From positions 1-64,000 of the forward strand of contig NZ_JACXZA010000005.1 in NCBI RefSeq assembly GCF_014779765.1: a stretch of 64,000 bases of DNA, in the 5' to 3' direction. The stretch is from Paenibacillus terricola (lineage in GTDB: Bacteria; Bacillota; Bacilli; Paenibacillales; Paenibacillaceae). Positions 1 to 64,000 of the stretch are shown here, one piece after another (within the stretch, counting starts at the first letter, position 1; each line of letters opens with the position of its first letter). The notes below the pieces were generated by a model that did not search any database, was not told the DNA's origin, and was given only the letters and a program-made list of their open reading frames with translations. The position numbers were made by a program, and so were the translations under genes.

Positions 1-18
1 GATCAAACTCTCCATAAA
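1..18 (-). rRNA. 16S rRNA gene, 5' end only (runs off left edge)
   Basis: Read on the minus strand, the first bases are TTTATGGAGAGTTTGATC, the conserved start of bacterial 16S rRNA. Only about 18 bases are inside the window, and the rest continues to the left. The mature 5' end is placed by analogy with Bacillus subtilis. The leader and promoter lie immediately upstream (19-136). Confidence 0.9.
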
Positions 19-104
19 AGAAGTGCTTGTTTAGCTCATTTAAAACATTTAAACTGACAGTTTCGCTCGTTGTTCAGTTTTCAAAGAACAATTTCGACAA
101 CTTT
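19..104 (-). promoter_or_regulatory. rrn leader with antitermination-type sequence
   Basis: The transcribed spacer between the rrn promoter and 16S contains, on the minus strand at 89-73, TTCTTTGAAAACTGAAC. Bacilli carry this sequence before rRNA genes, where it is part of the leader used in processing and antitermination. Confidence 0.75.
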
Positions 105-107
105 TAC

Positions 108-136
108 ATCTTACCAGATGTTAATCAGTGTGTCAA
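108..136 (-). promoter_or_regulatory. rrn promoter (proximal)
   Basis: On the minus strand a perfect -35 TTGACA (136-131) is followed after 17 bp by TAAGAT (113-108), giving a start near position 101 just ahead of the rrn leader. A second, weaker candidate lies upstream: TTGCGA at 198-193, an 18-bp spacer and GATAAT at 174-169. Tandem rrn promoters are usual in Bacilli. The stretch 199-405 shows no other recognisable feature. Confidence 0.75.
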
Positions 137-405
137 CAATTTCTTTTCGTTTTGTTTCGACAACGTTCATTATCTTATCACATGATCGTGTGTCGCGCAA
201 GCTCTTTTTTCATTCATTTATCGAAGTTATTCACTTCAACATTTGATTACTTTCAAGCTCGCCGGCGCCTACGTTTCTCGGCCGGAATTAGAATATACCA
301 TAGCCCGGCAACACATTGCAACTACTTTCGACAAGTTTTTCGAAACTTTTTGTCTAGTGTTGTAGAAACATGTGAAACCTTACCCTAATTCCAGCCGTAA
401 TGCTG

Positions 406-443
406 ATTCTAACGTACTTTTATAACCATACATTTGTTAGAAT
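406..443. promoter_or_regulatory. 8-bp inverted repeat upstream of the response regulator gene
   Basis: ATTCTAAC (406-413) and GTTAGAAT (436-443) form a perfect inverted repeat with half-site centres 30 bp apart, ending 33 bp before the response regulator start. The right arm overlaps TAGAAT, a possible -10. It may be an operator or an autoregulatory site. No partner sites were found elsewhere. Confidence 0.35.
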
Positions 444-476
444 AGGGATAGTAACGCGGTAAAAGGAGCATTCGTA

Positions 477-1601
477 ATGAACGTAATGATTATAGATGAC
501 GAACGAATTGCACTAAATTACTTAGAACGCCAATTAAGCACCTTCCCCAGTGTATCGATCGTTGGTGCCTATATGAACCCACTGCTCGCGATAGACGCCG
601 TTAGATCCAATCGTCCTGATGCTGTGTTTCTAGATATCGACTTGCCCGAAATGAATGGCATTGAACTCGCCGAACGTATCCTTGAAGTCGATCCTTCCAT
701 TCAAGTCGTCTTCGTAACCGCCTACAACCAATTCGCCGTCCATGCTTTCGAGATCAGTGCTATCGATTATATTATGAAGCCCTACGAAGCCGGGAGATTG
801 CAGAAGACGATCCAGCGGATTAGCGAAAGACGAAACCTTCAGATCGAGGATACACCCGATGAAACATTATTAAAGGTACGGGTAATGCGTCAACTTACAC
901 TCGCAACCGTCAGCGGCTTGACCAAACCTCTAAACTGGCGAACAGTGAAGGCAGCAGAGTTGTTTCTTTATTTGTTGCAAAATCGTGGCCTGCTTGTCCG
1001 CAAATCGACGATTATCGATCAGCTGTGGCCGACCCATGATACCGACAAAGCCTATTCGCTGCTTTATTCCGCTGTCTATCAAATCCGCAAGACACTTGCC
1101 GACTTTAGTGAACATTTTCAAATCGTCAATCAATCCGAAGGCTACATGCTGACGCTCCATAACGTATGGCTCGATGCTGATGATTGGCTGAAGCAGCTTG
1201 ATGAGCTTCCTGAGCTTGACGAGCATTCAATCGCAGCACACGAATCCGTCATGTCGGAGTATACCGGGGACTATCTTCGGAGCTATGACTACCTGTGGGC
1301 GGAGGGCGAACGCGAACGGCTAATAATGAAGTGGCTTCTCTTAGCTCATCGAATCGGGCAATGGCATGTGGATAATGGCAATCCGGAGAAGGCGTTAACC
1401 GTCTATTCAGAGATTTGTCATAGGTATCCGACTGCAGAAGACGCTCATTATAATGTGATGAGAATATATGCCTCCATGGGGAAACATGCCGCGGTCAATC
1501 AACATTACGAGCAATTGTGCAGCATTATGACTGAGGAGCTCGATGTGAGTCCAAGCGGTTACATAAGAGAATGGTTCGATCATTACATGCAGCAATCCTA
1601 A
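477..1601 (+). CDS. Response regulator with SARP/BTAD-type output domain
   Basis: This is a 374-residue cytoplasmic transcription regulator. Residues 1-115 form a receiver domain: acidic pocket D7/D8, probable phosphoacceptor D53 in FLDIDLPEMNG, T81 and K101. Residues about 130-225 look like an OmpR-type winged helix, and 225-374 like the alpha-helical bacterial transcriptional activator domain of SARP regulators. Start: AAAGGAG lies 9 bases before ATG. It is convergent with the hybrid kinase at 1668-4814, a likely partner. Receiver-SARP fusions are common in Paenibacillus next to 7TMR-DISM kinases, but the target genes cannot be read from the sequence. The neighbouring SLH gene is one possibility, by proximity only. 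Confidence 0.85.
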   Translation: MNVMIIDDERIALNYLERQLSTFPSVSIVGAYMNPLLAIDAVRSNRPDAVFLDIDLPEMNGIELAERILEVDPSIQVVFVTAYNQFAVHAFEISAIDYIMKPYEAGRLQKTIQRISERRNLQIEDTPDETLLKVRVMRQLTLATVSGLTKPLNWRTVKAAELFLYLLQNRGLLVRKSTIIDQLWPTHDTDKAYSLLYSAVYQIRKTLADFSEHFQIVNQSEGYMLTLHNVWLDADDWLKQLDELPELDEHSIAAHESVMSEYTGDYLRSYDYLWAEGERERLIMKWLLLAHRIGQWHVDNGNPEKALTVYSEICHRYPTAEDAHYNVMRIYASMGKHAAVNQHYEQLCSIMTEELDVSPSGYIREWFDHYMQQS

Positions 1602-1621
1602 TACTATCCCTGCAAACAAAA

Positions 1622-1660
1622 GCGCAGCTGAACGTGTCTTATCGACATGCACAGCCGCGC
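1622..1660. terminator. Hairpin between convergent genes
   Basis: GCGCAGCTG (1622-1630) pairs with CAGCCGCGC (1652-1660), with one mismatch. Flanking AAAA and TTTA make it a plausible bidirectional terminator for the response regulator and the hybrid kinase. Confidence 0.55.
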
Positions 1661-1667
1661 TTTATCG

Positions 1668-4600
1668 TTACTTCGAAATGATCTCTTCTTTATTAAATGC
1701 ACGCGGAATGACGAATGAAGCGATCAATCCTTCACCGGAACGGCTGTGGATCGACAACCCCCGCCCGTATCTTGCAAGCAGTCGGCGGTTCGTGTTGGCC
1801 AGCCCGACTCCTCTTTTTCCTTTGCGCACCGTATCAAACGCTTTGAGGATTTCCGCTTCATCCATCCCTTTGCCGTCATCCTCTACCTGAATGACCATGC
1901 TGTCTTCCTGTTGAATAATCCGGATTGTCACGGTACCGCCTCGGAACTGCTTCATAAGCCCATGCTTAACAGCGTTCTCCACCAGAGGCTGAATCGTCAG
2001 CGGAGGCAGCAGCCAGCGTTTATCTACATGAATCTCCCACTGGATTTGCAGCCGTTCTTCGAACCGTTCCTTCTCAATAAGCAGATAGGCTTCAACCAAC
2101 TCCAGCTCGTGAGACAACTCAACCAATTCATCCGTATTCACGAAATCGATGCTGATGCGCAGGAAGGATGCGAACGCTTCGCCCATTTTGCGCATTCTGT
2201 CCGTATCGATCGTGCTGAGCGCCATGATGGAATGCAGCGTATTGAATATAAAATGCGGCTGGATCTGCGCATGCAAATAAGCTGCCTCCATCCGAAGCTT
2301 GTCATTGATCGACTGCTTCAGCCCGGTCCACGATCTTACCCGGTATTTCAATTCTACGGCATCGGCCGGCTTCGTCACATAATCGTTAGCACCCGCAACA
2401 AATCCAGCATATATATCTTCCGGCTGAGCGCGGGCAGTGAGCAGAACAATCGGAAGCTCCGATAACGAATAACGCTCCCTTACCCTCTGAGCCAATTCAT
2501 AGCCTGACATATGCGGCATCATGACGTCGGCAATAAGCAGATCCCATTGCCGCTTCCCGATCAATTCCAGCGCCTCAAGCGCCGATGATGTGGTCGTTAC
2601 AATGTAGGGCTCCATCGACAGGATGCCAACCAGAACGCTCAGGTTTACGGGATCATCATCTACAACGAGAATATTAGACTTGCCATGATTGAGCAGTGTT
2701 GTATCGTCTTCAAGAGTTGGTGCCAGTCGAATTGCCGCATCATAGACAGGCGAAGTTATCGATTCCAATGGGAGAATCGTTTCTTCCAACATCACGCTTG
2801 GACTTGTTGACACATGGGTAGCATCTGCAAGCGCAAGATCAAACTTGAACACCGATCCAGCTCCAAGGTCAGAGCTTACCGTCAAAGCACCGCCATGCAG
2901 CTCTACGAGCTGCTTGCATATGCTTAGTCCGAGACCAAGACCACTTCCATCTCCGATCCCGACATCCCCTTGTTCATAAGGCGTGAACGCTTTAGCTTGC
3001 GTTGTTGCGTCCATCCCGATGCCCGTATCCGATACTAGCAGAACTAGTCGGTTGCCCTTCTGTTCAGCCGACACGCGTATCGTACCCGCTTCGGTGAATT
3101 TGATTGCATTATGGATCAGGTTGTACATAATTTGTACGATCCTCTTCTCATCTGCCCATACAGGCGGCGTAGCGGCATCTATGTCCATCACTAATCGAAC
3201 AGGCTTGCCCTTCACCATGAAGGAGAAAATATCGAATATAGCAGGTACGACCGATTGAACCGCAAACGCCTGATGCTCTAGTGCAATGCGCTGCTCTTTC
3301 AAACGTGCAACGTCGAGCAAGTCACCAAGCATATGGGACATGCGTCTGCTAATCGTAATCAGCAGTTCCATACTCCGCAAGCTATCCGCATGAAGACGGT
3401 GCTGCTCGTTGACTGCAATGGTTTCTGCAATATTCATAATGCCATGCAAAGGCGTGCGAAGTTCATGCGACGTATTCGCCAGGAACTGGTCTTTCGCTTT
3501 ATCCGCCTTCCGCAGCTGCAAGTTAAGCTCTTCATTGTCCCGAGAGTTGCGTATATACTTTTTGAACCAATAGGTTGAGAAACCAATAAGTCCAGCAATA
3601 ATATCAATCGGATAAAATACAGTCGTCACATTATGCGCGGTCTCCACAAGACTCCAGATGAAATTCGACGCAGTGGTCGTGGCCAGCAATAACATGAAAA
3701 TAATATCTGGATCGTCTTTATTGACCATCATACTGCCCACCAAATAGAGATACCATGCAAACGGGATCAAGTACATGGCATCAAAAATATGGAAGTGGAT
3801 CAAGGTGTAAACAAGCCATGCAGGCGAAAATACCAAAAGTACGGTAAATGCCGATAGCAGCAGCATGTAGGCATTCAGCCACCTAACACGAGGCCTATTT
3901 GAAGCGAATCGCCCGAAGACATTCAAGAAGCAATAGTTTTGCCATAGGAGCGCAATCAACCTAATCTTTATCGCCCATGTATAATTGATAGGCAGCCAGA
4001 GCATGAGGACATTGTCGTGCCCGCTCAAGATTGCAACGCTAAGAGTCAACATGAACAGCGCCGCGACCAGTAAAGCCCGCTCCCTCGAATTGAATGAATA
4101 GAGGATGAGCGCATACAGCCCATGAAGCACCAAAATAATGAAAACGACTAGCTGAAATCCTATGGAATACCAACGCGAATAATCAAGCGACGATTGTGCG
4201 CCGAAACGAATAGGACGAGTAAGCCCACCATTATACGGCTCATCGTAGTTGGCCACACGTATCAGCAGTTCAATCTCCGTCGTCCCCTCATTCCCATAAG
4301 ATGCCGTATAAGACACATTAGTAGGAGTATAGCCGTCAGCGGATGTGGCATACTTGCCAATCGCACTCGTGACGACACCGTTGATTTCAACTTCGGAAGA
4401 AGCTTGTATGCCCTGCAGCCAGAAAGCTACCGGCTCCTTCAGAGGATCAACCAGAATGCGCAATCGGTACGTCCCAAATCCATAAGCATGGTTGTCGGAA
4501 ACAGAGCCCCAATTACCCGGCACCTTGACCTCCCGATAGTCCTTCTGTTCCTGTGAGTCGAATGACTGATGCGTCAGCAGCTGCCCAGGATACAGATCCC

Positions 4601-4814
4601 ACTCGCCATTCAAGTATAAAGGCGGCGATCCCTCCAGATCGATGCCGCGTAAATCGACCACGCCATTAACCGCGTGATGCGACGACGAGGTAGGAAACAG
4701 CTCCGACCATCCCCAACGCAGCACGATAAGCACGATCGCTAATAGGAAAATAAATAGACTATGTTTGAACCGATAAGAGTTTAGTATTCGCATCATAAAC
4801 CGTAGATTCGACAT
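1668..4814 (-). CDS. Hybrid sensor histidine kinase (7TMR-DISM, HisKA, REC, LytS-like C-terminus)
   Basis: This 1048-residue membrane kinase has an N-terminal membrane anchor (about 18-35) and an extracellular jelly-roll 7TMR-DISMED2-like domain (about 45-205, with the typical NGEWDLYPGQL). Seven membrane helices follow (about 212-420), then HisKA with H450 in SHELRTPLHG and an ATPase domain (NLIHNAIKF, DTGIGM, GLGLGLS). A receiver domain (about 735-850, LLIADVMMPHMSG) precedes a second kinase-like end of the LytS type (QIQPHFIFNTL, then PLVENAVKHG). Two kinase cores in one chain suit a phosphorelay. The domain order is typical of Paenibacillaceae. The response regulator at 477-1601 is the nearest partner. 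Start: AAGGA lies about 13 bases upstream, which is longer than usual, so the start is only probable. Confidence 0.9.
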   Translation of the reverse strand: MSNLRFMMRILNSYRFKHSLFIFLLAIVLIVLRWGWSELFPTSSSHHAVNGVVDLRGIDLEGSPPLYLNGEWDLYPGQLLTHQSFDSQEQKDYREVKVPGNWGSVSDNHAYGFGTYRLRILVDPLKEPVAFWLQGIQASSEVEINGVVTSAIGKYATSADGYTPTNVSYTASYGNEGTTEIELLIRVANYDEPYNGGLTRPIRFGAQSSLDYSRWYSIGFQLVVFIILVLHGLYALILYSFNSRERALLVAALFMLTLSVAILSGHDNVLMLWLPINYTWAIKIRLIALLWQNYCFLNVFGRFASNRPRVRWLNAYMLLLSAFTVLLVFSPAWLVYTLIHFHIFDAMYLIPFAWYLYLVGSMMVNKDDPDIIFMLLLATTTASNFIWSLVETAHNVTTVFYPIDIIAGLIGFSTYWFKKYIRNSRDNEELNLQLRKADKAKDQFLANTSHELRTPLHGIMNIAETIAVNEQHRLHADSLRSMELLITISRRMSHMLGDLLDVARLKEQRIALEHQAFAVQSVVPAIFDIFSFMVKGKPVRLVMDIDAATPPVWADEKRIVQIMYNLIHNAIKFTEAGTIRVSAEQKGNRLVLLVSDTGIGMDATTQAKAFTPYEQGDVGIGDGSGLGLGLSICKQLVELHGGALTVSSDLGAGSVFKFDLALADATHVSTSPSVMLEETILPLESITSPVYDAAIRLAPTLEDDTTLLNHGKSNILVVDDDPVNLSVLVGILSMEPYIVTTTSSALEALELIGKRQWDLLIADVMMPHMSGYELAQRVRERYSLSELPIVLLTARAQPEDIYAGFVAGANDYVTKPADAVELKYRVRSWTGLKQSINDKLRMEAAYLHAQIQPHFIFNTLHSIMALSTIDTDRMRKMGEAFASFLRISIDFVNTDELVELSHELELVEAYLLIEKERFEERLQIQWEIHVDKRWLLPPLTIQPLVENAVKHGLMKQFRGGTVTIRIIQQEDSMVIQVEDDGKGMDEAEILKAFDTVRKGKRGVGLANTNRRLLARYGRGLSIHSRSGEGLIASFVIPRAFNKEEIISK

Positions 4815-4863
4815 GAATCGACCAGATTCCTTTTCGGCTTTACTCGTTCATGCAACAGAAAAA

Positions 4864-4900
4864 AACCGTTCCTATCCGCTTGCGCTTCATAGGAACGGTT
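4864..4900 (-). terminator. Rho-independent terminator of the SLH protein gene
   Basis: A perfect 12-bp stem, AACCGTTCCTAT (4864-4875) with ATAGGAACGGTT (4889-4900), is followed on the minus strand by a run of T. It sits between the SLH gene stop and the hybrid kinase start, so the two genes are probably transcribed separately. Confidence 0.85.
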
Positions 4901-4927
4901 CGTTATTACAGCCGTGGAGTCGGCCTA

Positions 4928-7900
4928 TTACTTCACATCATCCTCCAGGGCGCCTTTCCAACCTTCTCCGCCAGCTTCGTTGTGTACGGAGATGTGCGAT
5001 ACAGTCGCTTCTTGAACATCACCGAATGCCCAGTGCGTAGACGGCATATCAGGGAATATTGGAGCTAGACCCGTCAATGGACCACGATACAGCATACGGT
5101 TAATCATCGTAACCGCTTCGGCACGCTTGATCTTATCGTTCGGCTTGAAGCTGCCATCCGGATAACCCGTCAAGAATTTGCCGTTATATAGCGTCTCGAT
5201 GATCGAGCCTGCCCAATGCCCAGCCGTATCTTTGAAATGGTTCGATGCGCTGCTGCTTACGTTGATCTTCAGGAATCGCGCCATAACGGCTGCCAGCTCT
5301 GCACGTGTAACAGGTGCATCAGGACGGAAAGTGCCATCCTGGTAACCGCTGAAGAGACCGTATTTGGACGCAATCTTGATATAACGGGTTGCCCAGTGTC
5401 CTTCACGGATATCCGTATACGGGAGCGTATACGCGATGTCGCCGTTATCGGTCAGACGCGCGACGATTGCCGCAAGTTCTGCACGAGTAAGCGAGCCGTT
5501 CGGCTTGAACTCTTTGTCCGGGTAACCAAGGATATAACGATAATGCGACAACTCGCCGAAACGATCGGAGTAAAGATGGATTGGCGTCGAAGCCTTCACT
5601 TCAATACCGGAACTGCTAAGCTGCGCTTGGAGCGTAACGTCGGATTCAGCTTGCTCCAGAAGCGGCCATTGAACCGTCAGCTTAATGCTGCCCGTTTGTC
5701 CGCCTGCAACATTAGCGATATCCCACACGATCGTATTGCCTTCAACCTTGCCTCCTGCTGCATCAACGACAACAGCACCTTCAGGCAGTGTTACTTTCAC
5801 TTGACCAGTCGACAATGGCGTCGAGGAATCATTCTTATAGGTAACCGTTACTTGCGTTTGACCGCCCTCTTCAACCGTATTCGCATCAACGCTCAGGCTC
5901 AACGAAGCCTTAGGCGCTTCAACAACCGGTGGTACGTATATCGATGGTCTGCGCAGTTGAACATCATGTCTAACAATATCCGTCTCGACGGACAGTGTTC
6001 CGCTCGTATAGGTTGCATAACCATCCTTCGAAACGGTTATCACATAATCGGTGTGCGGATATACCATGTAAGCATATAAGCCGCTTGCATCGCTGAATTG
6101 CATCGGACTGTCGTTATCGTTAGGAGCAAACCCATCGATAGGCGGCAGCGTTACCAATGCGCCAGCCGTCAGCCCTTTCTTCTTGTTGCGTTCAGTATCC
6201 GCATACGAAAGTACGACCTTCGCATTCTCGATTACAGCATTCGTATCCGCATCGGTGATCGTTCCGTACGGATCGATCAGCTCTTCCGCGATATTCATCT
6301 CGCCCGTAGCCGAAACTTGCGCCGAGCCTTTACCGATTACAATCTCTTCTTTCGAATTGAAACGGTAACGGAACTCGAGTTCATAGTTGCCGACTTCTAA
6401 TCCGTCTGCGTGGAAGACACCGTTGCTGTCAACTGGGAATGCTATCGGATTACCATTGTCAGAGACGTAGTCACCGTCTTCATTCTTCAAATAGACGAAC
6501 ATTCCTGTCGTCATATCGGATTTGAGCAGCGCCTTCGAGCCATCTGGCTGCTGCATGAACGCAATGCCTGTAATCGTCTTGCTGGCAGCGAACGTCTCTT
6601 CGCCGGCTCCGCTTACGGTACCAACCGCAGCAGTTTGGTGGTATGTGACCTGTTTGGTACTATCGCCAATCTGAACCGGCTGTATGATATCGACGTTATA
6701 AACGACATTTCCTTTCGGAACGATGACTTTATACGCGCCCTTCTCATCCGTCAATACCGTTTCATCGAAATCAACGCCTGCTTCAATGACGCCATCGCCA
6801 TTCAAATCGAGCGTTACGCGAACGCTTGCGCCTTGAACTGGCACATTCTTCTTACTATCAGGATCGAACTTCGTTACAACCCCTTTGACGGATGCCGGCA
6901 TGAACGTTACTTTAATCTCGTCCTTGGCGGACAATCCTTTTACAGGATCGTATACGACAGCTTGAATCGCCATCTGTTGTTCAACTACACCTGTAATGAG
7001 CGGTACCTGATATGTAACCTCCGCTTGACCCTTCGCATCCGTTACAGTACTGCTGCCGCCAATGAACGTTCCTTGGCCTGCAGGGGCTGTGAAGTTAACG
7101 GCAACGCCTTCAACAGGTGCGCCATCCTCGTCCGTCAACACAGCGCGAAGCACAGTCGTTGACTTGCCGTCGCCTAACAGTTCCTTCGGATCAGCAGTCA
7201 ATACGAGACCTGCTGCCGCAATTCTGAATTGGTTATCCGCCAGCTTCGCCTGCGATTCAGTCTGCAGCACGGTGTTAGCCGCGTCAACCGCTGTGAACGT
7301 CACGGTGTAAGCACCGCTCTGTGTCGCTGCTGGCAGTGTGAACGTTGTATTCACCCATAACTTGTAGCCGTCCGTCATCCACGTCGACGCATTAGCCAAT
7401 TGAAGCTGAACTTGCGTCCCATCCACATTCGCTATAACGGATTCCGCCAGATGCGAACTGATTGCCGACAGCTTCAACTGCTGTTCAGGCAGCGTCTTCA
7501 CGACGGTTGGGTCTCCTTGCTCCTTATCGCCTACCCAGCCTTCAAGCGGCTTCTGGAGATTGATAACAACTTCAACAGATGCGCTCTTATGATCATCTTC
7601 ATCCGTAACCGTATACGTGAAGCTATCTACGCCAGCTGTAAACCCTTCAGCCGGTGTATAAATCCACGATGCACCAGTCGGATCCGATGTATCTTTCGTA
7701 AGCGTACCTTTCGCCGGTTCGCTCTCGATCGTATAGATCAGCTTATCCTGCGTCGTTTCGGGATCATTGCCTTGCAATGCAACGTTAATCGATGTTGTTC
7801 CTTCGTCCTCCGTATAACCAAGCGGTACCGCAGTCGGCAGTCCTGCCGCTGCAACGTAGAACTTGTTATCCGCCAGCTTCAGAGACGATTCTGTCTGAAG

Positions 7901-10900
7901 AACAGTGCTAGTCGCATCAGCAGCGGTGAACGTAACCGTATGGTTGCTGCTTGCTGTATCTGTTGGGAGCACGAACGTTGTGTTCACCCACAGCTTGTAG
8001 CCATCTGTCTCCGCAGTCGATGCATTAGCCAGTTGGAGCGAAACAGGAGTGCCATCTACATTCGCCGTCACAGACGCTGCAAGATGCGAGCTGATTGCCG
8101 ACAGCTTCAGCTCCTGATCCGGTTGTGCTTTGACTACTGTTGGATCACCTTGCTGTTTGTCGCCAACCCAGCCGTCCAGAGGCTTCTGAAGATGGATAAC
8201 GACCTGAGCAGGTGCACTCTTATGATTATCTTCATCGGTAACCGTGTACGTAAAGCTGTCTGTACCGGATTTATAATCAGCTGCCGGTGTATAAATCCAC
8301 GATGTGCCTGTCAAATCTGTTGCGTTCTTCGTTAACGTACCTCTGGATGGATCGCTCTCGATCGTGTACGTCAGGTCGTTCTGCGAAGTTTCCGGATCGC
8401 TGCCTTGCAGCTTAACGTTGATCGATACTGTTCCTTCATTATCCGTATAGACCAGCGCTACTGCAGTCGGAAGTCCTGCTGCTGCGATATAGAACTTATT
8501 ATCCGCCAGCTTATCATTCGACTCCGTCTGAAGAGTAGGATTCGCTGCATCAGCCGCAGTGAATGTAACCGTATGGTTACCGTTCGTTGTGCCCGTCGGG
8601 AGCACGAACGTCGTATTCACCCACAGCTTGTAGCCGTCCGTCGTCCAGGTTGTTGCATTAACAAGCTGAAGCGGAACCGAATTACCGTCCACCTTCGCTG
8701 TCACGGATGCCGCAAGATGCGAACTGATCGCCGACAGTTTCAACCCTTGGTCAGGTTGTGCCTTAATGATTGTCGTGTCGCCTTGCTGCTTGTCGCCAAC
8801 CCAGCCGTCTAACGGCTTTTGAATATGAATAGTGACCTGAGCAGGTGTGCTCTTATGACCATCTTCATCGGTGACGGTGTAAGTAAATGTATCTGTCCCG
8901 GTAAAATCATTTGCCGGCGTATAGATCCACAACGTCCCTGTCGAATCCGATGGATCTTTCGTTAGCGTACCTTTGGATGGGCCGCTCTCAATCGTATAAA
9001 TCAGATCGTTCTGCGCTGTTTCAGGGTCGCTGCCCTGAAGCGTAACGTTGATCGACGCTACCCCTTCATTGTCCGTGTAGACAAGAGCAGTAGCCGTTGG
9101 CAGTCCTGCTGCCGCAATGTAGAACTTGTTATCTACAAGCCGCACAGGCGATTCCGTCTGAACCGTTTGTCCAGCCGCATTCGCTGCCGTGAACGTTACG
9201 GTATGAACGCCGCTTGTCGTGTCCGATGGGAGCACGAATGTCGTGTTCGCCCATAGCTTGTAGCCATCCGTCTGCCATGTGGACGCATTAGAAAGCTGAA
9301 GCGGAACCGCGCTGCCATCTACTGTCGCCGTTACGGACGATGCAAGATGGGAACTGATCGCCGACAGTTGAAGGCCATGATCAGGCTGCGCCTTGACTAC
9401 TGCAGGGTCACCTTGCTGCTTGTTGCCGACCCAGCCGTCCAGCGACTTCTGGACATGGATAGTAACCTGAGCAGGTGTACTCTTATGAGCATCTTCATCG
9501 GTAACGGTGTAAGTAAAGCTGTCTGTACCGGACTTAAAATCAGCTGCCGGTGTATAAATCCACGATGTTCCCGTCAAATCTGTTGCGTTCTTCGTTAACG
9601 TACCTCTGGATGGATCGCTCTCGATCGTGTACGTCAGGTCGTTCTGCGCTGTTTCCGGATCGCTGCCTTGCAGCGTAACGTTGATCGATACTGTTCCTTC
9701 GTCATCGGTATAGACCAGCGGCACTGCAGTCGGAAGTCCTGCCGCTGCGATATAAAACTTATTATCCGCCAGCTTATCATTCGACTCTGTCTGAAGAGCA
9801 GGATTCGTTGCATCAGCCGCTGTGAATGTAACCGTATGGTTACCGCTCGTTGTGCCCGTCGGGAGCACGAACGTCGTATTCTCCCACAGCTTGTAGCCGT
9901 CCGTCGTCCAGGTTGTTGCATTAACAAGCTGAAGCGGAACCGAGTTACCGTCCACCTTCGCTGTCACAGATGCCGCAAGATGCGAACTGATCGCCGACAG
10001 CTTCAACCCTTGGTCAGGTTGTGCCTTAACGATAGTCGTGTCACCTTGCTGCTTGTTGCCAACCCAGCCATCCAGCGGCTTCTGGACATGGATGACACCA
10101 GTTGCTGGCGTACTCTTCTGGTTATCTTCATCGGTAACGGTATAAGTGAAGCTGTCCGTGCCTGTAAAGCCGCTTGCCGGCGTATAGGTCCAAGAAGCAC
10201 CAGTCGGATTCACCGAATCTGCCGTAAGCGTACCATGTGCCGGGGATGTCTCGATCGCATAAGACAACTTGTCCGACGAAGATTCTGGATCGCTGCCTTG
10301 CAGCACAACATCAACGCTGTGCGTCCCTTCATCCACCGTAAATGTAACCGGCTCTGCAGTTGGAATGCCGTTGTAGTTGATCTTCACTTGTGCCGGCTGC
10401 GCTGAATCATGCATGCCGTCATTGCCGATCCAAGTAAACGTCGGAACGGTTCCATCTGCAAGATTAGCAGCAGGCGTGAACGTAAGCGTTGCAAGTTCAG
10501 ATGCCGTCAGCACTACCGATTGCCCTGGTGCAATCGCTGCAGCACTTGCTCCTGACTTCGTATACGTGATCGTTCCCATGCTGGCGAATCCAGTCGGAAC
10601 GGAAATGCTAGCCTGTTGGAGTGCGTCGCCATCAGCATCCTCATAAGAGGCAGCAATGGCGAAATCGTTCGTCGTAAATACGGTAGGAGTTCCTTTCTGA
10701 CCGTTCTTGACGATATCGTACACGACAGGAGGACGGTTAATAATGATCGTGACCGTCTTCGGCACAAATGCATATTGGAGACCGTCCGAGCCATTCCATT
10801 GGAAGGATGTCGAACCAGTCGCACCAGCCTCCGGAATAAATACGACATGCGAGGATTGGGCTAACGAGAGCTCCTGTCCTGCCGTAATATCAGTAAACGA

Positions 10901-12595
10901 ACCGGATCCGTTATCCAGAGCGAGCTTGCCGGTCGTTGAATCCGGCAGCGTAACAATCTTGACGCCCTCGATCGATTCATTACCTGGATCGATGTAGTGG
11001 GCTGTGAAATCACCGAGTGTAATCGGCAGCGTCAGATCGCCGAATTTCGCGACTTTCACAAAATCCTGTACCTCTGGCGAACTGTTAATCGTGACCGTAG
11101 CGTCATCGGTTGCAAATCTCGTGCCGTTGTAGCCGTTCCACTTGAACGTTGCAGTGCCGTCGAAGCCTGTTGGCACAGGAACAAACGACAAACTTGGCAG
11201 GTCGCCCACTGCGATCAATTGACCAGCAGTTACAGGTACCGCGTTCAGTTCCAGTTTGCCTTTGGCAGCGTCCGGCAGTTCCGTAATGCGAACCGACTGC
11301 AGATTCGTGCCATTAGGCGCTCCGCCGTTCAGCTTGAAGTAATGGTCCTGGAAGTCGGATTTCGCGAATGCCGTTGGGTCAGAACGAAGACCGGACTTCG
11401 CAAAGTCTTGCACCACCGGATCAAGCGTTGAGAATGTCACAACATGCTCCGCTTTGCCCGGGTTCGTTCCGCTGGTCGTATCCTTCGCACCGCCATTATT
11501 ACCGCGGTCATCGAAGAGTACAACGTTAACGACATACTCTTTGCTCGGATCAATGCCGCTGTCCGTAATGACGATGTTATTCCAATTCACTTCCGTACCG
11601 GCTTGAGGGGCAGGAAAGAGCTTTTGCTGGAGGCCCAGGTTGCGCTCGATCACTTGGCCGTTCACAACCGCCTTCTCGATGACGTTTACTTCTCCAGCGA
11701 AATTGTTGCCGGATACTTTGGGCAAGAAACTTGCATCAATGGTTACTTTGCCATTCTCGACTTTAAGCCCCGTGTTCGTGATTTCACCGGTCGTCCGGTC
11801 GCCCCCGTCGATAACAAGCTGGCCCCAGTCGATCGTCATCGACCAGTTCGTGTTTGGCGTACTCGAGGTGGTGCGAACGTCTTGATAGTAATGGTGAATC
11901 GTCACACCAACATAGTTGTCGCCCATTCCAATACGATCGAATTCACTTGGCGAGAACGACAATACGGTGGTATTCCATCTCGAATCCTGACCTGATAATG
12001 TACCAAGATAAGCTCGCTGAGGCATTTCCCTCTTATAGTTGATACCGTAGACGCCACCAACCAATGCACTGTCCGAACCGAGACTTGAAGTGATCCCTGA
12101 AGCTTTCACTGCATTATTCCATTGGGTGCTGACCGGCCAGGTCGTGTATGAAGTCCCTGGCGCAATATCGGAAGCCGTCGATGAGAAGTAGACGCGGTCC
12201 CATTCACCGCTTGCGGCGAGCGCTTCCTTATATTCGTCGACGTCATACGCACGGATAAGCAGCTGTGCGCTCTTGACCGGCTTCTTGGCTACACCCGTAA
12301 TCTTGAAATCAATCGGGTACTTCGTGTAATTATCGGCCGTCTGCTTATTCTGGTTCTTCAAACTAATATCCAGATCGCCGTCGGCTGCGCTCGTCGCTGC
12401 ACCGCCACCCCAATTGTCGGTATCCGTCATATAGGCGGCACCCAACAGTCCAGGGTCAACAGCAGCTTGCGCTTGTCCTGGCGGAACGAGCAGCGAGCCA
12501 GACAACATCGCCCCCGTCAGTGTTAGAGCAAGAAGCTGATTGCGCAGCGTCTTCCTGCCCGTCCTGTTCGTGTTCCTTGTCCTATCATTTAACAC
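4928..12595 (-). CDS. Giant secreted surface protein with tandem modules and three SLH domains
   Basis: The protein has about 2555 residues. I place the start at the GTG at 12595 because AAGGAGAG lies correctly before it; the in-frame ATG at 12625 has a poor site. A signal peptide (RKTLRNQLLALTL... ending GQAQA) is followed by a large N-terminal beta-rich region, two to three FN/VCBS-like units, and then five tandem modules starting [LE]DGWVG/LEGWVG. Each is joined to a cadherin-like unit (DSFTYTVTDED), except the fifth. An invasin-type Ig (Big_1) domain follows, then carboxypeptidase-regulatory-like units, a DUF11-like unit and three C-terminal SLH domains (ILGYPDKEFKPNGSLTRAE, GYQDGTFRPDAPVTRAE, GYPDGSFKPNDKIKRAE). 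SLH domains bind pyruvylated secondary wall polymers, so the protein should sit non-covalently on the cell wall. Adhesion or structure is likely; no enzymatic domain was recognised. Confidence 0.9.
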   Translation of the reverse strand: MLNDRTRNTNRTGRKTLRNQLLALTLTGAMLSGSLLVPPGQAQAAVDPGLLGAAYMTDTDNWGGGAATSAADGDLDISLKNQNKQTADNYTKYPIDFKITGVAKKPVKSAQLLIRAYDVDEYKEALAASGEWDRVYFSSTASDIAPGTSYTTWPVSTQWNNAVKASGITSSLGSDSALVGGVYGINYKREMPQRAYLGTLSGQDSRWNTTVLSFSPSEFDRIGMGDNYVGVTIHHYYQDVRTTSSTPNTNWSMTIDWGQLVIDGGDRTTGEITNTGLKVENGKVTIDASFLPKVSGNNFAGEVNVIEKAVVNGQVIERNLGLQQKLFPAPQAGTEVNWNNIVITDSGIDPSKEYVVNVVLFDDRGNNGGAKDTTSGTNPGKAEHVVTFSTLDPVVQDFAKSGLRSDPTAFAKSDFQDHYFKLNGGAPNGTNLQSVRITELPDAAKGKLELNAVPVTAGQLIAVGDLPSLSFVPVPTGFDGTATFKWNGYNGTRFATDDATVTINSSPEVQDFVKVAKFGDLTLPITLGDFTAHYIDPGNESIEGVKIVTLPDSTTGKLALDNGSGSFTDITAGQELSLAQSSHVVFIPEAGATGSTSFQWNGSDGLQYAFVPKTVTIIINRPPVVYDIVKNGQKGTPTVFTTNDFAIAASYEDADGDALQQASISVPTGFASMGTITYTKSGASAAAIAPGQSVVLTASELATLTFTPAANLADGTVPTFTWIGNDGMHDSAQPAQVKINYNGIPTAEPVTFTVDEGTHSVDVVLQGSDPESSSDKLSYAIETSPAHGTLTADSVNPTGASWTYTPASGFTGTDSFTYTVTDEDNQKSTPATGVIHVQKPLDGWVGNKQQGDTTIVKAQPDQGLKLSAISSHLAASVTAKVDGNSVPLQLVNATTWTTDGYKLWENTTFVLPTGTTSGNHTVTFTAADATNPALQTESNDKLADNKFYIAAAGLPTAVPLVYTDDEGTVSINVTLQGSDPETAQNDLTYTIESDPSRGTLTKNATDLTGTSWIYTPAADFKSGTDSFTYTVTDEDAHKSTPAQVTIHVQKSLDGWVGNKQQGDPAVVKAQPDHGLQLSAISSHLASSVTATVDGSAVPLQLSNASTWQTDGYKLWANTTFVLPSDTTSGVHTVTFTAANAAGQTVQTESPVRLVDNKFYIAAAGLPTATALVYTDNEGVASINVTLQGSDPETAQNDLIYTIESGPSKGTLTKDPSDSTGTLWIYTPANDFTGTDTFTYTVTDEDGHKSTPAQVTIHIQKPLDGWVGDKQQGDTTIIKAQPDQGLKLSAISSHLAASVTAKVDGNSVPLQLVNATTWTTDGYKLWVNTTFVLPTGTTNGNHTVTFTAADAANPTLQTESNDKLADNKFYIAAAGLPTAVALVYTDNEGTVSINVKLQGSDPETSQNDLTYTIESDPSRGTLTKNATDLTGTSWIYTPAADYKSGTDSFTYTVTDEDNHKSAPAQVVIHLQKPLDGWVGDKQQGDPTVVKAQPDQELKLSAISSHLAASVTANVDGTPVSLQLANASTAETDGYKLWVNTTFVLPTDTASSNHTVTFTAADATSTVLQTESSLKLADNKFYVAAAGLPTAVPLGYTEDEGTTSINVALQGNDPETTQDKLIYTIESEPAKGTLTKDTSDPTGASWIYTPAEGFTAGVDSFTYTVTDEDDHKSASVEVVINLQKPLEGWVGDKEQGDPTVVKTLPEQQLKLSAISSHLAESVIANVDGTQVQLQLANASTWMTDGYKLWVNTTFTLPAATQSGAYTVTFTAVDAANTVLQTESQAKLADNQFRIAAAGLVLTADPKELLGDGKSTTVLRAVLTDEDGAPVEGVAVNFTAPAGQGTFIGGSSTVTDAKGQAEVTYQVPLITGVVEQQMAIQAVVYDPVKGLSAKDEIKVTFMPASVKGVVTKFDPDSKKNVPVQGASVRVTLDLNGDGVIEAGVDFDETVLTDEKGAYKVIVPKGNVVYNVDIIQPVQIGDSTKQVTYHQTAAVGTVSGAGEETFAASKTITGIAFMQQPDGSKALLKSDMTTGMFVYLKNEDGDYVSDNGNPIAFPVDSNGVFHADGLEVGNYELEFRYRFNSKEEIVIGKGSAQVSATGEMNIAEELIDPYGTITDADTNAVIENAKVVLSYADTERNKKKGLTAGALVTLPPIDGFAPNDNDSPMQFSDASGLYAYMVYPHTDYVITVSKDGYATYTSGTLSVETDIVRHDVQLRRPSIYVPPVVEAPKASLSLSVDANTVEEGGQTQVTVTYKNDSSTPLSTGQVKVTLPEGAVVVDAAGGKVEGNTIVWDIANVAGGQTGSIKLTVQWPLLEQAESDVTLQAQLSSSGIEVKASTPIHLYSDRFGELSHYRYILGYPDKEFKPNGSLTRAELAAIVARLTDNGDIAYTLPYTDIREGHWATRYIKIASKYGLFSGYQDGTFRPDAPVTRAELAAVMARFLKINVSSSASNHFKDTAGHWAGSIIETLYNGKFLTGYPDGSFKPNDKIKRAEAVTMINRMLYRGPLTGLAPIFPDMPSTHWAFGDVQEATVSHISVHNEAGGEGWKGALEDDVK
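7190..10090 (-). repeat. Five tandem ~630-bp coding modules inside the SLH protein gene
   Basis: Module starts (DGWVG/EGWVG codons) fall near 10060, 9430, 8800, 8170 and 7540, a period of about 630 bp. By eye, 8220-8800 matches 9480-10060 much more closely than it matches the adjacent module, so there is a second-order period of 1260 bp (two modules). Confidence 0.8.
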
Positions 12596-12785
12596 TTCGG
12601 TCTCTCCTTGTTCCCAAATTTCCATGCCTTTGTCGGCTATGGAGGTCTGACACTAATTGTAGCAACTGAAACTATACAATTTTTGAACAAGAGTCTCTGG
12701 CACTAAAACTAGAAGAGTCGATCCTAGATCGACTTCCCTATATTTCCTGACAAAGAACCACGAAGGATGACTATATCAACAGAAA

Positions 12786-12817
12786 AGACCGCTCCCTAAT
12801 AGCTAGGAAGCGGTCTT
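12786..12817 (-). terminator. Terminator downstream of the SDR gene
   Basis: AAGACCGCT (12786-12794) pairs with AGCGGTCTT (12809-12817). On the minus strand it ends in a short T run. It closes the SDR gene transcript. The remaining 12596-12785 should hold the SLH gene promoter, but I found no convincing -35/-10 pair. Confidence 0.7.
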
Positions 12818-12859
12818 CTATTTCCCCGGTAATAATTTGTCTAAAATACTCGTTACAAT

Positions 12860-13624
12860 TTAGATGGTCGGCATTACGTTACCGCCTGAGACTGGTACGT
12901 ATGCGCCCGTTATAAAGCTCGCCAGATCCGAAGCCAGGAAGGCGACAACATTCGCAATTTCCTGGTCTGTTCCCCGTCGGCGCAGAGGCACTTGGCTGTC
13001 ATAACCTTCGCTGCGTTCGGTGCCATTCAACCGATCCCGCTCGCTGATCGTCCAGCCGGGCGCTACTTGGTTTACCGTGATCTGATGCTCGCCAATCTCC
13101 CGCGCCAGCACACGGCATACCCCGTCCATCCCCCGTTTGCCTGCAACGTAGGCGGACTGCGTCGGGAAGTTCTGCATCGCGCACTCCGTGTTAATGGCAA
13201 TGACGCGTCCGCCGCGTTGTTCAACCATATGAGGCACGAACGCCTTGGTCGTATGAACAAGCTGCAGCACGGTTGTATTAAATTGATCCACGTAGTCCGC
13301 TACATCCTGCTCAAGTACAGACATCCATTTATATTGTGATACAGCGTTAGCAACAACGATGTCCGGCAGTTGGAACTGCTCTGCCACCTGCGCCTGCATC
13401 CGCTGAACCGATTCCAGCTGTCCCATATCTGCTTGTACGATAAACGCCTGGCGACCAAGCTGCTCAATCTCCTGCTGCAGCTGCTTCGCCTTCGATTCAC
13501 TGCTGTGATAGTGAATAATAATATTGGCTCCGCTCTGTGCAAGCGTACGTGCGATGACGCGTCCCAGTTCGCCTGTCGCCCCTGTTACGAGTGCTGTCTT
13601 GTTGGATAAATCGATCGAAATCAT
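12860..13624 (-). CDS. SDR family oxidoreductase (FabG-like) with altered active site
   Basis: This 254-residue classical short-chain dehydrogenase has a Rossmann motif TGATGELG (14-21) and YxxxK (Y159, K163), and its C-terminal GGxxMPTI-like end fits the family length. Two usual residues differ. The catalytic Ser, 13 residues before the Tyr, is Thr146 in INTECAM, and the NNAG motif reads ANAVS (91-95). Threonine can sometimes replace the serine, so activity is uncertain rather than excluded. AGGAGG lies 11 bases before ATG. It follows agrA after a hairpin terminator (13664-13682), so it may be read through from agr or have its own promoter. A role in tailoring the polyketide-peptide is possible but rests on proximity alone. 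Confidence 0.8.
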   Translation of the reverse strand: MISIDLSNKTALVTGATGELGRVIARTLAQSGANIIIHYHSSESKAKQLQQEIEQLGRQAFIVQADMGQLESVQRMQAQVAEQFQLPDIVVANAVSQYKWMSVLEQDVADYVDQFNTTVLQLVHTTKAFVPHMVEQRGGRVIAINTECAMQNFPTQSAYVAGKRGMDGVCRVLAREIGEHQITVNQVAPGWTISERDRLNGTERSEGYDSQVPLRRRGTDQEIANVVAFLASDLASFITGAYVPVSGGNVMPTI

Positions 13625-13663
13625 ATGGCAGCCAGCCTCCTATATCGTTGTTCAAAGAGAAAA

Positions 13664-13682
13664 CCGTCCTTGATTCGGACGG
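13664..13682 (-). terminator. Terminator after agrA
   Basis: CCGTCC (13664-13669) pairs with GGACGG (13677-13682). On the minus strand it is followed by TTTTCTCTTT, a short intrinsic terminator between agrA and the SDR gene. Confidence 0.7.
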
Positions 13683-13704
13683 CCAAGTCTGTTCTTACAT
13701 TCGA

Positions 13705-14439
13705 TTAGTGCTGCACGATATCCTTCAACCCTTTGAGAAAACGGCTGGATGCATAGCAGATCTGTCCGTTCGTCATCCGAATCTCCCGCTTCGACATATC
13801 GACCTCGGCGATATTGTCCTTATTCACGACATACGAGTTATGGCACCGATAGAAGCGGCTGTCCATCTCGAGAATGTCTTTGAGCTTGCCGTAAAATTCA
13901 ACTTGTCGATTGGTAGCATGCAGGATGATTTTGTGCAGTTGAGAGGAAGTCTCGAAGAACAGGATGTCGCTGTAATCGACACCTATCATTTTGTCGCCAG
14001 ACTTGGTCTGGAAAACCTTTCGGTTGCTGTGCTTATTCATGAGATAACGTTGATTAGCTGTATCGATGCAATCGATGATCCGTTTCTGGATATCGGTGAA
14101 TTTGTCTTTCGTTATATAGTCCATCGCTTCTACCTTATAGGTGAACGTCAGGTAGGTAAGCTCCGAGTGCGTCGTGATGAACACGATTGCGCCTTGGTTG
14201 TCATATTGGCGAATTTCCGCTCCAAGCGCAATGCCGCTTTTATCCTCCTTCAGATCCACATCGAGAAAATAAAGACCCGTCACCTGATTATTGCGCAAAT
14301 AGTCGATAACATCTTCAGAATTCCCTGTGGACACGACGATCTTCATATCCAGGTTCTCAATCATGATGTAGTCAGACACATACTTCGTAATCTGGCTGCG
14401 CTGCTGCGGATCATCTTCACAAATAAACACTTCGAGCAT
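13705..14439 (-). CDS. agrA: AgrA-type LytTR response regulator
   Basis: This 244-residue regulator has a receiver domain (1-125; E8/D9/D10, phosphoacceptor D60 in YFLDVDLKED, T90, K111) and a LytTR DNA-binding domain (about 140-240, with FFETSSQLHKIILH and FYRCHNSYVVNKDNI). AgrA/ComE proteins bind pairs of 9-bp direct repeats like ACAGTTAAG spaced about two helical turns apart and recruit polymerase to promoters with poor -35 boxes. AAGGAGG lies 10 bases before ATG. It is separated from the second agrC by 28 bp and so is co-transcribed. Candidate target sites lie upstream of the biosynthetic operon at 43793-43859. Confidence 0.93.
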   Translation of the reverse strand: MLEVFICEDDPQQRSQITKYVSDYIMIENLDMKIVVSTGNSEDVIDYLRNNQVTGLYFLDVDLKEDKSGIALGAEIRQYDNQGAIVFITTHSELTYLTFTYKVEAMDYITKDKFTDIQKRIIDCIDTANQRYLMNKHSNRKVFQTKSGDKMIGVDYSDILFFETSSQLHKIILHATNRQVEFYGKLKDILEMDSRFYRCHNSYVVNKDNIAEVDMSKREIRMTNGQICYASSRFLKGLKDIVQH

Positions 14440-14467
14440 CGTTAATTCGCCTCCTTGCGTGGACTGG

Positions 14468-15793
14468 TCAACCAGTCATTCTCGACTTCGTTATCGGTCC
14501 GTTGAACACTTCGAGCAGTTGAATGAACTCACCGTTCACAATCTGTGTATCAAGTGTCGCGCTCTCCGTTCTGGACACGATTTCTTTCAGGTTGCTAAGA
14601 CCAAGCCCCCTATTCGTTCCTTTGGTCGAGAAACCTCGCTCAAAGATTCGGTGAAGCTCCGGCGTATTGCTGCGGCAGCTGTTCGTGACCGCAATAAGCA
14701 CCGATTGGTCCCGTTTGATGACGGCTGCTCGCACGGTTGGCGTCTCGCAATGCACAGCTTCTTCTATTGCATTATCGAGTAGAATGCCGAGGCAGCGGCA
14801 CAGCTGGACGGAATCCATATTCACCTGCTCGATCGTCTCTACTACTTCAATGACCGCGTCGATCTTCAGCTCCTGCGCTTTGATCAGCTTGGAGGACAGA
14901 ATGCCCTTGAGCTCCTGCAGCCTCACATTGTGCAGCGCACCCAGCTTGTAGTTATTCGACTGCATGCCTTGGCTGATCGGCATAATTCGTTCATTAAAGT
15001 AGCGTTCCAACCGCTCTGCGTCACCAGAACGAATGTAGTCCGACATCGTCAGCAAGATGTTGATATAGTCGTGGCGGAACTTCTGCATATCGATATAAAG
15101 CTGTTCCAGATTGTCCGTATATTCGGTCAGCCTGTCATATTGCACCTGCTTATTCTGAATGTCGGCTTCCTTCATCATGATTCGGACAAGCACGATACAA
15201 ACGACAATCAGCAGGATGAAATAGAAGAAGAATAGAATGCTGTTGGCCCGGATATTATCATCGGTAAAGCCCTGCTGCTTGCCGATTAATATATTCACAT
15301 AGAAGATAATAAGGGTGAGCGCACTGAGCACAGTGAACAGCAAGCCGTACCGTTTGATGGGCATTTCGTGGGTGATAAATATACGGAATAGGTAGCTGAA
15401 GGAAAGAGCCAGCAGTAAAGAGACCACGAGTGATAATCCGTTATAGAACGGTGTCTCCCAAGTATCCCCATTCGTTACAGGGTCCTTATGCAAAACTACG
15501 ATATAAAAGGTGTTCACGATATAATCACTGATAACATTTATGATCTGTGCTAGGATAGGAACAATCGCGCCGATTACAGGCTTACGCAGACGTTTAATTA
15601 TGAGGGCAGCGAGCCAACCTAGCACAGCAAATACGCCAATTGGACCTAGCCAATTATAGCTGAAATAACCGATTGCCTGTCCGCCAAGCAGCATGAGAAG
15701 CAAAGTGTCCCAGCCCAATCGCTGCCCAAGTAATAGACGAGCAGACACAACCATCATCGTAACCTGGATTAGTATGGAAATAAATATAATCAT
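14468..15793 (-). CDS. agrC: AgrC-like peptide-sensing histidine kinase, copy 2 (promoter-distal)
   Basis: This 441-residue kinase has six or seven predicted membrane helices (1-205) and a GHKL kinase core: KFRHDYINIL with H241, the N-box LLDNAIEEA and the G-box NRGLGLSNLKE. From residue about 165 to the end it is nearly identical to the kinase at 16055-17380, whereas the first 160 residues, which bind the peptide in AgrC proteins, share little. That pattern means duplication followed by divergence or exchange of the sensor half. GGAG lies 8 bases before ATG. A separate promoter candidate lies at 15901-15930, so this copy and agrA may be expressed apart from copy 1. Confidence 0.92.
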   Translation of the reverse strand: MIIFISILIQVTMMVVSARLLLGQRLGWDTLLLMLLGGQAIGYFSYNWLGPIGVFAVLGWLAALIIKRLRKPVIGAIVPILAQIINVISDYIVNTFYIVVLHKDPVTNGDTWETPFYNGLSLVVSLLLALSFSYLFRIFITHEMPIKRYGLLFTVLSALTLIIFYVNILIGKQQGFTDDNIRANSILFFFYFILLIVVCIVLVRIMMKEADIQNKQVQYDRLTEYTDNLEQLYIDMQKFRHDYINILLTMSDYIRSGDAERLERYFNERIMPISQGMQSNNYKLGALHNVRLQELKGILSSKLIKAQELKIDAVIEVVETIEQVNMDSVQLCRCLGILLDNAIEEAVHCETPTVRAAVIKRDQSVLIAVTNSCRSNTPELHRIFERGFSTKGTNRGLGLSNLKEIVSRTESATLDTQIVNGEFIQLLEVFNGPITKSRMTG

Positions 15794-15900
15794 GTCTGCT
15801 GCTCCGAAATCAAAGTAGGCTCACACTTACACAATGGAGCTCTCTCCACCTCTACTATCTAGCAATACAGCCCAGTAATGGATAGTGTAAGATTTCTTCA

Positions 15901-15930
15901 ATTGTAAGATATAGCTACTTTTCCAGTCAA
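15901..15930 (-). promoter_or_regulatory. Candidate promoter for agrC copy 2 and agrA
   Basis: On the minus strand TTGACT (15930-15925), an 18-bp spacer and TACAAT (15906-15901) precede the second agrC by about 107 bp. Two copies of TGTAAGAT on the plus strand (15886-15893 and 15903-15910, 17 bp apart) overlap and follow the -10 and could be regulator contacts. The remaining 260-bp spacer between the two kinase genes shows no gene. Confidence 0.45.
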
Positions 15931-16054
15931 GAATCGGACAGCGAATAGGCCGTTCAACACCGCGCCTGACAAATCGCTCGATCAGTGTGCTGAGCAGCCT
16001 AGCCTAGTTCTCATTTACACAATCTCCTGCAAATCGCTGCTTCTCGCGAACTTA

Positions 16055-17380
16055 TCAGCCCGTCATTCTAGATTTCGTCGTAACCGGCGAACCATACACC
16101 TCGAGCAGTTGAATGAATTCTCCGTTCAAGATCTGCGTATCGAGCGTAGTACTCTCGGATTTGGCCACGATCTCCTTCAGATTGCTAAGACCAAGCCCCC
16201 GATTCGTCCCTTTGGTCGAGAAGCCTCGTTCAAAGATTCGGTAAAGCTCCGGCGTATCGCTGCGACAGCTGTTCGTAACCGCAATGAGCACCGATTGATC
16301 CCGTTTAATGACGGCTACCCGTACGCTTGGCGTCTCGCAATGTACAGCTTCCTCAATGGCATTATCGAGTAAAATGCCGACGCAGCGGCACAGCTGTACG
16401 GAATCCATACTTACCTGCTCGATCGGCTCCACTACCTCAATAACCGCATCGATCTTCAACTCCTGCGCTTTGATCAACTTGGATGAAAGGATGCCCTTAA
16501 GCTCCTGCAGCTTCACATTGTGCAGCGTGCCGAGCTTATAGTTATTCGACTGCATGCCTTGGCTGATCGGCATGATTCGATCATTAAAGTAACGCTCTAA
16601 CCGCTCCATATCACCGGAACGGATATATTCGGACATCGTTAACAGGATGTTGATATAGTCATGGCGGAACTTCTGCATATCCATATACAGCTGCTCAAGA
16701 TTCTCCGTATATTCCGTCAGTCGTTCATACTGCACCTGCTTGTTCTGCAAATTCGTTTCTTTCATCATGATCCGTATTAGAACAACACAGACTACGACTA
16801 AAAGAATGAAATAAAACAAAAACAAGATGCTATTCGCGCGAATATTCTCATTCGAAAATCCTTGCTGCTGGCCGATCCATATATTCAAATAAAAAATAAG
16901 CAAAGTAATGATGACCATCGCGGTAAGGAGCGCACCATAACGCCGAAAGAATGGCTCGTGATCTCGCATTGTACCAAATAGATATCTTCCGAGGTAGCTT
17001 AAAGCGAAGGTGAGCAGCATAATGCCGGTTACTCCAGAAACGAGATACTTATCCTGCATATCGGCGTTGGAGAGATCAAAAACCTGCTGCGCAAACAAAG
17101 CGATGACATAATCGCTGACGACCACCAAAATCATCGGAATCACAGCCACTATGATGCTTAACAGCCACCGTCTGCTCATATAGTATACGCAGCCTATCAG
17201 AAACACTAATATGACGAGACTGCTCATGGCGCCCATCAGCGGCAATAGAGCTAAACCTATCGTTAAAGATCCCGCCAACATAATCAACGAAAGTCCGAGT
17301 CCGATCCTTCGTTTCATTAATATCGGGATAGAGAAGCAGAATGTCGCCATCTGTATGAGCGAAGCTATAAACGTAATCAT
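16055..17380 (-). CDS. agrC: AgrC-like peptide-sensing histidine kinase, copy 1 (next to agrBD)
   Basis: This 441-residue paralogue of the kinase at 14468-15793 has the same length and the same GHKL core (KFRHDYINIL with H240; LLDNAIEEA; NRGLGLSNLKE), including an SRMTG C-terminus. Its membrane half is different in sequence. Known AgrC proteins recognise a cyclic peptide on this half and phosphorylate AgrA from the cytoplasmic half. Because the two catalytic halves are almost the same, both should feed the same AgrA. The spacing from agrD includes a hairpin (17541-17575) and an inverted repeat (17483-17521). AAGGTGG lies 6 bases before ATG. Confidence 0.92.
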   Translation of the reverse strand: MITFIASLIQMATFCFSIPILMKRRIGLGLSLIMLAGSLTIGLALLPLMGAMSSLVILVFLIGCVYYMSRRWLLSIIVAVIPMILVVVSDYVIALFAQQVFDLSNADMQDKYLVSGVTGIMLLTFALSYLGRYLFGTMRDHEPFFRRYGALLTAMVIITLLIFYLNIWIGQQQGFSNENIRANSILFLFYFILLVVVCVVLIRIMMKETNLQNKQVQYERLTEYTENLEQLYMDMQKFRHDYINILLTMSEYIRSGDMERLERYFNDRIMPISQGMQSNNYKLGTLHNVKLQELKGILSSKLIKAQELKIDAVIEVVEPIEQVSMDSVQLCRCVGILLDNAIEEAVHCETPSVRVAVIKRDQSVLIAVTNSCRSDTPELYRIFERGFSTKGTNRGLGLSNLKEIVAKSESTTLDTQILNGEFIQLLEVYGSPVTTKSRMTG

Positions 17381-17474
17381 AACGATCCACCTTCGACTAT
17401 TTTATTGGAATACCGCTGTCATTGGTTGGATTATTCCACTCACCTCTCCAGGGTCGATTAAACTACCGTATCGC

Positions 17475-17521
17475 ATTTATACTAACTTAACCTCGATCGT
17501 AAATTATTGTCAATTAAGTTA
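17475..17521 (-). promoter_or_regulatory. Inverted repeat and -10-like box upstream of agrC copy 1
   Basis: TAACTTAA (17483-17490) and TTAAGTTA (17514-17521) are perfect inverted 8-mers with centres 31 bp apart. On the minus strand they lie just upstream of TATAAAT (17481-17475). No good -35 exists at 17 bp, and one arm reads GGTTAAGTT, similar to the GTTAAG core of AgrA sites. An activator-dependent promoter for the kinase gene is possible. Confidence 0.4.
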
Positions 17522-17540
17522 AGAAAGTAAATAACGCAAA

Positions 17541-17575
17541 TATCCGCCCTCATCATTAGCTGATGACGGCGGATA
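17541..17575 (-). terminator. Hairpin between agrD and agrC (terminator or attenuator)
   Basis: TATCCGCC (17541-17548) pairs with GGCGGATA (17568-17575), and the stem extends inward with TCATCA/TGATGA. The T tract after it is weak, so it may be a leaky terminator that lowers kinase expression relative to agrBD. Confidence 0.55.
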
Positions 17576-17613
17576 CTGGAATAGGAACCTAATCTAAATC
17601 TTATGTAAAACGG

Positions 17614-17781
17614 TTACTTGCTGGACGATTTCAACAGTTCTTGTGGAACGCTCGGTTCATAGCCGAACAGCATGCATGACGTTTCCATCGTTACTTCACC
17701 TGTCCGGAGCGCGAATTTCCCCATTGTCTTCGACAGTTGACCTTTGATACCCTCTACCATTTTCTCACTCATATTTTTCAT
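17614..17781 (-). CDS. agrD: AgrD-like autoinducing peptide precursor
   Basis: This is a 55-codon gene. Residues 1-32 form an amphipathic leader (MSEKMVEGIKGQLSKTM...). The core METSCMLFG is followed by a tail YEPSVPQELLKSSSK. Aligning with S. aureus AgrD (core CDFIM, then DEPKLPEEL) puts C36 as the thiolactone cysteine, with ring C-M-L-F-G and cleavage before YEPSVPQEL. Residues before the cysteine (E-T-S or shorter) would form the exocyclic tail. Its ATG overlaps the last 17 bases of agrB, so the two are translationally coupled. GGAG lies 11 bases upstream. The exact mature peptide ends are inferred, and a six-residue ring ending at Y41 is the main alternative. Confidence 0.9.
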   Translation of the reverse strand: MKNMSEKMVEGIKGQLSKTMGKFALRTGEVTMETSCMLFGYEPSVPQELLKSSSK

Positions 17782-18388
17782 AGTTTCGAACACTCCTCTT
17801 TAATAGTTTATATGTAATAGGCAGGATCGTTATGATTTGCAGCGCAACTCCCAGCATGAGCAGGGTTGTCACCGTTGAACTTGGTATTAAGATTGCGATA
17901 AGGGTAAGGATCATTGATGTGGCAGCGGACGACCTTCTTAGCTTTCTTCTGCGATCTGCGCCGATCAACGGGAACTTGTCCGTATCCGCTGGCGCATAGC
18001 GGTAAAGCAAAGCGGCGAATAAGAGACCTAATCCGATGACTGTAAGCTTCGAGAGGTTGATGTAGGAGCCAATGAGTGGGGTACCAACAAACATGAGGAT
18101 ACTGACCAAGGTGCAGTTCACACTGTTTCTTGCATGGAGCCCGAATGCATATCGGCGAATTGCGTAGAAGGCACCGTGAACAATAAGCGTCTGAAGAAAC
18201 AGATGACAGACTAGCGAGATTCCGTAAATGATGAGAGTCTTGGTCAAGTTGATCAGGAGCATCTCGATGCCGAGCTTCATTTTCAAATACGCGATACGGT
18301 CTCCGTTATTCTGTGTACTAAGCCATGCTGCACACCGAGTTGCTATCGTTTCCGTCAAACCCATTCTAACAACTTGCTGTTCTTGCAT
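17765..18388 (-). CDS. agrB: AgrB-like membrane peptidase of the autoinducer peptide
   Basis: This 207-residue membrane protein has about five hydrophobic segments. It keeps the AgrB catalytic pair H85 and C92 (LHARNSVNC), with the same seven-residue spacing as His77/Cys84 of S. aureus. AgrB cuts the C-terminal tail of AgrD and forms the thiolactone. The C-terminus is basic and ends VRNYEKYE, reading into agrD. GAGGTGA lies about 9 bases before the ATG. It is the first gene of the agr unit. The upstream 18389-18554 has no gene and no clear -35/-10 pair. Plus-strand GCAGTTATG at 18499-18507 weakly resembles an AgrA half-site. Confidence 0.93.
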   Translation of the reverse strand: MQEQQVVRMGLTETIATRCAAWLSTQNNGDRIAYLKMKLGIEMLLINLTKTLIIYGISLVCHLFLQTLIVHGAFYAIRRYAFGLHARNSVNCTLVSILMFVGTPLIGSYINLSKLTVIGLGLLFAALLYRYAPADTDKFPLIGADRRRKLRRSSAATSMILTLIAILIPSSTVTTLLMLGVALQIITILPITYKLLKRSVRNYEKYE

Positions 18389-18554
18389 CTCGTTATTTCA
18401 CCTCGCCTCTCATGTCTTTATCTTACTCGATGATAGAGTGCGATGACGTGAAAGACCCTATCATCTATCATTTCCATCATAATTGATTGTTATAAGCGCA
18501 GTTATGCTTCATAGGCGTGCGAAAAAATCATGTAACCGTGCTTGAAAACGCAAA

Positions 18555-18612
18555 ACCGCCAATCTACTAATCGCTAGTCGCAGCACGCACCAGCGTTCAA
18601 TAGATTGACGGT
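18555..18612 (-). terminator. Terminator of the 25-kb biosynthetic operon
   Basis: ACCGCCAATCTA (18555-18566) pairs with TAGATTGACGGT (18601-18612), with one mismatch and a long 34-base loop. On the minus strand it is followed by TTTTGCGTTTT. It lies just after the Sfp-type gene and before agrB. Confidence 0.7.
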
Positions 18613-18650
18613 TATGATAGAAGATGCGGCCGCATCGGCTGCGGCCTAAG

Positions 18651-19325
18651 CTAGGATTGAATGAGCAGTCGCAACGCTTCCTTCACGTCGACCTTCTGCG
18701 GGACGACAAGGCTGCATATTTCCTGCTCGTTCTTCATGAAGCAGTAACCGATTAGAAACGGGAACCGCTTGAACTGCATGCGATACACCTCATGGCCGTG
18801 CATCGTCTCTGACTCCACGCTGCGAATCTCATAGATGGAATAGTCGGCGAGCAGTCCCATGCGGAGCGCTTTGCCCAGCGCTTCTTTACAGCTGAAGAAC
18901 ATATACGCGAACCGCGCCCGATTCGGCAAGCTTGCAATCATGCTTCTCTCGTTGTCGCTCAACATCTCCTCAATCGGAATGTCTGATCGGATCGTCTCGA
19001 TATCCACCCCTACGACGTTATCCTTCGTATAGATGATCGAGAATACGTACTGCTTGGAATGACTGAGCCCGACCTCGATCAAATTGTCTTTGATAATCGG
19101 AAACCGCAGCGTACCGTACTCGACGGTGATGCTGTTGTAAGCCCCTTCGAACACCGGCAGGTTGTCGGTAAGGTTCTTCTTGATCGCGTAGCGCCCAATG
19201 AGGAACTCCTTCCGTCTGCCTTCGTTCGATATATTATTGTAGATATCCAGCTCATAGGGGCTTAACGTAGCGCTCACGTCGAGATCCGGCTGCTCATGAA
19301 TCGCAATCAGATTCGGACTAATCAT
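18651..19325 (-). CDS. Sfp-type 4'-phosphopantetheinyl transferase
   Basis: This 224-residue enzyme moves phosphopantetheine from CoA to the serine of carrier domains, turning apo carriers into working ones. The family motifs are present: VGVDIE (105-110, metal ligands D108 and E110) and SCKEALGKAL (145-154, with K147/E148). Length fits Sfp/EntD. It is the last gene of the operon, 15 bp after the membrane protein gene, and would serve the six carrier domains encoded upstream. GAGGTG lies about 12 bases before the ATG, a slightly long spacing. Confidence 0.92.
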   Translation of the reverse strand: MISPNLIAIHEQPDLDVSATLSPYELDIYNNISNEGRRKEFLIGRYAIKKNLTDNLPVFEGAYNSITVEYGTLRFPIIKDNLIEVGLSHSKQYVFSIIYTKDNVVGVDIETIRSDIPIEEMLSDNERSMIASLPNRARFAYMFFSCKEALGKALRMGLLADYSIYEIRSVESETMHGHEVYRMQFKRFPFLIGYCFMKNEQEICSLVVPQKVDVKEALRLLIQS

Positions 19326-19340
19326 CTACATCATCACACC

Positions 19341-20000
19341 TCATCGACTGATCCGCTTAGATTTGTAATGCAAACCGTAGTATACGATCAGATCGACGAT
19401 GAATCCGGCATTGAGCAATAGGATAAAGCCGAGATAAACGCTTCGTCCGATCATATCCAGCGGGTATGAAGCCAATATGCCGGCGGAGATCACTACACTA
19501 ACCGCCGCGCATAGATGGACTACCTTCGTTTGCTTGTAATGAACCTTGCGGTATACGCCCATCGCGATCATCAAGATGCCCGGGAGCACAAGCGATTGCC
19601 GTAAGCCATGGAGATCCGCTGCGCTTTGCCCGAACGTATAGACCGGCAGCTTGATGCACAGAACGAGCCCCGTTATGATCAAGAGCCGATCGAACCACAT
19701 TCGGTGCTTGCCGAGCATAATCGCGAACCAGGCGGTGAACACATTCATGTACGCCAACGTGATAAGGATGAGCGAAGCAGCGACGCCTCCGATGAACCAG
19801 TAGGTCTCCGAAGGAAGATACCGATCGCTGCCGACGAAGTAGATGAACAGTCCGATGTAGACCGCTACCGCCGCCAGCTTCACGCCCCAGTACAGCTTCA
19901 TCCCTTCCGCGAAACGGCTCCGAAGGGCCGTATTCTTCCCACCCTCGACGCCTGCCAGCTCATACTTCCGGTACAAGAAATCATAGATGGTTCGCTGCAT
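19341..20000 (-). CDS. Multi-pass membrane protein of unknown function in the NRPS/PKS operon
   Basis: I do not recognise this 219-residue protein. It has about six hydrophobic segments (near residues 38-56, 66-88, 100-120, 130-148, 160-176 and 186-206) linked by short basic loops, and no signal peptide. There is no visible enzyme motif. Its ATG overlaps the last 20 bases of the A-T gene, so it is co-translated with the assembly line and probably serves it. Self-protection, membrane tethering of the enzymes or a membrane-bound tailoring step are all open. Confidence 0.75.
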   Translation of the reverse strand: MQRTIYDFLYRKYELAGVEGGKNTALRSRFAEGMKLYWGVKLAAVAVYIGLFIYFVGSDRYLPSETYWFIGGVAASLILITLAYMNVFTAWFAIMLGKHRMWFDRLLIITGLVLCIKLPVYTFGQSAADLHGLRQSLVLPGILMIAMGVYRKVHYKQTKVVHLCAAVSVVISAGILASYPLDMIGRSVYLGFILLLNAGFIVDLIVYYGLHYKSKRISR

Positions 20001-21582
20001 ATTGCTCTTCCCCTATCAATGCGGCGATCTCGCCGATTGTTGGATGTTCGATAATATCGAAGAAGCTGAGGTCGGCGCGGAAGTAATGGTTGATCTCGCG
20101 GGCAATCTCCCAGACGATGATCGAATCGATAGCGAATTCGAACAGATTCGTCTGATCGGTCAGCTTGTCCGCGTTCACATACTTGCCGATGATTTGCGCC
20201 AGTTTCTTGTTCTTCGGCATAAAATAGTGCTCATACAGCGCACGCGTATCCGTCTTGCCGTTCGCCGTCAACGGCAGCTCGCTTACATAGGCGATCTTCG
20301 ACGGAATCATATACATCGGCAGCGTCGTCTTCAGCTTCGTGCTGACGTTGTCGAGACGAGTCGTAACCGCGAGGTACACCTTCTTGTCCTGTACAAAAGC
20401 ATGGGCGTTGCGCGCGCCAAGCGCTTTGGCTGCGTATTCGATCTCTTGGAGGTCGATGCGGTAACCGTTGATTTTGACCTGCGTATCCTTACGTCCAATG
20501 TAGACGATCTTGCCCGCTTCGTTGAGGCGAACGAGGTCGCCGGTCTTATACACCGGAATGCCATTCCAAGTCACGAACGACTCTTGCGTTTTCTCTGGAT
20601 TGCCGAGGTAACCAAGCGCAACGCCTTCGCCGCTCGCATACAGCTCGCCTTCATTGCTCAGCTGCCCATTCTCATCCACGATGTACAGCTCTGTGCCATG
20701 GATCGCCGTGCCGATCGCAATCTCGTCGACCGAACCCTTCATCACGTCGAGCGTCGTGAACACCGTGTTCTCCGTCGGGCCGTAGCCGTTAATGACCGTC
20801 GTGAGCGGCAGCACTTGGCGGACATGAGACATGCTCAACTGTTCGCCTCCAACGATGACGTGGCTCAGCTTCGCGAACATCTCCGGTTTCTTATCGACCC
20901 AGAAGTTGAACAGCGAGCTCGTAATCCACATCATATCGATCTCCTGCTGAATGCGGCGCTCCACGAGGTAGATGTTCAGAATCTCCGTCTTCGACAACAG
21001 CGCAACCGTCATCCCCGTCAGCAGGCCGCCCCAAATCTCGATGATCGAAGCGTCAAACTCAAGCGGGCTTATATGCGAAATCGTCAGCTCCGGCGACAGG
21101 CCCAAGCGCTCTTCGCCGAGCAGGCGCAGAACGCCGCGGTCTGGAATGCCTACAGCCTTCGGCATCGAAGTCGTGCCCGAGGTGAAGATGACGTAACACA
21201 GCTGGTCGCTCGTCCGATCGGAACCATTCCACTCGTCTGCACGGCTTGGATCAAGTTCCAGCGCGCTGTCGATCGTTACGCGTACGTTCAGCACTTCGCG
21301 CATATACGTCTTGCGGCTTTCCGGATAGTCCTTGTTGATGACCGTATAGGCAGCGCCGATCTTCAGGATGGCGATCATCGCAGCGATCGCTTCGATGCTG
21401 CGCTCCAGCTCGATCGCAACGACATCATATGCTTCAACGCCATTCTCGCGAAGACGATCGTAATATTGATTGGACAAGGCGTTCAGATTGCCGTACGTAA
21501 TCGAGCGGTGTGTCTCCGATATAGCCGTCTTCTCCTTGTACTCCCCGAAGTTTTGTTTCAATAACGAAAGCAATTGACTCAT
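19981..21582 (-). CDS. NRPS adenylation-thiolation (A-T) protein
   Basis: This 533-residue protein selects and loads one amino or carboxylic acid. Adenylation motifs: A3 IFTSGTTSMPKAV, A4 LEFDAS, A5 NGYGPTEN, A7 YKTGDLV, A8 GRKDTQVKINGYRID, A10 PLTANGKTD with the catalytic lysine. A carrier domain follows (about 455-530) with phosphopantetheine site FEFAIDSII. The specificity residues read by eye as D-A-I-S-I-G-G-V-F-K, which I cannot assign safely. It looks hydrophobic and somewhat valine-like. The start is the second ATG (21582), because its AGGAGG is 9 bases upstream and it overlaps the thioesterase stop as ATGA. There is no condensation or thioesterase domain. Confidence 0.92.
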   Translation of the reverse strand: MSQLLSLLKQNFGEYKEKTAISETHRSITYGNLNALSNQYYDRLRENGVEAYDVVAIELERSIEAIAAMIAILKIGAAYTVINKDYPESRKTYMREVLNVRVTIDSALELDPSRADEWNGSDRTSDQLCYVIFTSGTTSMPKAVGIPDRGVLRLLGEERLGLSPELTISHISPLEFDASIIEIWGGLLTGMTVALLSKTEILNIYLVERRIQQEIDMMWITSSLFNFWVDKKPEMFAKLSHVIVGGEQLSMSHVRQVLPLTTVINGYGPTENTVFTTLDVMKGSVDEIAIGTAIHGTELYIVDENGQLSNEGELYASGEGVALGYLGNPEKTQESFVTWNGIPVYKTGDLVRLNEAGKIVYIGRKDTQVKINGYRIDLQEIEYAAKALGARNAHAFVQDKKVYLAVTTRLDNVSTKLKTTLPMYMIPSKIAYVSELPLTANGKTDTRALYEHYFMPKNKKLAQIIGKYVNADKLTDQTNLFEFAIDSIIVWEIAREINHYFRADLSFFDIIEHPTIGEIAALIGEEQYAANHL

Positions 21583-22328
21583 TGACCGCATCCTCCTCGA
21601 ATCTTGTTTTCCGTTTCCTCAGAATCGTTGATGAAGCTGATAATATCGTCGATAACTGCCTGCTGATATTCATATAAGAAGAAATGACCCGCCGGGTAGC
21701 TGTAGTAGCTCACTTCACTGGATGATACATCCTTCCATCGATCGACATCCGATACGGACAGGTCATGTTGACCCTGGAACACCGCGATGTCGATAGCTGG
21801 ATCGAAAGAATGGCACTCGAAGCGGTTGATCCGGTTGAAATTGTTGACTGCTAGAATGTCGCTGCGCAGCGCCGGAAGAAACAGCTTGCGCATTTGTTCC
21901 GAAGAGAACTGCTCCGCTTTGATGAGTCCGTAGACGAGGCAGTGATTGATAAGCTCGTCATCCGTCTCGTACTGCTCTCGTCCGACCTCCAGTCGATGCG
22001 GCGGCGTCGCAGCCATGAAGATGAGCTTGGATACGGCGTAGCCGTCGTGGACGAGCCGCTTGGCAATCTCATAGGCGACGATCGAACCCATGCTGTAGCC
22101 GAGCAGGATGAGCGGCTCCTGCTTGTCCAATGTCCCCTGCAGCGAGCGATATAGATCGGCCGCATTATCTTGGATCGTGTCATGCGGCTGCTCGGAGAAT
22201 CGCCGTCCATGGCCGGCATAATCGTAGGCGATAACGCGAATCGTCGGGTTGATCGCTTCGATCATTTTGCTCAAATCCGAGAAGACATTCACATGCGCCC
22301 CCGCATAAGGAAAGCACAGCAGCTTCAT
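21579..22328 (-). CDS. Type II thioesterase (GrsT/SrfAD family)
   Basis: This 249-residue alpha/beta hydrolase carries the catalytic triad S79 in GYSMGS, D189 in GQHDLS and H215 in PAGHFF. Family members remove wrong or stalled acyl groups from carrier domains and thereby edit the assembly line. It could also release the final product, since no integrated thioesterase is encoded anywhere in the operon. The stop overlaps the next ATG (ATGA at 21579-21582), and the gap to the upstream gene is 3 bp. Confidence 0.92.
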   Translation of the reverse strand: MKLLCFPYAGAHVNVFSDLSKMIEAINPTIRVIAYDYAGHGRRFSEQPHDTIQDNAADLYRSLQGTLDKQEPLILLGYSMGSIVAYEIAKRLVHDGYAVSKLIFMAATPPHRLEVGREQYETDDELINHCLVYGLIKAEQFSSEQMRKLFLPALRSDILAVNNFNRINRFECHSFDPAIDIAVFQGQHDLSVSDVDRWKDVSSSEVSYYSYPAGHFFLYEYQQAVIDDIISFINDSEETENKIRGGCGQ

Positions 22329-22331
22329 AAG

Positions 22332-23573
22332 TTATTTCCCTCCTCCGTTCATCGCAAGTTCAGTGCCGACTATGCTGGGCTGAAGATCAAGCACAAGATT
22401 GTAGCTGTTGCCATGCATCGAGAAGGTCGGGATCGAGACGATATTGTAGCCTGCCGTATCCGCTGTCCAGTGCTGCTCGCTAACGCAGCCAATAAACTTG
22501 TTCGGACGGCTGATCGTACTACCTTGCAATGGACGACCTTCCTGTCTTGCCTCCAGCAGCCGGCACAAACCGATCATGCCGTAATAGCCGACAACATAAT
22601 GCGAATCTTCCTTCAAATAAGCGCCTTTCAGCGCAGGGTACTGCTTCTGCACGTTGCGCAGGCAGGAGAACTCCGCCGTGTCGTCGATCTCGTTGCCGCG
22701 GCCATATAAGTCAAGCAGCACCGCCTCGTCTTCCTGTATTGCCGCGTTGCGGAGCGATTGCACGACCAGCTTCTTCATCGCATTCCGATTGTAGACCGTG
22801 CTGCCCATCGTGCCTGCCGTCAGATCGCGAATCTCGGCGATGATCGTATCGCCATCGGCGATCGCCAGGTCCCTCTCCTTCAGCAGGAAGGCTGCGCCGC
22901 CCTCTGAGAAGTAGTGGCCGGACGTATTCTCCTCGAACGGCAGCGTCTGCCGATTGGGGCCGATGCCGAAGTGCGACAGCTCGACGGGAATCGGCGTTGT
23001 CATTGCGCTGGCACCGCCTGCGAGAACAACGTCGACGTGACCCTCGTTGATTTTGTGATAAGCGCTGTATAGGGCTCCCGCTCCTGAGGTGGAGGCTTCG
23101 CTGATGAGTTCGATCGCTGCCGGCCGCGGCAACTGAAGCAGCTTAAGGAAGGCAAGCGGATCCAGCAGATCCATCGCATCAACCAACTGTTCAGGTCCGA
23201 GCCCGAAATAAAGCGACTTAGCGAGAATGTCGGTCTGGGACGATCCGAGAGAGAGGAGCAGATCACTCTTCTCTCGGATCGTATTGCGGTCAATGAGCGA
23301 CTTGAACAGCGACAGCGTAATTCGTTCGGAGGAGAGCAGATATCTGCTCTTCTCCTGTGGAATATGCTCGAGCTTGAAGCGCTGCTCAACCGACGGGTAG
23401 AAAATACCTGGGAATGAACCGGCATCAGTGAAATCAGCGCCGTAGGTACGTTTCAACTCTTCGGTTCGCGTCTGCCAGATCTGCTCCTGCTCCTCAACGC
23501 TCCAGCCCGACCGTCCTTCAGACTTGTGCGGGTAATCGTAGCAATAATCGATGATGACGACTCTTCTATTCAT
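22332..23573 (-). CDS. Degenerate stand-alone ketosynthase-like protein (active Cys replaced)
   Basis: This 413-residue protein has a thiolase/KAS fold. Three regions align with ketosynthase active sites. The nucleophile motif (normally TACTSG/TACSSS) reads EASTSGAGAL, so the cysteine is S161. The first histidine motif (HGTGT) reads LYGRGNEIDD, so it is Y290. The K/H motif is kept as LKEDSH, K321 and H325. It cannot therefore condense by the normal route. It may act as a chain-length-factor-like partner, a decarboxylase or an acyl/ester-forming KAS III-like enzyme. TAATG overlap with the upstream PKS gene implies coupled translation. Confidence 0.8.
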   Translation of the reverse strand: MNRRVVIIDYCYDYPHKSEGRSGWSVEEQEQIWQTRTEELKRTYGADFTDAGSFPGIFYPSVEQRFKLEHIPQEKSRYLLSSERITLSLFKSLIDRNTIREKSDLLLSLGSSQTDILAKSLYFGLGPEQLVDAMDLLDPLAFLKLLQLPRPAAIELISEASTSGAGALYSAYHKINEGHVDVVLAGGASAMTTPIPVELSHFGIGPNRQTLPFEENTSGHYFSEGGAAFLLKERDLAIADGDTIIAEIRDLTAGTMGSTVYNRNAMKKLVVQSLRNAAIQEDEAVLLDLYGRGNEIDDTAEFSCLRNVQKQYPALKGAYLKEDSHYVVGYYGMIGLCRLLEARQEGRPLQGSTISRPNKFIGCVSEQHWTADTAGYNIVSIPTFSMHGNSYNLVLDLQPSIVGTELAMNGGGK

Positions 23574-26500
23574 TAAGCTGCATCCTCCAGCAGTTCCTTC
23601 ACATAATTGCTGAGCTGCGTAATCGTGGAGTAGATGAAGACATCAGCTACTTCAATGTCGACTTTGTAGTGCTCCGCGATCGGTCCGTAGATGCCGAACG
23701 CCTTCAGCGAGTCGCCGCCAAGATCGGTAAAGCTCTTATTCACGTCGATCTCGTCGCGCTCCAGTACGGAGGCAAACACGACCGTCACGAATTTCTCTAC
23801 TTCGTCTTGGCTGTCTGTACCCGTAATCGTCAGCGAGGCGTAATCTTTGATCTGGTACGGCGCTGGCGCCTCCATGCTAACGGCTGCTTCAGCGTCAGCC
23901 GAGCCGCTGCCTGCCGCGTTGCGGATATAAGCTTGCGGAAGCTTAATGTAGCTGCCTAACAGATCTGCGACCTTCGCTGTGTTAAATTCACCAGCGATCA
24001 CGCGTGCATTGCCTGCACGCAGCAGCAGCCTAATATATTCGCGTCCGACCAGCGAGGAAACGGACTTGAGCAGCAGATATTCATCGGCAGCCGCAAGGTC
24101 GCCGAAACCGAGCGCCATGCCCGTATCGTTCCAGCCTGGCCATTGAACAGTCGTGAAGCGTTCATCCGACAGCGCCGTTCCTTCCAAGAAGGCGTTGGCT
24201 ACCGTGTAGGAGAACTGGCCTGCCGAACCAACGATCGTCGTCATCGTCGAGCTTGCCGTGAAGAAGCGAAGCTTGTCGCTGTCCGCATACTTACGGAGCA
24301 GCATCGTTCCTTGCACCTTCGGTGCCGCAATACGCAGGAACTCCTCCTCCGACTTCGCGAACAACATGCCTTCCTCAGGCACGCCGGCCAAGTGAATCAC
24401 GCCGACCACATTGCCCGCTGCTGCCAGTCCGCCGACGACCTCCTTCACATTCGATTCCGAAGCAAGATCGCATGCGTAGAACTTCACATTAGCGCCCTTG
24501 CTGTAGATCCCCTGAATCTGTTCGAGCTTATTGCGCTCCTGCTCGTTCAGCTCTTGCTTGGCATCAAGCACAGCGAGCGTATCCGTTCGGCCGAGTATCG
24601 CGATGTGAGCGTTCGGATTAATATCCAGCAGGTGGTCGACATAGACGAGACCGATGCCGCCATAGCCGCCCGTCACGATAACCGTCTCGTCATCTGCCAG
24701 CGGAAGCTGACGATGATCAACATTCTTGACCTCGACTAGAGACTCTTCATAAATCACACCGTTCTCGGCGATGATCTTCTTGCCGCTCAGTTCTTCCGTC
24801 CGTGCAAGCGTCAGCAGCTGATCCAGCTCAAGGGCAGGTGTGTTCACCATCAACGTGCTGAAGCCAGTGTTCTCCAGACCGAGAATGCGGCCCGAGCTGA
24901 GCAGCGAGTAGTTAAGCGGATTGATCGACTTCCGGCTGTGGCCGTTATCCGACGTCTCCAGTGCGAAGCCATTGTCCGCTGCGATGATCAGCCTGCCGCC
25001 GCGCTTCACGAGCTTGCTTGCCAACTTCGCAAAGTTGAAGTAGTGCACGAGCTCTTGTGCAATCGTCTCGCTGCCCGGTGCCTGCTCGCCGAACCATGGC
25101 GCGTAGATGACGTAATCGTAGCGATCTTCTGGCTTGAACTGCCCAATCGCACGGTAGTCGGCGCGGTCCAGTGTGATTGACGCTGTCGATTCGGCTGACA
25201 ATGCCGCAGCATTACCGACTACGAGAACTCTTGCGTCCGTCAGTTCCTGCTTCGCCTCCGCCGCAGGGCGGATCGTCGAACGCTCCCACTGCACAGCGTG
25301 CAGATACGGCTTGAAGAACATGTTCGCGAAAGCCTTCATCGTATATTTGTCGAGGTGAACGATCAGTTTGCCCTCTGCGTTGTAAACGGACACGTTCGCG
25401 CTGATGACATCATGATTGCCGTTCACGTCATACAGCAGCTCGGCGACGGAATAAATTTTCTGCGTAAACTTCTCGCCCGTGTACGTGAACTTGCCATAGG
25501 AGAGCGGCAGATAGGTGCGATTCGTCGCTTGAGCACGCTCATAAACCATACCGCCTAGAATGCCGTCGAGCATCGAGGGGTGGAGGTGGAAATCGTTAAG
25601 ATCATGCGCATAATCATTGCGCAGGTCGAGCGACAAGATAATTTCCTGCGACGAGACCTGCATGCGGAAGTCGTTGTTGACGAAATCCCAACGCTCCTTG
25701 AAGAACTCGTTCTTCTCTGTTCCAAGAACCGTCGGTACGAGCACGGACTCGAATTGGCTAACCTCAAGCTCTGCTGTAGCTGCCGGCACCTCTGCTGCCT
25801 TGAGCGTGAATACTGCATGCGATACGCTGCGTTCCATATCGCCGTCCTCGTAGGAGAACACTTCAACGTCAAGCTGCTTCGCATTCGCCTTGTTGACGTG
25901 GATATGGAATGTCTTCGTTGAAGCATCGTCCAGCTGGATGAGGTTCTTGAAGTAGATTTTCTCCAGCGTGAAGGCTGGCGTCTGGAAGTACAGCACGGCG
26001 ATCTCCGCCGACAGCGACATGTACGTCGTACCGGAGAACGTCCGCTTGCCGCCGATCCGATGATCGTCCACATACCAGTCATCCGACTTCAGCGTCACTT
26101 CATATACGTCCGCCTTATCCGATTTTAACGTCTGCCTCTTGATCAGCGTGGCTTTCACTGGCAGGCTCGGACCGGAAGAGGCTTCCATGTGGCGGTTATA
26201 CTTCTTCACGTTCGCCCATAGCGGCTCGCGCTTGAACTCGTAGGTTGGCAGCGAGACCGTCGTTGCATCGCCATATGCAATGCCCTCGAGTGCAGTGTCG
26301 TGCCCTTCGAGACTCAGCTTGATGAGCTCGTCCAGCGTGAATTGCTCGGATGCTGTACGCAGCTGATGCTGCATCAGCTTCTTCATATCGGCCGAGATCG
26401 ATTGCGGCGCAGCGGCATAATGGATGCTCTCGCTTCCGATGCCGCTTTCGATATTCGCAAGCGCCTGCTGCAGCTTCTCGCGGAATTCCGACTTCGATGC

Positions 26501-28108
26501 GGCGCTGAAACCGACCGCTACCGGGAACCGATTGCGTCTGCGAACGAGCGTGTAGGACACGTTGCGCAGGCTGTAACGGGACAAATACTCGCCATTCACG
26601 ACGAACTTGCGAAGCACATCCGCCAGCTGCTCAGCAGATTGCGAGGAGAAAACGAACGGATAAGCTTGTCCATTGTCGTCGCCGCCCTTGTTCTGCTGCT
26701 GGTCATACTCCTCCAAGATGACGTGCGCGTTCGTGCCGCTGAAGCCGAAGGAGCTGACGCCGCCGCGGCGCGGATATTTGCCGCGTTTCACCCACTCCGT
26801 CGCCTTCGTCGGAATGTAGAACGGGCTGTCAATGAAGCGGATATACTCATTCGGTGCTTCGAACGATTTGTTCGGGAAAATCTCCTTGTTGCGCAGCGCT
26901 AGCGACATCTTGATCATGCCGCCGACGCCGGCAGCGCCTACCGTATGACCGAGGTTTTCTTTTAAGCTCGTCAGCGCGCAGAACGCACGATCGCTTACAT
27001 ATTTGCGATACGCATCCGTCAAGCCGCGAGCCTCGATCGGGTCGCCCAGCTTCGTGCCCGTGCCGTGCGCGTCGATGTATTCGATTGTCTCTGGCGAGAT
27101 GCCTCCACCTTGATATGCGTCCAGCAGCAGATCCTTCTGTGCATGCGGGTTCGGTGCCGTCAGACCGTTCGAGCGACCGTCGCTGTTGATCATGCTGCCG
27201 CGAATAATCGTATAGATATTGTCATTGTCCGCGATCGCGTCTTTCAGCCGCTTCAGAATGACGATGCCGACGCCTTCGCCGAAGATCGTGCCTTGCGACT
27301 CCGCATCGAACACCTTCAGGAACGAGCGCGGCGTCTCCACGTTGCTGTATTGATCGATGACGCTGCCTTGGCGCGGGAACAGGCCAAGCGCGATGCCGCC
27401 GACGACTGCAGCGTCGATCTCCTTGTCGCGCAGCGTCTTCACTGCCAAGTGCGCAGCGACGAGCGAGGAGGAGCAGGCCGTATCGAGGACGAAGGAACCG
27501 CCCGTCAGGTTGTAAATGTAGTTGAGGCGGCTGGCTAGGATGCCTTCCCAAGTGCCAGCGTTCACATGCGTCGAATCTTCTTCGATTTCCGAGCGGTAGC
27601 TAGCTGTGATCGATTTGTCCTTGCCGATATAGATGGCCGTGCGGCTGTCCTTGATCTTGTCGAGCGTAATGCCCGCATCTTCCAATGCAAGATAGGAGTG
27701 CTTCATAACCAAGCGGTGCGTAGGGTCGACGTAACGCGCTTCATCCTTCGCGATGCCGAAGAACGAGTAGTCGAACGAATCGATGTCCTCGAGATAAGAA
27801 CCTTTCTCCGCGCACAGCCGCTCGAGGAATTCCTCTGGCGTCGTGTTGATATGTTTAGCACCGTTGAACAGATAGCTGTGATCCTTCGGAATGTACTGCA
27901 CGCGGTTGTGCGGGAACGGCTTGAAGCCGCGCTTGCCATACTTCACCGTGTTATAAAATTCGAAGGTATCCTTCACGTCCGTATATTCGCAGGACATGCC
28001 CACGATCGCGATGTCGTCCGGCAGCACTTCCTCCAGCAGCGACTTGCCCGCCGCCGCATCCAGGTTGCCTAGTTGGATCTGGTCGAAAATATACTCGCTT
28101 GCCTTCAT
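23573..28108 (-). CDS. Trans-AT polyketide synthase, KS-DH-KR-ACP (second module)
   Basis: The protein has 1511 residues. The start is the ATG at 28108, with GAGAGGCG before it, 23 bp after the previous stop; the longer upstream reading lacks a site. KS: C212 in DTACSSS, AHGTGT and ENLGHTVGAAG, a complete triad. No acyltransferase domain follows, only a short LPTYEF linker. DH double hotdog: histidine in DDHRIGGKR (the usual distal proline is missing) and aspartate in HPSMLDG. KR: TGGYGGIG, PKVQG lysine, serine in TASSTM and SYTVANAF tyrosine. ACP: DLGGDSLKA near the C-terminus. One round of extension to an alpha,beta-unsaturated unit is expected, with malonyl supplied by the separate AT (32057-33217). 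Confidence 0.93.
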   Translation of the reverse strand: MKASEYIFDQIQLGNLDAAAGKSLLEEVLPDDIAIVGMSCEYTDVKDTFEFYNTVKYGKRGFKPFPHNRVQYIPKDHSYLFNGAKHINTTPEEFLERLCAEKGSYLEDIDSFDYSFFGIAKDEARYVDPTHRLVMKHSYLALEDAGITLDKIKDSRTAIYIGKDKSITASYRSEIEEDSTHVNAGTWEGILASRLNYIYNLTGGSFVLDTACSSSLVAAHLAVKTLRDKEIDAAVVGGIALGLFPRQGSVIDQYSNVETPRSFLKVFDAESQGTIFGEGVGIVILKRLKDAIADNDNIYTIIRGSMINSDGRSNGLTAPNPHAQKDLLLDAYQGGGISPETIEYIDAHGTGTKLGDPIEARGLTDAYRKYVSDRAFCALTSLKENLGHTVGAAGVGGMIKMSLALRNKEIFPNKSFEAPNEYIRFIDSPFYIPTKATEWVKRGKYPRRGGVSSFGFSGTNAHVILEEYDQQQNKGGDDNGQAYPFVFSSQSAEQLADVLRKFVVNGEYLSRYSLRNVSYTLVRRRNRFPVAVGFSAASKSEFREKLQQALANIESGIGSESIHYAAAPQSISADMKKLMQHQLRTASEQFTLDELIKLSLEGHDTALEGIAYGDATTVSLPTYEFKREPLWANVKKYNRHMEASSGPSLPVKATLIKRQTLKSDKADVYEVTLKSDDWYVDDHRIGGKRTFSGTTYMSLSAEIAVLYFQTPAFTLEKIYFKNLIQLDDASTKTFHIHVNKANAKQLDVEVFSYEDGDMERSVSHAVFTLKAAEVPAATAELEVSQFESVLVPTVLGTEKNEFFKERWDFVNNDFRMQVSSQEIILSLDLRNDYAHDLNDFHLHPSMLDGILGGMVYERAQATNRTYLPLSYGKFTYTGEKFTQKIYSVAELLYDVNGNHDVISANVSVYNAEGKLIVHLDKYTMKAFANMFFKPYLHAVQWERSTIRPAAEAKQELTDARVLVVGNAAALSAESTASITLDRADYRAIGQFKPEDRYDYVIYAPWFGEQAPGSETIAQELVHYFNFAKLASKLVKRGGRLIIAADNGFALETSDNGHSRKSINPLNYSLLSSGRILGLENTGFSTLMVNTPALELDQLLTLARTEELSGKKIIAENGVIYEESLVEVKNVDHRQLPLADDETVIVTGGYGGIGLVYVDHLLDINPNAHIAILGRTDTLAVLDAKQELNEQERNKLEQIQGIYSKGANVKFYACDLASESNVKEVVGGLAAAGNVVGVIHLAGVPEEGMLFAKSEEEFLRIAAPKVQGTMLLRKYADSDKLRFFTASSTMTTIVGSAGQFSYTVANAFLEGTALSDERFTTVQWPGWNDTGMALGFGDLAAADEYLLLKSVSSLVGREYIRLLLRAGNARVIAGEFNTAKVADLLGSYIKLPQAYIRNAAGSGSADAEAAVSMEAPAPYQIKDYASLTITGTDSQDEVEKFVTVVFASVLERDEIDVNKSFTDLGGDSLKAFGIYGPIAEHYKVDIEVADVFIYSTITQLSNYVKELLEDAA

Positions 28109-28131
28109 TGCGCTATCGCCTCTCTCATCAT

Positions 28132-31100
28132 TTATTGGTATAAAAATGCCATCATATCTGCCGCGTCGTACTTCTTCTCGCCAGCCTGAGGCTGCTTCGC
28201 AGCTCCGTCCTTCGACGCCTGCTGCTCCTGCTCTGCAGCGAGCGCTCCTTCGAGCAGCTCGATCTGCCCGCGGATTGTCGCAATAGAGAACAATGTCGTG
28301 ACGTCGAACCGTCCTGGGAACGTTCGATTCAATTCGTCGCACAGGTGGACGATCGTAATCGAATCTCCGCCCTGTTCGAAGAAGCTGATCCTATCGTCGT
28401 ACACCTCGTCGCCTAGCGTCTTCTTCCATGCGTCTATGACACCCGCTTCAATGGATGCCGAGGTGGTAATTGGTGATGATTGCTGCCCCTGCGATGAATT
28501 CATCAGTGGCGAGTTCGGCTGTGCTTCTATCGAATGCGCCTGCGCTGCCTTCTGCTTCACGCCTTTGGCGAAGAGCGGGCTGTATGCGTCTGCTGGTTGA
28601 GCCAGCTTGAACATCGCCGCGCACTGGAGGCTCGATTGCACGAACTGATGAAGCATCGGAATGCCTTCCTCGCTCCACAGCTTCTCGAAGTAATAGTCCG
28701 ACTTGCCCGCAGACATGCCGACATCTTCCCAGCCTGTCAGGTTCAACGTGCGAACATGGGGTTCCGCCAGCGCTTGTCCCGCCTGATACGCATTCGCTGC
28801 ACAGTATTCGGCTTGTCCCATTGCACCGATCAATCCAGCGAGCGAAGCGAAGTGGATAATCTCCTTCGCAGCTGCGAAGTGGCGCGCAAGGTAGCGCGAG
28901 CCTTCGATTTTGCTGCGGGTCTTGTCCACAAACGCCTCCTTCGTCTTGTTGACGAACAGGCCGGATGCCGGCTCGCCGGCGAAGTTGAACACATAGTCGA
29001 TGCGCTCTGCCGCGGCGAATGTGGATAGCTGCGCTTCATCCGTCACATCGAGCTGTACATATCTCATGTTCGATGGAAGCTGCTGCCCATCCCATGGTCG
29101 TCGACCGGCTGCGATTACCAACAATTGTGGATACTGCTGGGATAAGTAGGTCGCATAAGCTTTGCCGATGCCGGAACTCCCGCCGATGATGAGCATCTGA
29201 TCGCCATCCTGCAGCTTGTCCACTGTTGGTAAGTCGAGCTTCGCGTTCTTGAAGCGAAGCGTGCTGAGCTTGCTGCCGCGCTGAATGACGAACGCCTCTC
29301 CGGCGAGATCAAGGCCTGACAGCGACTCGGTTGGTGTGTTCCCGTCCGTGTCGATGATCGTTACGCCATAGCTCGTCTCCAGCCGCAGCGAGTACGCGCT
29401 GCTGGCGATAGCCCGGTTGCCAGGATGAATGGCCTCTGCCGCTTCACGGAACAATCCCGTCGTAACGTAGTGGAACTGTTCCAGCTTCAGCTCTTGGTTC
29501 AAGCGGAGCATGAATCGTCCCAGCTCGTAAGCTTCCTCCGCAATAGGCTCGTCGTTTCCGTAGCTGCGATCCCACACAAATGCATGAGTGGCGTCAACTG
29601 CTTGCGTTAAATAGTATGATGATTCGGATAATTCCGATAATTGATTGTAAAAGAGCGTTACATCGCCGTTAGGCAGCTCCCATTCCGCAGACTTCCTGGA
29701 TGCATGAATGAAATGTACGGCTGTGCCGGAGGACCGAACGCCCGCTGGCAGCGGTACGAACTGCTCCTGCTTGAAGTAAGGGCTAGGTGCGTTTGATTCG
29801 GCGGCTGCTGATGCTACTGCATTTTTCACCTTATAATGATCGGCCGCCAGTACGAGTCTTCGCTCGCTATCATAGAGACGAATGGCAAGCGATAGAATCA
29901 CGTTGCCGCGATCATCCCTCGTGCGATCCTTCAAGGTAATGTCCGCGCAGAACTCCGTGCCCTGCATCGCCGTCTGAGCGATCTGAATGCCGCCCCAATG
30001 CCATGGGAACACAATCTGATCAGGCACTGCCAGCCGATTCAGCGCGTTGAAGGTTGGGTCGAGAATCGCCGGGTAAAATGCGTATTGGCGGAATTCCTTC
30101 TCGTAGCCTGGCGGCGCCTTCAGCTTCACGACCGCGCGTTCCTTCGACTCGTCAATCCACAGTCTGTCCACGACGTTCCAGCGTCCCGACACCGCAATGT
30201 CCGCGCCGTCGCCCTCGCCGATCTGACTCGTCACCTCGATCTCCTGCATGCCGGCCGTATCCGGCCAGTCTGCCTCAAGCGATGCAACAACGTGTTTGTC
30301 CATCAGCTCGAACTGCAGCCAGCTGCGAATCGTCGCATCCTGACTCGTCGAGTAGGCTACCTCGCCGCGAAGCGAATGCTTGTCCAGCTCCACGATGATC
30401 GTGAAGGCGCCTTCCTGAACCGTCAATTGGCTCAAAATATGCAGGCTCCCGATATCGTAACGCGCCAAGCTGTAATCCGTGCCATCAAGCCCCTGCGCCA
30501 GCAGCTCGAACATGCTCGTGCCGACCAGCAGATGGCTGCCGCCGAGCTTATGCTCCCGAATCTCCCAGCAATCCGACAGCTGGAGCGGGAACTGAATGCT
30601 CAAGCGCTGCGCCGTTTCCAGTCGCTGCAAGGAGTGCTTCACAGCAAAGGAACTCGACTCGCGAGGATACCAGTAGGAGCGAAGCTGCAGTGGTAGCTGC
30701 GTTGACGGATCATACGTTGCTGTACGTTGAGCTGCGGAGCCTTCACCTTCGTACCGTTCCAGCACGACATGCGCGTTCGTTCCCGTCATGCCGAAGGAGC
30801 TAATGCCCGCCAGCGCCTTCTCGCCAATCGGACGCGACCGATCTGGCACGTAGAACGCAGAGCTCTCGAACTCGATCTCGTCGTTCGGAATAACGAAGTC
30901 CGGGTGAGGCAGCAACTCGCCATGATAAAGGCTGAGCGTTGATTTGATCAGCGAGAACAGTCCGGATGCGACGTCGAGATGCCCGAAGTTGGACTTGCAT
31001 GCTGTGAGTGCCACCGATTGAGGAAGCAGCCGCTCGGTCGATAAGAAATAGTTCAGGCTCTCGAACTCAATCGTGTCGCCAATAGCCGTGCCAGTCCCAT

Positions 31101-32016
31101 GTGCCTCGATAAAGGCCAGTCGGCCAAGCTTATCCTCAAGCGGCGACCATGCGGATTCGATCAGATTTTCCTGTGCATCCGGATTAGGCGAGGACATGTT
31201 CATCGTCTGCCCGTCGTTGTTGACCGCATAGCTCTTGATGAGGCCATAGATATGGTCGCCGTCACGCTCCGCGTCTTCTCTTCGCTTCAGAATGACCGCG
31301 CATACGCCTTCTCCGATCGACGTCCCCGTGCTCCGATCGTCGAACGTCTTCGTCTTCGCATCCGATGCGAGGATGTCGACGAGCTTGTCCGCTTTGAAGC
31401 CCGGCTTTACATACAGATTCGAGCTGACGACAACAGCGCTGTCTATTGATCCATTGCGCAAATCATTCGACGCCTGAATAACCGAGACGAGCGACGAAGA
31501 GCAGGCCGTATCCGTCATGACGGACGGACCTTTGAGATCGTAGAAAAAGTTGATGCGGCTCGAAATCGTCGAATTGAGCATGCCGAGCAAATCCGGCTTC
31601 AACCGCTGCTCCTGCAGCAGCAGCAAATATTGATATTGCTGCGTCGTATTGACGCTCCCATAGACGCCTGTGTTCGTATCGCGGATCGAATCTGTCAGCC
31701 CCGCATCATGCAGCGCCTTCGCCGCCGACAATAGCGTAAGCCGCTGGTTCGGATCCATCAGCTCGGCACTCTTGAGCGAAACGTTGAAGTAGCGATGGTC
31801 GAAGGCGTCGATCGCATGTAAATACGAGCCTTCCATGAACTGCTCCGGCGAAGCCGTTAACCCGATCTGCGCGAGCCGTTCCGCCGGAAAGGATCCCCTC
31901 GAAATCCGTTTGCCCCTCAGAAACTGCCACACTTCGTGCTGATCTGCGCATCCGGGCAATGTTATATCAAGCCCGACGATAGCGATATCGCCTGTAGCTG
32001 CTGTACGTGTACGCAA
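28132..32016 (-). CDS. Trans-AT polyketide synthase, KS-DH-KR-ACP (first module)
   Basis: The protein has 1294 residues. The start is TTG at 32016, because GGAGAGGAG lies 5 bases before it and no other start fits. KS: C172 in DTACSSS, EAHGTGT, KSNFGH, complete. DH: histidine in EHKLGGSH (distal proline changed) and D in YPAILDPTF, where the usual glutamine or histidine is N. KR: IGGSSGIG, SKIEG lysine, FASLAG serine and AEYCAANAY tyrosine. ACP: FFEQGGDSI, followed by an unusual 60-residue tail rich in Q, A and K that may be a docking region. There is no AT, ER or MT. It probably extends the chain before the 23573-28108 protein, if gene order reflects chain order. Confidence 0.92.
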   Translation of the reverse strand: MRTRTAATGDIAIVGLDITLPGCADQHEVWQFLRGKRISRGSFPAERLAQIGLTASPEQFMEGSYLHAIDAFDHRYFNVSLKSAELMDPNQRLTLLSAAKALHDAGLTDSIRDTNTGVYGSVNTTQQYQYLLLLQEQRLKPDLLGMLNSTISSRINFFYDLKGPSVMTDTACSSSLVSVIQASNDLRNGSIDSAVVVSSNLYVKPGFKADKLVDILASDAKTKTFDDRSTGTSIGEGVCAVILKRREDAERDGDHIYGLIKSYAVNNDGQTMNMSSPNPDAQENLIESAWSPLEDKLGRLAFIEAHGTGTAIGDTIEFESLNYFLSTERLLPQSVALTACKSNFGHLDVASGLFSLIKSTLSLYHGELLPHPDFVIPNDEIEFESSAFYVPDRSRPIGEKALAGISSFGMTGTNAHVVLERYEGEGSAAQRTATYDPSTQLPLQLRSYWYPRESSSFAVKHSLQRLETAQRLSIQFPLQLSDCWEIREHKLGGSHLLVGTSMFELLAQGLDGTDYSLARYDIGSLHILSQLTVQEGAFTIIVELDKHSLRGEVAYSTSQDATIRSWLQFELMDKHVVASLEADWPDTAGMQEIEVTSQIGEGDGADIAVSGRWNVVDRLWIDESKERAVVKLKAPPGYEKEFRQYAFYPAILDPTFNALNRLAVPDQIVFPWHWGGIQIAQTAMQGTEFCADITLKDRTRDDRGNVILSLAIRLYDSERRLVLAADHYKVKNAVASAAAESNAPSPYFKQEQFVPLPAGVRSSGTAVHFIHASRKSAEWELPNGDVTLFYNQLSELSESSYYLTQAVDATHAFVWDRSYGNDEPIAEEAYELGRFMLRLNQELKLEQFHYVTTGLFREAAEAIHPGNRAIASSAYSLRLETSYGVTIIDTDGNTPTESLSGLDLAGEAFVIQRGSKLSTLRFKNAKLDLPTVDKLQDGDQMLIIGGSSGIGKAYATYLSQQYPQLLVIAAGRRPWDGQQLPSNMRYVQLDVTDEAQLSTFAAAERIDYVFNFAGEPASGLFVNKTKEAFVDKTRSKIEGSRYLARHFAAAKEIIHFASLAGLIGAMGQAEYCAANAYQAGQALAEPHVRTLNLTGWEDVGMSAGKSDYYFEKLWSEEGIPMLHQFVQSSLQCAAMFKLAQPADAYSPLFAKGVKQKAAQAHSIEAQPNSPLMNSSQGQQSSPITTSASIEAGVIDAWKKTLGDEVYDDRISFFEQGGDSITIVHLCDELNRTFPGRFDVTTLFSIATIRGQIELLEGALAAEQEQQASKDGAAKQPQAGEKKYDAADMMAFLYQ

Positions 32017-32056
32017 TCGTTCTCCTCTCCTTCCTGTCTACACGAAGAGCGGCCCA

Positions 32057-33217
32057 TCAGCCGACCTTCCACGCCAGCTTGCTGCGATAGAACTGGATCT
32101 CCTCCTCTGGAACTTCCTTCGTGCGCAGGATCAGTTCCAGCAGCTTGAGCGTATCCGCGACTGCCTCCGGCGTTTCTTCCTTGCCGATCTGCGATTTGAT
32201 TTGGTTGTAGCCGCTGACGACGATGTTCTCATAGGCTTCCGCATCCTGGCTGTTGTTGCGCGTCGATACGATAACGCCAAGCGCACGCGCAAAGAGGCTG
32301 TAATGGCGGCTTACTTCGATATCGTCTTTCAGCTCTTTGGTCAGTGCAGCAATGCGCTCTTCATTGTTGAACGCATACACCGTCTTCAGATCGCCTAGCA
32401 TATTAACGAACATGCCGCTTGGCGACAGATCGACGAACAGCTGAACGCCTTGCGATACCGCGTATTCAACCGACTGCTTCCACTGAACCGGGCTGATGAT
32501 CTGGCTTGCGATTTCTTCGCGGATGCTCTCGCTGCGGTAAGGACCTGCGTGCTTATTGCTGATGACCTGCGTATGGAGATGCGGGTTGAACGAGAATCCT
32601 GCTAACTGCTCGAACACCTGATCCGATGCGTCTTGCATGTAAGACGTGTGGAATGCGCCGCTAACGCCGAGCACAACGCCTTCAAGGCCGTGCTTCTTCG
32701 CGAACGCTTGGATCGCATCTTTGTTGCCGGCAATAACCGTCTGCTTGCGGGAGTTATAGTTGGCCGCGAACACGCCTTCTTCGCCTGGCAGCAGTGCTTC
32801 AACCTTCTCCGGCGAAGCGAACAGCGCCATCATGCCCGTGCTCTCTTGCCCTTCGATCGCTTCCTTCATCGCCGTACCGCGAATGTTGACCAGCTTAAGT
32901 CCTGTCTCATAATCGACAGCGCCAGCAATCGTCAGTGCCGTCAACTCACCCAAGCTGTGGCCAAGCACATGACTCGGATAGAGGCCGACATACTGCTTGT
33001 ACAGCTCGTACATGCAGATCGAAGCGACATAAGTAGCCAGCTGCGCCTTGCGCGTGTCCCTGCTCAGATCCTCTGTAAACCAGTCGCGAATCGGCTCGCC
33101 AAGCACCTTCTCCGCCGTTTCGATCTTCGCCCGAGCGGCTTCATTGCCGAGCCATAACGCCTTGTTCTGTTCCGTAATTTTGGTTCCTTGTCCTGCCAGC
33201 AGCAAAGCAATGTTCAT
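32057..33217 (-). CDS. Trans-acting malonyl acyltransferase
   Basis: This 386-residue protein of the FabD fold has catalytic S88 in GHSLGE, R113 in NIRG (typical of malonyl-specific enzymes) and H190 in SGAFHTS. About 90 extra C-terminal residues follow the usual FabD length. It should load malonyl-CoA onto the carrier domains of the two AT-less polyketide proteins downstream. That makes the system trans-AT, although KS sequence phylogeny would be needed to place it formally in that class. The start is the ATG at 33217, with AAGGAGG 10 bases upstream, rather than the TTG two codons earlier. Confidence 0.92.
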   Translation of the reverse strand: MNIALLLAGQGTKITEQNKALWLGNEAARAKIETAEKVLGEPIRDWFTEDLSRDTRKAQLATYVASICMYELYKQYVGLYPSHVLGHSLGELTALTIAGAVDYETGLKLVNIRGTAMKEAIEGQESTGMMALFASPEKVEALLPGEEGVFAANYNSRKQTVIAGNKDAIQAFAKKHGLEGVVLGVSGAFHTSYMQDASDQVFEQLAGFSFNPHLHTQVISNKHAGPYRSESIREEIASQIISPVQWKQSVEYAVSQGVQLFVDLSPSGMFVNMLGDLKTVYAFNNEERIAALTKELKDDIEVSRHYSLFARALGVIVSTRNNSQDAEAYENIVVSGYNQIKSQIGKEETPEAVADTLKLLELILRTKEVPEEEIQFYRSKLAWKVG

Positions 33218-33219
33218 GA

Positions 33220-34857
33220 TCAATAGTCCTCCTTCAATTGTTTCATAATGTGAGCTGATAACAGCTCCGACGTATATTGGTTGAAGAAATCCGATATTTT
33301 CAAATTGACGCCGAACTGGTCCCGCACCCGTTTCTTGAACTTCACGAGCAGCGTCGAGTCCATCCCGATATCGAAGAAACTCTCATTCGGCTTCACCGTC
33401 TCTCCATCTAACATCGCGGAGACGATGCTCATAATGTCTCTGCTAATGGCAGCTTCGCGCTGTTCACGTGTAACGACACACGGCGGGGATGGTGCGAGCA
33501 TCGGTTGCTCGGCGGCATCTGGTGGAGCAGTCGACTTGTCCTGTGCCGGAGCTTCTTCGACTGCAGCAGCAGTCTGCAGCTCGGCAGCAGTTGCTGCAAA
33601 CTGCGCTGCCGGAATAGCTTGTCCATCGGCCCGCGATGGTTCTGTTGCCGATGCGAGCTTCGCAATGCCGACCATTGAACCGACAGAAGCTTGCGTATGC
33701 CGGTATAGTGCATCTACATTCGCCCGGAATAAGGCGATTAACTGGCGCAGCTCGTCCTCGGCATATTCGCTTGCGATGACGGTTAGCTGCAGAAGCTGGC
33801 CGTTTTTGTACACAGAGAAATGCATGCCGTACTTCTCGTCGCGATACGCTTCCGCATCCTCCAGCGTGATGTCATGCTCGCCGTCGAGCAGCTTGTCGAT
33901 CAGCGTGCCGGACTTGTAGTCGAAAACAATGTCACGGAACAGGTTAAGCAGCTGCATACGCTCCAGCCTCATCACCTCGCCGTAATAATCCCGCGAGCCG
34001 AGATTAGCGATTGTGCGTTTCTGAACCGCGCCGATCAATGACTCGACCGATTGCTCCGGATCCAGCTGAAGATCGAATGGAATCATCTGCACGAAGTTGC
34101 CCAGCTGCCGATAGGTGTTCATGTCTCTCCCAAGCGATGGATAAGCCGTATACACCTCGTAAGTGCCAAGCCACTGCGCCATGCTGAGCGCGAATGCAGA
34201 CAGCGTTAGGGCGAAATCCGAATGGCGGCGCGGCCAGTCCGGCAGGACGAACGATTCACAGAGGTAGTGAACGGCGTCTGTCTGCTTGCCGAGCAGCTTC
34301 GTCTTGAAGCTGTCGTAACTCTCGAACCGCTGCGGGTCCATGACATCCATCTGCGTAATTGAGGCTTCCTTATTAGTAGGAAGAGTCGATTCGAGCGAGC
34401 AAGGCTCGTCCCGCAAATACGAAGCTAGCAGATCTTGAAGGAACAAGTTCATACTGAAGCCGTCCATCAGCGCATGGTGCACGTTCAAGAATAGATAGTC
34501 TGCGGTCTCCCCGGATATTTTGCACAGGACTGTTCTTACCAGCTCCTCATCTTCAATCCCGATTAGATGGCTTGCAAGCAGCTCCTCCTTCTCGAGCTTG
34601 TCCATGCGTGGGAACGTTTGGATCTCGATGAGCGGGGCTTCCTTCGATACCCGCTTGGTCATGACACCTTCCATCTGGAACGATGTTCGAAAAATCGCCA
34701 ACCTCTCGAATCGCTCCGTCAACAGGTTATACATCTTGCGAATATTGAGCCCTTGTCCGAATCGGACAAAGAGCGGTATGTTGTAAGCGGTCTGGCTGAG
34801 CAGACTGCCGTTGATTACACGCTGCTCATGAACAGTGACATTAGCGGTTGTCAGCAT
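33220..34857 (-). CDS. NRPS condensation-thiolation (C-T) protein
   Basis: This 545-residue protein has a condensation domain (about 1-390) with an intact HHxxxDG motif, H127/H128 and D132 in VHHALMDG. A linker rich in A, E, P and Q (about 400-455) leads to a carrier domain with FFDIGMDST near the end (phosphopantetheine serine after the D). There is no adenylation domain, so the carrier must be loaded by another protein. The ATG overlaps the end of the A-T gene, and the stop is close to the acyltransferase start, so coupling is tight. Confidence 0.9.
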   Translation of the reverse strand: MLTTANVTVHEQRVINGSLLSQTAYNIPLFVRFGQGLNIRKMYNLLTERFERLAIFRTSFQMEGVMTKRVSKEAPLIEIQTFPRMDKLEKEELLASHLIGIEDEELVRTVLCKISGETADYLFLNVHHALMDGFSMNLFLQDLLASYLRDEPCSLESTLPTNKEASITQMDVMDPQRFESYDSFKTKLLGKQTDAVHYLCESFVLPDWPRRHSDFALTLSAFALSMAQWLGTYEVYTAYPSLGRDMNTYRQLGNFVQMIPFDLQLDPEQSVESLIGAVQKRTIANLGSRDYYGEVMRLERMQLLNLFRDIVFDYKSGTLIDKLLDGEHDITLEDAEAYRDEKYGMHFSVYKNGQLLQLTVIASEYAEDELRQLIALFRANVDALYRHTQASVGSMVGIAKLASATEPSRADGQAIPAAQFAATAAELQTAAAVEEAPAQDKSTAPPDAAEQPMLAPSPPCVVTREQREAAISRDIMSIVSAMLDGETVKPNESFFDIGMDSTLLVKFKKRVRDQFGVNLKISDFFNQYTSELLSAHIMKQLKEDY

Positions 34858-36481
34858 ACTCCACGATCTCTCCTATTGTTCGGCTGAACAGCATGTCGAG
34901 ATCGAGTTGATAGCCTTTGCCGCCCAGCTGCCAAATAATTTCCATCGCCTTGATGGAATCCCCGCCTAGATCAAGAAACGTCTTGTCCAGCACGGCTTCG
35001 CCATTCAGCACGCGGTTGATCGTTGCAAGCACTTCTCCGCCTGATGTTTGCGCTGCTTGAATCGCTTTCGTATCGGTCTTACCATTGCTGTTCATCGGAA
35101 TTTGGTCCACCACCTTAACCGTTGGAATCATAAACTCAGGCAATCTGCTTCTCAGGTGAAGACGAAGCTCTTCGAGATCGATCTGGTCCGTTACGAACAG
35201 ATAGAGACGTTTCCCGTCATAATGAGCAAGGCAATCCTTCGTTAGTCCAAAAGCGCGGGCGCATCGTTCCACTTCGCCGAGCTCGATGCGGTAACCCGAG
35301 ATTTTGACCTGACGGTCCTTGCGCTCGATGTAGACGATGTCACCTTGCTCGTTCTCGAGCACAAGATCGCCGGTGCGGTAATACCTTCTGCCTTCTTGGA
35401 TCAGGAAGACACGCACATTCGCCGCTTCGTCGCCTATATAGCCTCGCATCAGGCCGGAGTCGGAGATGCACAGCTCGCCTTGTTCACCGCGCGGAGCCGC
35501 ATTCCCCTGCTCATCGACGATAAGATACCGTCCTTGATCGAATAGTCGTCCGATTGGAACCTCCGTCTCGTCACCTTTGACCTCATATTTCGTTGCGTAT
35601 ACCGTCGTCTCGGTCGGGCCATACACATTCCATACCTGGCAATAGCGTGCCGCCGTATGGAGATGCTGGATGGAGCAGCGCTCGCCGCCGGTCAGCACCA
35701 GCTTCACCTTGCCGAATTGCTCCGGCATCTCATCGACGAACAGATTGAACAGGCGCGTCGTCAAGAACACACTGTCCAACTGCTCGAACAACGACGGCAT
35801 CTCATCGAAATCCAGGCTCTCGTCCTTGCTGATCATGCGCAGCGTCATCCCGTTCAGCAGACCGCCGAATATCTCATAGATCGATGCATCGAACTCCAGT
35901 GGCGCGAGCTGTCCGATGACTTGGCCCGCGTAGAACGGCTTGTGGTCGACGATTTTCCAGATTGCGCGGTCCTCGATTGCAACAGCCTTCGGCTCGCCCG
36001 TCGAACCCGATGTGAAGATGATATAGAGCAGGCTGTCCTCACGGCGTTCAACAGGCAGACCGGTTGCGTCTGGTTGCGCCTTCGGCGAAGCTTCTGCGGC
36101 TTCCGCTTCAGCAATTGCAGCTGCGACCTCTTGGTGCAATGGCCATGCCACACCTGTCTCCTTCAGTCCGCGCAGCGTTGCAACGGCCCCAACCTTGGCA
36201 CGCATCAGCTGTTTGCGATGATCGGGGTAATCTTCGGGAATGACGCAATACGCGCCGCCTGCTCGAACGACGCCGAGTAAGAGGAGAATCGCCTCCAGTT
36301 TGCTGCTCGTCTCAATCGTCACGACGTTCTCCGTGCCGATCCCTTGGCGGTTCAGACCTGCCGCAACCTGCTGCGTGATGCTGTCCAGTTGTGCATAAGT
36401 CAACGAGACTTCGGTACTCACAATAGCTGCCTGGTCTGTATGGGTATGAAATACGTTTGATAATCTAGCCAATAAGTCCAC
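34841..36481 (-). CDS. NRPS adenylation-thiolation (A-T) protein
   Basis: This is a 546-residue protein. I place the start at GTG 36481: AAGGAGG is 9 bases upstream, and the longer reading would run through the condensation gene in another frame. Motifs: A3 IFTSGSTGEPKAV, A4 LEFDAS, A5 NVYGPTET, A7 YRTGDLV, A8 ERKDRQVKISGYRIE, A10 IPMNSNGKTD. The carrier site is LDLGGDSIKAM. The specificity line reads by eye D-A-Y-R-L-G-V-V-Y-K, which I do not recognise. It resembles the A-T protein at 19981-21582 in length and layout, but the two differ enough to load different substrates. Confidence 0.92.
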   Translation of the reverse strand: MDLLARLSNVFHTHTDQAAIVSTEVSLTYAQLDSITQQVAAGLNRQGIGTENVVTIETSSKLEAILLLLGVVRAGGAYCVIPEDYPDHRKQLMRAKVGAVATLRGLKETGVAWPLHQEVAAAIAEAEAAEASPKAQPDATGLPVERREDSLLYIIFTSGSTGEPKAVAIEDRAIWKIVDHKPFYAGQVIGQLAPLEFDASIYEIFGGLLNGMTLRMISKDESLDFDEMPSLFEQLDSVFLTTRLFNLFVDEMPEQFGKVKLVLTGGERCSIQHLHTAARYCQVWNVYGPTETTVYATKYEVKGDETEVPIGRLFDQGRYLIVDEQGNAAPRGEQGELCISDSGLMRGYIGDEAANVRVFLIQEGRRYYRTGDLVLENEQGDIVYIERKDRQVKISGYRIELGEVERCARAFGLTKDCLAHYDGKRLYLFVTDQIDLEELRLHLRSRLPEFMIPTVKVVDQIPMNSNGKTDTKAIQAAQTSGGEVLATINRVLNGEAVLDKTFLDLGGDSIKAMEIIWQLGGKGYQLDLDMLFSRTIGEIVEYADNR

Positions 36482-37655
36482 TAATCGATTCCTCCTTCGC
36501 GAAGCTGCCGAGAATGTCCTCGAGCCGCTCATAGATGATAGCCGCCTGCTCTTCCGTATGCTTGCTCCGGTTATATTCCACCTCGATATTCGCCTCTGTG
36601 CCATACGTGAATACACGGATATACAGATCGAACTTGCTGAGACGGTCGACGGGCAAATAACGGAATCTGGCAAACATATCTTCCTCGTACGAATACACGA
36701 TCGAGAAAGGCGTGCCCGCCGGTGCGATGACGCCCTTGCCCGACCAATCAAGCAGGTTGTCCTGGAACACCCTTCTTGCCTTCTGTTCCAACGTTTCCTC
36801 CGTCGCGATCAGCGCCGGCTTCATCCGGACGAAGCAGCCGATCGAGCCGAGATTCCGCAACCGTATGCGCCAGTTGCCGATCGTGCCATAGGCTTGTCCT
36901 TCGCAAACAGCGCTCAGCGCTTGCTCGACTGCTGCCTGATATACAGCATTCTTCGTTACTTTGTACTCAGTTGCCAATCGCCCAATACGTTCCAGCTGCT
37001 CTGCGGTCAACTGTCTGCGAAGCCGCCCTACGCCGGAATGACCGTCCCGCTTCTGTATCGGGAGCTGCAGAGGAATGTCTACGCTGGAAACAGCCTCCCG
37101 CTCTTGATCGCCTGCTCGCTGCAGTGCGTGGATCTGATCATAGATGCTCAGGGAACCAAGCTCTGCGGTAACATTAACGGACGGGTTTTCTATCGAAGGA
37201 ACAAGCTCCTGACCCATCAACCGATTAAACAAGGCGTTCTCGAAGCTGCGAATCCCTAGGCCATCGATGCAGATGTGATGGAACTCTGCGTACAGATAGC
37301 GCTGTCCCTGATGCTCGAGGAACAGAAACCGCCATGGATATCCTGCCGTCAGATCAATCGGCTTCAGCTCGTCTGCGATATATACCTCCAGGTCCATGCT
37401 GACGTGCCGCGTCGGAACGAGAAACTGCTCGCATCGAAGCGGCTCATGCCGCTGGTAGAACACCCTCCCTTCCGGTTCATATTCGTAGTGGACCTGAAGG
37501 GCTTCGCATTCACGAATCGTCGTATACAATGCTTCTTCAACAACGTCATAGGTATGGACGGTCTCCATCGCATACAGCAATGGCAGCCGGTAGACGGGGA
37601 GGCGATTGCATATGTACATATTGCGCTGTATCGCCGTCAGCTCGCTTCTTATCAT
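36465..37655 (-). CDS. Stand-alone condensation domain protein
   Basis: This 396-residue single condensation domain has the intact motif HHICIDG (H126, H127, D131). The family joins two carrier-bound acyl/aminoacyl groups by amide (sometimes ester) bond formation, and the second His is the usual base. There is no carrier or adenylation domain on the chain, so both partners are supplied in trans. The ATG overlaps the upstream stop as ATGA (37652-37655), and its own stop overlaps the next gene's start. Confidence 0.9.
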   Translation of the reverse strand: MIRSELTAIQRNMYICNRLPVYRLPLLYAMETVHTYDVVEEALYTTIRECEALQVHYEYEPEGRVFYQRHEPLRCEQFLVPTRHVSMDLEVYIADELKPIDLTAGYPWRFLFLEHQGQRYLYAEFHHICIDGLGIRSFENALFNRLMGQELVPSIENPSVNVTAELGSLSIYDQIHALQRAGDQEREAVSSVDIPLQLPIQKRDGHSGVGRLRRQLTAEQLERIGRLATEYKVTKNAVYQAAVEQALSAVCEGQAYGTIGNWRIRLRNLGSIGCFVRMKPALIATEETLEQKARRVFQDNLLDWSGKGVIAPAGTPFSIVYSYEEDMFARFRYLPVDRLSKFDLYIRVFTYGTEANIEVEYNRSKHTEEQAAIIYERLEDILGSFAKEESISGLIG

Positions 37656-40465
37656 CCGAATTCGCCTCCGACAAGGCGGCCCGAATGCGAGAGCGACTCG
37701 GTCAGCTCAAACAACAGATCCTCAATTTCATCCGTTCCGTAGATATCCTGATCGATGTAGAGGTTCAGCCGATAGAATCGGTCATCCGTTCCTGGCACTA
37801 GGTTGAAGAACAACTGAAACTTGGAATAAGCTTCGAATTCGGTCACTTGCTCAAAGATGGAAGGCTTCGTGTTGGTAGGCAGGCTAGCATTCGCAGTGTT
37901 GTGCGTAAGCCGCTGGTAGACGATGCGCGGGAAAGTCAGGCGTCCGTCTCCTTCTGCGAGGTCATAGATGGAGGAGGCTTGATGCTGTCTTGCGGTACGC
38001 AGGCTTTCAATCAGCGTACGGTTGTCGTTCCGATCGAACAACACCGGCAGCACACGAGCGAAGGAGCCAACGACCCGATTCGCATTCGGTACGACGCGCC
38101 CATGGTACACAGCACCGATGCTGCCGCGGGCCACGCCGTAGTAACGGCCGAGTGCATCCGTTATTGCATGGAGCAGTATACCGTCATGCACTTCTGCCGT
38201 CTCGCCAAGAGCATGCAGCAGCCATTCCCGCACTTCGTATCGACCCCTGCCGAGATCCGGCTTGCCTAGCGTTACATACTCCGCTTGGTGGCCGATTCGA
38301 TCAAGGAATGATCGCCACCCTAATGTCGCGTTTTTCACCGCAGCCGTATAAACTTGCTCCAGCCGACGGTACTGCGCATAACGCGGCTCTTCATTGTGGT
38401 AACATGCCGTGATCTGGCTGAGCAGCAATTCGATGCCCATATGATCGATCAGCAAGTGGTGAATGTTCACATACAAGAAAGCTGCTTCTTCACCCGGAAC
38501 CGAGACGAGTTTAATGTCCCACAGTCGCTGCTCGCCGCTGCGAACCGATAATCCGCCTTTCAACTGCTGCATTTGCTGCGAACTGCCGAGCACAAGCGTT
38601 TCAATCTTCAATCGTTCGAGAGGGACCACCGTTGCAACGGCTTCGCCGCCCGAGAAGACAACTGTCGTTCGGAACGCCTCATTGTGCGACAACGCTTCTT
38701 CGACCGACTGCTTCACACGATTCAAACGGCGTCCTGCCTCCCTCGACAGCCGATATGCATACTTGACGTCATACATGCTCGAGTCAAGATGACGGAAGCT
38801 ATCGATGAAGATCGCTTTCTGGAAGGTCGGAAGAATGTAGCTCGCGGACAGCGCGGTCTGAGCTTCTGTTGGTACGGTTATGCGCGGGCTTGTTGGTACC
38901 GTTACTGCTGTCGCCGCGAGCTCCCCGTGATCTGAATCCGAAGGGAACGCTGTCTCAGCGTCTATCCGCCCTTCTGCAATTACCGCCGCTGCGGCTTCTT
39001 GAGCCGCAGCTTCTACTGCCTGCTGTGCGGCAGCCTTCTCCGCTTGGAGCGAAGCCGCTTGGTCCCGAATCGAAGCCTTCAATTCGCCTATCGTATGAGA
39101 GGAATAAATTTCATGGTAAGAGAGCTGTACGCCGAAACGCTCATAGACATCTGTGATCAGGCCAGCAATTTCGAAGGAGGTCATCGACGAGTCGAGCACA
39201 TGATCTTCATCGCTGAATCGTTCGAACAACGCATCCAGCGAGCTGGCAGCGGGATGCTGCTTGGTTGGCTGCTCCATCTGCCATTGCTCTGCTGGTGTAG
39301 AAGCAGCCTCGCCGTTACCCATCACTGGGACAAGCGCTGTCAGATCGAATTGATCGAGTGACAGCAGCGCCTCTTCCAAGCGAGTACAGATCGCTTCCGC
39401 CAGCTTCCGATCATACCGGTATTCCAAACTGACGTAATCGTCATATTCGTTCAGTTGAATATGATTGTCGTACTTGTACAAATATTCGCCTAGGGTTAAC
39501 TCCGTGAACAAGCCTTCATGCGATGGCCCGCCGCTCATCCGAGTGTACGAGATGACCCAATCAAAACCGGCTGTGCCCACAGCCGCCATATAACCGTCAT
39601 ACGTCAGACCGGCCGATTGCTCTACCGCCGTGAACAGCTGTCGGAACAGCGTCTTCCCGTGCTCGGCATAACTCTTCTGTCCTTCCAGCTTCAACAGATA
39701 AGGCACGATATCGGTGAAATTGCCGATCACATCGCCTTGATGCCGCTGGTCGCGGCGAGAGACGACAACGCCGATCGCGTTCGTCTCTCGCTCCGACAAC
39801 AGCCCTGCCGCAAGAAGAATGACGCCGAACTTCGTCATGCGAAGCTTGCGGGCAAGCGAACCCAGCGATTGATACGCTTGCTCGCTCAACCGCTTGCCAC
39901 CGTAGACCGGCTCTGCGAGCTTAGCCGATTCCCGCCGAACAGCGGGAAAGGGTTCCAGCGCAGACTTCGCGGCACGTTCTGGCGCGTTCCAAGCTGATGG
40001 CCATGAAGCCTCCGTTTCGTCCACCGAACGTGATGCCGGATCTGCTGCGCTGCTCTCCAGCAGCGCCAGGAACGGCGCCAGCGAATCGCCGTCGAACACC
40101 AGATGATGAATAAGAAATTGAATAATCCGTTCCTGTTCATCGATATAGAACCGAGCAAGCCTCTCGCCTTCGAACAAGCCAAGCTTTCGTCCTTGCAGCG
40201 GCCCTTCGCTCCGATAGTTGATCGGACCGCTCTCCTTGGCGAGCATGTATCGGCCGTCATGCCGTACTAGCCGGCAGCCAAGCATCCCTGCAGCTTGCAT
40301 AGCCGCTTGCGCAGCGTCTGCCGCTTCAGATGTCGACAAGCGCTCATCATAGCGAAGCGTGAAGAAGATGTCATAATTCTTGCGATGCAATTCCGCATAG
40401 ACAATCTTCTCGTGCAGCGGCGCTATGGCATACAAGGTCTGTTCACAGACCGCACTTCCTGCCAT
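37652..40465 (-). CDS. NRPS condensation-thiolation-condensation (C-T-C) protein
   Basis: This 937-residue protein has a first C domain (about 1-385) with HHLVFDG (H120/H121/D125). A carrier-like domain (about 405-475) has its probable phosphopantetheine serine in VLDSSMTSF, a weakly conserved site. An alanine- and glutamine-rich linker (about 475-530) leads to a second C domain (about 550-937), where the motif is HHLLIDH: the glycine after the aspartate is histidine. The histidine pair and aspartate are kept, so it may be active or serve as a shaped docking or cyclisation domain. AAGGAGG lies 11 bases before ATG. It is the first biosynthetic gene after the exporter. Confidence 0.88.
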   Translation of the reverse strand: MAGSAVCEQTLYAIAPLHEKIVYAELHRKNYDIFFTLRYDERLSTSEAADAAQAAMQAAGMLGCRLVRHDGRYMLAKESGPINYRSEGPLQGRKLGLFEGERLARFYIDEQERIIQFLIHHLVFDGDSLAPFLALLESSAADPASRSVDETEASWPSAWNAPERAAKSALEPFPAVRRESAKLAEPVYGGKRLSEQAYQSLGSLARKLRMTKFGVILLAAGLLSERETNAIGVVVSRRDQRHQGDVIGNFTDIVPYLLKLEGQKSYAEHGKTLFRQLFTAVEQSAGLTYDGYMAAVGTAGFDWVISYTRMSGGPSHEGLFTELTLGEYLYKYDNHIQLNEYDDYVSLEYRYDRKLAEAICTRLEEALLSLDQFDLTALVPVMGNGEAASTPAEQWQMEQPTKQHPAASSLDALFERFSDEDHVLDSSMTSFEIAGLITDVYERFGVQLSYHEIYSSHTIGELKASIRDQAASLQAEKAAAQQAVEAAAQEAAAAVIAEGRIDAETAFPSDSDHGELAATAVTVPTSPRITVPTEAQTALSASYILPTFQKAIFIDSFRHLDSSMYDVKYAYRLSREAGRRLNRVKQSVEEALSHNEAFRTTVVFSGGEAVATVVPLERLKIETLVLGSSQQMQQLKGGLSVRSGEQRLWDIKLVSVPGEEAAFLYVNIHHLLIDHMGIELLLSQITACYHNEEPRYAQYRRLEQVYTAAVKNATLGWRSFLDRIGHQAEYVTLGKPDLGRGRYEVREWLLHALGETAEVHDGILLHAITDALGRYYGVARGSIGAVYHGRVVPNANRVVGSFARVLPVLFDRNDNRTLIESLRTARQHQASSIYDLAEGDGRLTFPRIVYQRLTHNTANASLPTNTKPSIFEQVTEFEAYSKFQLFFNLVPGTDDRFYRLNLYIDQDIYGTDEIEDLLFELTESLSHSGRLVGGEFG

Positions 40466-40518
40466 GATTAAATGTTCCTCCTTTCATCTAGTTCAAGCTA
40501 TCGCACGCACGCGGGGCA

Positions 40519-41625
40519 TTAAATGTTCTCGGTCCTCACACGGGACAACAGGGCGAACAGCACAGCCGCGCAGACCAGCAAGCTGATCATATGCGTCGTG
40601 ATGGAAGCTGCATTGCCCGAGAAGCCGCTGAACACTTCCTTGTTCAACTGTGTAATCCAGCCTGTCGGCAGCAGCTTCGCCAGCTTCTGCATCCCCTCCG
40701 GCATGATCGACGTATCCCAGAGCGTACCGCCGAGCATCGCCAGCGGCAGCGAGACGACGCTGATCAGCAAGCGGCCTGTCGACAACCGCGTCGTCCGGCT
40801 GACAAGCAGCAAGCCGATACCGGCGGCAATGACGTTCAGTAAACCGTAGGCTGCAACGAGCAGCAGCAGCTGACCGATGGACAGCGACAGATCAATCTGG
40901 AACACGGTACTCATGAGAAGAATCATAAGCAGGAACTGTGCAATGCCGATCGCCGCGAACACGCCAACCGTCTGCAGGTAATAATTCAACCGGCTGTACG
41001 TCGACAGCAGCACACGCTGCGTTGTCATGTGGATTTTGTCCCCGAGGAAGAGCATCGTGTTCGTCATCGTCAGGAACAACATGATGAAGACGATCATGTT
41101 GAACGCGCTTGTCAGAACGACAGCATTCGGATTGCCGATAATGCTCTGCTTCACTTGAATCGGAGCAGCAGATTGTTCCGCCTTGAGCAGATTCGCCTCG
41201 AACGCTGCCTCGTCTGCGGAGTTATGCGCCAGCGTCTTCATAACGGAGAAGATGCTGTTCAGCTTGATCTCCAGCGAGCTGGCATTGTAGCTGCCGCCTT
41301 CGGAATAGAAGGCCGCCGACAACGCATCCGGTTTCGCGAATACGTCCTTGGCGCTCGTCGTCAAGACGATGCCGACGTCCGCGTCATGATGGATCGCATC
41401 TTCCTCCATCTCCGCGTGCGTTACCGTCACATCCTGCTTCTCCAGCATCGCCGTCAAATAATTGTCCAGCGTTGGATCCTCTACATAAGTGGATACCGTT
41501 AATTTCGTTGCCGATTCATATTGGGCGACTACCGAGTAAGTGAAGAGCACTGGCAGTACGATGATGAGAATAAGCGTCAGCTTGCGTTTCAAAATCCGCC
41601 TAGCATACAGCTCGAATACGTGCAT
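40519..41625 (-). CDS. ABC-2 type permease subunit (second)
   Basis: This 368-residue membrane protein has one N-terminal helix (about 15-34), a large extracytoplasmic domain (about 35-165) and five C-terminal helices (about 170-365). That is the shape of the YhgE/YhaP-type ABC-2 permease. It starts one base after the previous stop. It should pair with the permease at 41627-42793 and the ATPase at 42797-43714 to export the product or protect the cell. Confidence 0.9.
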   Translation of the reverse strand: MHVFELYARRILKRKLTLILIIVLPVLFTYSVVAQYESATKLTVSTYVEDPTLDNYLTAMLEKQDVTVTHAEMEEDAIHHDADVGIVLTTSAKDVFAKPDALSAAFYSEGGSYNASSLEIKLNSIFSVMKTLAHNSADEAAFEANLLKAEQSAAPIQVKQSIIGNPNAVVLTSAFNMIVFIMLFLTMTNTMLFLGDKIHMTTQRVLLSTYSRLNYYLQTVGVFAAIGIAQFLLMILLMSTVFQIDLSLSIGQLLLLVAAYGLLNVIAAGIGLLLVSRTTRLSTGRLLISVVSLPLAMLGGTLWDTSIMPEGMQKLAKLLPTGWITQLNKEVFSGFSGNAASITTHMISLLVCAAVLFALLSRVRTENI

Positions 41626-41626
41626 C

Positions 41627-42793
41627 TTAGCGGACCCCCTTCCTCGTGAGCGAATAGACCGAAATCAAGATGAACCCGAGTGCAGCGACGAGTGACGAGT
41701 ACACCGGCGCCAGATTGATCACACCTTGTTGGATGTAATCGAACAGCGGTTGTTGATACAACTCGTTGATGCTCATATTCTTCAGACCGCCCAGGTCGAT
41801 CTTGATGAAGCCGCCGCCGATGAAAGTCATCACTGGAATGAGCAGCGTGACGACACTGTCGATTGCCTTCACGCGTCTAGCGATAACACCGAGAATAAGC
41901 CCCAGTGCATTGAAGAAGATCGAGCCTGCCACGATGATGAAGAATACGACCAGCATGTTGTCGCCATAGCTGACATCGAAGAACCACTGGGCACATAGCA
42001 CGATAATGATGCCCTGCACAATCGAGATTGCGCAGCCCGTCAGCAGTTGGCCAAGGATGAGCGATGTGCGCGACAACGGCGATACGAGATAACGGTCACC
42101 AAGCGCTTCGCTGTATTCCTCTTGGACAAAATTCATCGTATTCGCCAGACCGTATACGAGAATGAGCACGAGCATCGTTACGCCATAGTAGCTGAGTGCC
42201 GTAATGTTGCTAGAGTCGTCCTTGCCGTCCGTACTGCCATCCTTGCTCCCATTCGTTGTTAACAGGTTGCTGTAGACATGTGTGTACAGCTCTTTCTGAT
42301 TGCCTGCGCTAGAGACGTCCATTGCTAGATAGCCGTCTCCGAATGTGGATAACATCAGACCGGTTATATTCACCTTGTCGATATTGCTATCCTCGCCATA
42401 TACCGTGACATTGCTCTCCTTCTTGCTCTCGAAACCGCTCGTCAGATCGGACGGGATGTAGATGTACTGCTCTGCGTCGCCATCCTCGATCATTTGCTCT
42501 GCCTTCTTCGCATCGGTCTCGACCGTTACATCGAACAACGCCTTGTTGTCCTCGCTCGTCAGGAACGCCACGATATCTGCGCCGAGCTTGCCTTTGTCGT
42601 CATTAACGACGACGGTCTTCATCTGTGACAAACTTGCCGGAACGGCTGCTCCGCCCTCGTCATCCTTATCGAATACCGAGGAGAGCGCATTGCCCAAGAT
42701 CACGATGAGCAGCAGCGGCAGCAAAATGTAATTCACGATGATCGTCGGATTTTTCAACTTGCGTTTCATTGAGGTTGCGAATATGGTCCACAT
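41627..42793 (-). CDS. ABC-2 type permease subunit (first)
   Basis: This 388-residue protein has the same plan as its neighbour: an N-terminal helix (about 17-38), a long outside domain rich in D, K, G and S (about 40-200), then six hydrophobic segments and a short basic end. GAGGG lies before the ATG, 3 bp after the ATPase stop. It probably forms a heterodimer with the second permease. Confidence 0.9.
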   Translation of the reverse strand: MWTIFATSMKRKLKNPTIIVNYILLPLLLIVILGNALSSVFDKDDEGGAAVPASLSQMKTVVVNDDKGKLGADIVAFLTSEDNKALFDVTVETDAKKAEQMIEDGDAEQYIYIPSDLTSGFESKKESNVTVYGEDSNIDKVNITGLMLSTFGDGYLAMDVSSAGNQKELYTHVYSNLLTTNGSKDGSTDGKDDSSNITALSYYGVTMLVLILVYGLANTMNFVQEEYSEALGDRYLVSPLSRTSLILGQLLTGCAISIVQGIIIVLCAQWFFDVSYGDNMLVVFFIIVAGSIFFNALGLILGVIARRVKAIDSVVTLLIPVMTFIGGGFIKIDLGGLKNMSINELYQQPLFDYIQQGVINLAPVYSSLVAALGFILISVYSLTRKGVR

Positions 42794-42796
42794 GGG

Positions 42797-43714
42797 CTAA
42801 TCCCTCAAATTCTTCTTCGTTAATTTGAAAAACACTTGCTCCAGGTTCGGCGAGATGTACTGAAAGCTCTTAACTTCCTCTCCGAACGCATCCTTGATGA
42901 CCGTGATGGCACCAACGTCATTCTTCGGAATGCCGATCTCTACCATGTTGCCGTCCGTCGACAGCACATTGTACTGCTCTAGCTGCTTCGCATATGCCGT
43001 GCTCTTGCGCTGCAGCTCAAGCTTCAGAATCGCTTGGTCCGTATGCTGCTGGATAATGTCGTTCAGCGTGCCTTGGCACAGCAGCTGGCCGTTGTCGATG
43101 ATGCCGACATGGGAACAGATTTTCTCTACTTCTTCCATGTAGTGCGAGATATACACAACGGTCGTGCCGATCTGGTTCAGCTCGAGGATTGCATCGAGAA
43201 TCCGGTTGCGGGACTGCGGGTCAACACCGACCGTCGGCTCGTCGAGGATGATGACATCCGGATTGTGGACAATGCCGCATGCGATGTTCAGCCTGCGCTT
43301 CATGCCGCCGGAGAACTTCTTCGGCTTCTGGTTGCGCTCATCCCACAGACCGACGAACTCGAGTGCGAAGCGAACCTGCTTCTTCAATCGCTCGCCCTTC
43401 AGATCGTACAATTTGCCGAAAAACATAACGTTCTCATAAGCCGACAGATCGTACAGCAGCGCCAAGTCCTGCGGTACATAGCCGACGCGGCGGTTCGTGC
43501 TTGCGTTCATATGCTCATTGAACCATTGCAGCTTGCCGCCCTGCGGCTTATCCAAGCCGAGCATAACCTTCGTCAATGTCGATTTGCCGGCACCGTTAGG
43601 ACCGAGCAAACCATAGATTTGCTTATCTCCGATTGAGAGTGAGAGCCCCTTTAACACCGGTTTCTTTTTGTTATAGCTAAACTGAATGGCTTCCCCTGCA
43701 AATACTGTCCGCAT
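42797..43714 (-). CDS. ABC transporter ATP-binding protein (first gene of the operon)
   Basis: This 305-residue ATPase has Walker A GPNGAGKST (38-46), a Q-loop near 82, the signature FSGGM (134-138), Walker B VIILDEPTVGVDP (154-166) and the H-loop after YISHYMEE. It resembles the drug-export ATPases of the NatA/DrrA type and partners two ABC-2 permeases. GGGAGG lies 9 bases before ATG. As promoter-proximal gene it puts export or self-protection ahead of synthesis, a usual order for toxic metabolites. Confidence 0.93.
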   Translation of the reverse strand: MRTVFAGEAIQFSYNKKKPVLKGLSLSIGDKQIYGLLGPNGAGKSTLTKVMLGLDKPQGGKLQWFNEHMNASTNRRVGYVPQDLALLYDLSAYENVMFFGKLYDLKGERLKKQVRFALEFVGLWDERNQKPKKFSGGMKRRLNIACGIVHNPDVIILDEPTVGVDPQSRNRILDAILELNQIGTTVVYISHYMEEVEKICSHVGIIDNGQLLCQGTLNDIIQQHTDQAILKLELQRKSTAYAKQLEQYNVLSTDGNMVEIGIPKNDVGAITVIKDAFGEEVKSFQYISPNLEQVFFKLTKKNLRD

Positions 43715-43759
43715 TCATGCGTACCTCCCGTAAATGGTATTGAACTCTTTCGTAAACCC

Positions 43760-43788
43760 AGTGTAGCATCGGCGTCCTGCATCTATAC
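43760..43788 (-). promoter_or_regulatory. Activator-type promoter of the NRPS/PKS operon
   Basis: On the minus strand TACACT (43765-43760) is a fair -10. Seventeen bases upstream the expected -35 reads GTATAG (43788-43783), far from consensus. The gap to the ATPase start is about 45 bp. A poor -35 directly preceded by three LytTR-like repeats is the layout of promoters that need an AgrA/ComE-type activator. This is inference, not demonstrated. Confidence 0.5.
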
Positions 43789-43792
43789 GTGC

Positions 43793-43859
43793 ATGTCGTA
43801 ACATGCACTTATGATGTAATAACTGTATAGGCGGGCGGCAGATAGCATGTCGTAACTGC
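43793..43859 (-). promoter_or_regulatory. Three LytTR/AgrA-like binding repeats
   Basis: On the minus strand: GCAGTTACGACAT (43859-43847), ACAGTTATTACAT (43826-43814), CATGTTACGACAT (43805-43793). Start-to-start spacing is 33 and 21 bp. The consensus RCAGTTAYKACAT contains the GTTA core of the AgrA 9-mer, and 21 bp is the spacing known for AgrA/ComE repeat pairs. The last repeat ends four bases upstream of the -35 position. Whether the local AgrA binds here is not shown. Confidence 0.65.
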
Positions 43860-43962
43860 ATGAATAAGGGGGTTCTAAAGTCGGTAAGGGTGGCATAAGT
43901 GTGCGGCGATCGTACTTCATTAGACATGGTTTGAGACGTAGATGAGCGCCTGAGTCGGATGT

Positions 43963-44007
43963 AAAAAGGCTCCCTGCACCGCACGAATGGCGGGCTGGAA
44001 GCCTTTT
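43963..44007 (-). terminator. Terminator of the lipoprotein gene upstream of the operon
   Basis: AAAAAGGCT (43963 onward) pairs imperfectly with GCCTTTT (44001-44007), a long GC-rich hairpin that begins at the lipoprotein stop and ends in T on the minus strand. It insulates the biosynthetic promoter. Confidence 0.7.
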
Positions 44008-44536
44008 AATCAACAACATTATGAATATATAGTTCTGAAGCTTCGCCATCTTCTGCATAGGATTGAAAACTGTACGTGATCCCGTTTAATACATACTCTA
44101 GTTTATAGGCTGTAACATCCTCTGAAGAAATCCAGCTCTTCTTGACTTCTTCATCCCCTAGTCGATTCTTAATTTCCTCGAACTTCATACCCGGCAGTGC
44201 GCCATTAATGCTGATATTGTTCAGATTAGTTTCTGAATTTATCGCAATATACGCCGGCAGCGAGTCATCCGAGTAATCAGGATATACAAGTGTAATACCA
44301 AGATCAAGAACAAACACAGATGGGAAAGTCATATGCGACTCCATAATGGCCGTGGTATCCTCACTCGCATCACCTTCTGACCGACTAAGAGCATCGTCTC
44401 TCTTGATGTGTGTATATTGATTGATTAGCTCAGATGCATCATTCAGACCATTGTTAGAATTAACGTCTGTGTTACCACATGAGCATTGGAAGAGAAGCAG
44501 CAGAATTCCCATGACTATCACTTTCGAACGTTTCAT
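44006..44536 (-). CDS. Putative lipoprotein
   Basis: This 176-residue protein starts MKRSKVIVMGILLLLF, followed by QCSCGN, a cysteine-rich signal end. The lipobox is not textbook, but the +1 cysteine position suggests lipidation. The rest is acidic and serine/asparagine-rich with an FxxIKNRLGDEEVKKSW stretch; no family was recognised. It is the first of a run of small lipoproteins between 44 and 53.6 kb. Cell-surface location is inferred from the signal only. The neighbourhood holds decayed relatives of the Rhs-linked lipoprotein, so an immunity role is possible. Confidence 0.7.
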   Translation of the reverse strand: MKRSKVIVMGILLLLFQCSCGNTDVNSNNGLNDASELINQYTHIKRDDALSRSEGDASEDTTAIMESHMTFPSVFVLDLGITLVYPDYSDDSLPAYIAINSETNLNNISINGALPGMKFEEIKNRLGDEEVKKSWISSEDVTAYKLEYVLNGITYSFQSYAEDGEASELYIHNVVD

Positions 44537-44688
44537 CGGACTACACTCACTTTCTATTTATCAGCATGATGAATAGAAAAAAGCTTGCATCGATAGATTA
44601 TCAACGCCAGCCACTGCAATATCCATATAATAGTATTTTCGACTTTGAACCATTAGAATTTAATACTCTATTAGCCTTGGTTCACCTA

Positions 44689-44836
44689 CTAAGTTAATTC
44701 AATTACAGCGACAAGTTTAAATTCCTGGCCCTCCTTATGAAAGACTGCCCAGTTCCCCGTCAATTCTGTGTAAGGGTCAAAAATTGCAACTGCTTTTGGT
44801 AAACGCATAATAGTCATCTCTTAACGCAAGTTACGG
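44689..44836 (-). pseudogene. Remnant of the Rhs-linked lipoprotein gene
   Basis: About 148 bp match the 3' end of the gene at 52852-53592, running in the same direction to a stop at 44689. The last 32 codons stay in register (IFDPYTELTGNWAVFHKEG then an EFKL...VIELT end). Upstream, an inserted base and other changes break the frame. No start or 5' part remains. The flanks 44537-44688 and 44837-44891 show nothing recognisable. Confidence 0.85.
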
Positions 44837-44891
44837 TTATAAGTGCAAAGACCTTTCAAAGACCTTTCTTCCTTCTCTCGTACACGTTAGC

Positions 44892-46184
44892 CTAATTATA
44901 AATTTCTATAATTCCTTTTTTTTCTATGCCATTCTCCACATTGATCACGGTAGCATAGGGGCCGTTCATCTCTCCTATAAAGTCAAAAATAGGAGCGAGG
45001 CGTTGCTCTGCGTGCAACCCCATTAAACCATATTTGCGAACTGTCATGTTTTCATCTGTAAAAATATAGCCAGGAATCACATTGAATGGATTATCATAAT
45101 AAAATGCACTGATATAAAATTTAGAGTCGCCCGAAAAAATATTACTTCCTTTGCTATCGATAATACAGTATAAGTCTTTCGAGACGAAGGCGAGTCCATT
45201 TTTAAACTCTCCAACTTCAATCATAAGTCCTTCCGAAGCATTATAAGGATAAAAATCAATAACTATGTTTCCATCATAGTCAATATACGCCCAAGCATCT
45301 CCGTCTTCCGTGTATCCTGCCACTTTGACTGCTGCCTTGCCTTCACTGAAGTTCCCGACGTCATCATACTTTAAATCAACACTTACCTGTCCATGGGTAT
45401 CGATAAAACCCCATTTATTGTTGTTCATGACTGCCGCGTATCCTTCATGAAAGTCTTTAACCTGGTCATATTCTAACGTTGTTATTAGGTTCCCATCACT
45501 ATTCACAAATCCCCATTTATCATCAAGCTGAACTGCAGCCATTCCTTCGCTATATTCTTCAACCTGATCATACTGAGGTTTAACGACCATGTGACCAGAG
45601 TTATCTATAAATCCCCAACTACCAGCCAACTTTACAGCTGCACGGTTTCCAATGAAGGATTTTACCTCTTCAAATCGAGGCTGAATTATTAGCTCGCCAG
45701 ATTGATTGATGTACCCCCACTTATTATTTTGTTGAACCGCTCCCCTGGCTTCACTAAACGGGTCTGCACTCTGATACCACTTATCCGTGATGCTTCTTCC
45801 CTTTTTATCAATGTATGATGATTTCCCATCAAGGCCTACCATAGCGACACCATCATAAAAACCATCTATTTGGTCGTATTCATTCGGCAATACCGATTCC
45901 CCTTGGGTGTTTATCACTTTGTATTTCCCGTTGCCGCCCTTGACTGCAATCCAATTTGCATCTACAAAAGACAGCTCGTCATATTTACCCGCCTCCACAA
46001 CCCATTTCCACTTTAATTCTTCATTATTAATTGGGGACTGATCGGTTATCACATCCGCAGCATTCTTGCTAATTGAAGTAAAGTCTATAGCAGCATCAGA
46101 CTTGGCCTGTTTACTTGAACAACTTGTTAGCCCTAAACAAAAAACTACTAGAAAAATGATGACAATTAATTTCTTTTTCATCAT
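44892..46184 (-). CDS. WG-repeat lipoprotein
   Basis: This is a 430-residue protein. The start is the ATG at 46184, with AAAAGGA about 10 bases upstream, rather than the GTG nine codons earlier. A signal peptide ends with lipobox LTSC. At least seven WG repeats follow (units such as NKWGYINQSGELIIQPRFEEV, a 20-odd-residue pattern of W-G, [FY]-I-D, G and Y-D). WG repeats form beta-rich scaffolds found in surface and periplasmic proteins of many bacteria. The function here is unknown. The AT content is higher than in the biosynthetic region. Confidence 0.85.
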   Translation of the reverse strand: MMKKKLIVIIFLVVFCLGLTSCSSKQAKSDAAIDFTSISKNAADVITDQSPINNEELKWKWVVEAGKYDELSFVDANWIAVKGGNGKYKVINTQGESVLPNEYDQIDGFYDGVAMVGLDGKSSYIDKKGRSITDKWYQSADPFSEARGAVQQNNKWGYINQSGELIIQPRFEEVKSFIGNRAAVKLAGSWGFIDNSGHMVVKPQYDQVEEYSEGMAAVQLDDKWGFVNSDGNLITTLEYDQVKDFHEGYAAVMNNNKWGFIDTHGQVSVDLKYDDVGNFSEGKAAVKVAGYTEDGDAWAYIDYDGNIVIDFYPYNASEGLMIEVGEFKNGLAFVSKDLYCIIDSKGSNIFSGDSKFYISAFYYDNPFNVIPGYIFTDENMTVRKYGLMGLHAEQRLAPIFDFIGEMNGPYATVINVENGIEKKGIIEIYN

Positions 46185-46293
46185 GTATACATTCCTTTTC
46201 ACATTTTTCACGATAAACTATACTTTTTTAACAGTGGAATACGCATCTTTACGAATATGGGGCACTCCTGTAGACCCTTGTGAAACCACGTCG

Positions 46294-46385
46294 CACGCTA
46301 TATATGATGTATCGTATTAATAACTATTTACTTGAATATTATTTTCCAAATTGAGAAAGACCCTGAGAGGGGCTCTCAAGGTCTT
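46294..46385 (-). repeat. Intergenic repeat, copy A (terminator plus promoter-like stretch)
   Basis: About 92 bp, very similar to 47417-47510 and 51717-51807. All share CACGCTA(T/C)ATAT..TGTATCGTA(T/C)TAAT, CTTGAATATTATTTTCCAAA and a hairpin starting AAAGACCCTGAGA. Copy A lies just downstream of the broken lipoprotein gene 46419-47329 and upstream of the WG-repeat gene. Confidence 0.85.
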
Positions 46386-46418
46386 ACCACTCTTACGCAA
46401 GTTTTCGAGGCCGAAAAT

Positions 46419-47329
46419 TCAATTTGAATCGCCAAACAACTCATTGTAAGAAAAAGATACATCATTAATATTTTTGTGCGCTAATTCTACTGCATTAAAA
46501 TAATCTTTTGTTAATTCATCAAATTGTTCTTCAGTCACTCTAAAATAGTATAACTTCTGTCCTTCATCAAAATATGCTTGATTTTTCAATTCTTCTGTTA
46601 TGTTTATTTGACTGTCTTGATTAGTATACTGCGGTAAAGATACCATATATACGGGAATATTATCTTGCTTAGAATAAAAAGTTACAGAACAAATCAAATC
46701 CCCATTGTTATTAAGCTCATAAAATGCATTAGCTGGAAAAGCTCCGGTTTCACTATCCCACGCAATTTTATTGCTTCCAATTAATGAAAGATATCCACCT
46801 TCCATCTTATAAATCAAGAACAATTCATTTAGTTTATCATCATATTTAAAGATATAAGTGCTACCATTGTTCGAAATGCAGAGTTCTGGAGTGTTATCTT
46901 TATCAAAATCAAAAAAATAAAAATCATAGCTGTTTACATCATACAAATAATCATCACCATTATAAACTTTTAAGGGATCAAAATCCTTTAGATAATCTTT
47001 TTCCCCAGTATTATTGTCTATAAAAGCAACTTCATTTTTAAGCAATTGATTAAATTTCTTCTTATAAAGTTCATTATTGCTTAAGCTCTCTTTTGTAAAT
47101 TCTCCATAAAAATCTACTTTATTAAAGCATTATTTATGATTGTTAATGTCTTTTCATTCGCAAAGCTTATATTATCATATGGAAATTCTCGATAAGAACT
47201 ATATGATCGACCATAATTTGATTCAACTGTTACACTCGACGAATTATTTACAGACGAACATGAACACATTAGGAAAGTAAGGATAATCAAGGATATCAAA
47301 AACGATCTTTTTTTTATTATATTTATCAC
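46419..47329 (-). pseudogene. Lipoprotein gene interrupted by a frameshift
   Basis: The N-terminal part (47114-47329) has a signal peptide with lipobox LMCSC and stops at ALIK. From about 47113 the same protein continues one frame over (VDFYGEFTKESL..., then through 46419) with a DFDKDNTPELCI EF-hand/VCBS-like element. A single base change near the AATAAAG run is enough to join the frames. Overall it resembles the product of 47512-48156 (YDMNHDGLPELHV), so they are paralogues. A sequencing error cannot be excluded. The sequence is strongly AT-rich. Confidence 0.75.
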
Positions 47330-47416
47330 ACCCTTTTATAATTGGACCAAACTCTATGTTGATGATCTCATTCCTTCGAGATATCTTCAGTTTAGGGGAT
47401 CAGTGTTACTTCGTCC

Positions 47417-47510
47417 CACGCTACATATCATGTATCGTACTAATGACTATTAACTTGAATATTATTTTCCAAAAATGTGAAAGACCCTGAGAGTAGCTCT
47501 CAAGGTCCTA
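47417..47510 (-). repeat. Intergenic repeat, copy B
   Basis: This copy matches A and C over the whole length with scattered differences. It begins one base after the stop of the lipoprotein gene 47512-48156. The hairpin GACCCTGAGAG/CTCTCAAGGTC is the likely terminator of that gene. Confidence 0.85.
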
Positions 47511-47511
47511 C

Positions 47512-48156
47512 TTAAAATGCGATGGGGTGCCATTCAACTTTATCAGATTTAATTGACAATAACTTTCGAGTTAATTTATCCCAGTCTGTTTTAGAAGCGA
47601 TTTGCACGTCTTCATCACCATCATTAAAGAAATAGGTGTCGTAATTCTCATCATCATTCGAAGAATATTTAGAGAACCCTATTCTTAATGTTTCATTACC
47701 GTAAAAATCAAAGACACTATACTGATAGTCTACATGCTTCGGGGCTGCTCCATCACGTGAATATAAAACTGCTCCATTATTTAATGGAATATCATATCCA
47801 GTGAAATCATGCCATAGTACCAACTGCTTGTCTATTACAGTAAACACAAGGTAAGAGATGCCTCCCCTGACATGCAGCTCGGGTAACCCGTCATGATTCA
47901 TATCATATAAAGCATATTCGTCAGTACTGTCCAATGTTTTTGACCCGAAGTAATCTTCTATTCTTATTTCATCATTATTCTTATCTTTCGCAATTACTTT
48001 ACCCTGCAAAAAATCCCTAAATAATTGTTCATTGTACCCCGGTACTAATGAATCGTTCTGTTTCTGCTGGTCAGTTGCAGACGAGGTACTACTACACGAC
48101 GTTAAAATAAATAAGGATAGAATCAATATACAAGTCAACTTATATTTCTTCAACAT
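47512..48156 (-). CDS. Lipoprotein with a DxNxDG-type element
   Basis: This 214-residue protein starts at ATG 48156, with AAGGGG upstream. The longer in-frame reading has no site. The lipobox is LTSC after a hydrophobic stretch. The mid-protein DMNHDGLPEL looks like an EF-hand-like calcium loop of VCBS/FG-GAP-like lipoproteins. It is a paralogue of the broken gene 46419-47329 and distantly of 48258-48605. The function is not recognised. It belongs to a tandem family in the decayed Rhs-associated zone. Confidence 0.8.
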   Translation of the reverse strand: MLKKYKLTCILILSLFILTSCSSTSSATDQQKQNDSLVPGYNEQLFRDFLQGKVIAKDKNNDEIRIEDYFGSKTLDSTDEYALYDMNHDGLPELHVRGGISYLVFTVIDKQLVLWHDFTGYDIPLNNGAVLYSRDGAAPKHVDYQYSVFDFYGNETLRIGFSKYSSNDDENYDTYFFNDGDEDVQIASKTDWDKLTRKLLSIKSDKVEWHPIAF

Positions 48157-48257
48157 ATTATCCCCTTGTATCAACCACATGGAGTTATACTCGCATGTAG
48201 TCAATTTAGTCTTTCCCATGCTTTCATCCGTGAAAGTTTTATTTTTGCTCGCTAATC

Positions 48258-48605
48258 CTAAATGTATTTTTTCACCATATCTATGGACTTGTTCTTTAAA
48301 TCACCATTAATTTCTTCGTCCAAGCTCGGGTCGTTCTTAAAGGTCTTATTTTGTTGCAAATATATTCTGGCGACTGGGGGAGGGGATTGCCCCTTCTGCC
48401 CCTGCACCCGTTATGTACTCAGCTATTATGATGATATCCTTCAAATTGTCGTTATTCACATCCTGAAATGAAACGGCTCTAACCTCTGATGAGCTCCCCA
48501 TCTCATTACCATAAAAATCAAGCAATTGATAAAGAACATGACCCTCGTCATCAGTCAAATAAAAGAACAACTTATATGGTCCATCCTCTTCTGTCAACAT
48601 CGGAT
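48258..48605 (-). pseudogene. 3' remnant of a paralogous lipoprotein gene
   Basis: The reading frame LTEEDGPYKLFFYLTDDEG... QDVNNDNLKDII resembles the other DxNxDG lipoproteins. It lacks a 5' end because the IS21-like remnant abuts it. Near 48380 a C-run (CCCCTCCCCC) shifts the frame. The other frame continues RIYLQQNKTFKNDPSL to a stop at 48258. The apparent ATG at 48648 belongs to the IS sequence. Confidence 0.75.
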
Positions 48606-49395
<790 letters not shown>

Positions 49396-49437
49396 CAATG
49401 AACACTAATATTCTGTTTTTTTATTCCTCTTTTAACC

Positions 49438-49983
49438 TTATGTTCTAATTAAGTGAAATAGGTCCCCCCCAATATCTGTGTATAGCTCTCCTTCATTAGA
49501 GCTAGAGTAATAGTACACGTTAGTGTAGTAATCTACTTTTTCATCCCCATAAAATAAATCCTTTAATAATTTATCCTTGTAAATACTTATTAATTTAAGT
49601 TTATCAACATCTAGATCGCTAATGCTTCGCAGCCAATCAGTGGTATTATAAAAATCTTCACTACTACTATCTTCTATTTGATAATAAATAGGCTGTATCA
49701 TTTCACTACCGATTTGAATAGAATCAAGGGAAAGAGTGATCTCCATTCCTATTATGTTCTTTATATCTTCTTCGTCATTTCTACTACCGCCCTCACCATA
49801 CGCATAGACATTATCGATCTTCCATTTACCAATAATCTTGCCTAGTGGTTCCTTTAGCTCGCCTACTTCGGAAGCATGGGATTCCGAAGCCAATACCGAA
49901 GAACTTTGCGTGATTTTATCTGTTTTACCACTACATCCAGCTTCAATAATAGTAAGCATAATTAGAATTACACTAAAAGCCAT
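49438..49983 (-). CDS. Lipoprotein downstream of the orphan Rhs tip (candidate immunity protein)
   Basis: This protein has about 181 residues. The start is the ATG at 49983, with GAGAGG about 10 bases upstream. A signal peptide has lipobox IEAGC. The mature part (GKWKIDNVYAYGEGG..., DLDVDKLKLISIYKDK) is not a family I know. It starts 32 bp after the orphan Rhs lysozyme-like gene, the position of immunity genes in polymorphic toxin loci. A wall-degrading toxin would need protection outside the membrane, which fits a lipoprotein. A truncated paralogue lies at 51366-51656. Confidence 0.65.
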   Translation of the reverse strand: MAFSVILIMLTIIEAGCSGKTDKITQSSSVLASESHASEVGELKEPLGKIIGKWKIDNVYAYGEGGSRNDEEDIKNIIGMEITLSLDSIQIGSEMIQPIYYQIEDSSSEDFYNTTDWLRSISDLDVDKLKLISIYKDKLLKDLFYGDEKVDYYTNVYYYSSSNEGELYTDIGGDLFHLIRT

Positions 49984-50015
49984 CTTGAACAATCCTCTCA
50001 CCCTTCCAACTATTT

Positions 50016-51060
50016 CTAGAAATCTTTTGGTATCTCTCGGTCTGGATAGGGTTGATATTCTCCAAGCGCAAATATCTCCCATTCATCATATCTTCGACGA
50101 TATAGACCAGGTAGTTTCTTACCACTTCCTTTTACCCACTGCAACATTTCATTTTTAAACTCTTCGGAAGTATAGTTACCTTCTTTTAACATCTTTCCTG
50201 GATCACTCTCCAGAAAATTCCCACCATTAAACTTCCAACTTACAAGCGCATCATATTCTTGTTGTAATAATGAAACACTATTTTTCTCAGTAAATGCATT
50301 AACATAATTCTCAGCCTTTGTTTTCATATCAGACTTTAATAACCCAAGCGCTTTTTCCTTCGTTATTCCATTTGAAGGGAACTTTTCTCCCTTCAAAATT
50401 TTGTGACCATAACCGATTGTTTGTATACCTCGTTTTTTTTCATCTGGTGTCGCATAATATGGTTTGGCTGAGAACTTCTCATAAGACTTTATAAAATCTG
50501 CAATTTTTTCACTCGCAACATGATATGTGCTTTTGATGGTCAGCCCTTCATAATATTTTTGACACGATTCTTGTGAATTACATACAGAATCATGTCCACT
50601 AGGATCAATAAGAAGAAGCGGATTATTCTTCACATAAGTATAAAGATTCAAACTTAGCGGCTGCTTCATATCCCCCAGATACGTATCCTCACTAATAAAC
50701 CGCCCGATGCTCGAGTCAAAATACCGCGCACGCGCATAGCTCAGTCCGCTAGTAAAGTCATATTCCAGTCCCGTAAAACCAACTAAGTTATCTGTTCCCA
50801 TCCAATTCGGATCGAATTTCTCCGTTGCCTTTGGATTACCAAACTCATCATATTCGTAACGAGCTGCGACCTGTCCGCCATCGAGATCGGGCTGCCCAGA
50901 GCATCATTCACGTAGTAAAGCATCTGGCTGGTGTTCTTGAAGTTTCCTATACCCAGTGTCGGTGCCCAACCTGAATTCGGATCCTCCGTTGGCACATACG
51001 ACATGCCAAGCTTCTCATCGCCCGCGCCGTACAGGTACGTTTCTCCCCAATTTGGTACGG
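50016..51060 (-). pseudogene. Displaced Rhs C-terminal cassette with GH24-like lysozyme tip
   Basis: The first half (about 50580-51060) is nearly identical in DNA to 54350-54845 of the complete rhs gene and encodes the Rhs core SYARARYFDSSIGRF and NNPLLLIDPSG. Relative to the complete gene a 10-bp deletion near 50880 shifts the frame. The intact 3' reading frame (50016-50801) has a different tip after NSQESCQ: YEKFSAK... then IQTIGYGHKI, characteristic of phage-type (GH24) lysozymes, where a Glu before and the GYGH region shape the site. There is no signal peptide or start for the core, so it looks like a silent tip reservoir that could recombine into the main gene. Confidence 0.75.
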
Positions 51061-51127
51061 AAGGTCATCATTAGAAGGTAGTTACAATTATTTACAATAG
51101 TAGTCATTTTTATGACTTTAAAAAAAT

Positions 51128-51151
51128 GGCTCCTGATTGATATCAGAAGCC
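51128..51151 (-). terminator. Terminator in the spacer upstream of the orphan Rhs cassette
   Basis: GGCTCCTGA (51128-51136) pairs with TCAGAAGCC (51143-51151), followed on the minus strand by ATTTTTTT. It would end transcripts coming from the truncated lipoprotein gene 51366-51656. Nothing else is visible in 51152-51365. Confidence 0.7.
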
Positions 51152-51365
51152 AGCTACCTCTACACATGAAAAGCAAGGAAAAGCGTTCTCTTGCTGCAGT
51201 GAGAAAATTGTATGCTCATACCTCATATTTAAACATCGGGCACCAATGAAGCGCACTTACATTTGAGATAGATTCATCGAACTACTCATTTCTTAAAAAC
51301 CAAGGCTGCTGCGATTTCTGATCCTTGATATCCCTAAAACAATGAACACCCGTACCTTGGATAGC

Positions 51366-51656
51366 TCATACTCTCAATAGGTGGAACAGTTCACCATCAA
51401 TCTCTGTGAAGAGCCACCCCTCATCTGAGTAATAATATAAATTTCCCTTACCAAAATACAGATCCTTAAACGAACTATCTTTATAAATTATTATCACCTT
51501 AAGCTTATCAACATCCAAGTCACTATAAACACGCAACCAATAAGCCGTTCCGAAAGCATTTACATTAGTACTATCTTCTATTTCAAAATATATGGGCTTT
51601 ATCATTTCACTATCAATCTGAATAGAATCATAGGACAAAGACAAAGTGATCCCCGT
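51366..51656 (-). pseudogene. Truncated lipoprotein gene, paralogue of 49438-49983
   Basis: About 96 codons end LFTEIDGELFHLLRV and align with the 3' half of the gene at 49438-49983 (DSIQI.SEMI.PIYF.IEDS, WLR.YSDLDVDKLK). The 5' half, including signal peptide and lipobox, is missing, with a stop just upstream. It is probably a leftover of an older immunity gene. Confidence 0.8.
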
Positions 51657-51716
51657 TCCGATTAATCACAGAATCTCACGCCCCCTGCTATCAACAGTAG
51701 ATTCTTATTTACATCA

Positions 51717-51807
51717 CACGCTATATATCTTGTATCGTATTAATGTCTATTTACTTGAATATTATTTTCCAAATTAAGAAAGACCCTGAGATGATCCCAG
51801 GGTCGTA
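51717..51807 (-). repeat. Intergenic repeat, copy C
   Basis: This third copy of the unit seen at 46294-46385 and 47417-47510 lies downstream of the leucine-rich protein gene. Its hairpin is GACCCTGAGATGATCCCAGGGTC, more symmetric than in A and B. Confidence 0.85.
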
Positions 51808-51877
51808 GTCTTTTGTAAATACGAGATTCTATTATTGAATGTGGTTGCGGCTTTCTGTGAATTCGTGATCGGATCCA

Positions 51878-52816
51878 CTAAAGTTCAAATGAATCACTCG
51901 TAATTGTCACATCAAGGTTCAATTGTTTTAATTGTACACCATATTCTTTGTTCATCCCCGAGACATGCAATGATTCTATTGTCGGGAAGTACTCCTTCAA
52001 GTTGATTAAGTCTACCTCTACATTGCTTAATATGAAACTTATATGCTTGGCGTGTTGCAGCCCTCCAATCTCGGTCAGATTCATTGCCTGGGTACAGCTA
52101 TTAACAGTTAACCACTCCAAGTTCTCGAACATTCTTAACGTACTTAAATCTAGCTTTTTGCAACTATCCACTATCATTCTTTTAATGATGCTATTATCTC
52201 CCGTAAACCGTTCAAGATTTCGGCAACCTAGTACATTAATTTCAATTAACCTTTCTGTGGCCGCAGTGTTTCCTAACTCTTTAAATTTACAACTTTTAAA
52301 GTAGATACTCTCCAACGGCACATCTTTCCACTCCAATAAATTCGGTTCAATACTGGAATGGTAAATATCGATTGTCTGTAGCTCCTTGCAGCCAGCCACC
52401 GCCGAGAAGTCTTCGGTTCGTTCCACATGAAGAAGCATACGTTTGACTTCTGCTTGAGAAAGCTGGGACAGATCTCTTCGCCGATTTTTGTGAGTGTGGA
52501 TTCTAATAAATTCCCCTTTACTGAACAACTCCACGCCGTCTAAAGATTTAATTTGGTGTCCATAAATAGACAAATACTCTAAATTCGTAAAAGCACGCAA
52601 TACACGAAGATTACTTAATGAGGAGTTCCAGTTAATTGTTAGACTCTTCACTCGGTCAATGCCTTCCAATTGACGTAAATGCTCTGTAAGTGCCTCAATG
52701 TCAACTTTATCGTCTAACTGGTTAACCAGTTGCAAACTGTTATATTGTTCTTCTATGTGAGTCAACTCTGCGAATCGACTCTCTTCCAATTCCAGCTCCT
52801 CTAACACTCGTTTCAC
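51878..52816 (-). CDS. Leucine-rich-repeat-like cytoplasmic protein
   Basis: This protein of about 312 residues has no signal peptide or membrane segment. Repeating hydrophobic units such as LRAFTNLEYLSIYGHQIKSL and LRMFENLEWLTVNSC, each about 20-25 residues, resemble leucine-rich repeats. The function is unknown. Start uncertain: GTG at 52816 lacks a good site, while a second GTG three codons later follows AGGTG. It sits between two lipoprotein genes of the Rhs region. A cytoplasmic LRR protein among secreted toxin partners is unusual, and it may be an unrelated cargo gene. Confidence 0.7.
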   Translation of the reverse strand: MKRVLEELELEESRFAELTHIEEQYNSLQLVNQLDDKVDIEALTEHLRQLEGIDRVKSLTINWNSSLSNLRVLRAFTNLEYLSIYGHQIKSLDGVELFSKGEFIRIHTHKNRRRDLSQLSQAEVKRMLLHVERTEDFSAVAGCKELQTIDIYHSSIEPNLLEWKDVPLESIYFKSCKFKELGNTAATERLIEINVLGCRNLERFTGDNSIIKRMIVDSCKKLDLSTLRMFENLEWLTVNSCTQAMNLTEIGGLQHAKHISFILSNVEVDLINLKEYFPTIESLHVSGMNKEYGVQLKQLNLDVTITSDSFEL

Positions 52817-52851
52817 CTATTCGATTTATCATAGTACATGTGGCATGAGAT

Positions 52852-53592
52852 TTATGTTAATTCAATTACAGAGACTAACTTAAATTCCTGACCCTCCTTA
52901 TGAAAGACTGCCCAGTTTCCCGTCAATTCTGTGTAAGGGTCAAAAATTGCACTGCTTTTTGTAAATGCATAATAGTCATCTTTTAACGCAAATACTTGAG
53001 CAATGTCCTTATTATTATTAACAATAATCTGTAAAAGCTTTTGGTAGAGTGCATCTAAACTATTTTTAAAATCAACCTCATTTAACGATTGCCAATCAAT
53101 ATTCAACGAAAACTGTTGAAGAAACTCTGATCGTTGTATCGGAATGTCCGTCTGTAAATCATCATTGTTCCTAAAACCCATACTAGGAAGGGTAATCCCA
53201 AGGTATCCATCCGTTGATTCTAAGACTAAATCTTCTCTCAGTTTCTCTTTATCCACATGTATCCCCACATTTGGATCCCTACCATCTGTAAAGTAAGTCA
53301 TTGAATACAACCCATTCGGATGTATAATTTCCTTCAATAACTGCAAATCCGGCGTTTTAATAGCAGTTTTAAATTTGTCAATTGTAGCAAGTATCCGTAC
53401 ATCATCCGGGTTTATTAGCAGTTGATCTTTGTCCTCCACGATATCCTGTCGAGAATTTTCATCAGCACCTTTTGTCACAGAATCTGTAAAATTCGGCTTC
53501 GTTCCGTGATTTCCACATGCTGTTAAGGTAAAGAACACTATTATTAAAACAAAAAAGATAACGCTAGACTCTTTTAATCTATTAGTATACAA
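52852..53592 (-). CDS. Lipoprotein linked to the Rhs protein (candidate immunity protein)
   Basis: This 246-residue protein starts with TTG at 53592, with AAGGAGG 7 bases upstream. A signal peptide has lipobox LTAC; the mature part begins GNHG. There is no known family. It follows the rhs stop by only 15 bp on the same strand, the position of immunity genes. A lipoprotein on the outer face would be well placed to neutralise a wall-attacking toxin tip. A decayed second copy of its 3' end lies at 44689-44836. Confidence 0.7.
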   Translation of the reverse strand: MYTNRLKESSVIFFVLIIVFFTLTACGNHGTKPNFTDSVTKGADENSRQDIVEDKDQLLINPDDVRILATIDKFKTAIKTPDLQLLKEIIHPNGLYSMTYFTDGRDPNVGIHVDKEKLREDLVLESTDGYLGITLPSMGFRNNDDLQTDIPIQRSEFLQQFSLNIDWQSLNEVDFKNSLDALYQKLLQIIVNNNKDIAQVFALKDDYYAFTKSSAIFDPYTELTGNWAVFHKEGQEFKLVSVIELT

Positions 53593-53607
53593 AGGTATAC
53601 CTCCTTT

Positions 53608-56600
53608 CTAATTATCTCCGTGAATTGTATAATTCCCATCTGCTTTTCCGAGATTGTTTTGTGAATCTTTGTAAGGATTAAATTTGTATGCGGGTAGACT
53701 TGAGATTACCCCTTTGGTAATATCTGTTACTACACTGCTACTAATACTTGAAATATAACTTTCATACGTGTCTGACATGCCTGCAGAACCCAAACTATTA
53801 TAGAGACTTTTAACCGCAACATGCCAGGTTCCCATACCTGCGTATACTCCGGTTTCAACTTTCTTTTCTGTTAACTTTATATTCGGGGTTCTCCAGTTTA
53901 TATATTGATACACATTTCCAGTCAGACCTTTGATACCTCCCTTAGACTGATTCTTTGATACCGCTTGCCTAAAATCCGATCCGTAATAAATATATCCAAG
54001 TACCTTTCCAACCAATAAATTAAGCGCCTTCTTAACATCTTTAGCAAAATCAGTTTCTACTCCATTTTGACCGTCTGCCGCTTTGTTAGAGCTACTAGTG
54101 TTAAAACTTCCTGTTCCTTCTTGAATAACTATTGCAAGGAATATCCTAGGGTCAATTTGAATGCCGTATTTATCCTTAATGTCTTGTGCACCTTTCCAAA
54201 GTGTATGAATTTTATCTTGACTCCATTTTAACTTTTTAAATTTACCAAGTGCTTTAGCTAAATATTTTTCTTGAACTGTTTTACCATCTAACTTCATTTC
54301 GGTCGGTATAAAGTTTTGTTGATATAGTTCATACACCCGTTGACACGATTCTTGAGAATTACATACAGAATCATGTCCACTAGGATCAATTAATAGAAGT
54401 GGGTTATTCTTTACATAAGCATACAAATTAAGTGTCAGCGAATCCCTCATATCCCCCAGATACGTATCCTCACTAATAAACCGCCCGATGCTCGAGTCAA
54501 AATACCGCGCACGCGCATAGCTCAGTCCGCTAGTATAGTCATAGTCCAGTCCCGTATAACCAACTAAGTTATCTGGTCCCGTCCAATTCGGATCGAATTT
54601 CTCCGTTGCCTTTGGATTACCAAACTCATCATATTCGTAACGAGCTGCGACCTGTCCGCCCTCTGTCAACATCGAGATCGGGCTGCCCAGAGCATCATTC
54701 ACGTAGTAAAGCATCTGGCTGATGTTCTTGAAGTTTCCTATCCCCAGTGTCGGTGCCCAACCTGAATTCGGATCCTCCGTTGGCACATACGACATGCCAA
54801 GCTTCTCATCGCCCGCGCCGTAGAGGTACGTTTCTCCCCAATTCGGTACGTCCGAATCGGACACCTGCAGTACTTGAGGCAGCGCCGCTGCTGGATCGAT
54901 CACGTAGTTGTAGGTGTGGTTCTTCTGCTTATATTTCGGTTCCCAGCCGCCAACTGTTAATCCTGACGGATTAGAAGTCGGGTATTGGTCTTCCTCCTGT
55001 GGATTCGTTAGCTTCACTGCCATTTGCAGACGATTGCCATCACCATCGTAGCGGTACGTTGACTTGTTGCCGTACTCATTCGTCTGCTCGACCAAACGGT
55101 TGGCTGCGTTCCACTTGTACTGCTGCAACGTGCCCTGCCTCGTTGAACCACTGCTGCTGTCGACACCAGCTACCTTCGTCATATTGCCGCGACCATCGTA
55201 AGTGTAATCTTGGTAGTCTGTACCTCGCTCCAAGTGTGTCAAATGATCCGCCGCGTCGTAGGTATATTTCTCCGTTACAGTCGCCGCGCCGGGACGAGCC
55301 GTCGAGACTTTCGTCAGGCGATTGCCGACCTTATCATAGGTATAGCTCGCATGATTGCCGCCTTGCTCATTCGCTTGCAGCAACTGATTAAGCGCATCAT
55401 ATGCGAAATCCGTAATGATCGTCTTTGCGGTGCCGCTTGGGTTCTCCTCGTCCTTGCCGCTTTCGGTACGCTTCACTTGTTCACGGTTGCCTACAGGATC
55501 GTATTCATAGATTAGCTGCTCCAAGACTTTACCGCCGGCATCCGCTTGCTTCATACCGGTCACTTGGCCGACTGCATCGTACGTATACGATTGCGTTGCT
55601 TGATTCGGCAGCGTCTTCGTCAATATCGCGCCTCGCTTGTCGTAGGTGTAAACCGTATTCGTGTTACTCATATCACTGACCGTGATCATCCGGCCATTCA
55701 AATCATACGTATAGCCAACGCCCTTCTGATTCGGATACACAATCCGGCTGCGTTGGTTGCCTGCCGTCCACTCATATCGAACAGCAGTGCCGTCCGGACT
55801 CGTTACACGAATAAGTCGATCCAGCGCATCGTATCGATAATCGGTCGTTCCGTTGGCATCCTTCATCGACGTACGGCGTCCATGCTTGTCGTAGCCGTAT
55901 GAGACAGCAGCATTATCCGCGTATTTGATCTGCGTGACCCGGTTCATCTTGTCATACGTGTATGCCGTTGCTTGACCATCTGGAGCCGTCTGTTTCTCCA
56001 CATTGCCGTTCGGGTCATAGGTGCGCTTCGTGGTCTGACCGAGCGGGTTGGTCTGCTCCAATAAAAGCCCTGTCGCATCATAGCTGTACTTTGTTTCACG
56101 CTCTTCGGCATCGACTCGCTTCTCGACGTTGCCTGCCGCATCATACGTGTATCTTGTCGTATCATTTAATGCATTCGTGACAGAGGTGAGACGACCAAGC
56201 GTGTCATAGCCGTACTTCGTCACGCCGCCATTCGCATCGGTCACCTGCAGCAATTGACCGATATCGTCATATTCGTATACCGTTACAGCATGGTTGGCAT
56301 TCGTAATTGTCTTGACCTGATCCAACGCATCATATTCATATTTTGTTACATATCCAAGTTCATCCTTGGTTTCACTGATACGTCCACGGTCGTCGTAAGT
56401 CTGTACTGTCCTATTGCCCATTGCATCTACGGACGCCTTCACCCGACCTGCTGCATCATACTCCGTCTTCCATACACCGCCGTCTGGTCTGGTCGTCTCC
56501 GTGAGACGGCCAGCATCATCATAGGTATATCTCGTTGCTTGGTTGAGCGTATCGACCTGTGTCTGCAAGCCGCGCTCATCATATCGATAGTTCGTTATAT

Positions 56601-59600
56601 AACCAAGCTCATTGACTGACTTGACTAATTGACCATTCGCATCGTATTCATTCTGAACAATGCCGCCTTCTGCGTCGGTCGTCTTCACTAGCTTATTGCT
56701 GGCATTGTATTCATAGGTCGTCTTGCCGCCTTTCGGCGTCGTAATGGTCGCTTGATTGCCATTGGCATCATACGTAAAAGTAGTTGCTCGTCCAGATGCG
56801 TCTGTTGTAGACACTAGTTGATTCAGAGCATTGTACGCCGACTTCGATTTGCCGCCTTTCGGATCGGTTGACTCTATGACATTACCTACTTCATCCGCTA
56901 ATGTGACAAACGTATTTCCTTGTGCGTCCGTCACCGTACTCGTATGAGCCGAACGATCCTCCGCATAAACAGTTGTCGCACCAGAGACATCCGTCGACGA
57001 GACGACGTTGCCATCTACGTCATATTGCGTAGTCGAAGCATTGCCCTTCGCATCACGGCTCTCAATAATACGATCCATCGCATCATACACGTTTGTCACA
57101 ATCGTACCGATGCCGTCCGATTGACTGATAAGCCGGTTCAGACTATCCCGATCATTCCGCTGCAGCTTACCCGTCGCGTCTGTTACCGTCTTCTGCAAAC
57201 CCGCTGCATCGTAAGTGTAGACTGTCTTGCCTTTCATCGGATCGATAACAGCCGTCACATTACCCTGGCTGTTGACCTCGTAGGTCGTCTGTGCTCCAGA
57301 CGGGTCCGTAATCCCCTTCAAATTTCCCTTCGTATCGTACTGATACGCAGTCTCATGACCGAGTGCATCGAAGGAAGCGACCTGTTGATTCTTGACGTCA
57401 TAGCGGCCCGCTGTCGCAAAGCCCATCTCATCCCGCGACACGAGCAGATTCCCGTGCAGATCATAACGGTTTAGCGATGCCTTGCCCTTGAAATCCACCA
57501 CTTTAACAAGATTGTCATTCGCATCGTAGGCAAAAGTCTCTTTCGTCCCATTCGCCTGCGTGTATACCGTGTTGCGATGACGTGAGTCATACTCGAACGT
57601 CGTCTTTCGTCCAAGCGGATCGGTTACCGTCGTCTGCTTGCGCTTCACATATTTCGTCGTAGATGCAGCTGCCACTGTCGTCTGTACTATAGCCGTCTTC
57701 GCCGTCGTTCCGCCTGACGAACTTCCGCTTGTAGTCGCATACGTTAGAATCGTATGTCCGCTGCCTACGCCTGTCTGTACAGCTGGCTTCTGATTCGGCG
57801 TGAAATCTCCGCCTACTGCGAAGTATCCGCCCGTCTTCACCGATAGGTTGTTGTTGACTGCCACGTTGTTCCGTACGAACAAGTCACCTGTCAGATCGAG
57901 CTGTGCCAACTGGTTATTAGATACGATCTCGCCGACCGTCATGTTGTCACTTACGTTCATATCAACCTTTGTATTGATGTTCAGGTTGTCCTTAATAACG
58001 ATCTGCTTCGCATCAACCGTCAGCAGGCCGTTGTTGTACACGAGGTTGCCCGCGCGAAGCGTACCGTCGATCTGAATAATAGAATCATTATTCAGGTGCA
58101 GGCTGTCCTTTACCCACACGTTGCCTTGCTCCACATTGCCGCCATTGTGTGCTTTGATCGTTAACGCTTGGTTACCGTTCAGACTACCTTTGACAATGAG
58201 CGTGCCGTATACGTCGATCGTCAATGCTTTGTTAGAGTTGATGCCGTCGACGATGACAACAGCCGGCTTCGACGCCGAACCGAGTGTGATGCTGTTCTCA
58301 AGGTTGAGATAGTTCCCCTTCACGACAGGCAGACTGCCGCTTGCTGCCGCAACTGCCTTACGCATGCCGTCTGCATCGCAGTTGTCACAGCGGACCGCTG
58401 TGCCTTCATAGCCTGCAATCCGTGTATCGATCGCCGAGAGCTGCTGATCAAGATAGCGCCCGATCTCTTCCTTCAACCCCACCACTTGAACATATGGCGG
58501 AGCATTCCGTTCATTGTTCATTCGTCCAGACAACAGTACCGAGCTGCCGTTGCCAATATCCTTCGGCGAGGATGGATCGATACGCGTTGTGCTGCCGCTA
58601 TTGTCACCACCACCTGTATCGCTTGGTGCGCCTGGCTCCGTCCCCTCTTCGAGCACTTCGTATTGATAGCCATAGTCCGTCCCATAGCCGTCTGAATAAG
58701 CAGTGACACGGCCCTTGTCATCATAACCAATCGTCGTAACCTCTTTACCTGAAGGGCTCGTCACGCTAGCGATATGATGACTGCTGTCGTACGTATACGT
58801 AATCTTCGTATCGTCTGCTTGTTTCAGACTAATCATGTCGCCTTTCGCGTCATACTCGAACCCGATGGAGCGTCCGCTCGGATCGGTAACGGAAGCAAGA
58901 CGGCCGCCCGTATAAGTCAGCGACAGAGACGCGCCCAAAGTCGCAACCCGCGATAGCTGCGTACCCGAGTAGGAGAGCGTAATTGCGTTGCCGTTCGAGT
59001 CTGTAATGGAGGCCAGCTGTCCGTCCCCACGGAACGCATACGTCACTTGACCCGCCGAGGTCAGTGCGAACGTGCCGTCACTGCGCTTTGTCAGCGAGGC
59101 TGTCTCCCCGCGGGGGCTCATATAACTGCGGTCCGTCAGCGGTACATATTCCGACTTGCTGCCGTTCGGATCGGTCACAATGACCGTACCGCCCGTCTGT
59201 TCTTCTACACGCCACTCATAGCCGTGATGCCAGCCTACGCCAAGTGCACCTGCGTCGTTATCCCGGCTGCGCTTGCTGATTGTGAAATCAATCGGCATCA
59301 ACGCGTCGATGGATAATCCGCTGTAACCGTAGACGTAATCGCCCGTCGCCAGATCGACGGGTCCACCTTGCGTCGAGTTGTCATAGACGAGACGAACTGC
59401 GATTCGCGCAGCCGTGAACTGCGGCAGCGCCGCTTGCGCCACACTGCCGTCCATCAGCGGATCGACGAGCAGCATATTGGTTCCCGATGGGACTTTCTCT
59501 ACACACTGATTGCCGCCCGCGCACAGGCTGGCTGCTCCCGTGATGTTATTGGTCAGCGCGATATCCTTAACCTTCGCTACCGTATCCGCAATGGTATCCG

Positions 59601-60420
59601 TCTTATAATAGAAGCCTGCAAGCTGCTCCCATGTCACATCGTACGCCGGCTTCACATAGCGCATCACCGTCAATACATCCGATACGCCAGTGCTCAAGCC
59701 GTCCTTCTCGGCCGTCGCCGTAATGTTCACGATTCGGTTAGCCGGGAGCGTCACCTTCGTACTCCACTTGCCAGAACCGGACGCCATGACGTTCTTTACC
59801 GTCTGCTGATCCACACCATTCGCATCGAATACCTCGACCGTTACAGTCGATCCTGCATCTGCTTGTCCACTCACGCTGTACTGATCGCCCGTTGCCGCAG
59901 GCTGGAGCGTCAACTGTGACGGTGCTGCCGGCTGTGGTGAAGCAACGATCTCGACCTTGGCAATGTCGCTGTAGTTGTTCGCGCTAGCTCCATCCGGAAT
60001 GACGCAGATGCCGTATTGGCCCGGGTCGAGCGTCTTGCCCCCAACCGTGCCATCCCAGACGTAGCTGTTTTCTACTCCGCTGCCGGTCGGGAATGATTTG
60101 CGCACAATTAATCCATTGCTCACTTCAATCGGCTTGCCGCCCTCTGGATTCGTTGTACATAACGTGATCTTCGTCATATGCGACGTCTCGGAACCCGGAT
60201 TATCGAATGTAAAATAAATCGTTGCCGGCTCGCCGCTCAGCGCATTGAACTGATTCGGCTCCACGCGCATGATCGTATCGGCATACGCTTTCTTCGTGCC
60301 TAGAATACTCGTACTATCGCTGCTTGCCCCTGGATACAGAGGCACGCCTGTAATCATAATGATAGCTGCCATTGCCAGGCTCAGCGATCGGATGTACCAT
60401 CGTTTCGTCTTCCTGAACAC
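53608..60420 (-). CDS. Giant secreted Rhs/YD-repeat protein with lysozyme-like C-terminal tip
   Basis: This 2270-residue protein starts with GTG, with GAGGTG upstream. A signal peptide ends near KKAYA. Residues about 50-160 look like a FlgD-type Ig domain, and about 165-250 like another Ig-type unit. About 345-430 matches the DUF6531-type start of Rhs shells (PIDFTISKRSRDNDAG). A long YD-repeat array follows. Residues about 647-877 interrupt it with a beta-helix-like, bactofilin-like N/V/L-rich segment. The Rhs core SYARARYFDSSIGRF and DPSGHDS mark the end of the shell near 2010. The variable tip (about 2025-2270) contains DPRIFLAIVIQEGTGSFN, reminiscent of lysozyme-like folds with a catalytic Glu in IQEG. 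Rhs shells in Gram-positives carry toxins of this kind. Cell-wall attack is inferred. Confidence 0.88.
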   Translation of the reverse strand: MFRKTKRWYIRSLSLAMAAIIMITGVPLYPGASSDSTSILGTKKAYADTIMRVEPNQFNALSGEPATIYFTFDNPGSETSHMTKITLCTTNPEGGKPIEVSNGLIVRKSFPTGSGVENSYVWDGTVGGKTLDPGQYGICVIPDGASANNYSDIAKVEIVASPQPAAPSQLTLQPAATGDQYSVSGQADAGSTVTVEVFDANGVDQQTVKNVMASGSGKWSTKVTLPANRIVNITATAEKDGLSTGVSDVLTVMRYVKPAYDVTWEQLAGFYYKTDTIADTVAKVKDIALTNNITGAASLCAGGNQCVEKVPSGTNMLLVDPLMDGSVAQAALPQFTAARIAVRLVYDNSTQGGPVDLATGDYVYGYSGLSIDALMPIDFTISKRSRDNDAGALGVGWHHGYEWRVEEQTGGTVIVTDPNGSKSEYVPLTDRSYMSPRGETASLTKRSDGTFALTSAGQVTYAFRGDGQLASITDSNGNAITLSYSGTQLSRVATLGASLSLTYTGGRLASVTDPSGRSIGFEYDAKGDMISLKQADDTKITYTYDSSHHIASVTSPSGKEVTTIGYDDKGRVTAYSDGYGTDYGYQYEVLEEGTEPGAPSDTGGGDNSGSTTRIDPSSPKDIGNGSSVLLSGRMNNERNAPPYVQVVGLKEEIGRYLDQQLSAIDTRIAGYEGTAVRCDNCDADGMRKAVAAASGSLPVVKGNYLNLENSITLGSASKPAVVIVDGINSNKALTIDVYGTLIVKGSLNGNQALTIKAHNGGNVEQGNVWVKDSLHLNNDSIIQIDGTLRAGNLVYNNGLLTVDAKQIVIKDNLNINTKVDMNVSDNMTVGEIVSNNQLAQLDLTGDLFVRNNVAVNNNLSVKTGGYFAVGGDFTPNQKPAVQTGVGSGHTILTYATTSGSSSGGTTAKTAIVQTTVAAASTTKYVKRKQTTVTDPLGRKTTFEYDSRHRNTVYTQANGTKETFAYDANDNLVKVVDFKGKASLNRYDLHGNLLVSRDEMGFATAGRYDVKNQQVASFDALGHETAYQYDTKGNLKGITDPSGAQTTYEVNSQGNVTAVIDPMKGKTVYTYDAAGLQKTVTDATGKLQRNDRDSLNRLISQSDGIGTIVTNVYDAMDRIIESRDAKGNASTTQYDVDGNVVSSTDVSGATTVYAEDRSAHTSTVTDAQGNTFVTLADEVGNVIESTDPKGGKSKSAYNALNQLVSTTDASGRATTFTYDANGNQATITTPKGGKTTYEYNASNKLVKTTDAEGGIVQNEYDANGQLVKSVNELGYITNYRYDERGLQTQVDTLNQATRYTYDDAGRLTETTRPDGGVWKTEYDAAGRVKASVDAMGNRTVQTYDDRGRISETKDELGYVTKYEYDALDQVKTITNANHAVTVYEYDDIGQLLQVTDANGGVTKYGYDTLGRLTSVTNALNDTTRYTYDAAGNVEKRVDAEERETKYSYDATGLLLEQTNPLGQTTKRTYDPNGNVEKQTAPDGQATAYTYDKMNRVTQIKYADNAAVSYGYDKHGRRTSMKDANGTTDYRYDALDRLIRVTSPDGTAVRYEWTAGNQRSRIVYPNQKGVGYTYDLNGRMITVSDMSNTNTVYTYDKRGAILTKTLPNQATQSYTYDAVGQVTGMKQADAGGKVLEQLIYEYDPVGNREQVKRTESGKDEENPSGTAKTIITDFAYDALNQLLQANEQGGNHASYTYDKVGNRLTKVSTARPGAATVTEKYTYDAADHLTHLERGTDYQDYTYDGRGNMTKVAGVDSSSGSTRQGTLQQYKWNAANRLVEQTNEYGNKSTYRYDGDGNRLQMAVKLTNPQEEDQYPTSNPSGLTVGGWEPKYKQKNHTYNYVIDPAAALPQVLQVSDSDVPNWGETYLYGAGDEKLGMSYVPTEDPNSGWAPTLGIGNFKNISQMLYYVNDALGSPISMLTEGGQVAARYEYDEFGNPKATEKFDPNWTGPDNLVGYTGLDYDYTSGLSYARARYFDSSIGRFISEDTYLGDMRDSLTLNLYAYVKNNPLLLIDPSGHDSVCNSQESCQRVYELYQQNFIPTEMKLDGKTVQEKYLAKALGKFKKLKWSQDKIHTLWKGAQDIKDKYGIQIDPRIFLAIVIQEGTGSFNTSSSNKAADGQNGVETDFAKDVKKALNLLVGKVLGYIYYGSDFRQAVSKNQSKGGIKGLTGNVYQYINWRTPNIKLTEKKVETGVYAGMGTWHVAVKSLYNSLGSAGMSDTYESYISSISSSVVTDITKGVISSLPAYKFNPYKDSQNNLGKADGNYTIHGDN

Positions 60421-60491
60421 ATCTTCACCTCATTGTTTGGTTGCTTGCTAGATTCGAATTAATAGATTCATAGACATAGCAATAGTGCCGT

Positions 60492-61517
60492 CTATCCCTT
60501 CCGAGCCATCGTCCGAAGAGAGATCGTTCCTTTCGCGCTATCCTGCAAGACGATATCATCGCCGTTAAAGCCTAGATAAGTCTTGCCAGCCCCTATATTG
60601 CCGATCGTATACACTTCGCCAGTTGATAGATTGACGCCGCGCATGACGAGCTTGCCGTTCATGTTCTCCGCCCATGCTCCTCGCGTCGCACCGATGAACA
60701 TAATCGACGATTCGGTTTTCTTAACCGACGGATCCGTCAGCGCACGCGCCTTCGCCCCGCTCTTCACAGGCAGCATGACATAACCCGAATTGTTATTGCC
60801 GCTCTCGCGCTGCTTCCACAGCACGGTCGTGCCATTGAACACGAACCAGTTCACGTACTTACCCTTGGACGGCGTATACAGCGTGCTCGACTTGTCGGAG
60901 GCCACGTCATAGATGGAGAGGGATTCCCCGAACTCATCCTTATACACGATCTTGCCGCTGCCAACGACCGGGAAACGACCTAATCCAAACATGTAGTCCC
61001 ATGGATCGTCGAAGTTGTACAGGTACATCTCGTTTGTATCCGTACGCGACCATACGATATGGCGGCCGCTTATGCTAATGTTCGTGAAAGGCCCAACCGC
61101 GCTGTTGAGCAAAATTACCTTATTCGCTTTAATGTCATAGGCCTTCACGTCCCATAGGACGGAATCCGCGGCATAAGATCCCTTGTCCAGCCAAGCAATG
61201 TAGCTGTCGCTTGCCTTCGGCGAGCTCTTCGCGGCGCTGCCGACGCTGACCGCCATCTTCTTGCCCGTCTTCACATTAAGCCACATCACCTGCTGCGCCC
61301 CGCTCTTGTCCTTCTCCACCCAGACAATCTGCGAAGTGCCGCCTGTCATTCGGTCCGTGGCTTTCGCAGCGGAAGCCGGTACGGTATAAGCCGTCACCCG
61401 GTCCTTCGCTACATAGGTGACAGCCGCCATAACCGATGCTGCAGCGAGCAGCGAGACTAGCGCCAACAGCGCTGTCACCGTGATCGACCTTTGCATTGTT
61501 TTACTGCCAAACATCAT
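60492..61517 (-). CDS. Secreted beta-propeller-like protein under riboswitch control
   Basis: This protein has about 341 residues. The ATG at 61517 has GGAG 8 bases upstream; the longer reading from 61595 would run through the riboswitch. A signal peptide (QRSITVTALLALVSLLAAAS) is followed by recurring units of the TolB/propeller type (SGRHIVWSRTDTNE, GSGKIVYKDEFG, FNGTTVLWKQRES, GFNGDDIVLQD). No enzyme motif is visible. Only 71 bp separate it from the rhs start, and no terminator is visible between them, so the two are probably one transcript. It may assist assembly or delivery of the Rhs protein or simply share its regulation. Confidence 0.8.
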   Translation of the reverse strand: MMFGSKTMQRSITVTALLALVSLLAAASVMAAVTYVAKDRVTAYTVPASAAKATDRMTGGTSQIVWVEKDKSGAQQVMWLNVKTGKKMAVSVGSAAKSSPKASDSYIAWLDKGSYAADSVLWDVKAYDIKANKVILLNSAVGPFTNISISGRHIVWSRTDTNEMYLYNFDDPWDYMFGLGRFPVVGSGKIVYKDEFGESLSIYDVASDKSSTLYTPSKGKYVNWFVFNGTTVLWKQRESGNNNSGYVMLPVKSGAKARALTDPSVKKTESSIMFIGATRGAWAENMNGKLVMRGVNLSTGEVYTIGNIGAGKTYLGFNGDDIVLQDSAKGTISLRTMARKG

Positions 61518-61565
61518 TGCATCGACTCCTATCGATAGTTGTGAACAGCACAAATACAAGCTAAT

Positions 61566-61660
61566 CCGAGCAACCCGGCTATCGTGCCGCTCCATCCGGA
61601 ACGGTGTTAGACCCGTGGCTTTGCGTCCCCGCCTTTCGGCCGAGTTTGCCTTTGTTCTGA
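61566..61660 (-). ncRNA. Cyclic di-GMP-I (GEMM) riboswitch
   Basis: On the minus strand the sequence contains the diagnostic GEMM blocks: GGCAAAC, a P1b-type stem CTCGGCCGAAAGGCGGGG with the GAAA loop, GACGCAAAGCC, ACGGGTCTAA, and a closing GCCGGGTTGC. This is the consensus of the c-di-GMP-I class, which senses c-di-GMP and controls motility, adhesion and surface genes. It is followed by the gene at 60492-61517, whose start is 49 bases further. No terminator follows the aptamer, so control may be at translation or of unknown sign. Confidence 0.93.
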
Positions 61661-61764
61661 TACTTGTAGATCAAATAAGTCCTTCCATATAGGTCGCTAG
61701 AAATGCAGCAATTTGGCTGTTTATTCCACAATTTTCGACACAATTTACCTTTTTCCTTTACAAA

Positions 61765-61793
61765 ATATTAACTATACCCAGTAATTGGTTCAA
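61765..61793 (-). promoter_or_regulatory. Candidate promoter of the riboswitch transcript
   Basis: On the minus strand TTGAAC (61793-61788), a 17-bp spacer and TAATAT (61770-61765) lie about 105 bp upstream of the aptamer. It is a moderate sigma-A match. The stretch 61794-61971 shows no gene. Confidence 0.4.
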
Positions 61794-61971
61794 AAGTACT
61801 ACTATTTTCAACGATCACACATCCTGCATATGATAGATTCATTGTCTCGTGTAAACCAACAATGGCATGACCAGATCCGCAACGTGCGGTGCCAAATGCC
61901 GCTCTATCAGTTGGAATGATGTGAAGATTACATGCGAGGCAAATGAATAAAATTAGTCAATAAATGCAAAT

Positions 61972-61992
61972 AAGCCCTCCGAATGAGGGCTT
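61972..61992 (-). terminator. Terminator of speD
   Basis: AAGCCCTC (61972-61979) pairs with GAGGGCTT (61985-61992), followed on the minus strand by ATTTGCATTTATT. Confidence 0.75.
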
Positions 61993-62007
61993 GCGGAAAG
62001 TCTATTT

Positions 62008-62826
62008 TTAGTGAAGCGTATTATTGATGCTCTTCCCGTAGAAGATCTCGTCCTGCTCCATCTTCAGCCGCTGCGTGATCTCCTTCTGCTCCTCTTCGCT
62101 AAGCGCATCCTTCGTATAGCCGAATAGATAGTTGTTGAGATCGAACTGCCGCAGCTTGCATTTGGTATGGAAAATGTTCTCCTGATATACGTTCACGTCG
62201 ATCATATCGAACTGCGCAATAATTTCGTCCGGGATATAGTTCTGGATCGAGTTGATCTCATGATCGATGAATAGCTTGTTGCCATGGATATCCCTCGTAA
62301 ATCCGCGCACCCGATAATCGATCGTCATAATATCGGTATCGAAGGAATGGATGAGGTAGTTGAGCGCCTTCAGCGGCGATATTTCGCCGCAGGTGGAGAC
62401 GTCAATGTCAGCGCGAAAGGTACTGATCCCTTCGCTCGGGTGATATTCCGGATACGTATGGACGGTAATATGGCTTTTGTCCAATTGCATAACGACGTTG
62501 TCCGGCAGCGGGCCTGGCGATTCTTCGAACGATTCGGTCGGCACCTCGACGATCGGACCTTCCGAGACGAGCAGCGTTACGCTGGCGCCTTGCGGCACAT
62601 AATCCTGCTTCGCCGTATTGAGGACATGCGCACCGATAATATCAGCCACCGTATTCAGAATATACGTCAGCCGTTCCGAGTTGTACTGCTCGTCGATATA
62701 TTCGATGTATGCCTCCCGCTCCTCCTTCGTCTTCGTGAAGCAAATATCGTACATATTGAAGCTGAGCGACTTGGTCAAATTGTTGAAGCCGTGCAGCGTA
62801 ATCCGTTGTTCTTCTGAGAAAGCCAT
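62008..62826 (-). CDS. speD: S-adenosylmethionine decarboxylase proenzyme (E. coli SpeD type)
   Basis: This 272-residue proenzyme has its start at ATG 62826, with AGGAGG 10 bases upstream. The longer N-terminal reading overlaps the operators and is rejected. It makes decarboxylated SAM for spermidine synthesis. The motif [13 protein letters not shown] contains the self-cleavage site between K117 and S118, whose serine becomes the pyruvoyl cofactor. The N-terminus has [17 protein letters not shown], typical of the class 1A/long type. It is transcribed divergently from blaI across a shared 158-bp region with two BlaI-type operators. A minus-strand TATATT at 62857-62852 may be its -10. Confidence 0.93.
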
Positions 62827-62888
62827 CCTCGTACCCCTCCTGTCCTTCCGTAATATAGCCAGTTTGCAGCTGGTTGATTCACCATGTA

Positions 62889-62917
62889 TTGACAAAAGAG
62901 GATTACAGTTGTAGTCT
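62889..62917 (+). promoter_or_regulatory. Promoter of blaI
   Basis: Perfect TTGACA (62889-62894), 17-bp spacer, TAGTCT (62912-62917). The first BlaI-type operator covers the spacer and reaches the -10, which suits autorepression. Confidence 0.6.
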
Positions 62918-62946
62918 ATGTGTATCGATCGACTACAGTTGTAATC
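62901..62946. promoter_or_regulatory. Two BlaI/MecI-type operators
   Basis: GATTACAGTTGTAGTC (62901-62916) and GACTACAGTTGTAATC (62931-62946) are mirror-related dyads with the TACAxxTGTA core of BlaI/MecI boxes, spaced 30 bp centre to centre. One overlaps the blaI promoter and the other lies just downstream, both within the blaI-speD intergenic region. Confidence 0.8.
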
Positions 62947-62984
62947 CATGAATATCAAAAGAGAGTGCTTTAGGAGGTTAGTCA

Positions 62985-63368
62985 ATGGAATCGACCAATC
63001 CGATGCCCCGCATCTCCGAGGCGGAATGGGAAGTGATGAAGGTCGTGTGGGCGAATGCGCCAATGACCGCAAGCGATGTCGTCGCCGCGATTGGTGACAG
63101 CAAGACCTGGAACCCGAAGACCGTACGAAGCTTAATGAGCCGGCTTGTGGAGAAGGGCGCGCTTGGCTGCACGGTTGAAGGCAAGAGCTATACTTATTTC
63201 CCGCTCGTGAAGGAAGAAGAATGCGTTCGTTCCGAAACCTCGTCGTTATTGCGAAGAGTCTATGGCGGAGCCTTGAAGCCGATGCTCGTGAATTTCTTAT
63301 CCGACGAACAGCTGACGAAGGCCGATATCGAAGAATTGAAGCAAATTCTCGACCAGCGGAAGGACTAG
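62985..63368 (+). CDS. blaI: BlaI/MecI-family transcriptional repressor
   Basis: This 127-residue winged-helix repressor ([13 protein letters not shown], then [17 protein letters not shown]) with a dimerisation tail has the usual length. BlaI proteins bind TACAxxTGTA dyads as dimers and are removed by proteolysis triggered by a BlaR1/M56 partner. TAGGAGG lies 7 bases before ATG. Its own operators lie upstream at 62901-62946. No beta-lactamase gene is within the window, so the regulated response here is unknown. Confidence 0.93.
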
Positions 63369-63374
63369 CGGCGC

Positions 63375-64000
63375 ATGGATATCGTATACCTGCTCAGCGT
63401 TGTTCCTACCGTTCTCTTCCGCACGATTGTTACAACGTCGCTCATTGTATTGCCAGTCGTCGTACTCATTCTTATCAACCGGCAAATCCTACAGGACCAC
63501 ATGCCAGCACGGTGGATGTATCTAGTATGGTTGCTGCTTCCGATCCGACTGCTTCTGCCATGGACGCCTGACAGCAGCATCAGCTTATATAACTTCATCA
63601 ACTTGCCAGCCGTCTTCGAATCCACCACGAACACTTCTACGACTACCGACCCGATTGTAAACGCAACTGCATCTGGCCCTTCGAACGACCAGCCATATAC
63701 GATGAGTGATGTCGCTAATGATAGCTTGGCAACAGTCTACCTCAACAACAGCACGGGCACTGCCCTAGACACTTCATCCGAAACCAGCAGCATGAATACT
63801 TCAGTAATAGAACACACAACCGAAAAACCCGACTCCGCTTCTGCTCAGCAGAATACTGCCGTCAACCGTCCGCACTCTTCCATCCTGCTATCGACGCTAT
63901 CTTGGATCTGGCTTGTTGGAACTGCCATCACGGCGGCTATTATGATACGTATGAATGTCAGATTCACCCGCGGACTGCGTCGAGGGACAAGCCTTACGGC
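63375..64000 (+). CDS. BlaR1/M56-family membrane sensor (cut by right edge)
   Basis: The first 208 codons run off the right end. It starts with ATG, with AAGGA upstream, 7 bp after blaI. It has an N-terminal helix (about 15-36), a second helix with [17 protein letters not shown] (a M56 hallmark), a long serine/threonine/asparagine-rich loop (about 85-170) and a third helix ([15 protein letters not shown]). The zinc-metalloprotease HExxH part is expected outside the window. The long T/S/N-rich loop is larger than usual. Confidence 0.85.

Follow-up and report, generated by a model that had tools for sequence, protein, structure and literature searches.

The agr systems of staphylococci are among the closest described counterparts of the locus studied here. 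According to the part of PMC10482373 that deals with it, signal specificity in these systems lies in a variable region of agrB, agrD and agrC. In the model of the pneumococcal blp system set out in a portion of PMC9532987, immunity does not work between pherotypes, since the signal goes unrecognised, a problem to which a second receptor would be an answer. Receptor duplication is described for Rap-Phr in the excerpted sections of PMC5199041, together with orphan Rap receptors that have no signal of their own.

This study concerns a 64,000-nucleotide stretch of the Paenibacillus terricola genome, here called the window. It contains agrB, agrD, agrC and agrA side by side, as in an agr locus, and agrC is present in two copies, agrC1 (C1) and agrC2 (C2):

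17765..18388, minus strand: agrB, peptide-processing protease (PF04647, E 7e-33)
17614..17793, minus strand: agrD, precursor of 59 aa with the core SCMLFGY before EPSVPQELL (TIGR04223, 28.7 bits, cut-off 19)
17542..17574, minus strand: terminator-like inverted repeat between agrD and agrC1 (read by eye)
16055..17380, minus strand: agrC1, AgrC-type receptor kinase adjoining agrD, 441 aa (open reading frame and Pfam)
about 16907-17380 and about 16055-16906, minus strand: sensor and common half of agrC1
14468..15793, minus strand: agrC2, second AgrC-type receptor kinase, 441 aa (open reading frame, HATPase_c_5, intact motifs, model)
about 15314-15793 and about 14468-15313, minus strand: sensor and common half of agrC2
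13705..14439, minus strand: agrA, common response regulator with receiver and LytTR domains, 244 aa (Pfam Response_reg, LytTR)
12860..13624, minus strand: short-chain dehydrogenase downstream of agrA, found beside the receptors in P. cellulosilyticus too (96%)

A promoter-like TTGACA sequence, also read by eye, follows the inverted repeat. AgrA scored 273 bits, below the equivalog cut-off of 400 (NF046049). The first-pass annotation had counted a single agrD in the window, and this count holds genome-wide: one AgrD match and one AgrB match stand against two intact receptors. A search of the same genome for a third AgrC of this clade gave just one weak GHKL kinase. No report of such a tandem agrC arrangement was found in the openly licensed literature, including the accessible part of PMC8895600; this does not establish its absence from print.

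Structure and history of the tandem receptors

Both receptors have the features of AgrC kinases, namely a GHKL ATP domain, an N-box, a glycine box, a His in the DHp helix and, by hydropathy and structure model, a polytopic sensor with roughly six to seven helices. C1 and C2 alike retain the phospho-acceptor His, the Asn of the N-box and the RGLGL box; thus, neither receptor is without a kinase motif, a defect that the first-pass annotation had considered. In the model of agrC2 (mean pLDDT 72), the helices span residues 2-25, 28-49, 52-69, 72-100, 113-141, 143-173 and 178-256. This medium-quality model agrees with the AgrC kinase structures of Staphylococcus aureus, which confirms the AgrC fold only. 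The catalytic part of C2 matched the solved S. aureus kinase module 6e52 (phmmer E 3e-57), and C2, the one copy scored against the NCBIfam model for staphylococcal AgrC (NF046015), reached 276 bits, below the cut-off of 500. As far as sequence comparison goes, C2 is an AgrC-type kinase outside the staphylococcal equivalog.

The two kinases had been described as mostly unrelated before about residue 165 and almost the same, even identical, after it. The switch itself was confirmed. The maximum-likelihood change point falls before C1 residue 159, close to the position given at first, with an identity of 0.27 before and 0.87 after it. The gain in lnL was 82, whereas 1000 shuffles reached 7.3 at most; the switch is therefore far beyond chance. 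The likeness was overstated: over residues 191-441 the two share 88% of their amino acids and 84% of their nucleotides, and only 55 of the 91 comparable fourfold sites agree. The breakpoint lies within the penultimate transmembrane helix, so the common part also takes in the last loop and the last transmembrane helix. The arrangement claimed at first, one AgrA common to two receptors with separate sensors, is supported. Three-frame translation of the 261-bp gap between C1 and C2 revealed no recognisable remnant of a second agrBD, and a search for sensor-flipping inverted repeats in 13700-17400 yielded short, imperfect pairs only.

Phylogenetic trees were built from 19 AgrC copies. Left out were the G088 copy (broken frame, like other genes of that assembly), five close copies of genus g9 (G167, G190, G239, G251 and G255), the truncated and the third copy of G365, the fragment in G196 and the pseudogene of P. 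cellulosilyticus. Three groupings are rejected by the sensor data: C1 with C2 as sisters (p-AU 1.5e-5), the four receptors of the window and P. cellulosilyticus as a clade (p-AU 0.0044), and the four receptors of G117 and G121 as a clade (p-AU 2.2e-5). The catalytic tree groups by genus, uniting the first four receptors (91/94) and the second four (100/98). The C1 sensor is 83% identical to its P. cellulosilyticus orthologue; the C2 sensor is 48% identical to its counterpart there and at most 33% to every other sensor compared. None of the sensors compared gave a producer match for C2, the best value outside P. cellulosilyticus being 33%.

A variable sensor on a conserved kinase half, swapped together with the AgrD core, was found in the single-receptor genomes G136 and G085, two producers from the genus of G117 and G121. 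Their sensors are 26% identical, their catalytic halves 90% and their AgrB proteins about 91%; the AgrD leaders read alike, and the cores differ (SCSLFNY and SCGFLLY). Judged by these identities, the pair is the allelic form of the arrangement, in the pattern of the staphylococcal agr groups. The sensor of G117a groups with G136 (100/99) and that of G117b with G085 (100/100). It is very improbable that C1 and C2 hear the same peptide of the cell, the second copy adding dosage only: the presence of a single agrD would fit this explanation, and AgrC receptors are able to accept a degree of variation in the peptide, but the C1 and C2 sensors share 27% identity with sisterhood rejected, and the sensors of G117a and G117b find their matches in receptors that go with different AgrD cores.

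The identical halves had also been taken to suggest recent duplication or gene conversion. Recent duplication was rejected, since the silent divergence of the catalytic halves is high (dS about 0.6-1.5, with 1.49 for DHp and 0.58 for the ATP domain). In the ATP domain, dS between the window and P. cellulosilyticus orthologues is 1.05 for C1 and 1.85 for C2, both above the C1-C2 value. Fourfold identity at residues 331-380 is 17/23 within the window and 13/18 within P. cellulosilyticus, compared with 7/20 and 6/19 for the orthologues and 6/19 and 9/20 for the cross pairs. Gene conversion gained support from the informative sites of this quartet: within residues 321-400, 16 sites group the paralogues, none the orthologues and four the cross pairs. 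Before residue 181, orthologues are grouped 123 times and paralogues nine times. The permutation p for the paralogue-grouping signal is 0.0003 (sites from residue 190). The stretch 161-220 and the tail past residue 400 follow orthology, counter to full homogenisation. The catalytic tree still places C2 beside its P. cellulosilyticus counterpart (92/89), and sisterhood of C1 and C2 on catalytic data is neither shown nor rejected (p-AU 0.216). Patchy gene conversion in the kinase core is what would predict these site patterns. The stretches concerned, with coordinates converted from residues, are:

16181..16420, minus strand: agrC1 kinase-core stretch with conversion signal, residues 321-400
14591..14830, minus strand: matching agrC2 kinase-core stretch

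Conversion may thus keep the inner halves alike, so that both receptors stay matched to one AgrA while the outer halves diverge.

Possible mixed receptors and the G365 locus

C1 and C2 can probably form mixed dimers, which are plausible because the DHp and last transmembrane helices are common to both. The G365 locus, with its three defective agrC copies, bears on this point. Ca adjoins agrB-agrD and keeps its His; its N-box Asn is changed to Ser and its RGLGL box to ISPAL. Cb, 86% identical to Ca in DNA, has lost the ATP domain and kept its His and the tail. Cc (439 aa) adjoins agrA and has an intact ATP domain, with its His changed to Gln. Conserved columns are kept at 40/48 in DHp and 42/64 in the ATP domain of Ca, and at 38/48 and 59/64 in Cc; dN/dS between Ca and Cb is 0.13 overall. 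This complementary loss, seen in one genome, suggests a mixed receptor in which Cc phosphorylates Ca or Cb. If so, the mixed receptor of G365 would be obligatory, acting as an AND-type sensor of two peptides, and G365 would offer a natural split histidine kinase in which mixed dimers of the agr family are directly testable.

Mixed dimers would also allow C2 to act as a damper. In staphylococci, cross-group peptides damp the agr response; in the absence of its agonist, C2 could raise the response threshold through mixed dimers with C1 or through dephosphorylation of AgrA. The near-identical DHp and TM5-6 regions and the G365 defects, which would require mixed dimers, are compatible with such a role, as is the AIP-induced trans-autophosphorylation of AgrC described in the relevant section of PMC10482373. 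We consider it quite unlikely all the same, since C2 retains all kinase motifs and non-producers would offer nothing on which a pure damper could act.

Exporter, promoter box and non-producing relatives

The agr genes form the end of a same-strand block of about 30 kb that comprises an ABC exporter, an NRPS/PKS cluster and agrBDC1C2A:

43795..43824, minus strand: candidate AgrA-type double box, AGTTATTAC-N12-TGTTACGAC, upstream of the exporter
43760..43768, minus strand: extended -10 like sequence TGCTACACT, lying 26 bp past the box, from whose position its coordinates were calculated
40519..43714, minus strand: ABC exporter with an ATPase of 305 aa (DrrA-like) and permeases of 388 and 368 aa (Pfam, NCBIfam)
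18651..40465, minus strand: NRPS/PKS synthesis genes directly upstream of agrB (Pfam), conserved in producers

The NRPS/PKS genes encode AMP-binding, thioesterase, KS, PKS module, acyltransferase, condensation and PPTase domains (Pfam). The exporter promoters carry AGTTATKAC-N12-TGTTAYGAC, with TGCTACACT or a near variant 25-26 bp further along. The promoter table covered 19 of the 20 family genomes with the exporter, all but G251. The box scored 16-18 out of 18 in 18 of the 19 promoters and 13 in G186; these scores are partly by construction, the consensus having been derived by eye from the very promoters that were scored. In G460, outside these 19, it scored 13. A more independent check was the genome scan, which in six of the 20 exporter genomes (G000, G001, G117, G121, G085 and G136) found a single box with no mismatch, upstream of the exporter in each. 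The box of the window at 43795-43824 is the sole perfect match in its genome. Upstream of agrB or agrC, no clear box was found in ten loci, the best being 14/18 in G328. AgrA targets are described as two 9-bp sites in the corresponding part of PMC10482373. AgrA may bind the double box at 43795-43824. The exporter may have a protective role; it might instead export the product alone, without protecting.

An AgrC match at E<=1e-25 was found in 47 of the 394 genomes of the family, and the clade of the present receptors in 21 (best E <=4.3e-133; next 1.4e-64). The 388-aa permease (E<=1e-60) occurs in 20 of the 394, these being the 21 without G328; in both searches, four first-look candidates were scored per genome. 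In most of these genomes the agr genes adjoin the 3' genes of the cluster, and in G460, a relative from another family, the exporter, the NRPS/PKS genes and agrBDCA with one receptor occur in the whole order. AgrB lies beside agrC in 18 of the 21 (the exceptions are G001, G117 and G121), and 16 have the stand-alone KS protein, which is missing from these three and from G221 and G328. Two full-length AgrC proteins with all motifs are found in four of the 21: the window, P. cellulosilyticus (G001), G117 and G121. P. cellulosilyticus has a third, broken agrC between agrA and its second receptor, and G196 a frameshifted catalytic remnant.

Neither synthesis genes nor a local agrBD are left in G001, G117 and G121, where the receptors come straight after the exporter; the exporter, box, agrA and two full-length agrC genes are kept. 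A hairpin and a promoter-like stretch that by eye resemble those of the agrD-agrC gap persist upstream of agrC, which makes loss likelier than late gain. Neither G117 nor G121, the latter assembled as a single contig, has an AgrB or AgrD match anywhere in its genome. P. cellulosilyticus has an unrelated AgrB/AgrD pair without the core Cys on another contig; thus, the loss of signal there is local only. The window itself still has agrBD. Receptor and regulator kept with signal synthesis lost, as expected of eavesdropping non-producers, is therefore the state of G117 and G121, and of G001 as regards its local agrBD. For eavesdropping and for cheaters, PMC9532987 refers to Miller 2018 and Son 2011, respectively.

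G117 and G121 share the deletion, so their divergence would have come after it. Between them, dN/dS is 0.20 and 0.17 for the two sensors, similar to the 0.15-0.16 of single-receptor producers, indicating that the receptors are still constrained without a signal of their own. The exporter ATPase, the 368-aa permease and AgrA show values of 0.04-0.10; a single-base break within a run of G interrupts the permease of G121. The suggestion that one receptor may listen to the signals of others is thus supported indirectly, by constrained receptors in genomes without agrB and agrD and by sensors that match two producer types.

Another explanation takes C2 for a transitional stage in a switch of signal type, a receptor, duplicated or acquired, that lets the lineage drift towards a new peptide, whereupon the old receptor is lost; C2 would then have no lasting function of its own. 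G136 and G085, having swapped AgrD core and sensor with AgrB and catalytic half alike, fit such a switch, as do the remnants in P. cellulosilyticus and G196; a route of duplication followed by divergence is described for Rap-Phr in part of PMC5199041. Set against this, G117 and G121 have held both receptors under purifying selection after the loss of the signal, and two receptors persist in the window and P. cellulosilyticus alike. This explanation seems unlikely to us.

Proposed function and comparison with known systems

On balance, we lean towards C1 and C2 as a two-signal receiver on one AgrA and one main promoter which, in non-producers, would serve as an eavesdropping switch for a putative self-protection exporter. 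C1 and C2 would be AgrC-type receptors of unrelated ligand specificity, both feeding one AgrA. C1, which lies beside agrD and has a sensor close to those of other agrD-linked receptors, would hear the cyclic peptide of the cell itself. For the C2 of the window, which is without an agrBD partner in the whole genome, the probable ligand is a non-self peptide, presumably that of other strains or species. AgrA on the double box would drive the ABC exporter, and read-through of the same-strand block would probably drive the NRPS/PKS product and the agr genes. In non-producers, the receptor pair would step up self-protection in the vicinity of producers of one or the other signal type. More tentatively, the findings may be joined in a general scheme of a multi-signal AgrC receiver with exchangeable sensors, one converted kinase half and one AgrA, together with pre-emptive protection of non-producers and the split kinase of G365; we regard this scheme as possible.

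If the proposal is right, more than one receptor per output frees a bacterium from induced immunity limited to its own signal type. The evolution of agr signal types would be tied to an antibiotic-like cluster with a testable read-out, consisting of one AgrA box and one exporter, and naturally occurring signal-blind producers-turned-listeners would be on offer.

The gene set and AgrC architecture of the window are the same as in the staphylococcal agr groups (AgrC types I-IV). There, the types are alleles in separate strains, whereas in the window two sensor types lie in tandem on one chromosome with one AgrA; moreover, AgrB has not diverged between the swapped pair G136 and G085. In the pneumococcal blp system, toxin and immunity are under peptide control, as proposed here; the present system differs in its agr-type cyclic peptide, AgrC/AgrA, the ABC exporter of an NRPS/PKS cluster and the two receptors in one non-producer. 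Rap-Phr likewise has duplicated receptors and orphans without their own signal, but its receptors are intracellular and have no common catalytic half kept alike by conversion.

Exporter region of a relative without agrB or agrD

In G121, a relative that carries the exporter and two AgrC receptors, two features were found.
L042 3730-4886, exporter permease, split
L042 5994-6550, two similar inserted repeats, between the exporter and agrC

The permease is split where a G run is one base shorter than in G117, a relative that also keeps the exporter and two AgrC receptors; the cause may be sequencing error, phase variation or recent loss. Both repeats start with GAGGTTGTTCAAAAAGT, are absent from G117 and are possibly small mobile elements.

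Further agr components and neighboring proteins

Two additional features were found in P. cellulosilyticus (G001).
L004 8254-8650, third receptor, pseudogene
L010 1185-1956, separate AgrB and AgrD-like peptide, contig 37

In the pseudogene, which contains an internal stop, the start of a sensor is fused to the final codons of an agrC. The peptide beside the contig 37 AgrB, SASAYYIHQPETPEELLK, lacks the core Cys; the other four genus members have one AgrB apiece. In the window, a repetitive protein of 2565 aa (4928-12625) lies immediately downstream of the agr block, and an RHS-repeat protein of 2270 aa is encoded at 53608-60420.

Receptor copies with complementary defects

L046 6462-12152, three AgrC copies of another relative, G365

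The catalytic defects of these copies are complementary: two of the three retain the phospho-acceptor His with an ATP domain that is dead or deleted, and the remaining copy has the ATP domain, with His replaced by Gln. The set resembles a split histidine kinase.

What the first reader, a model, noticed from the sequence alone, without database searches (positions are those of the whole stretch)
61566..61660. c-di-GMP riboswitch heading a secreted Rhs toxin operon
The GEMM aptamer sits at the head of a propeller-like secreted protein gene, followed at 71 bp by the giant rhs gene and its candidate immunity gene, all on one strand. Control of a contact-type Rhs weapon by c-di-GMP would tie toxin deployment to the motile-sessile switch.
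Basis: partly seen in the sequence, partly recalled or inferred. Interest (0 to 1): 0.8.

Follow-up and report, generated by a model that had tools for sequence, protein, structure and literature searches.

The report
c-di-GMP riboswitch on Rhs toxin operon
In Paenibacillus-like soil bacteria, an RNA sensor for the "swim or settle" signal c-di-GMP sits at the head of a two-gene operon encoding a surface propeller protein and a giant, swappable-tip toxin; the arrangement is kept across six genera, so these bacteria probably couple contact warfare to their lifestyle switch.

Summary
Confirmed and extended. A c-di-GMP-I (GEMM-I) aptamer lies at window 61659-61565 (-), above Rfam's thresholds (RF03167 62.9 bits, RF01051 61.5), with the canonical c-di-GMP contact bases G20/A47/C92. 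It precedes a secreted beta-propeller gene, a 2270-aa secreted Rhs gene 71 bp further on, and a lipoprotein (candidate immunity). Of 31 other propeller+Rhs loci in the family (Paenibacillus, Cohnella, Thermobacillus and others), 25 carry the same aptamer just upstream; one genus lacks it. The Rhs N-terminal type and the propeller are near-obligate partners (32 of 34 genomes). Relatives' propellers carry C-terminal SLH wall-anchor domains, which the window copy lacks. Rhs tips are hypervariable, with orphan tips and partner genes: a polymorphic toxin system. Relatives share an unusual compact expression platform, a U-run 11-15 nt after the aptamer with an extended P1 helix abutting it, which suggests transcription attenuation. 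Whether c-di-GMP turns the operon ON or OFF is unresolved (I lean ON, by analogy to the Geobacter pilM switch). In the window copy the U-run has decayed, so its own switching mechanism is uncertain. Ligand binding, co-transcription and toxicity are untested. No paper linking a riboswitch to an Rhs toxin was found in the library searched.

The parts
61565..61659 (-). c-di-GMP-I (GEMM-I) aptamer, canonical G20/A47/C92 contact triad
   Evidence: Rfam RF03167 62.9 bits and RF01051 61.5 bits, both above gathering; triad read from alignment
61545..61684 (-). Leader: aptamer plus extended P1 (UACAAG/CUUGUA kept); U-run seen in relatives degraded here
   Evidence: alignment A5
61517..61540 (-). Shine-Dalgarno AGGAG in a 7-bp hairpin (UAUCGAU-AGGA-GUCGAUG) just before the start codon; possible translational element
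   Evidence: not better than shuffles (z 0.53), so weak
60492..61517 (-). Secreted beta-propeller protein, 341 aa, signal-peptide-like N-terminus, no SLH domains (relatives have them)
53608..60420 (-). Rhs protein, 2270 aa, signal-peptide-like N-terminus, DUF6531, 23 RHS repeats, Rhs core, variable C-terminal tip
53608..54330 (-). Rhs C-terminal tip, unclassified candidate toxin domain; 44-52% identical to ~400-aa Paenibacillus-family proteins, each beside a lipoprotein gene in the three loci read
52852..53592 (-). Candidate immunity lipoprotein (lipobox LTAC), 15 bp after the Rhs stop
   Evidence: position and lipobox only, no family
50016..50801 (-). Orphan Rhs tip with phage-lysozyme domain
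   Evidence: PF00959 8e-23; homologous to intact Rhs tips in L102 and L109, E about 1e-95
49438..50082 (-). Candidate immunity lipoprotein of the orphan tip
   Evidence: homologous to the gene after the matching Rhs tip in L102 and L109, E about 1e-33
51878..52816 (-). LRR-like protein of the tip region, probable cassette or immunity gene
   Evidence: homologs in Rhs regions L095 and L107, E 1e-125 and 4e-118

Best explanation
A conserved c-di-GMP-I riboswitch controls a two-gene surface-weapon operon in Paenibacillaceae. SHOWN computationally: an intact aptamer, adjacency to a secreted propeller and a secreted Rhs polymorphic toxin, and conservation of the whole arrangement in six genera. INFERRED: c-di-GMP binds the leader RNA and decides whether RNA polymerase passes a compact attenuator directly after the aptamer. 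The downstream strand CUUGGUU pairs either with the leader's 5' strand AACCAAG (extended P1, ligand-bound form) or with the aptamer's own P3 3' strand AGCCGGG, giving a terminator before the U-run (ligand-free form). This is the logic of the Geobacter pilM ON switch; I put ON at about 60% and OFF at about 40%. Propeller and Rhs are then co-expressed and exported; in relatives the propeller is held on the cell wall by SLH domains and may display or anchor the Rhs protein. The Rhs tip attacks neighbouring cells and the lipoprotein protects the producer at its own surface. In the window the attenuator has decayed, so control there may be translational or weakened.
For: Aptamer scores and contact bases; 17 GGDEF domains in the same genome, so the ligand is plausibly made; the four other aptamers of this genome precede chemoreceptor, PilZ, glycosyltransferase-operon and VWA surface-protein genes. 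Aptamer directly upstream in 25 of 31 other propeller+Rhs loci, against about five aptamers per 6.8-Mb genome. 32 of 34 genomes with this Rhs N-terminus have it next to the propeller. SLH in relatives. Hypervariable tips with HINT, lipase-like, Tox-WTIP, PlyCA-like and lysozyme domains, and orphan tips. Platform: U-run 11-15 nt after the aptamer in 27 of 33 module leaders against 37-91 nt in most of 43 other aptamers of the family; P1-region pairing -15.1 against -7.4 kcal/mol; own-partner pairing stronger than swapped partners, p = 0.0003 on 12 divergent leaders. Alternative terminator at or below -7.4 kcal/mol in most leaders. pilM precedent: PMC9262584.
Against: No binding, transcript or phenotype data. 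One genus (six propeller+Rhs loci) has no aptamer, so the riboswitch is dispensable. Aptamers also precede propellers without Rhs, so the propeller may be the real target. The window copy has no U-run and little sign of the alternative terminator, and its leader folds no better than shuffles. The direction of control is not settled: the extended P1 also abuts the U-run and could itself terminate. The window propeller lacks SLH domains, so wall display is not shown for this strain. The permutation tests do not fully remove phylogenetic relatedness.
Confidence: 0.72

Rival explanations
1. The riboswitch serves the propeller (an adhesin or surface-layer protein); Rhs is co-expressed as a passenger, or has its own promoter.
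For: 7 of 9 propeller loci without an adjacent Rhs gene keep the aptamer; c-di-GMP riboswitches often control surface and adhesion genes (VWA surface protein in this genome).
Against: Rhs follows the propeller within about -20 to +60 bp in 31 loci and 71 bp in the window, and 32 of 34 such Rhs genes have the propeller upstream; no terminator-like site lies between them in the window.
Confidence: 0.2
2. OFF switch: c-di-GMP stabilises the extended P1, which abuts the U-run and acts as the terminator stem, so the weapon is made in the motile, low-c-di-GMP state.
For: Extended P1 is the stem next to the U-run most consistently present, including L116, where the alternative hairpin is weak. Precedents: Cd1 is a transcriptional OFF switch (PMC9262584) and Vibrio TfoY is made only at low c-di-GMP and induces T6SS (PMC6618264).
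Against: A compact terminator using the aptamer's own P3 3' strand also exists in most leaders, as in the ON-type pilM switch; a stem closing a roughly 100-nt aptamer loop is an unusual terminator.
Confidence: 0.35
3. In the window strain the riboswitch is vestigial: the aptamer persists but the platform is broken and expression is constitutive.
For: No U-run after the aptamer and weak extended P1 pairing (-9.4 kcal/mol) compared with relatives; propeller truncated relative to SLH-bearing relatives.
Against: All contact bases and the GAAA tetraloop are kept and the aptamer scores above gathering; P1-extension pairing UACAAG/CUUGUA is kept despite sequence change; the ribosome-binding site sits in a hairpin loop.
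Confidence: 0.25
4. The aptamer senses another cyclic dinucleotide (c-AMP-GMP) or an unknown ligand, as suggested by the variant family name.
For: Best-scoring Rfam model is the GGC variant by 1.4 bits.
Against: The base that selects c-di-GMP over c-AMP-GMP is G here (PMC9481103; alignment), position 47 is A (not the variant's G), and both are kept in the module leaders read.
Confidence: 0.06

Closest known systems
c-di-GMP-I (GEMM-I) riboswitches, Rfam RF01051
   Same: Aptamer structure, GAAA tetraloop, contact triad G20/A47/C92, position at the head of surface, motility and signalling genes
   Different: Target is a polymorphic-toxin operon; compact platform with an extended P1 running into a U-run 11-15 nt after the aptamer (relatives)
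Geobacter pilM c-GAMP ON riboswitch (PMC9262584)
   Same: Terminator built from aptamer 3' strands plus a strand close downstream, mutually exclusive with the bound aptamer
   Different: Ligand base G20 here; extended P1 competes for the same strand; the switch is not tested
Bacillus subtilis WapA and Streptococcus suis WapA (Rhs/YD polymorphic toxins of Gram-positives; PMC5566331, PMC12704120)
   Same: Exported RHS/YD-repeat protein with a variable C-terminal toxin tip and a partner immunity gene
   Different: Here paired with a separate propeller(-SLH) protein and headed by a riboswitch; N-termini were not compared directly
Vibrio TfoY control of T6SS (PMC6618264)
   Same: c-di-GMP controls deployment of an antibacterial weapon
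   Different: Indirect, through the regulator TfoY, in Gram-negatives; here the aptamer is on the toxin operon itself
C. difficile flgB riboswitch (PMC11477304)
   Same: Class I c-di-GMP riboswitch affecting toxin output in a Bacillota member
   Different: Indirect, through SigD and TcdR, and concerns host toxins rather than interbacterial ones

Membership tests
c-di-GMP-I riboswitch (RF01051) | Covariance-model score above the curated threshold | tested here: met
   61.5 bits against 35
c-di-GMP-I riboswitch (RF01051) | Ligand-contact bases G20, A47, C92 | tested here: met
   Read from alignment; G20/A47 also in relatives
c-di-GMP-I riboswitch (RF01051) | Binds c-di-GMP and changes gene expression | not testable with these tools
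   Needs in-line probing and reporters
c-di-GMP-I-GGC variant (RF03167) | G at position 47 (model consensus; reading of the name inferred from the model) | tested here: not met
   A at position 47, although the model scores 62.9 bits
Rhs/YD polymorphic toxin | RHS/YD repeats and Rhs-associated core before a variable tip | tested here: met
   PF05593 2e-153, TIGR03696 2.9e-17
Rhs/YD polymorphic toxin | Conserved body, hypervariable tips, orphan tips, partner genes | tested here: met
Rhs/YD polymorphic toxin | Tip is toxic and neutralised by the partner | not testable with these tools
   Own tip has no family match
pilM-like ON switch | Terminator uses the aptamer 3' strand and excludes the bound fold | tested here: inconclusive
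   Predicted in most relatives, not seen in the window; direction unknown
SLH-anchored surface protein | SLH domains in the propeller protein | tested here: not met
   Absent in the window copy; found in four of six relatives scanned

The most novel reading that the evidence does not exclude
A dedicated c-di-GMP-controlled contact-weapon operon of Gram-positives: riboswitch, wall-anchored propeller and Rhs toxin form one co-evolving unit in which the propeller displays or docks the Rhs shell, and a compact attenuator with shared P1/terminator strands makes weapon production depend directly on the motile-sessile signal.
Probability: 0.4. Interest if true: 0.78.

Novelty: new variant of a known kind. 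Interest (0 to 1): 0.64.

Why it matters
The links between c-di-GMP and toxins or antibacterial weapons that I found in papers run through intermediate regulators. Here the sensor RNA lies directly on the toxin operon, and the link is kept across genera, so the question whether contact weapons are reserved for settled or for swimming cells becomes testable with one reporter. The near-obligate propeller(-SLH) partner is also a concrete candidate for how such Rhs toxins are held at a Gram-positive surface.

Tried and rejected
(1) The GGC-variant label: rejected on A47 and the near-equal RF01051 score. (2) The ATG at 61595 as start: inside the aptamer. (3) Structure of the own Rhs tip: single-sequence model pLDDT 37.6, unusable; PDB and Pfam searches of the tip and its family gave nothing significant. 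A lysozyme/transglycosylase-like role (conserved E-G-T-G) is only a guess. (4) RNAalifold on the leaders recovered P1b, P2 and P3 but not the extended P1, because the 5' strand is shifted in the alignment; I used own-versus-swapped duplex energies instead. (5) An anti-P1 hairpin (AAGCAC/GUGCUU) exists only in some leaders and does not decide ON or OFF. (7) Literature searches for riboswitch with Rhs, YD repeat, polymorphic toxin, or SLH with Rhs in Paenibacillus found no earlier report in the held library; most subscription papers are not held.

Full report
OBSERVATION. cmscan of the whole window against Rfam gives one hit: a c-di-GMP-I-type aptamer at 61659-61565 on the minus strand (62.9 bits with RF03167; 61.5 bits with RF01051). 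The contact positions, mapped on the alignment, are G20, A47 and C92. The base at position 20 is the one known to select c-di-GMP (G) or c-AMP-GMP (A) (PMC9481103; that its circled position is position 20 is from my own knowledge). The variant model 'GGC' wins by 1.4 bits only, and its position-47 G is A here, so I treat this as an ordinary c-di-GMP-I aptamer. Reading the name GGC as bases 20/47/92 is my inference from the model.

GENES. The aptamer is followed after 47 nt by the ATG of a 341-aa protein with a signal-peptide-like N-terminus. It has no Pfam family and one weak propeller-repeat hit. AlphaFold with 14 relatives gives a propeller at mean pLDDT 83.6, and Foldseek finds oligogalacturonate lyase and TolB. 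After 71 bp comes a 2270-aa protein with a signal-peptide-like N-terminus, DUF6531, 23 RHS repeats and the Rhs core. Fifteen bp after its stop is a 246-aa lipoprotein-like gene. Further down are an LRR-like protein, a truncated lipoprotein paralogue, an orphan Rhs tip with a phage-lysozyme domain, its lipoprotein partner, and an IS21 IstB remnant.

CONSERVATION. In 396 genomes of the family, 40 in 7 of 19 genera encode a relative of the propeller; none of the five other genomes of the window's genus does. I fetched 40 regions. In 31 of them a giant Rhs gene (about 2000-2500 aa; two run off the contig) with an N-terminus homologous to the window's follows directly. A GEMM-I aptamer with the GGCAAA and CGC[A/G]A signatures lies just upstream of the propeller in 25 of these 31; Rfam confirmed 21 of them by model and the other four rest on the sequence pattern. 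The six without are all one genus, where Rfam found no riboswitch up to E 0.1 in the loci searched. Of nine loci with a propeller but no adjacent Rhs, seven keep the aptamer. A search from the other side, with the Rhs N-terminus in 392 genomes, found 34 genomes; 32 are the same loci, and the other two have a different secreted partner and no aptamer. Named carriers of the full arrangement include Paenibacillus helianthi, P. sinensis, P. prosopidis, P. mangrovi, Cohnella laeviribosi and Thermobacillus xylanilyticus. With about five aptamers per 6.8-Mb genome, chance adjacency is negligible.

THE TOXIN. Rhs tips differ from locus to locus after a conserved core: HINT pretoxin, Tox-WTIP, lipase-like, PlyCA-like and lysozyme domains, and several unknowns, often with further orphan tips downstream. 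This is the anatomy of a polymorphic toxin. The window's orphan lysozyme tip and its lipoprotein match the tip and following gene of intact Rhs genes in L102 and L109. The window's own tip has no family; relatives at 44-52% identity occur as about 400-aa proteins, and in the three loci read each lies beside a lipoprotein gene. A lipoprotein partner fits a toxin acting outside the membrane; this is inference.

THE PROPELLER. Four of the six relatives scanned carry SLH domains (two or three repeats each); the other two lack them, and further aligned relatives share the same C-terminal region. The window copy ends after the propeller. Display of Rhs on the wall by the propeller is a hypothesis.

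THE SWITCH. In module leaders the first U-run starts 11-15 nt after the aptamer in 27 of 33, against 37-91 nt in 33 of 43 other aptamers of the family, and the strands flanking the aptamer pair far better (-15.1 against -7.4 kcal/mol). Partners from the same leader pair better than swapped ones (12 divergent leaders, p = 0.0003), so the extended P1 is probably real, though relatedness is not fully controlled. The same downstream strand can instead pair with the aptamer's P3 3' strand (mostly -7.4 to -10 kcal/mol, weaker in the remaining leaders), placing a compact hairpin before the U-run. The Geobacter pilM switch works in a similar way and is ON; Cd1 is OFF (PMC9262584). I lean ON, about 60:40. 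In the window the U-run is reduced to UAUUUGUG and the alternative hairpin is not evident; the ribosome-binding site lies in a small hairpin loop, no better than shuffles.

CONTEXT. The same genome has 17 GGDEF domains. Its other four aptamers precede a chemoreceptor, a PilZ protein beside an HD-domain gene, an operon with a family-2 glycosyltransferase, and a VWA/TIG surface protein next to genes that look like fliD and fliS (the fliD/fliS naming is by eye). The Rhs operon therefore looks like part of a c-di-GMP regulon of surface and motility functions.

VERDICT. The parts are known; the combination, its conservation and the compact platform appear new within the literature I could search.

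Noticed in passing
own genome C15:264817-264903 (L006) and C2:20044-20135 (L008): Two other GEMM-I aptamers of this genome, before a chemoreceptor and a PilZ gene, carry A at the position that selects c-AMP-GMP over c-di-GMP; similar aptamers in the same genus alternate between A (L022, L027) and G (L020, L026).
   Followed up: partly
window 48766-49014: IstB_IS21 fragment (PF01695 4e-25) in a broken reading frame beside the orphan Rhs tip, suggesting an insertion-sequence remnant in the tip region.
   Followed up: partly
window 51878-52816: LRR-like protein with close homologs (E 1e-125, 4e-118) in the Rhs tip regions of L095 and L107; probably a travelling cassette or immunity gene.
   Followed up: partly
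window 51366-51644: Truncated paralogue of the orphan-tip lipoprotein (E 1e-26), a remnant of an earlier cassette.
   Followed up: no
L241, L242, L247: Relatives of the window's Rhs tip are joined to an N-terminal module MKWKEPTFGATPMLKALT with no Pfam or PHROG match, possibly an unknown export or delivery domain.
   Followed up: no
L121, L122, L123: Riboswitch plus propeller joined to other C-terminal domains (copper-amine-oxidase N-terminal-like and MORN in L121) with no Rhs gene: another use of the same riboswitch-propeller head.
   Followed up: no
L237, L238: Two genomes carry the same Rhs N-terminal type behind a different 1450-1800 aa secreted protein and no riboswitch, an alternative partner.
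   Followed up: no
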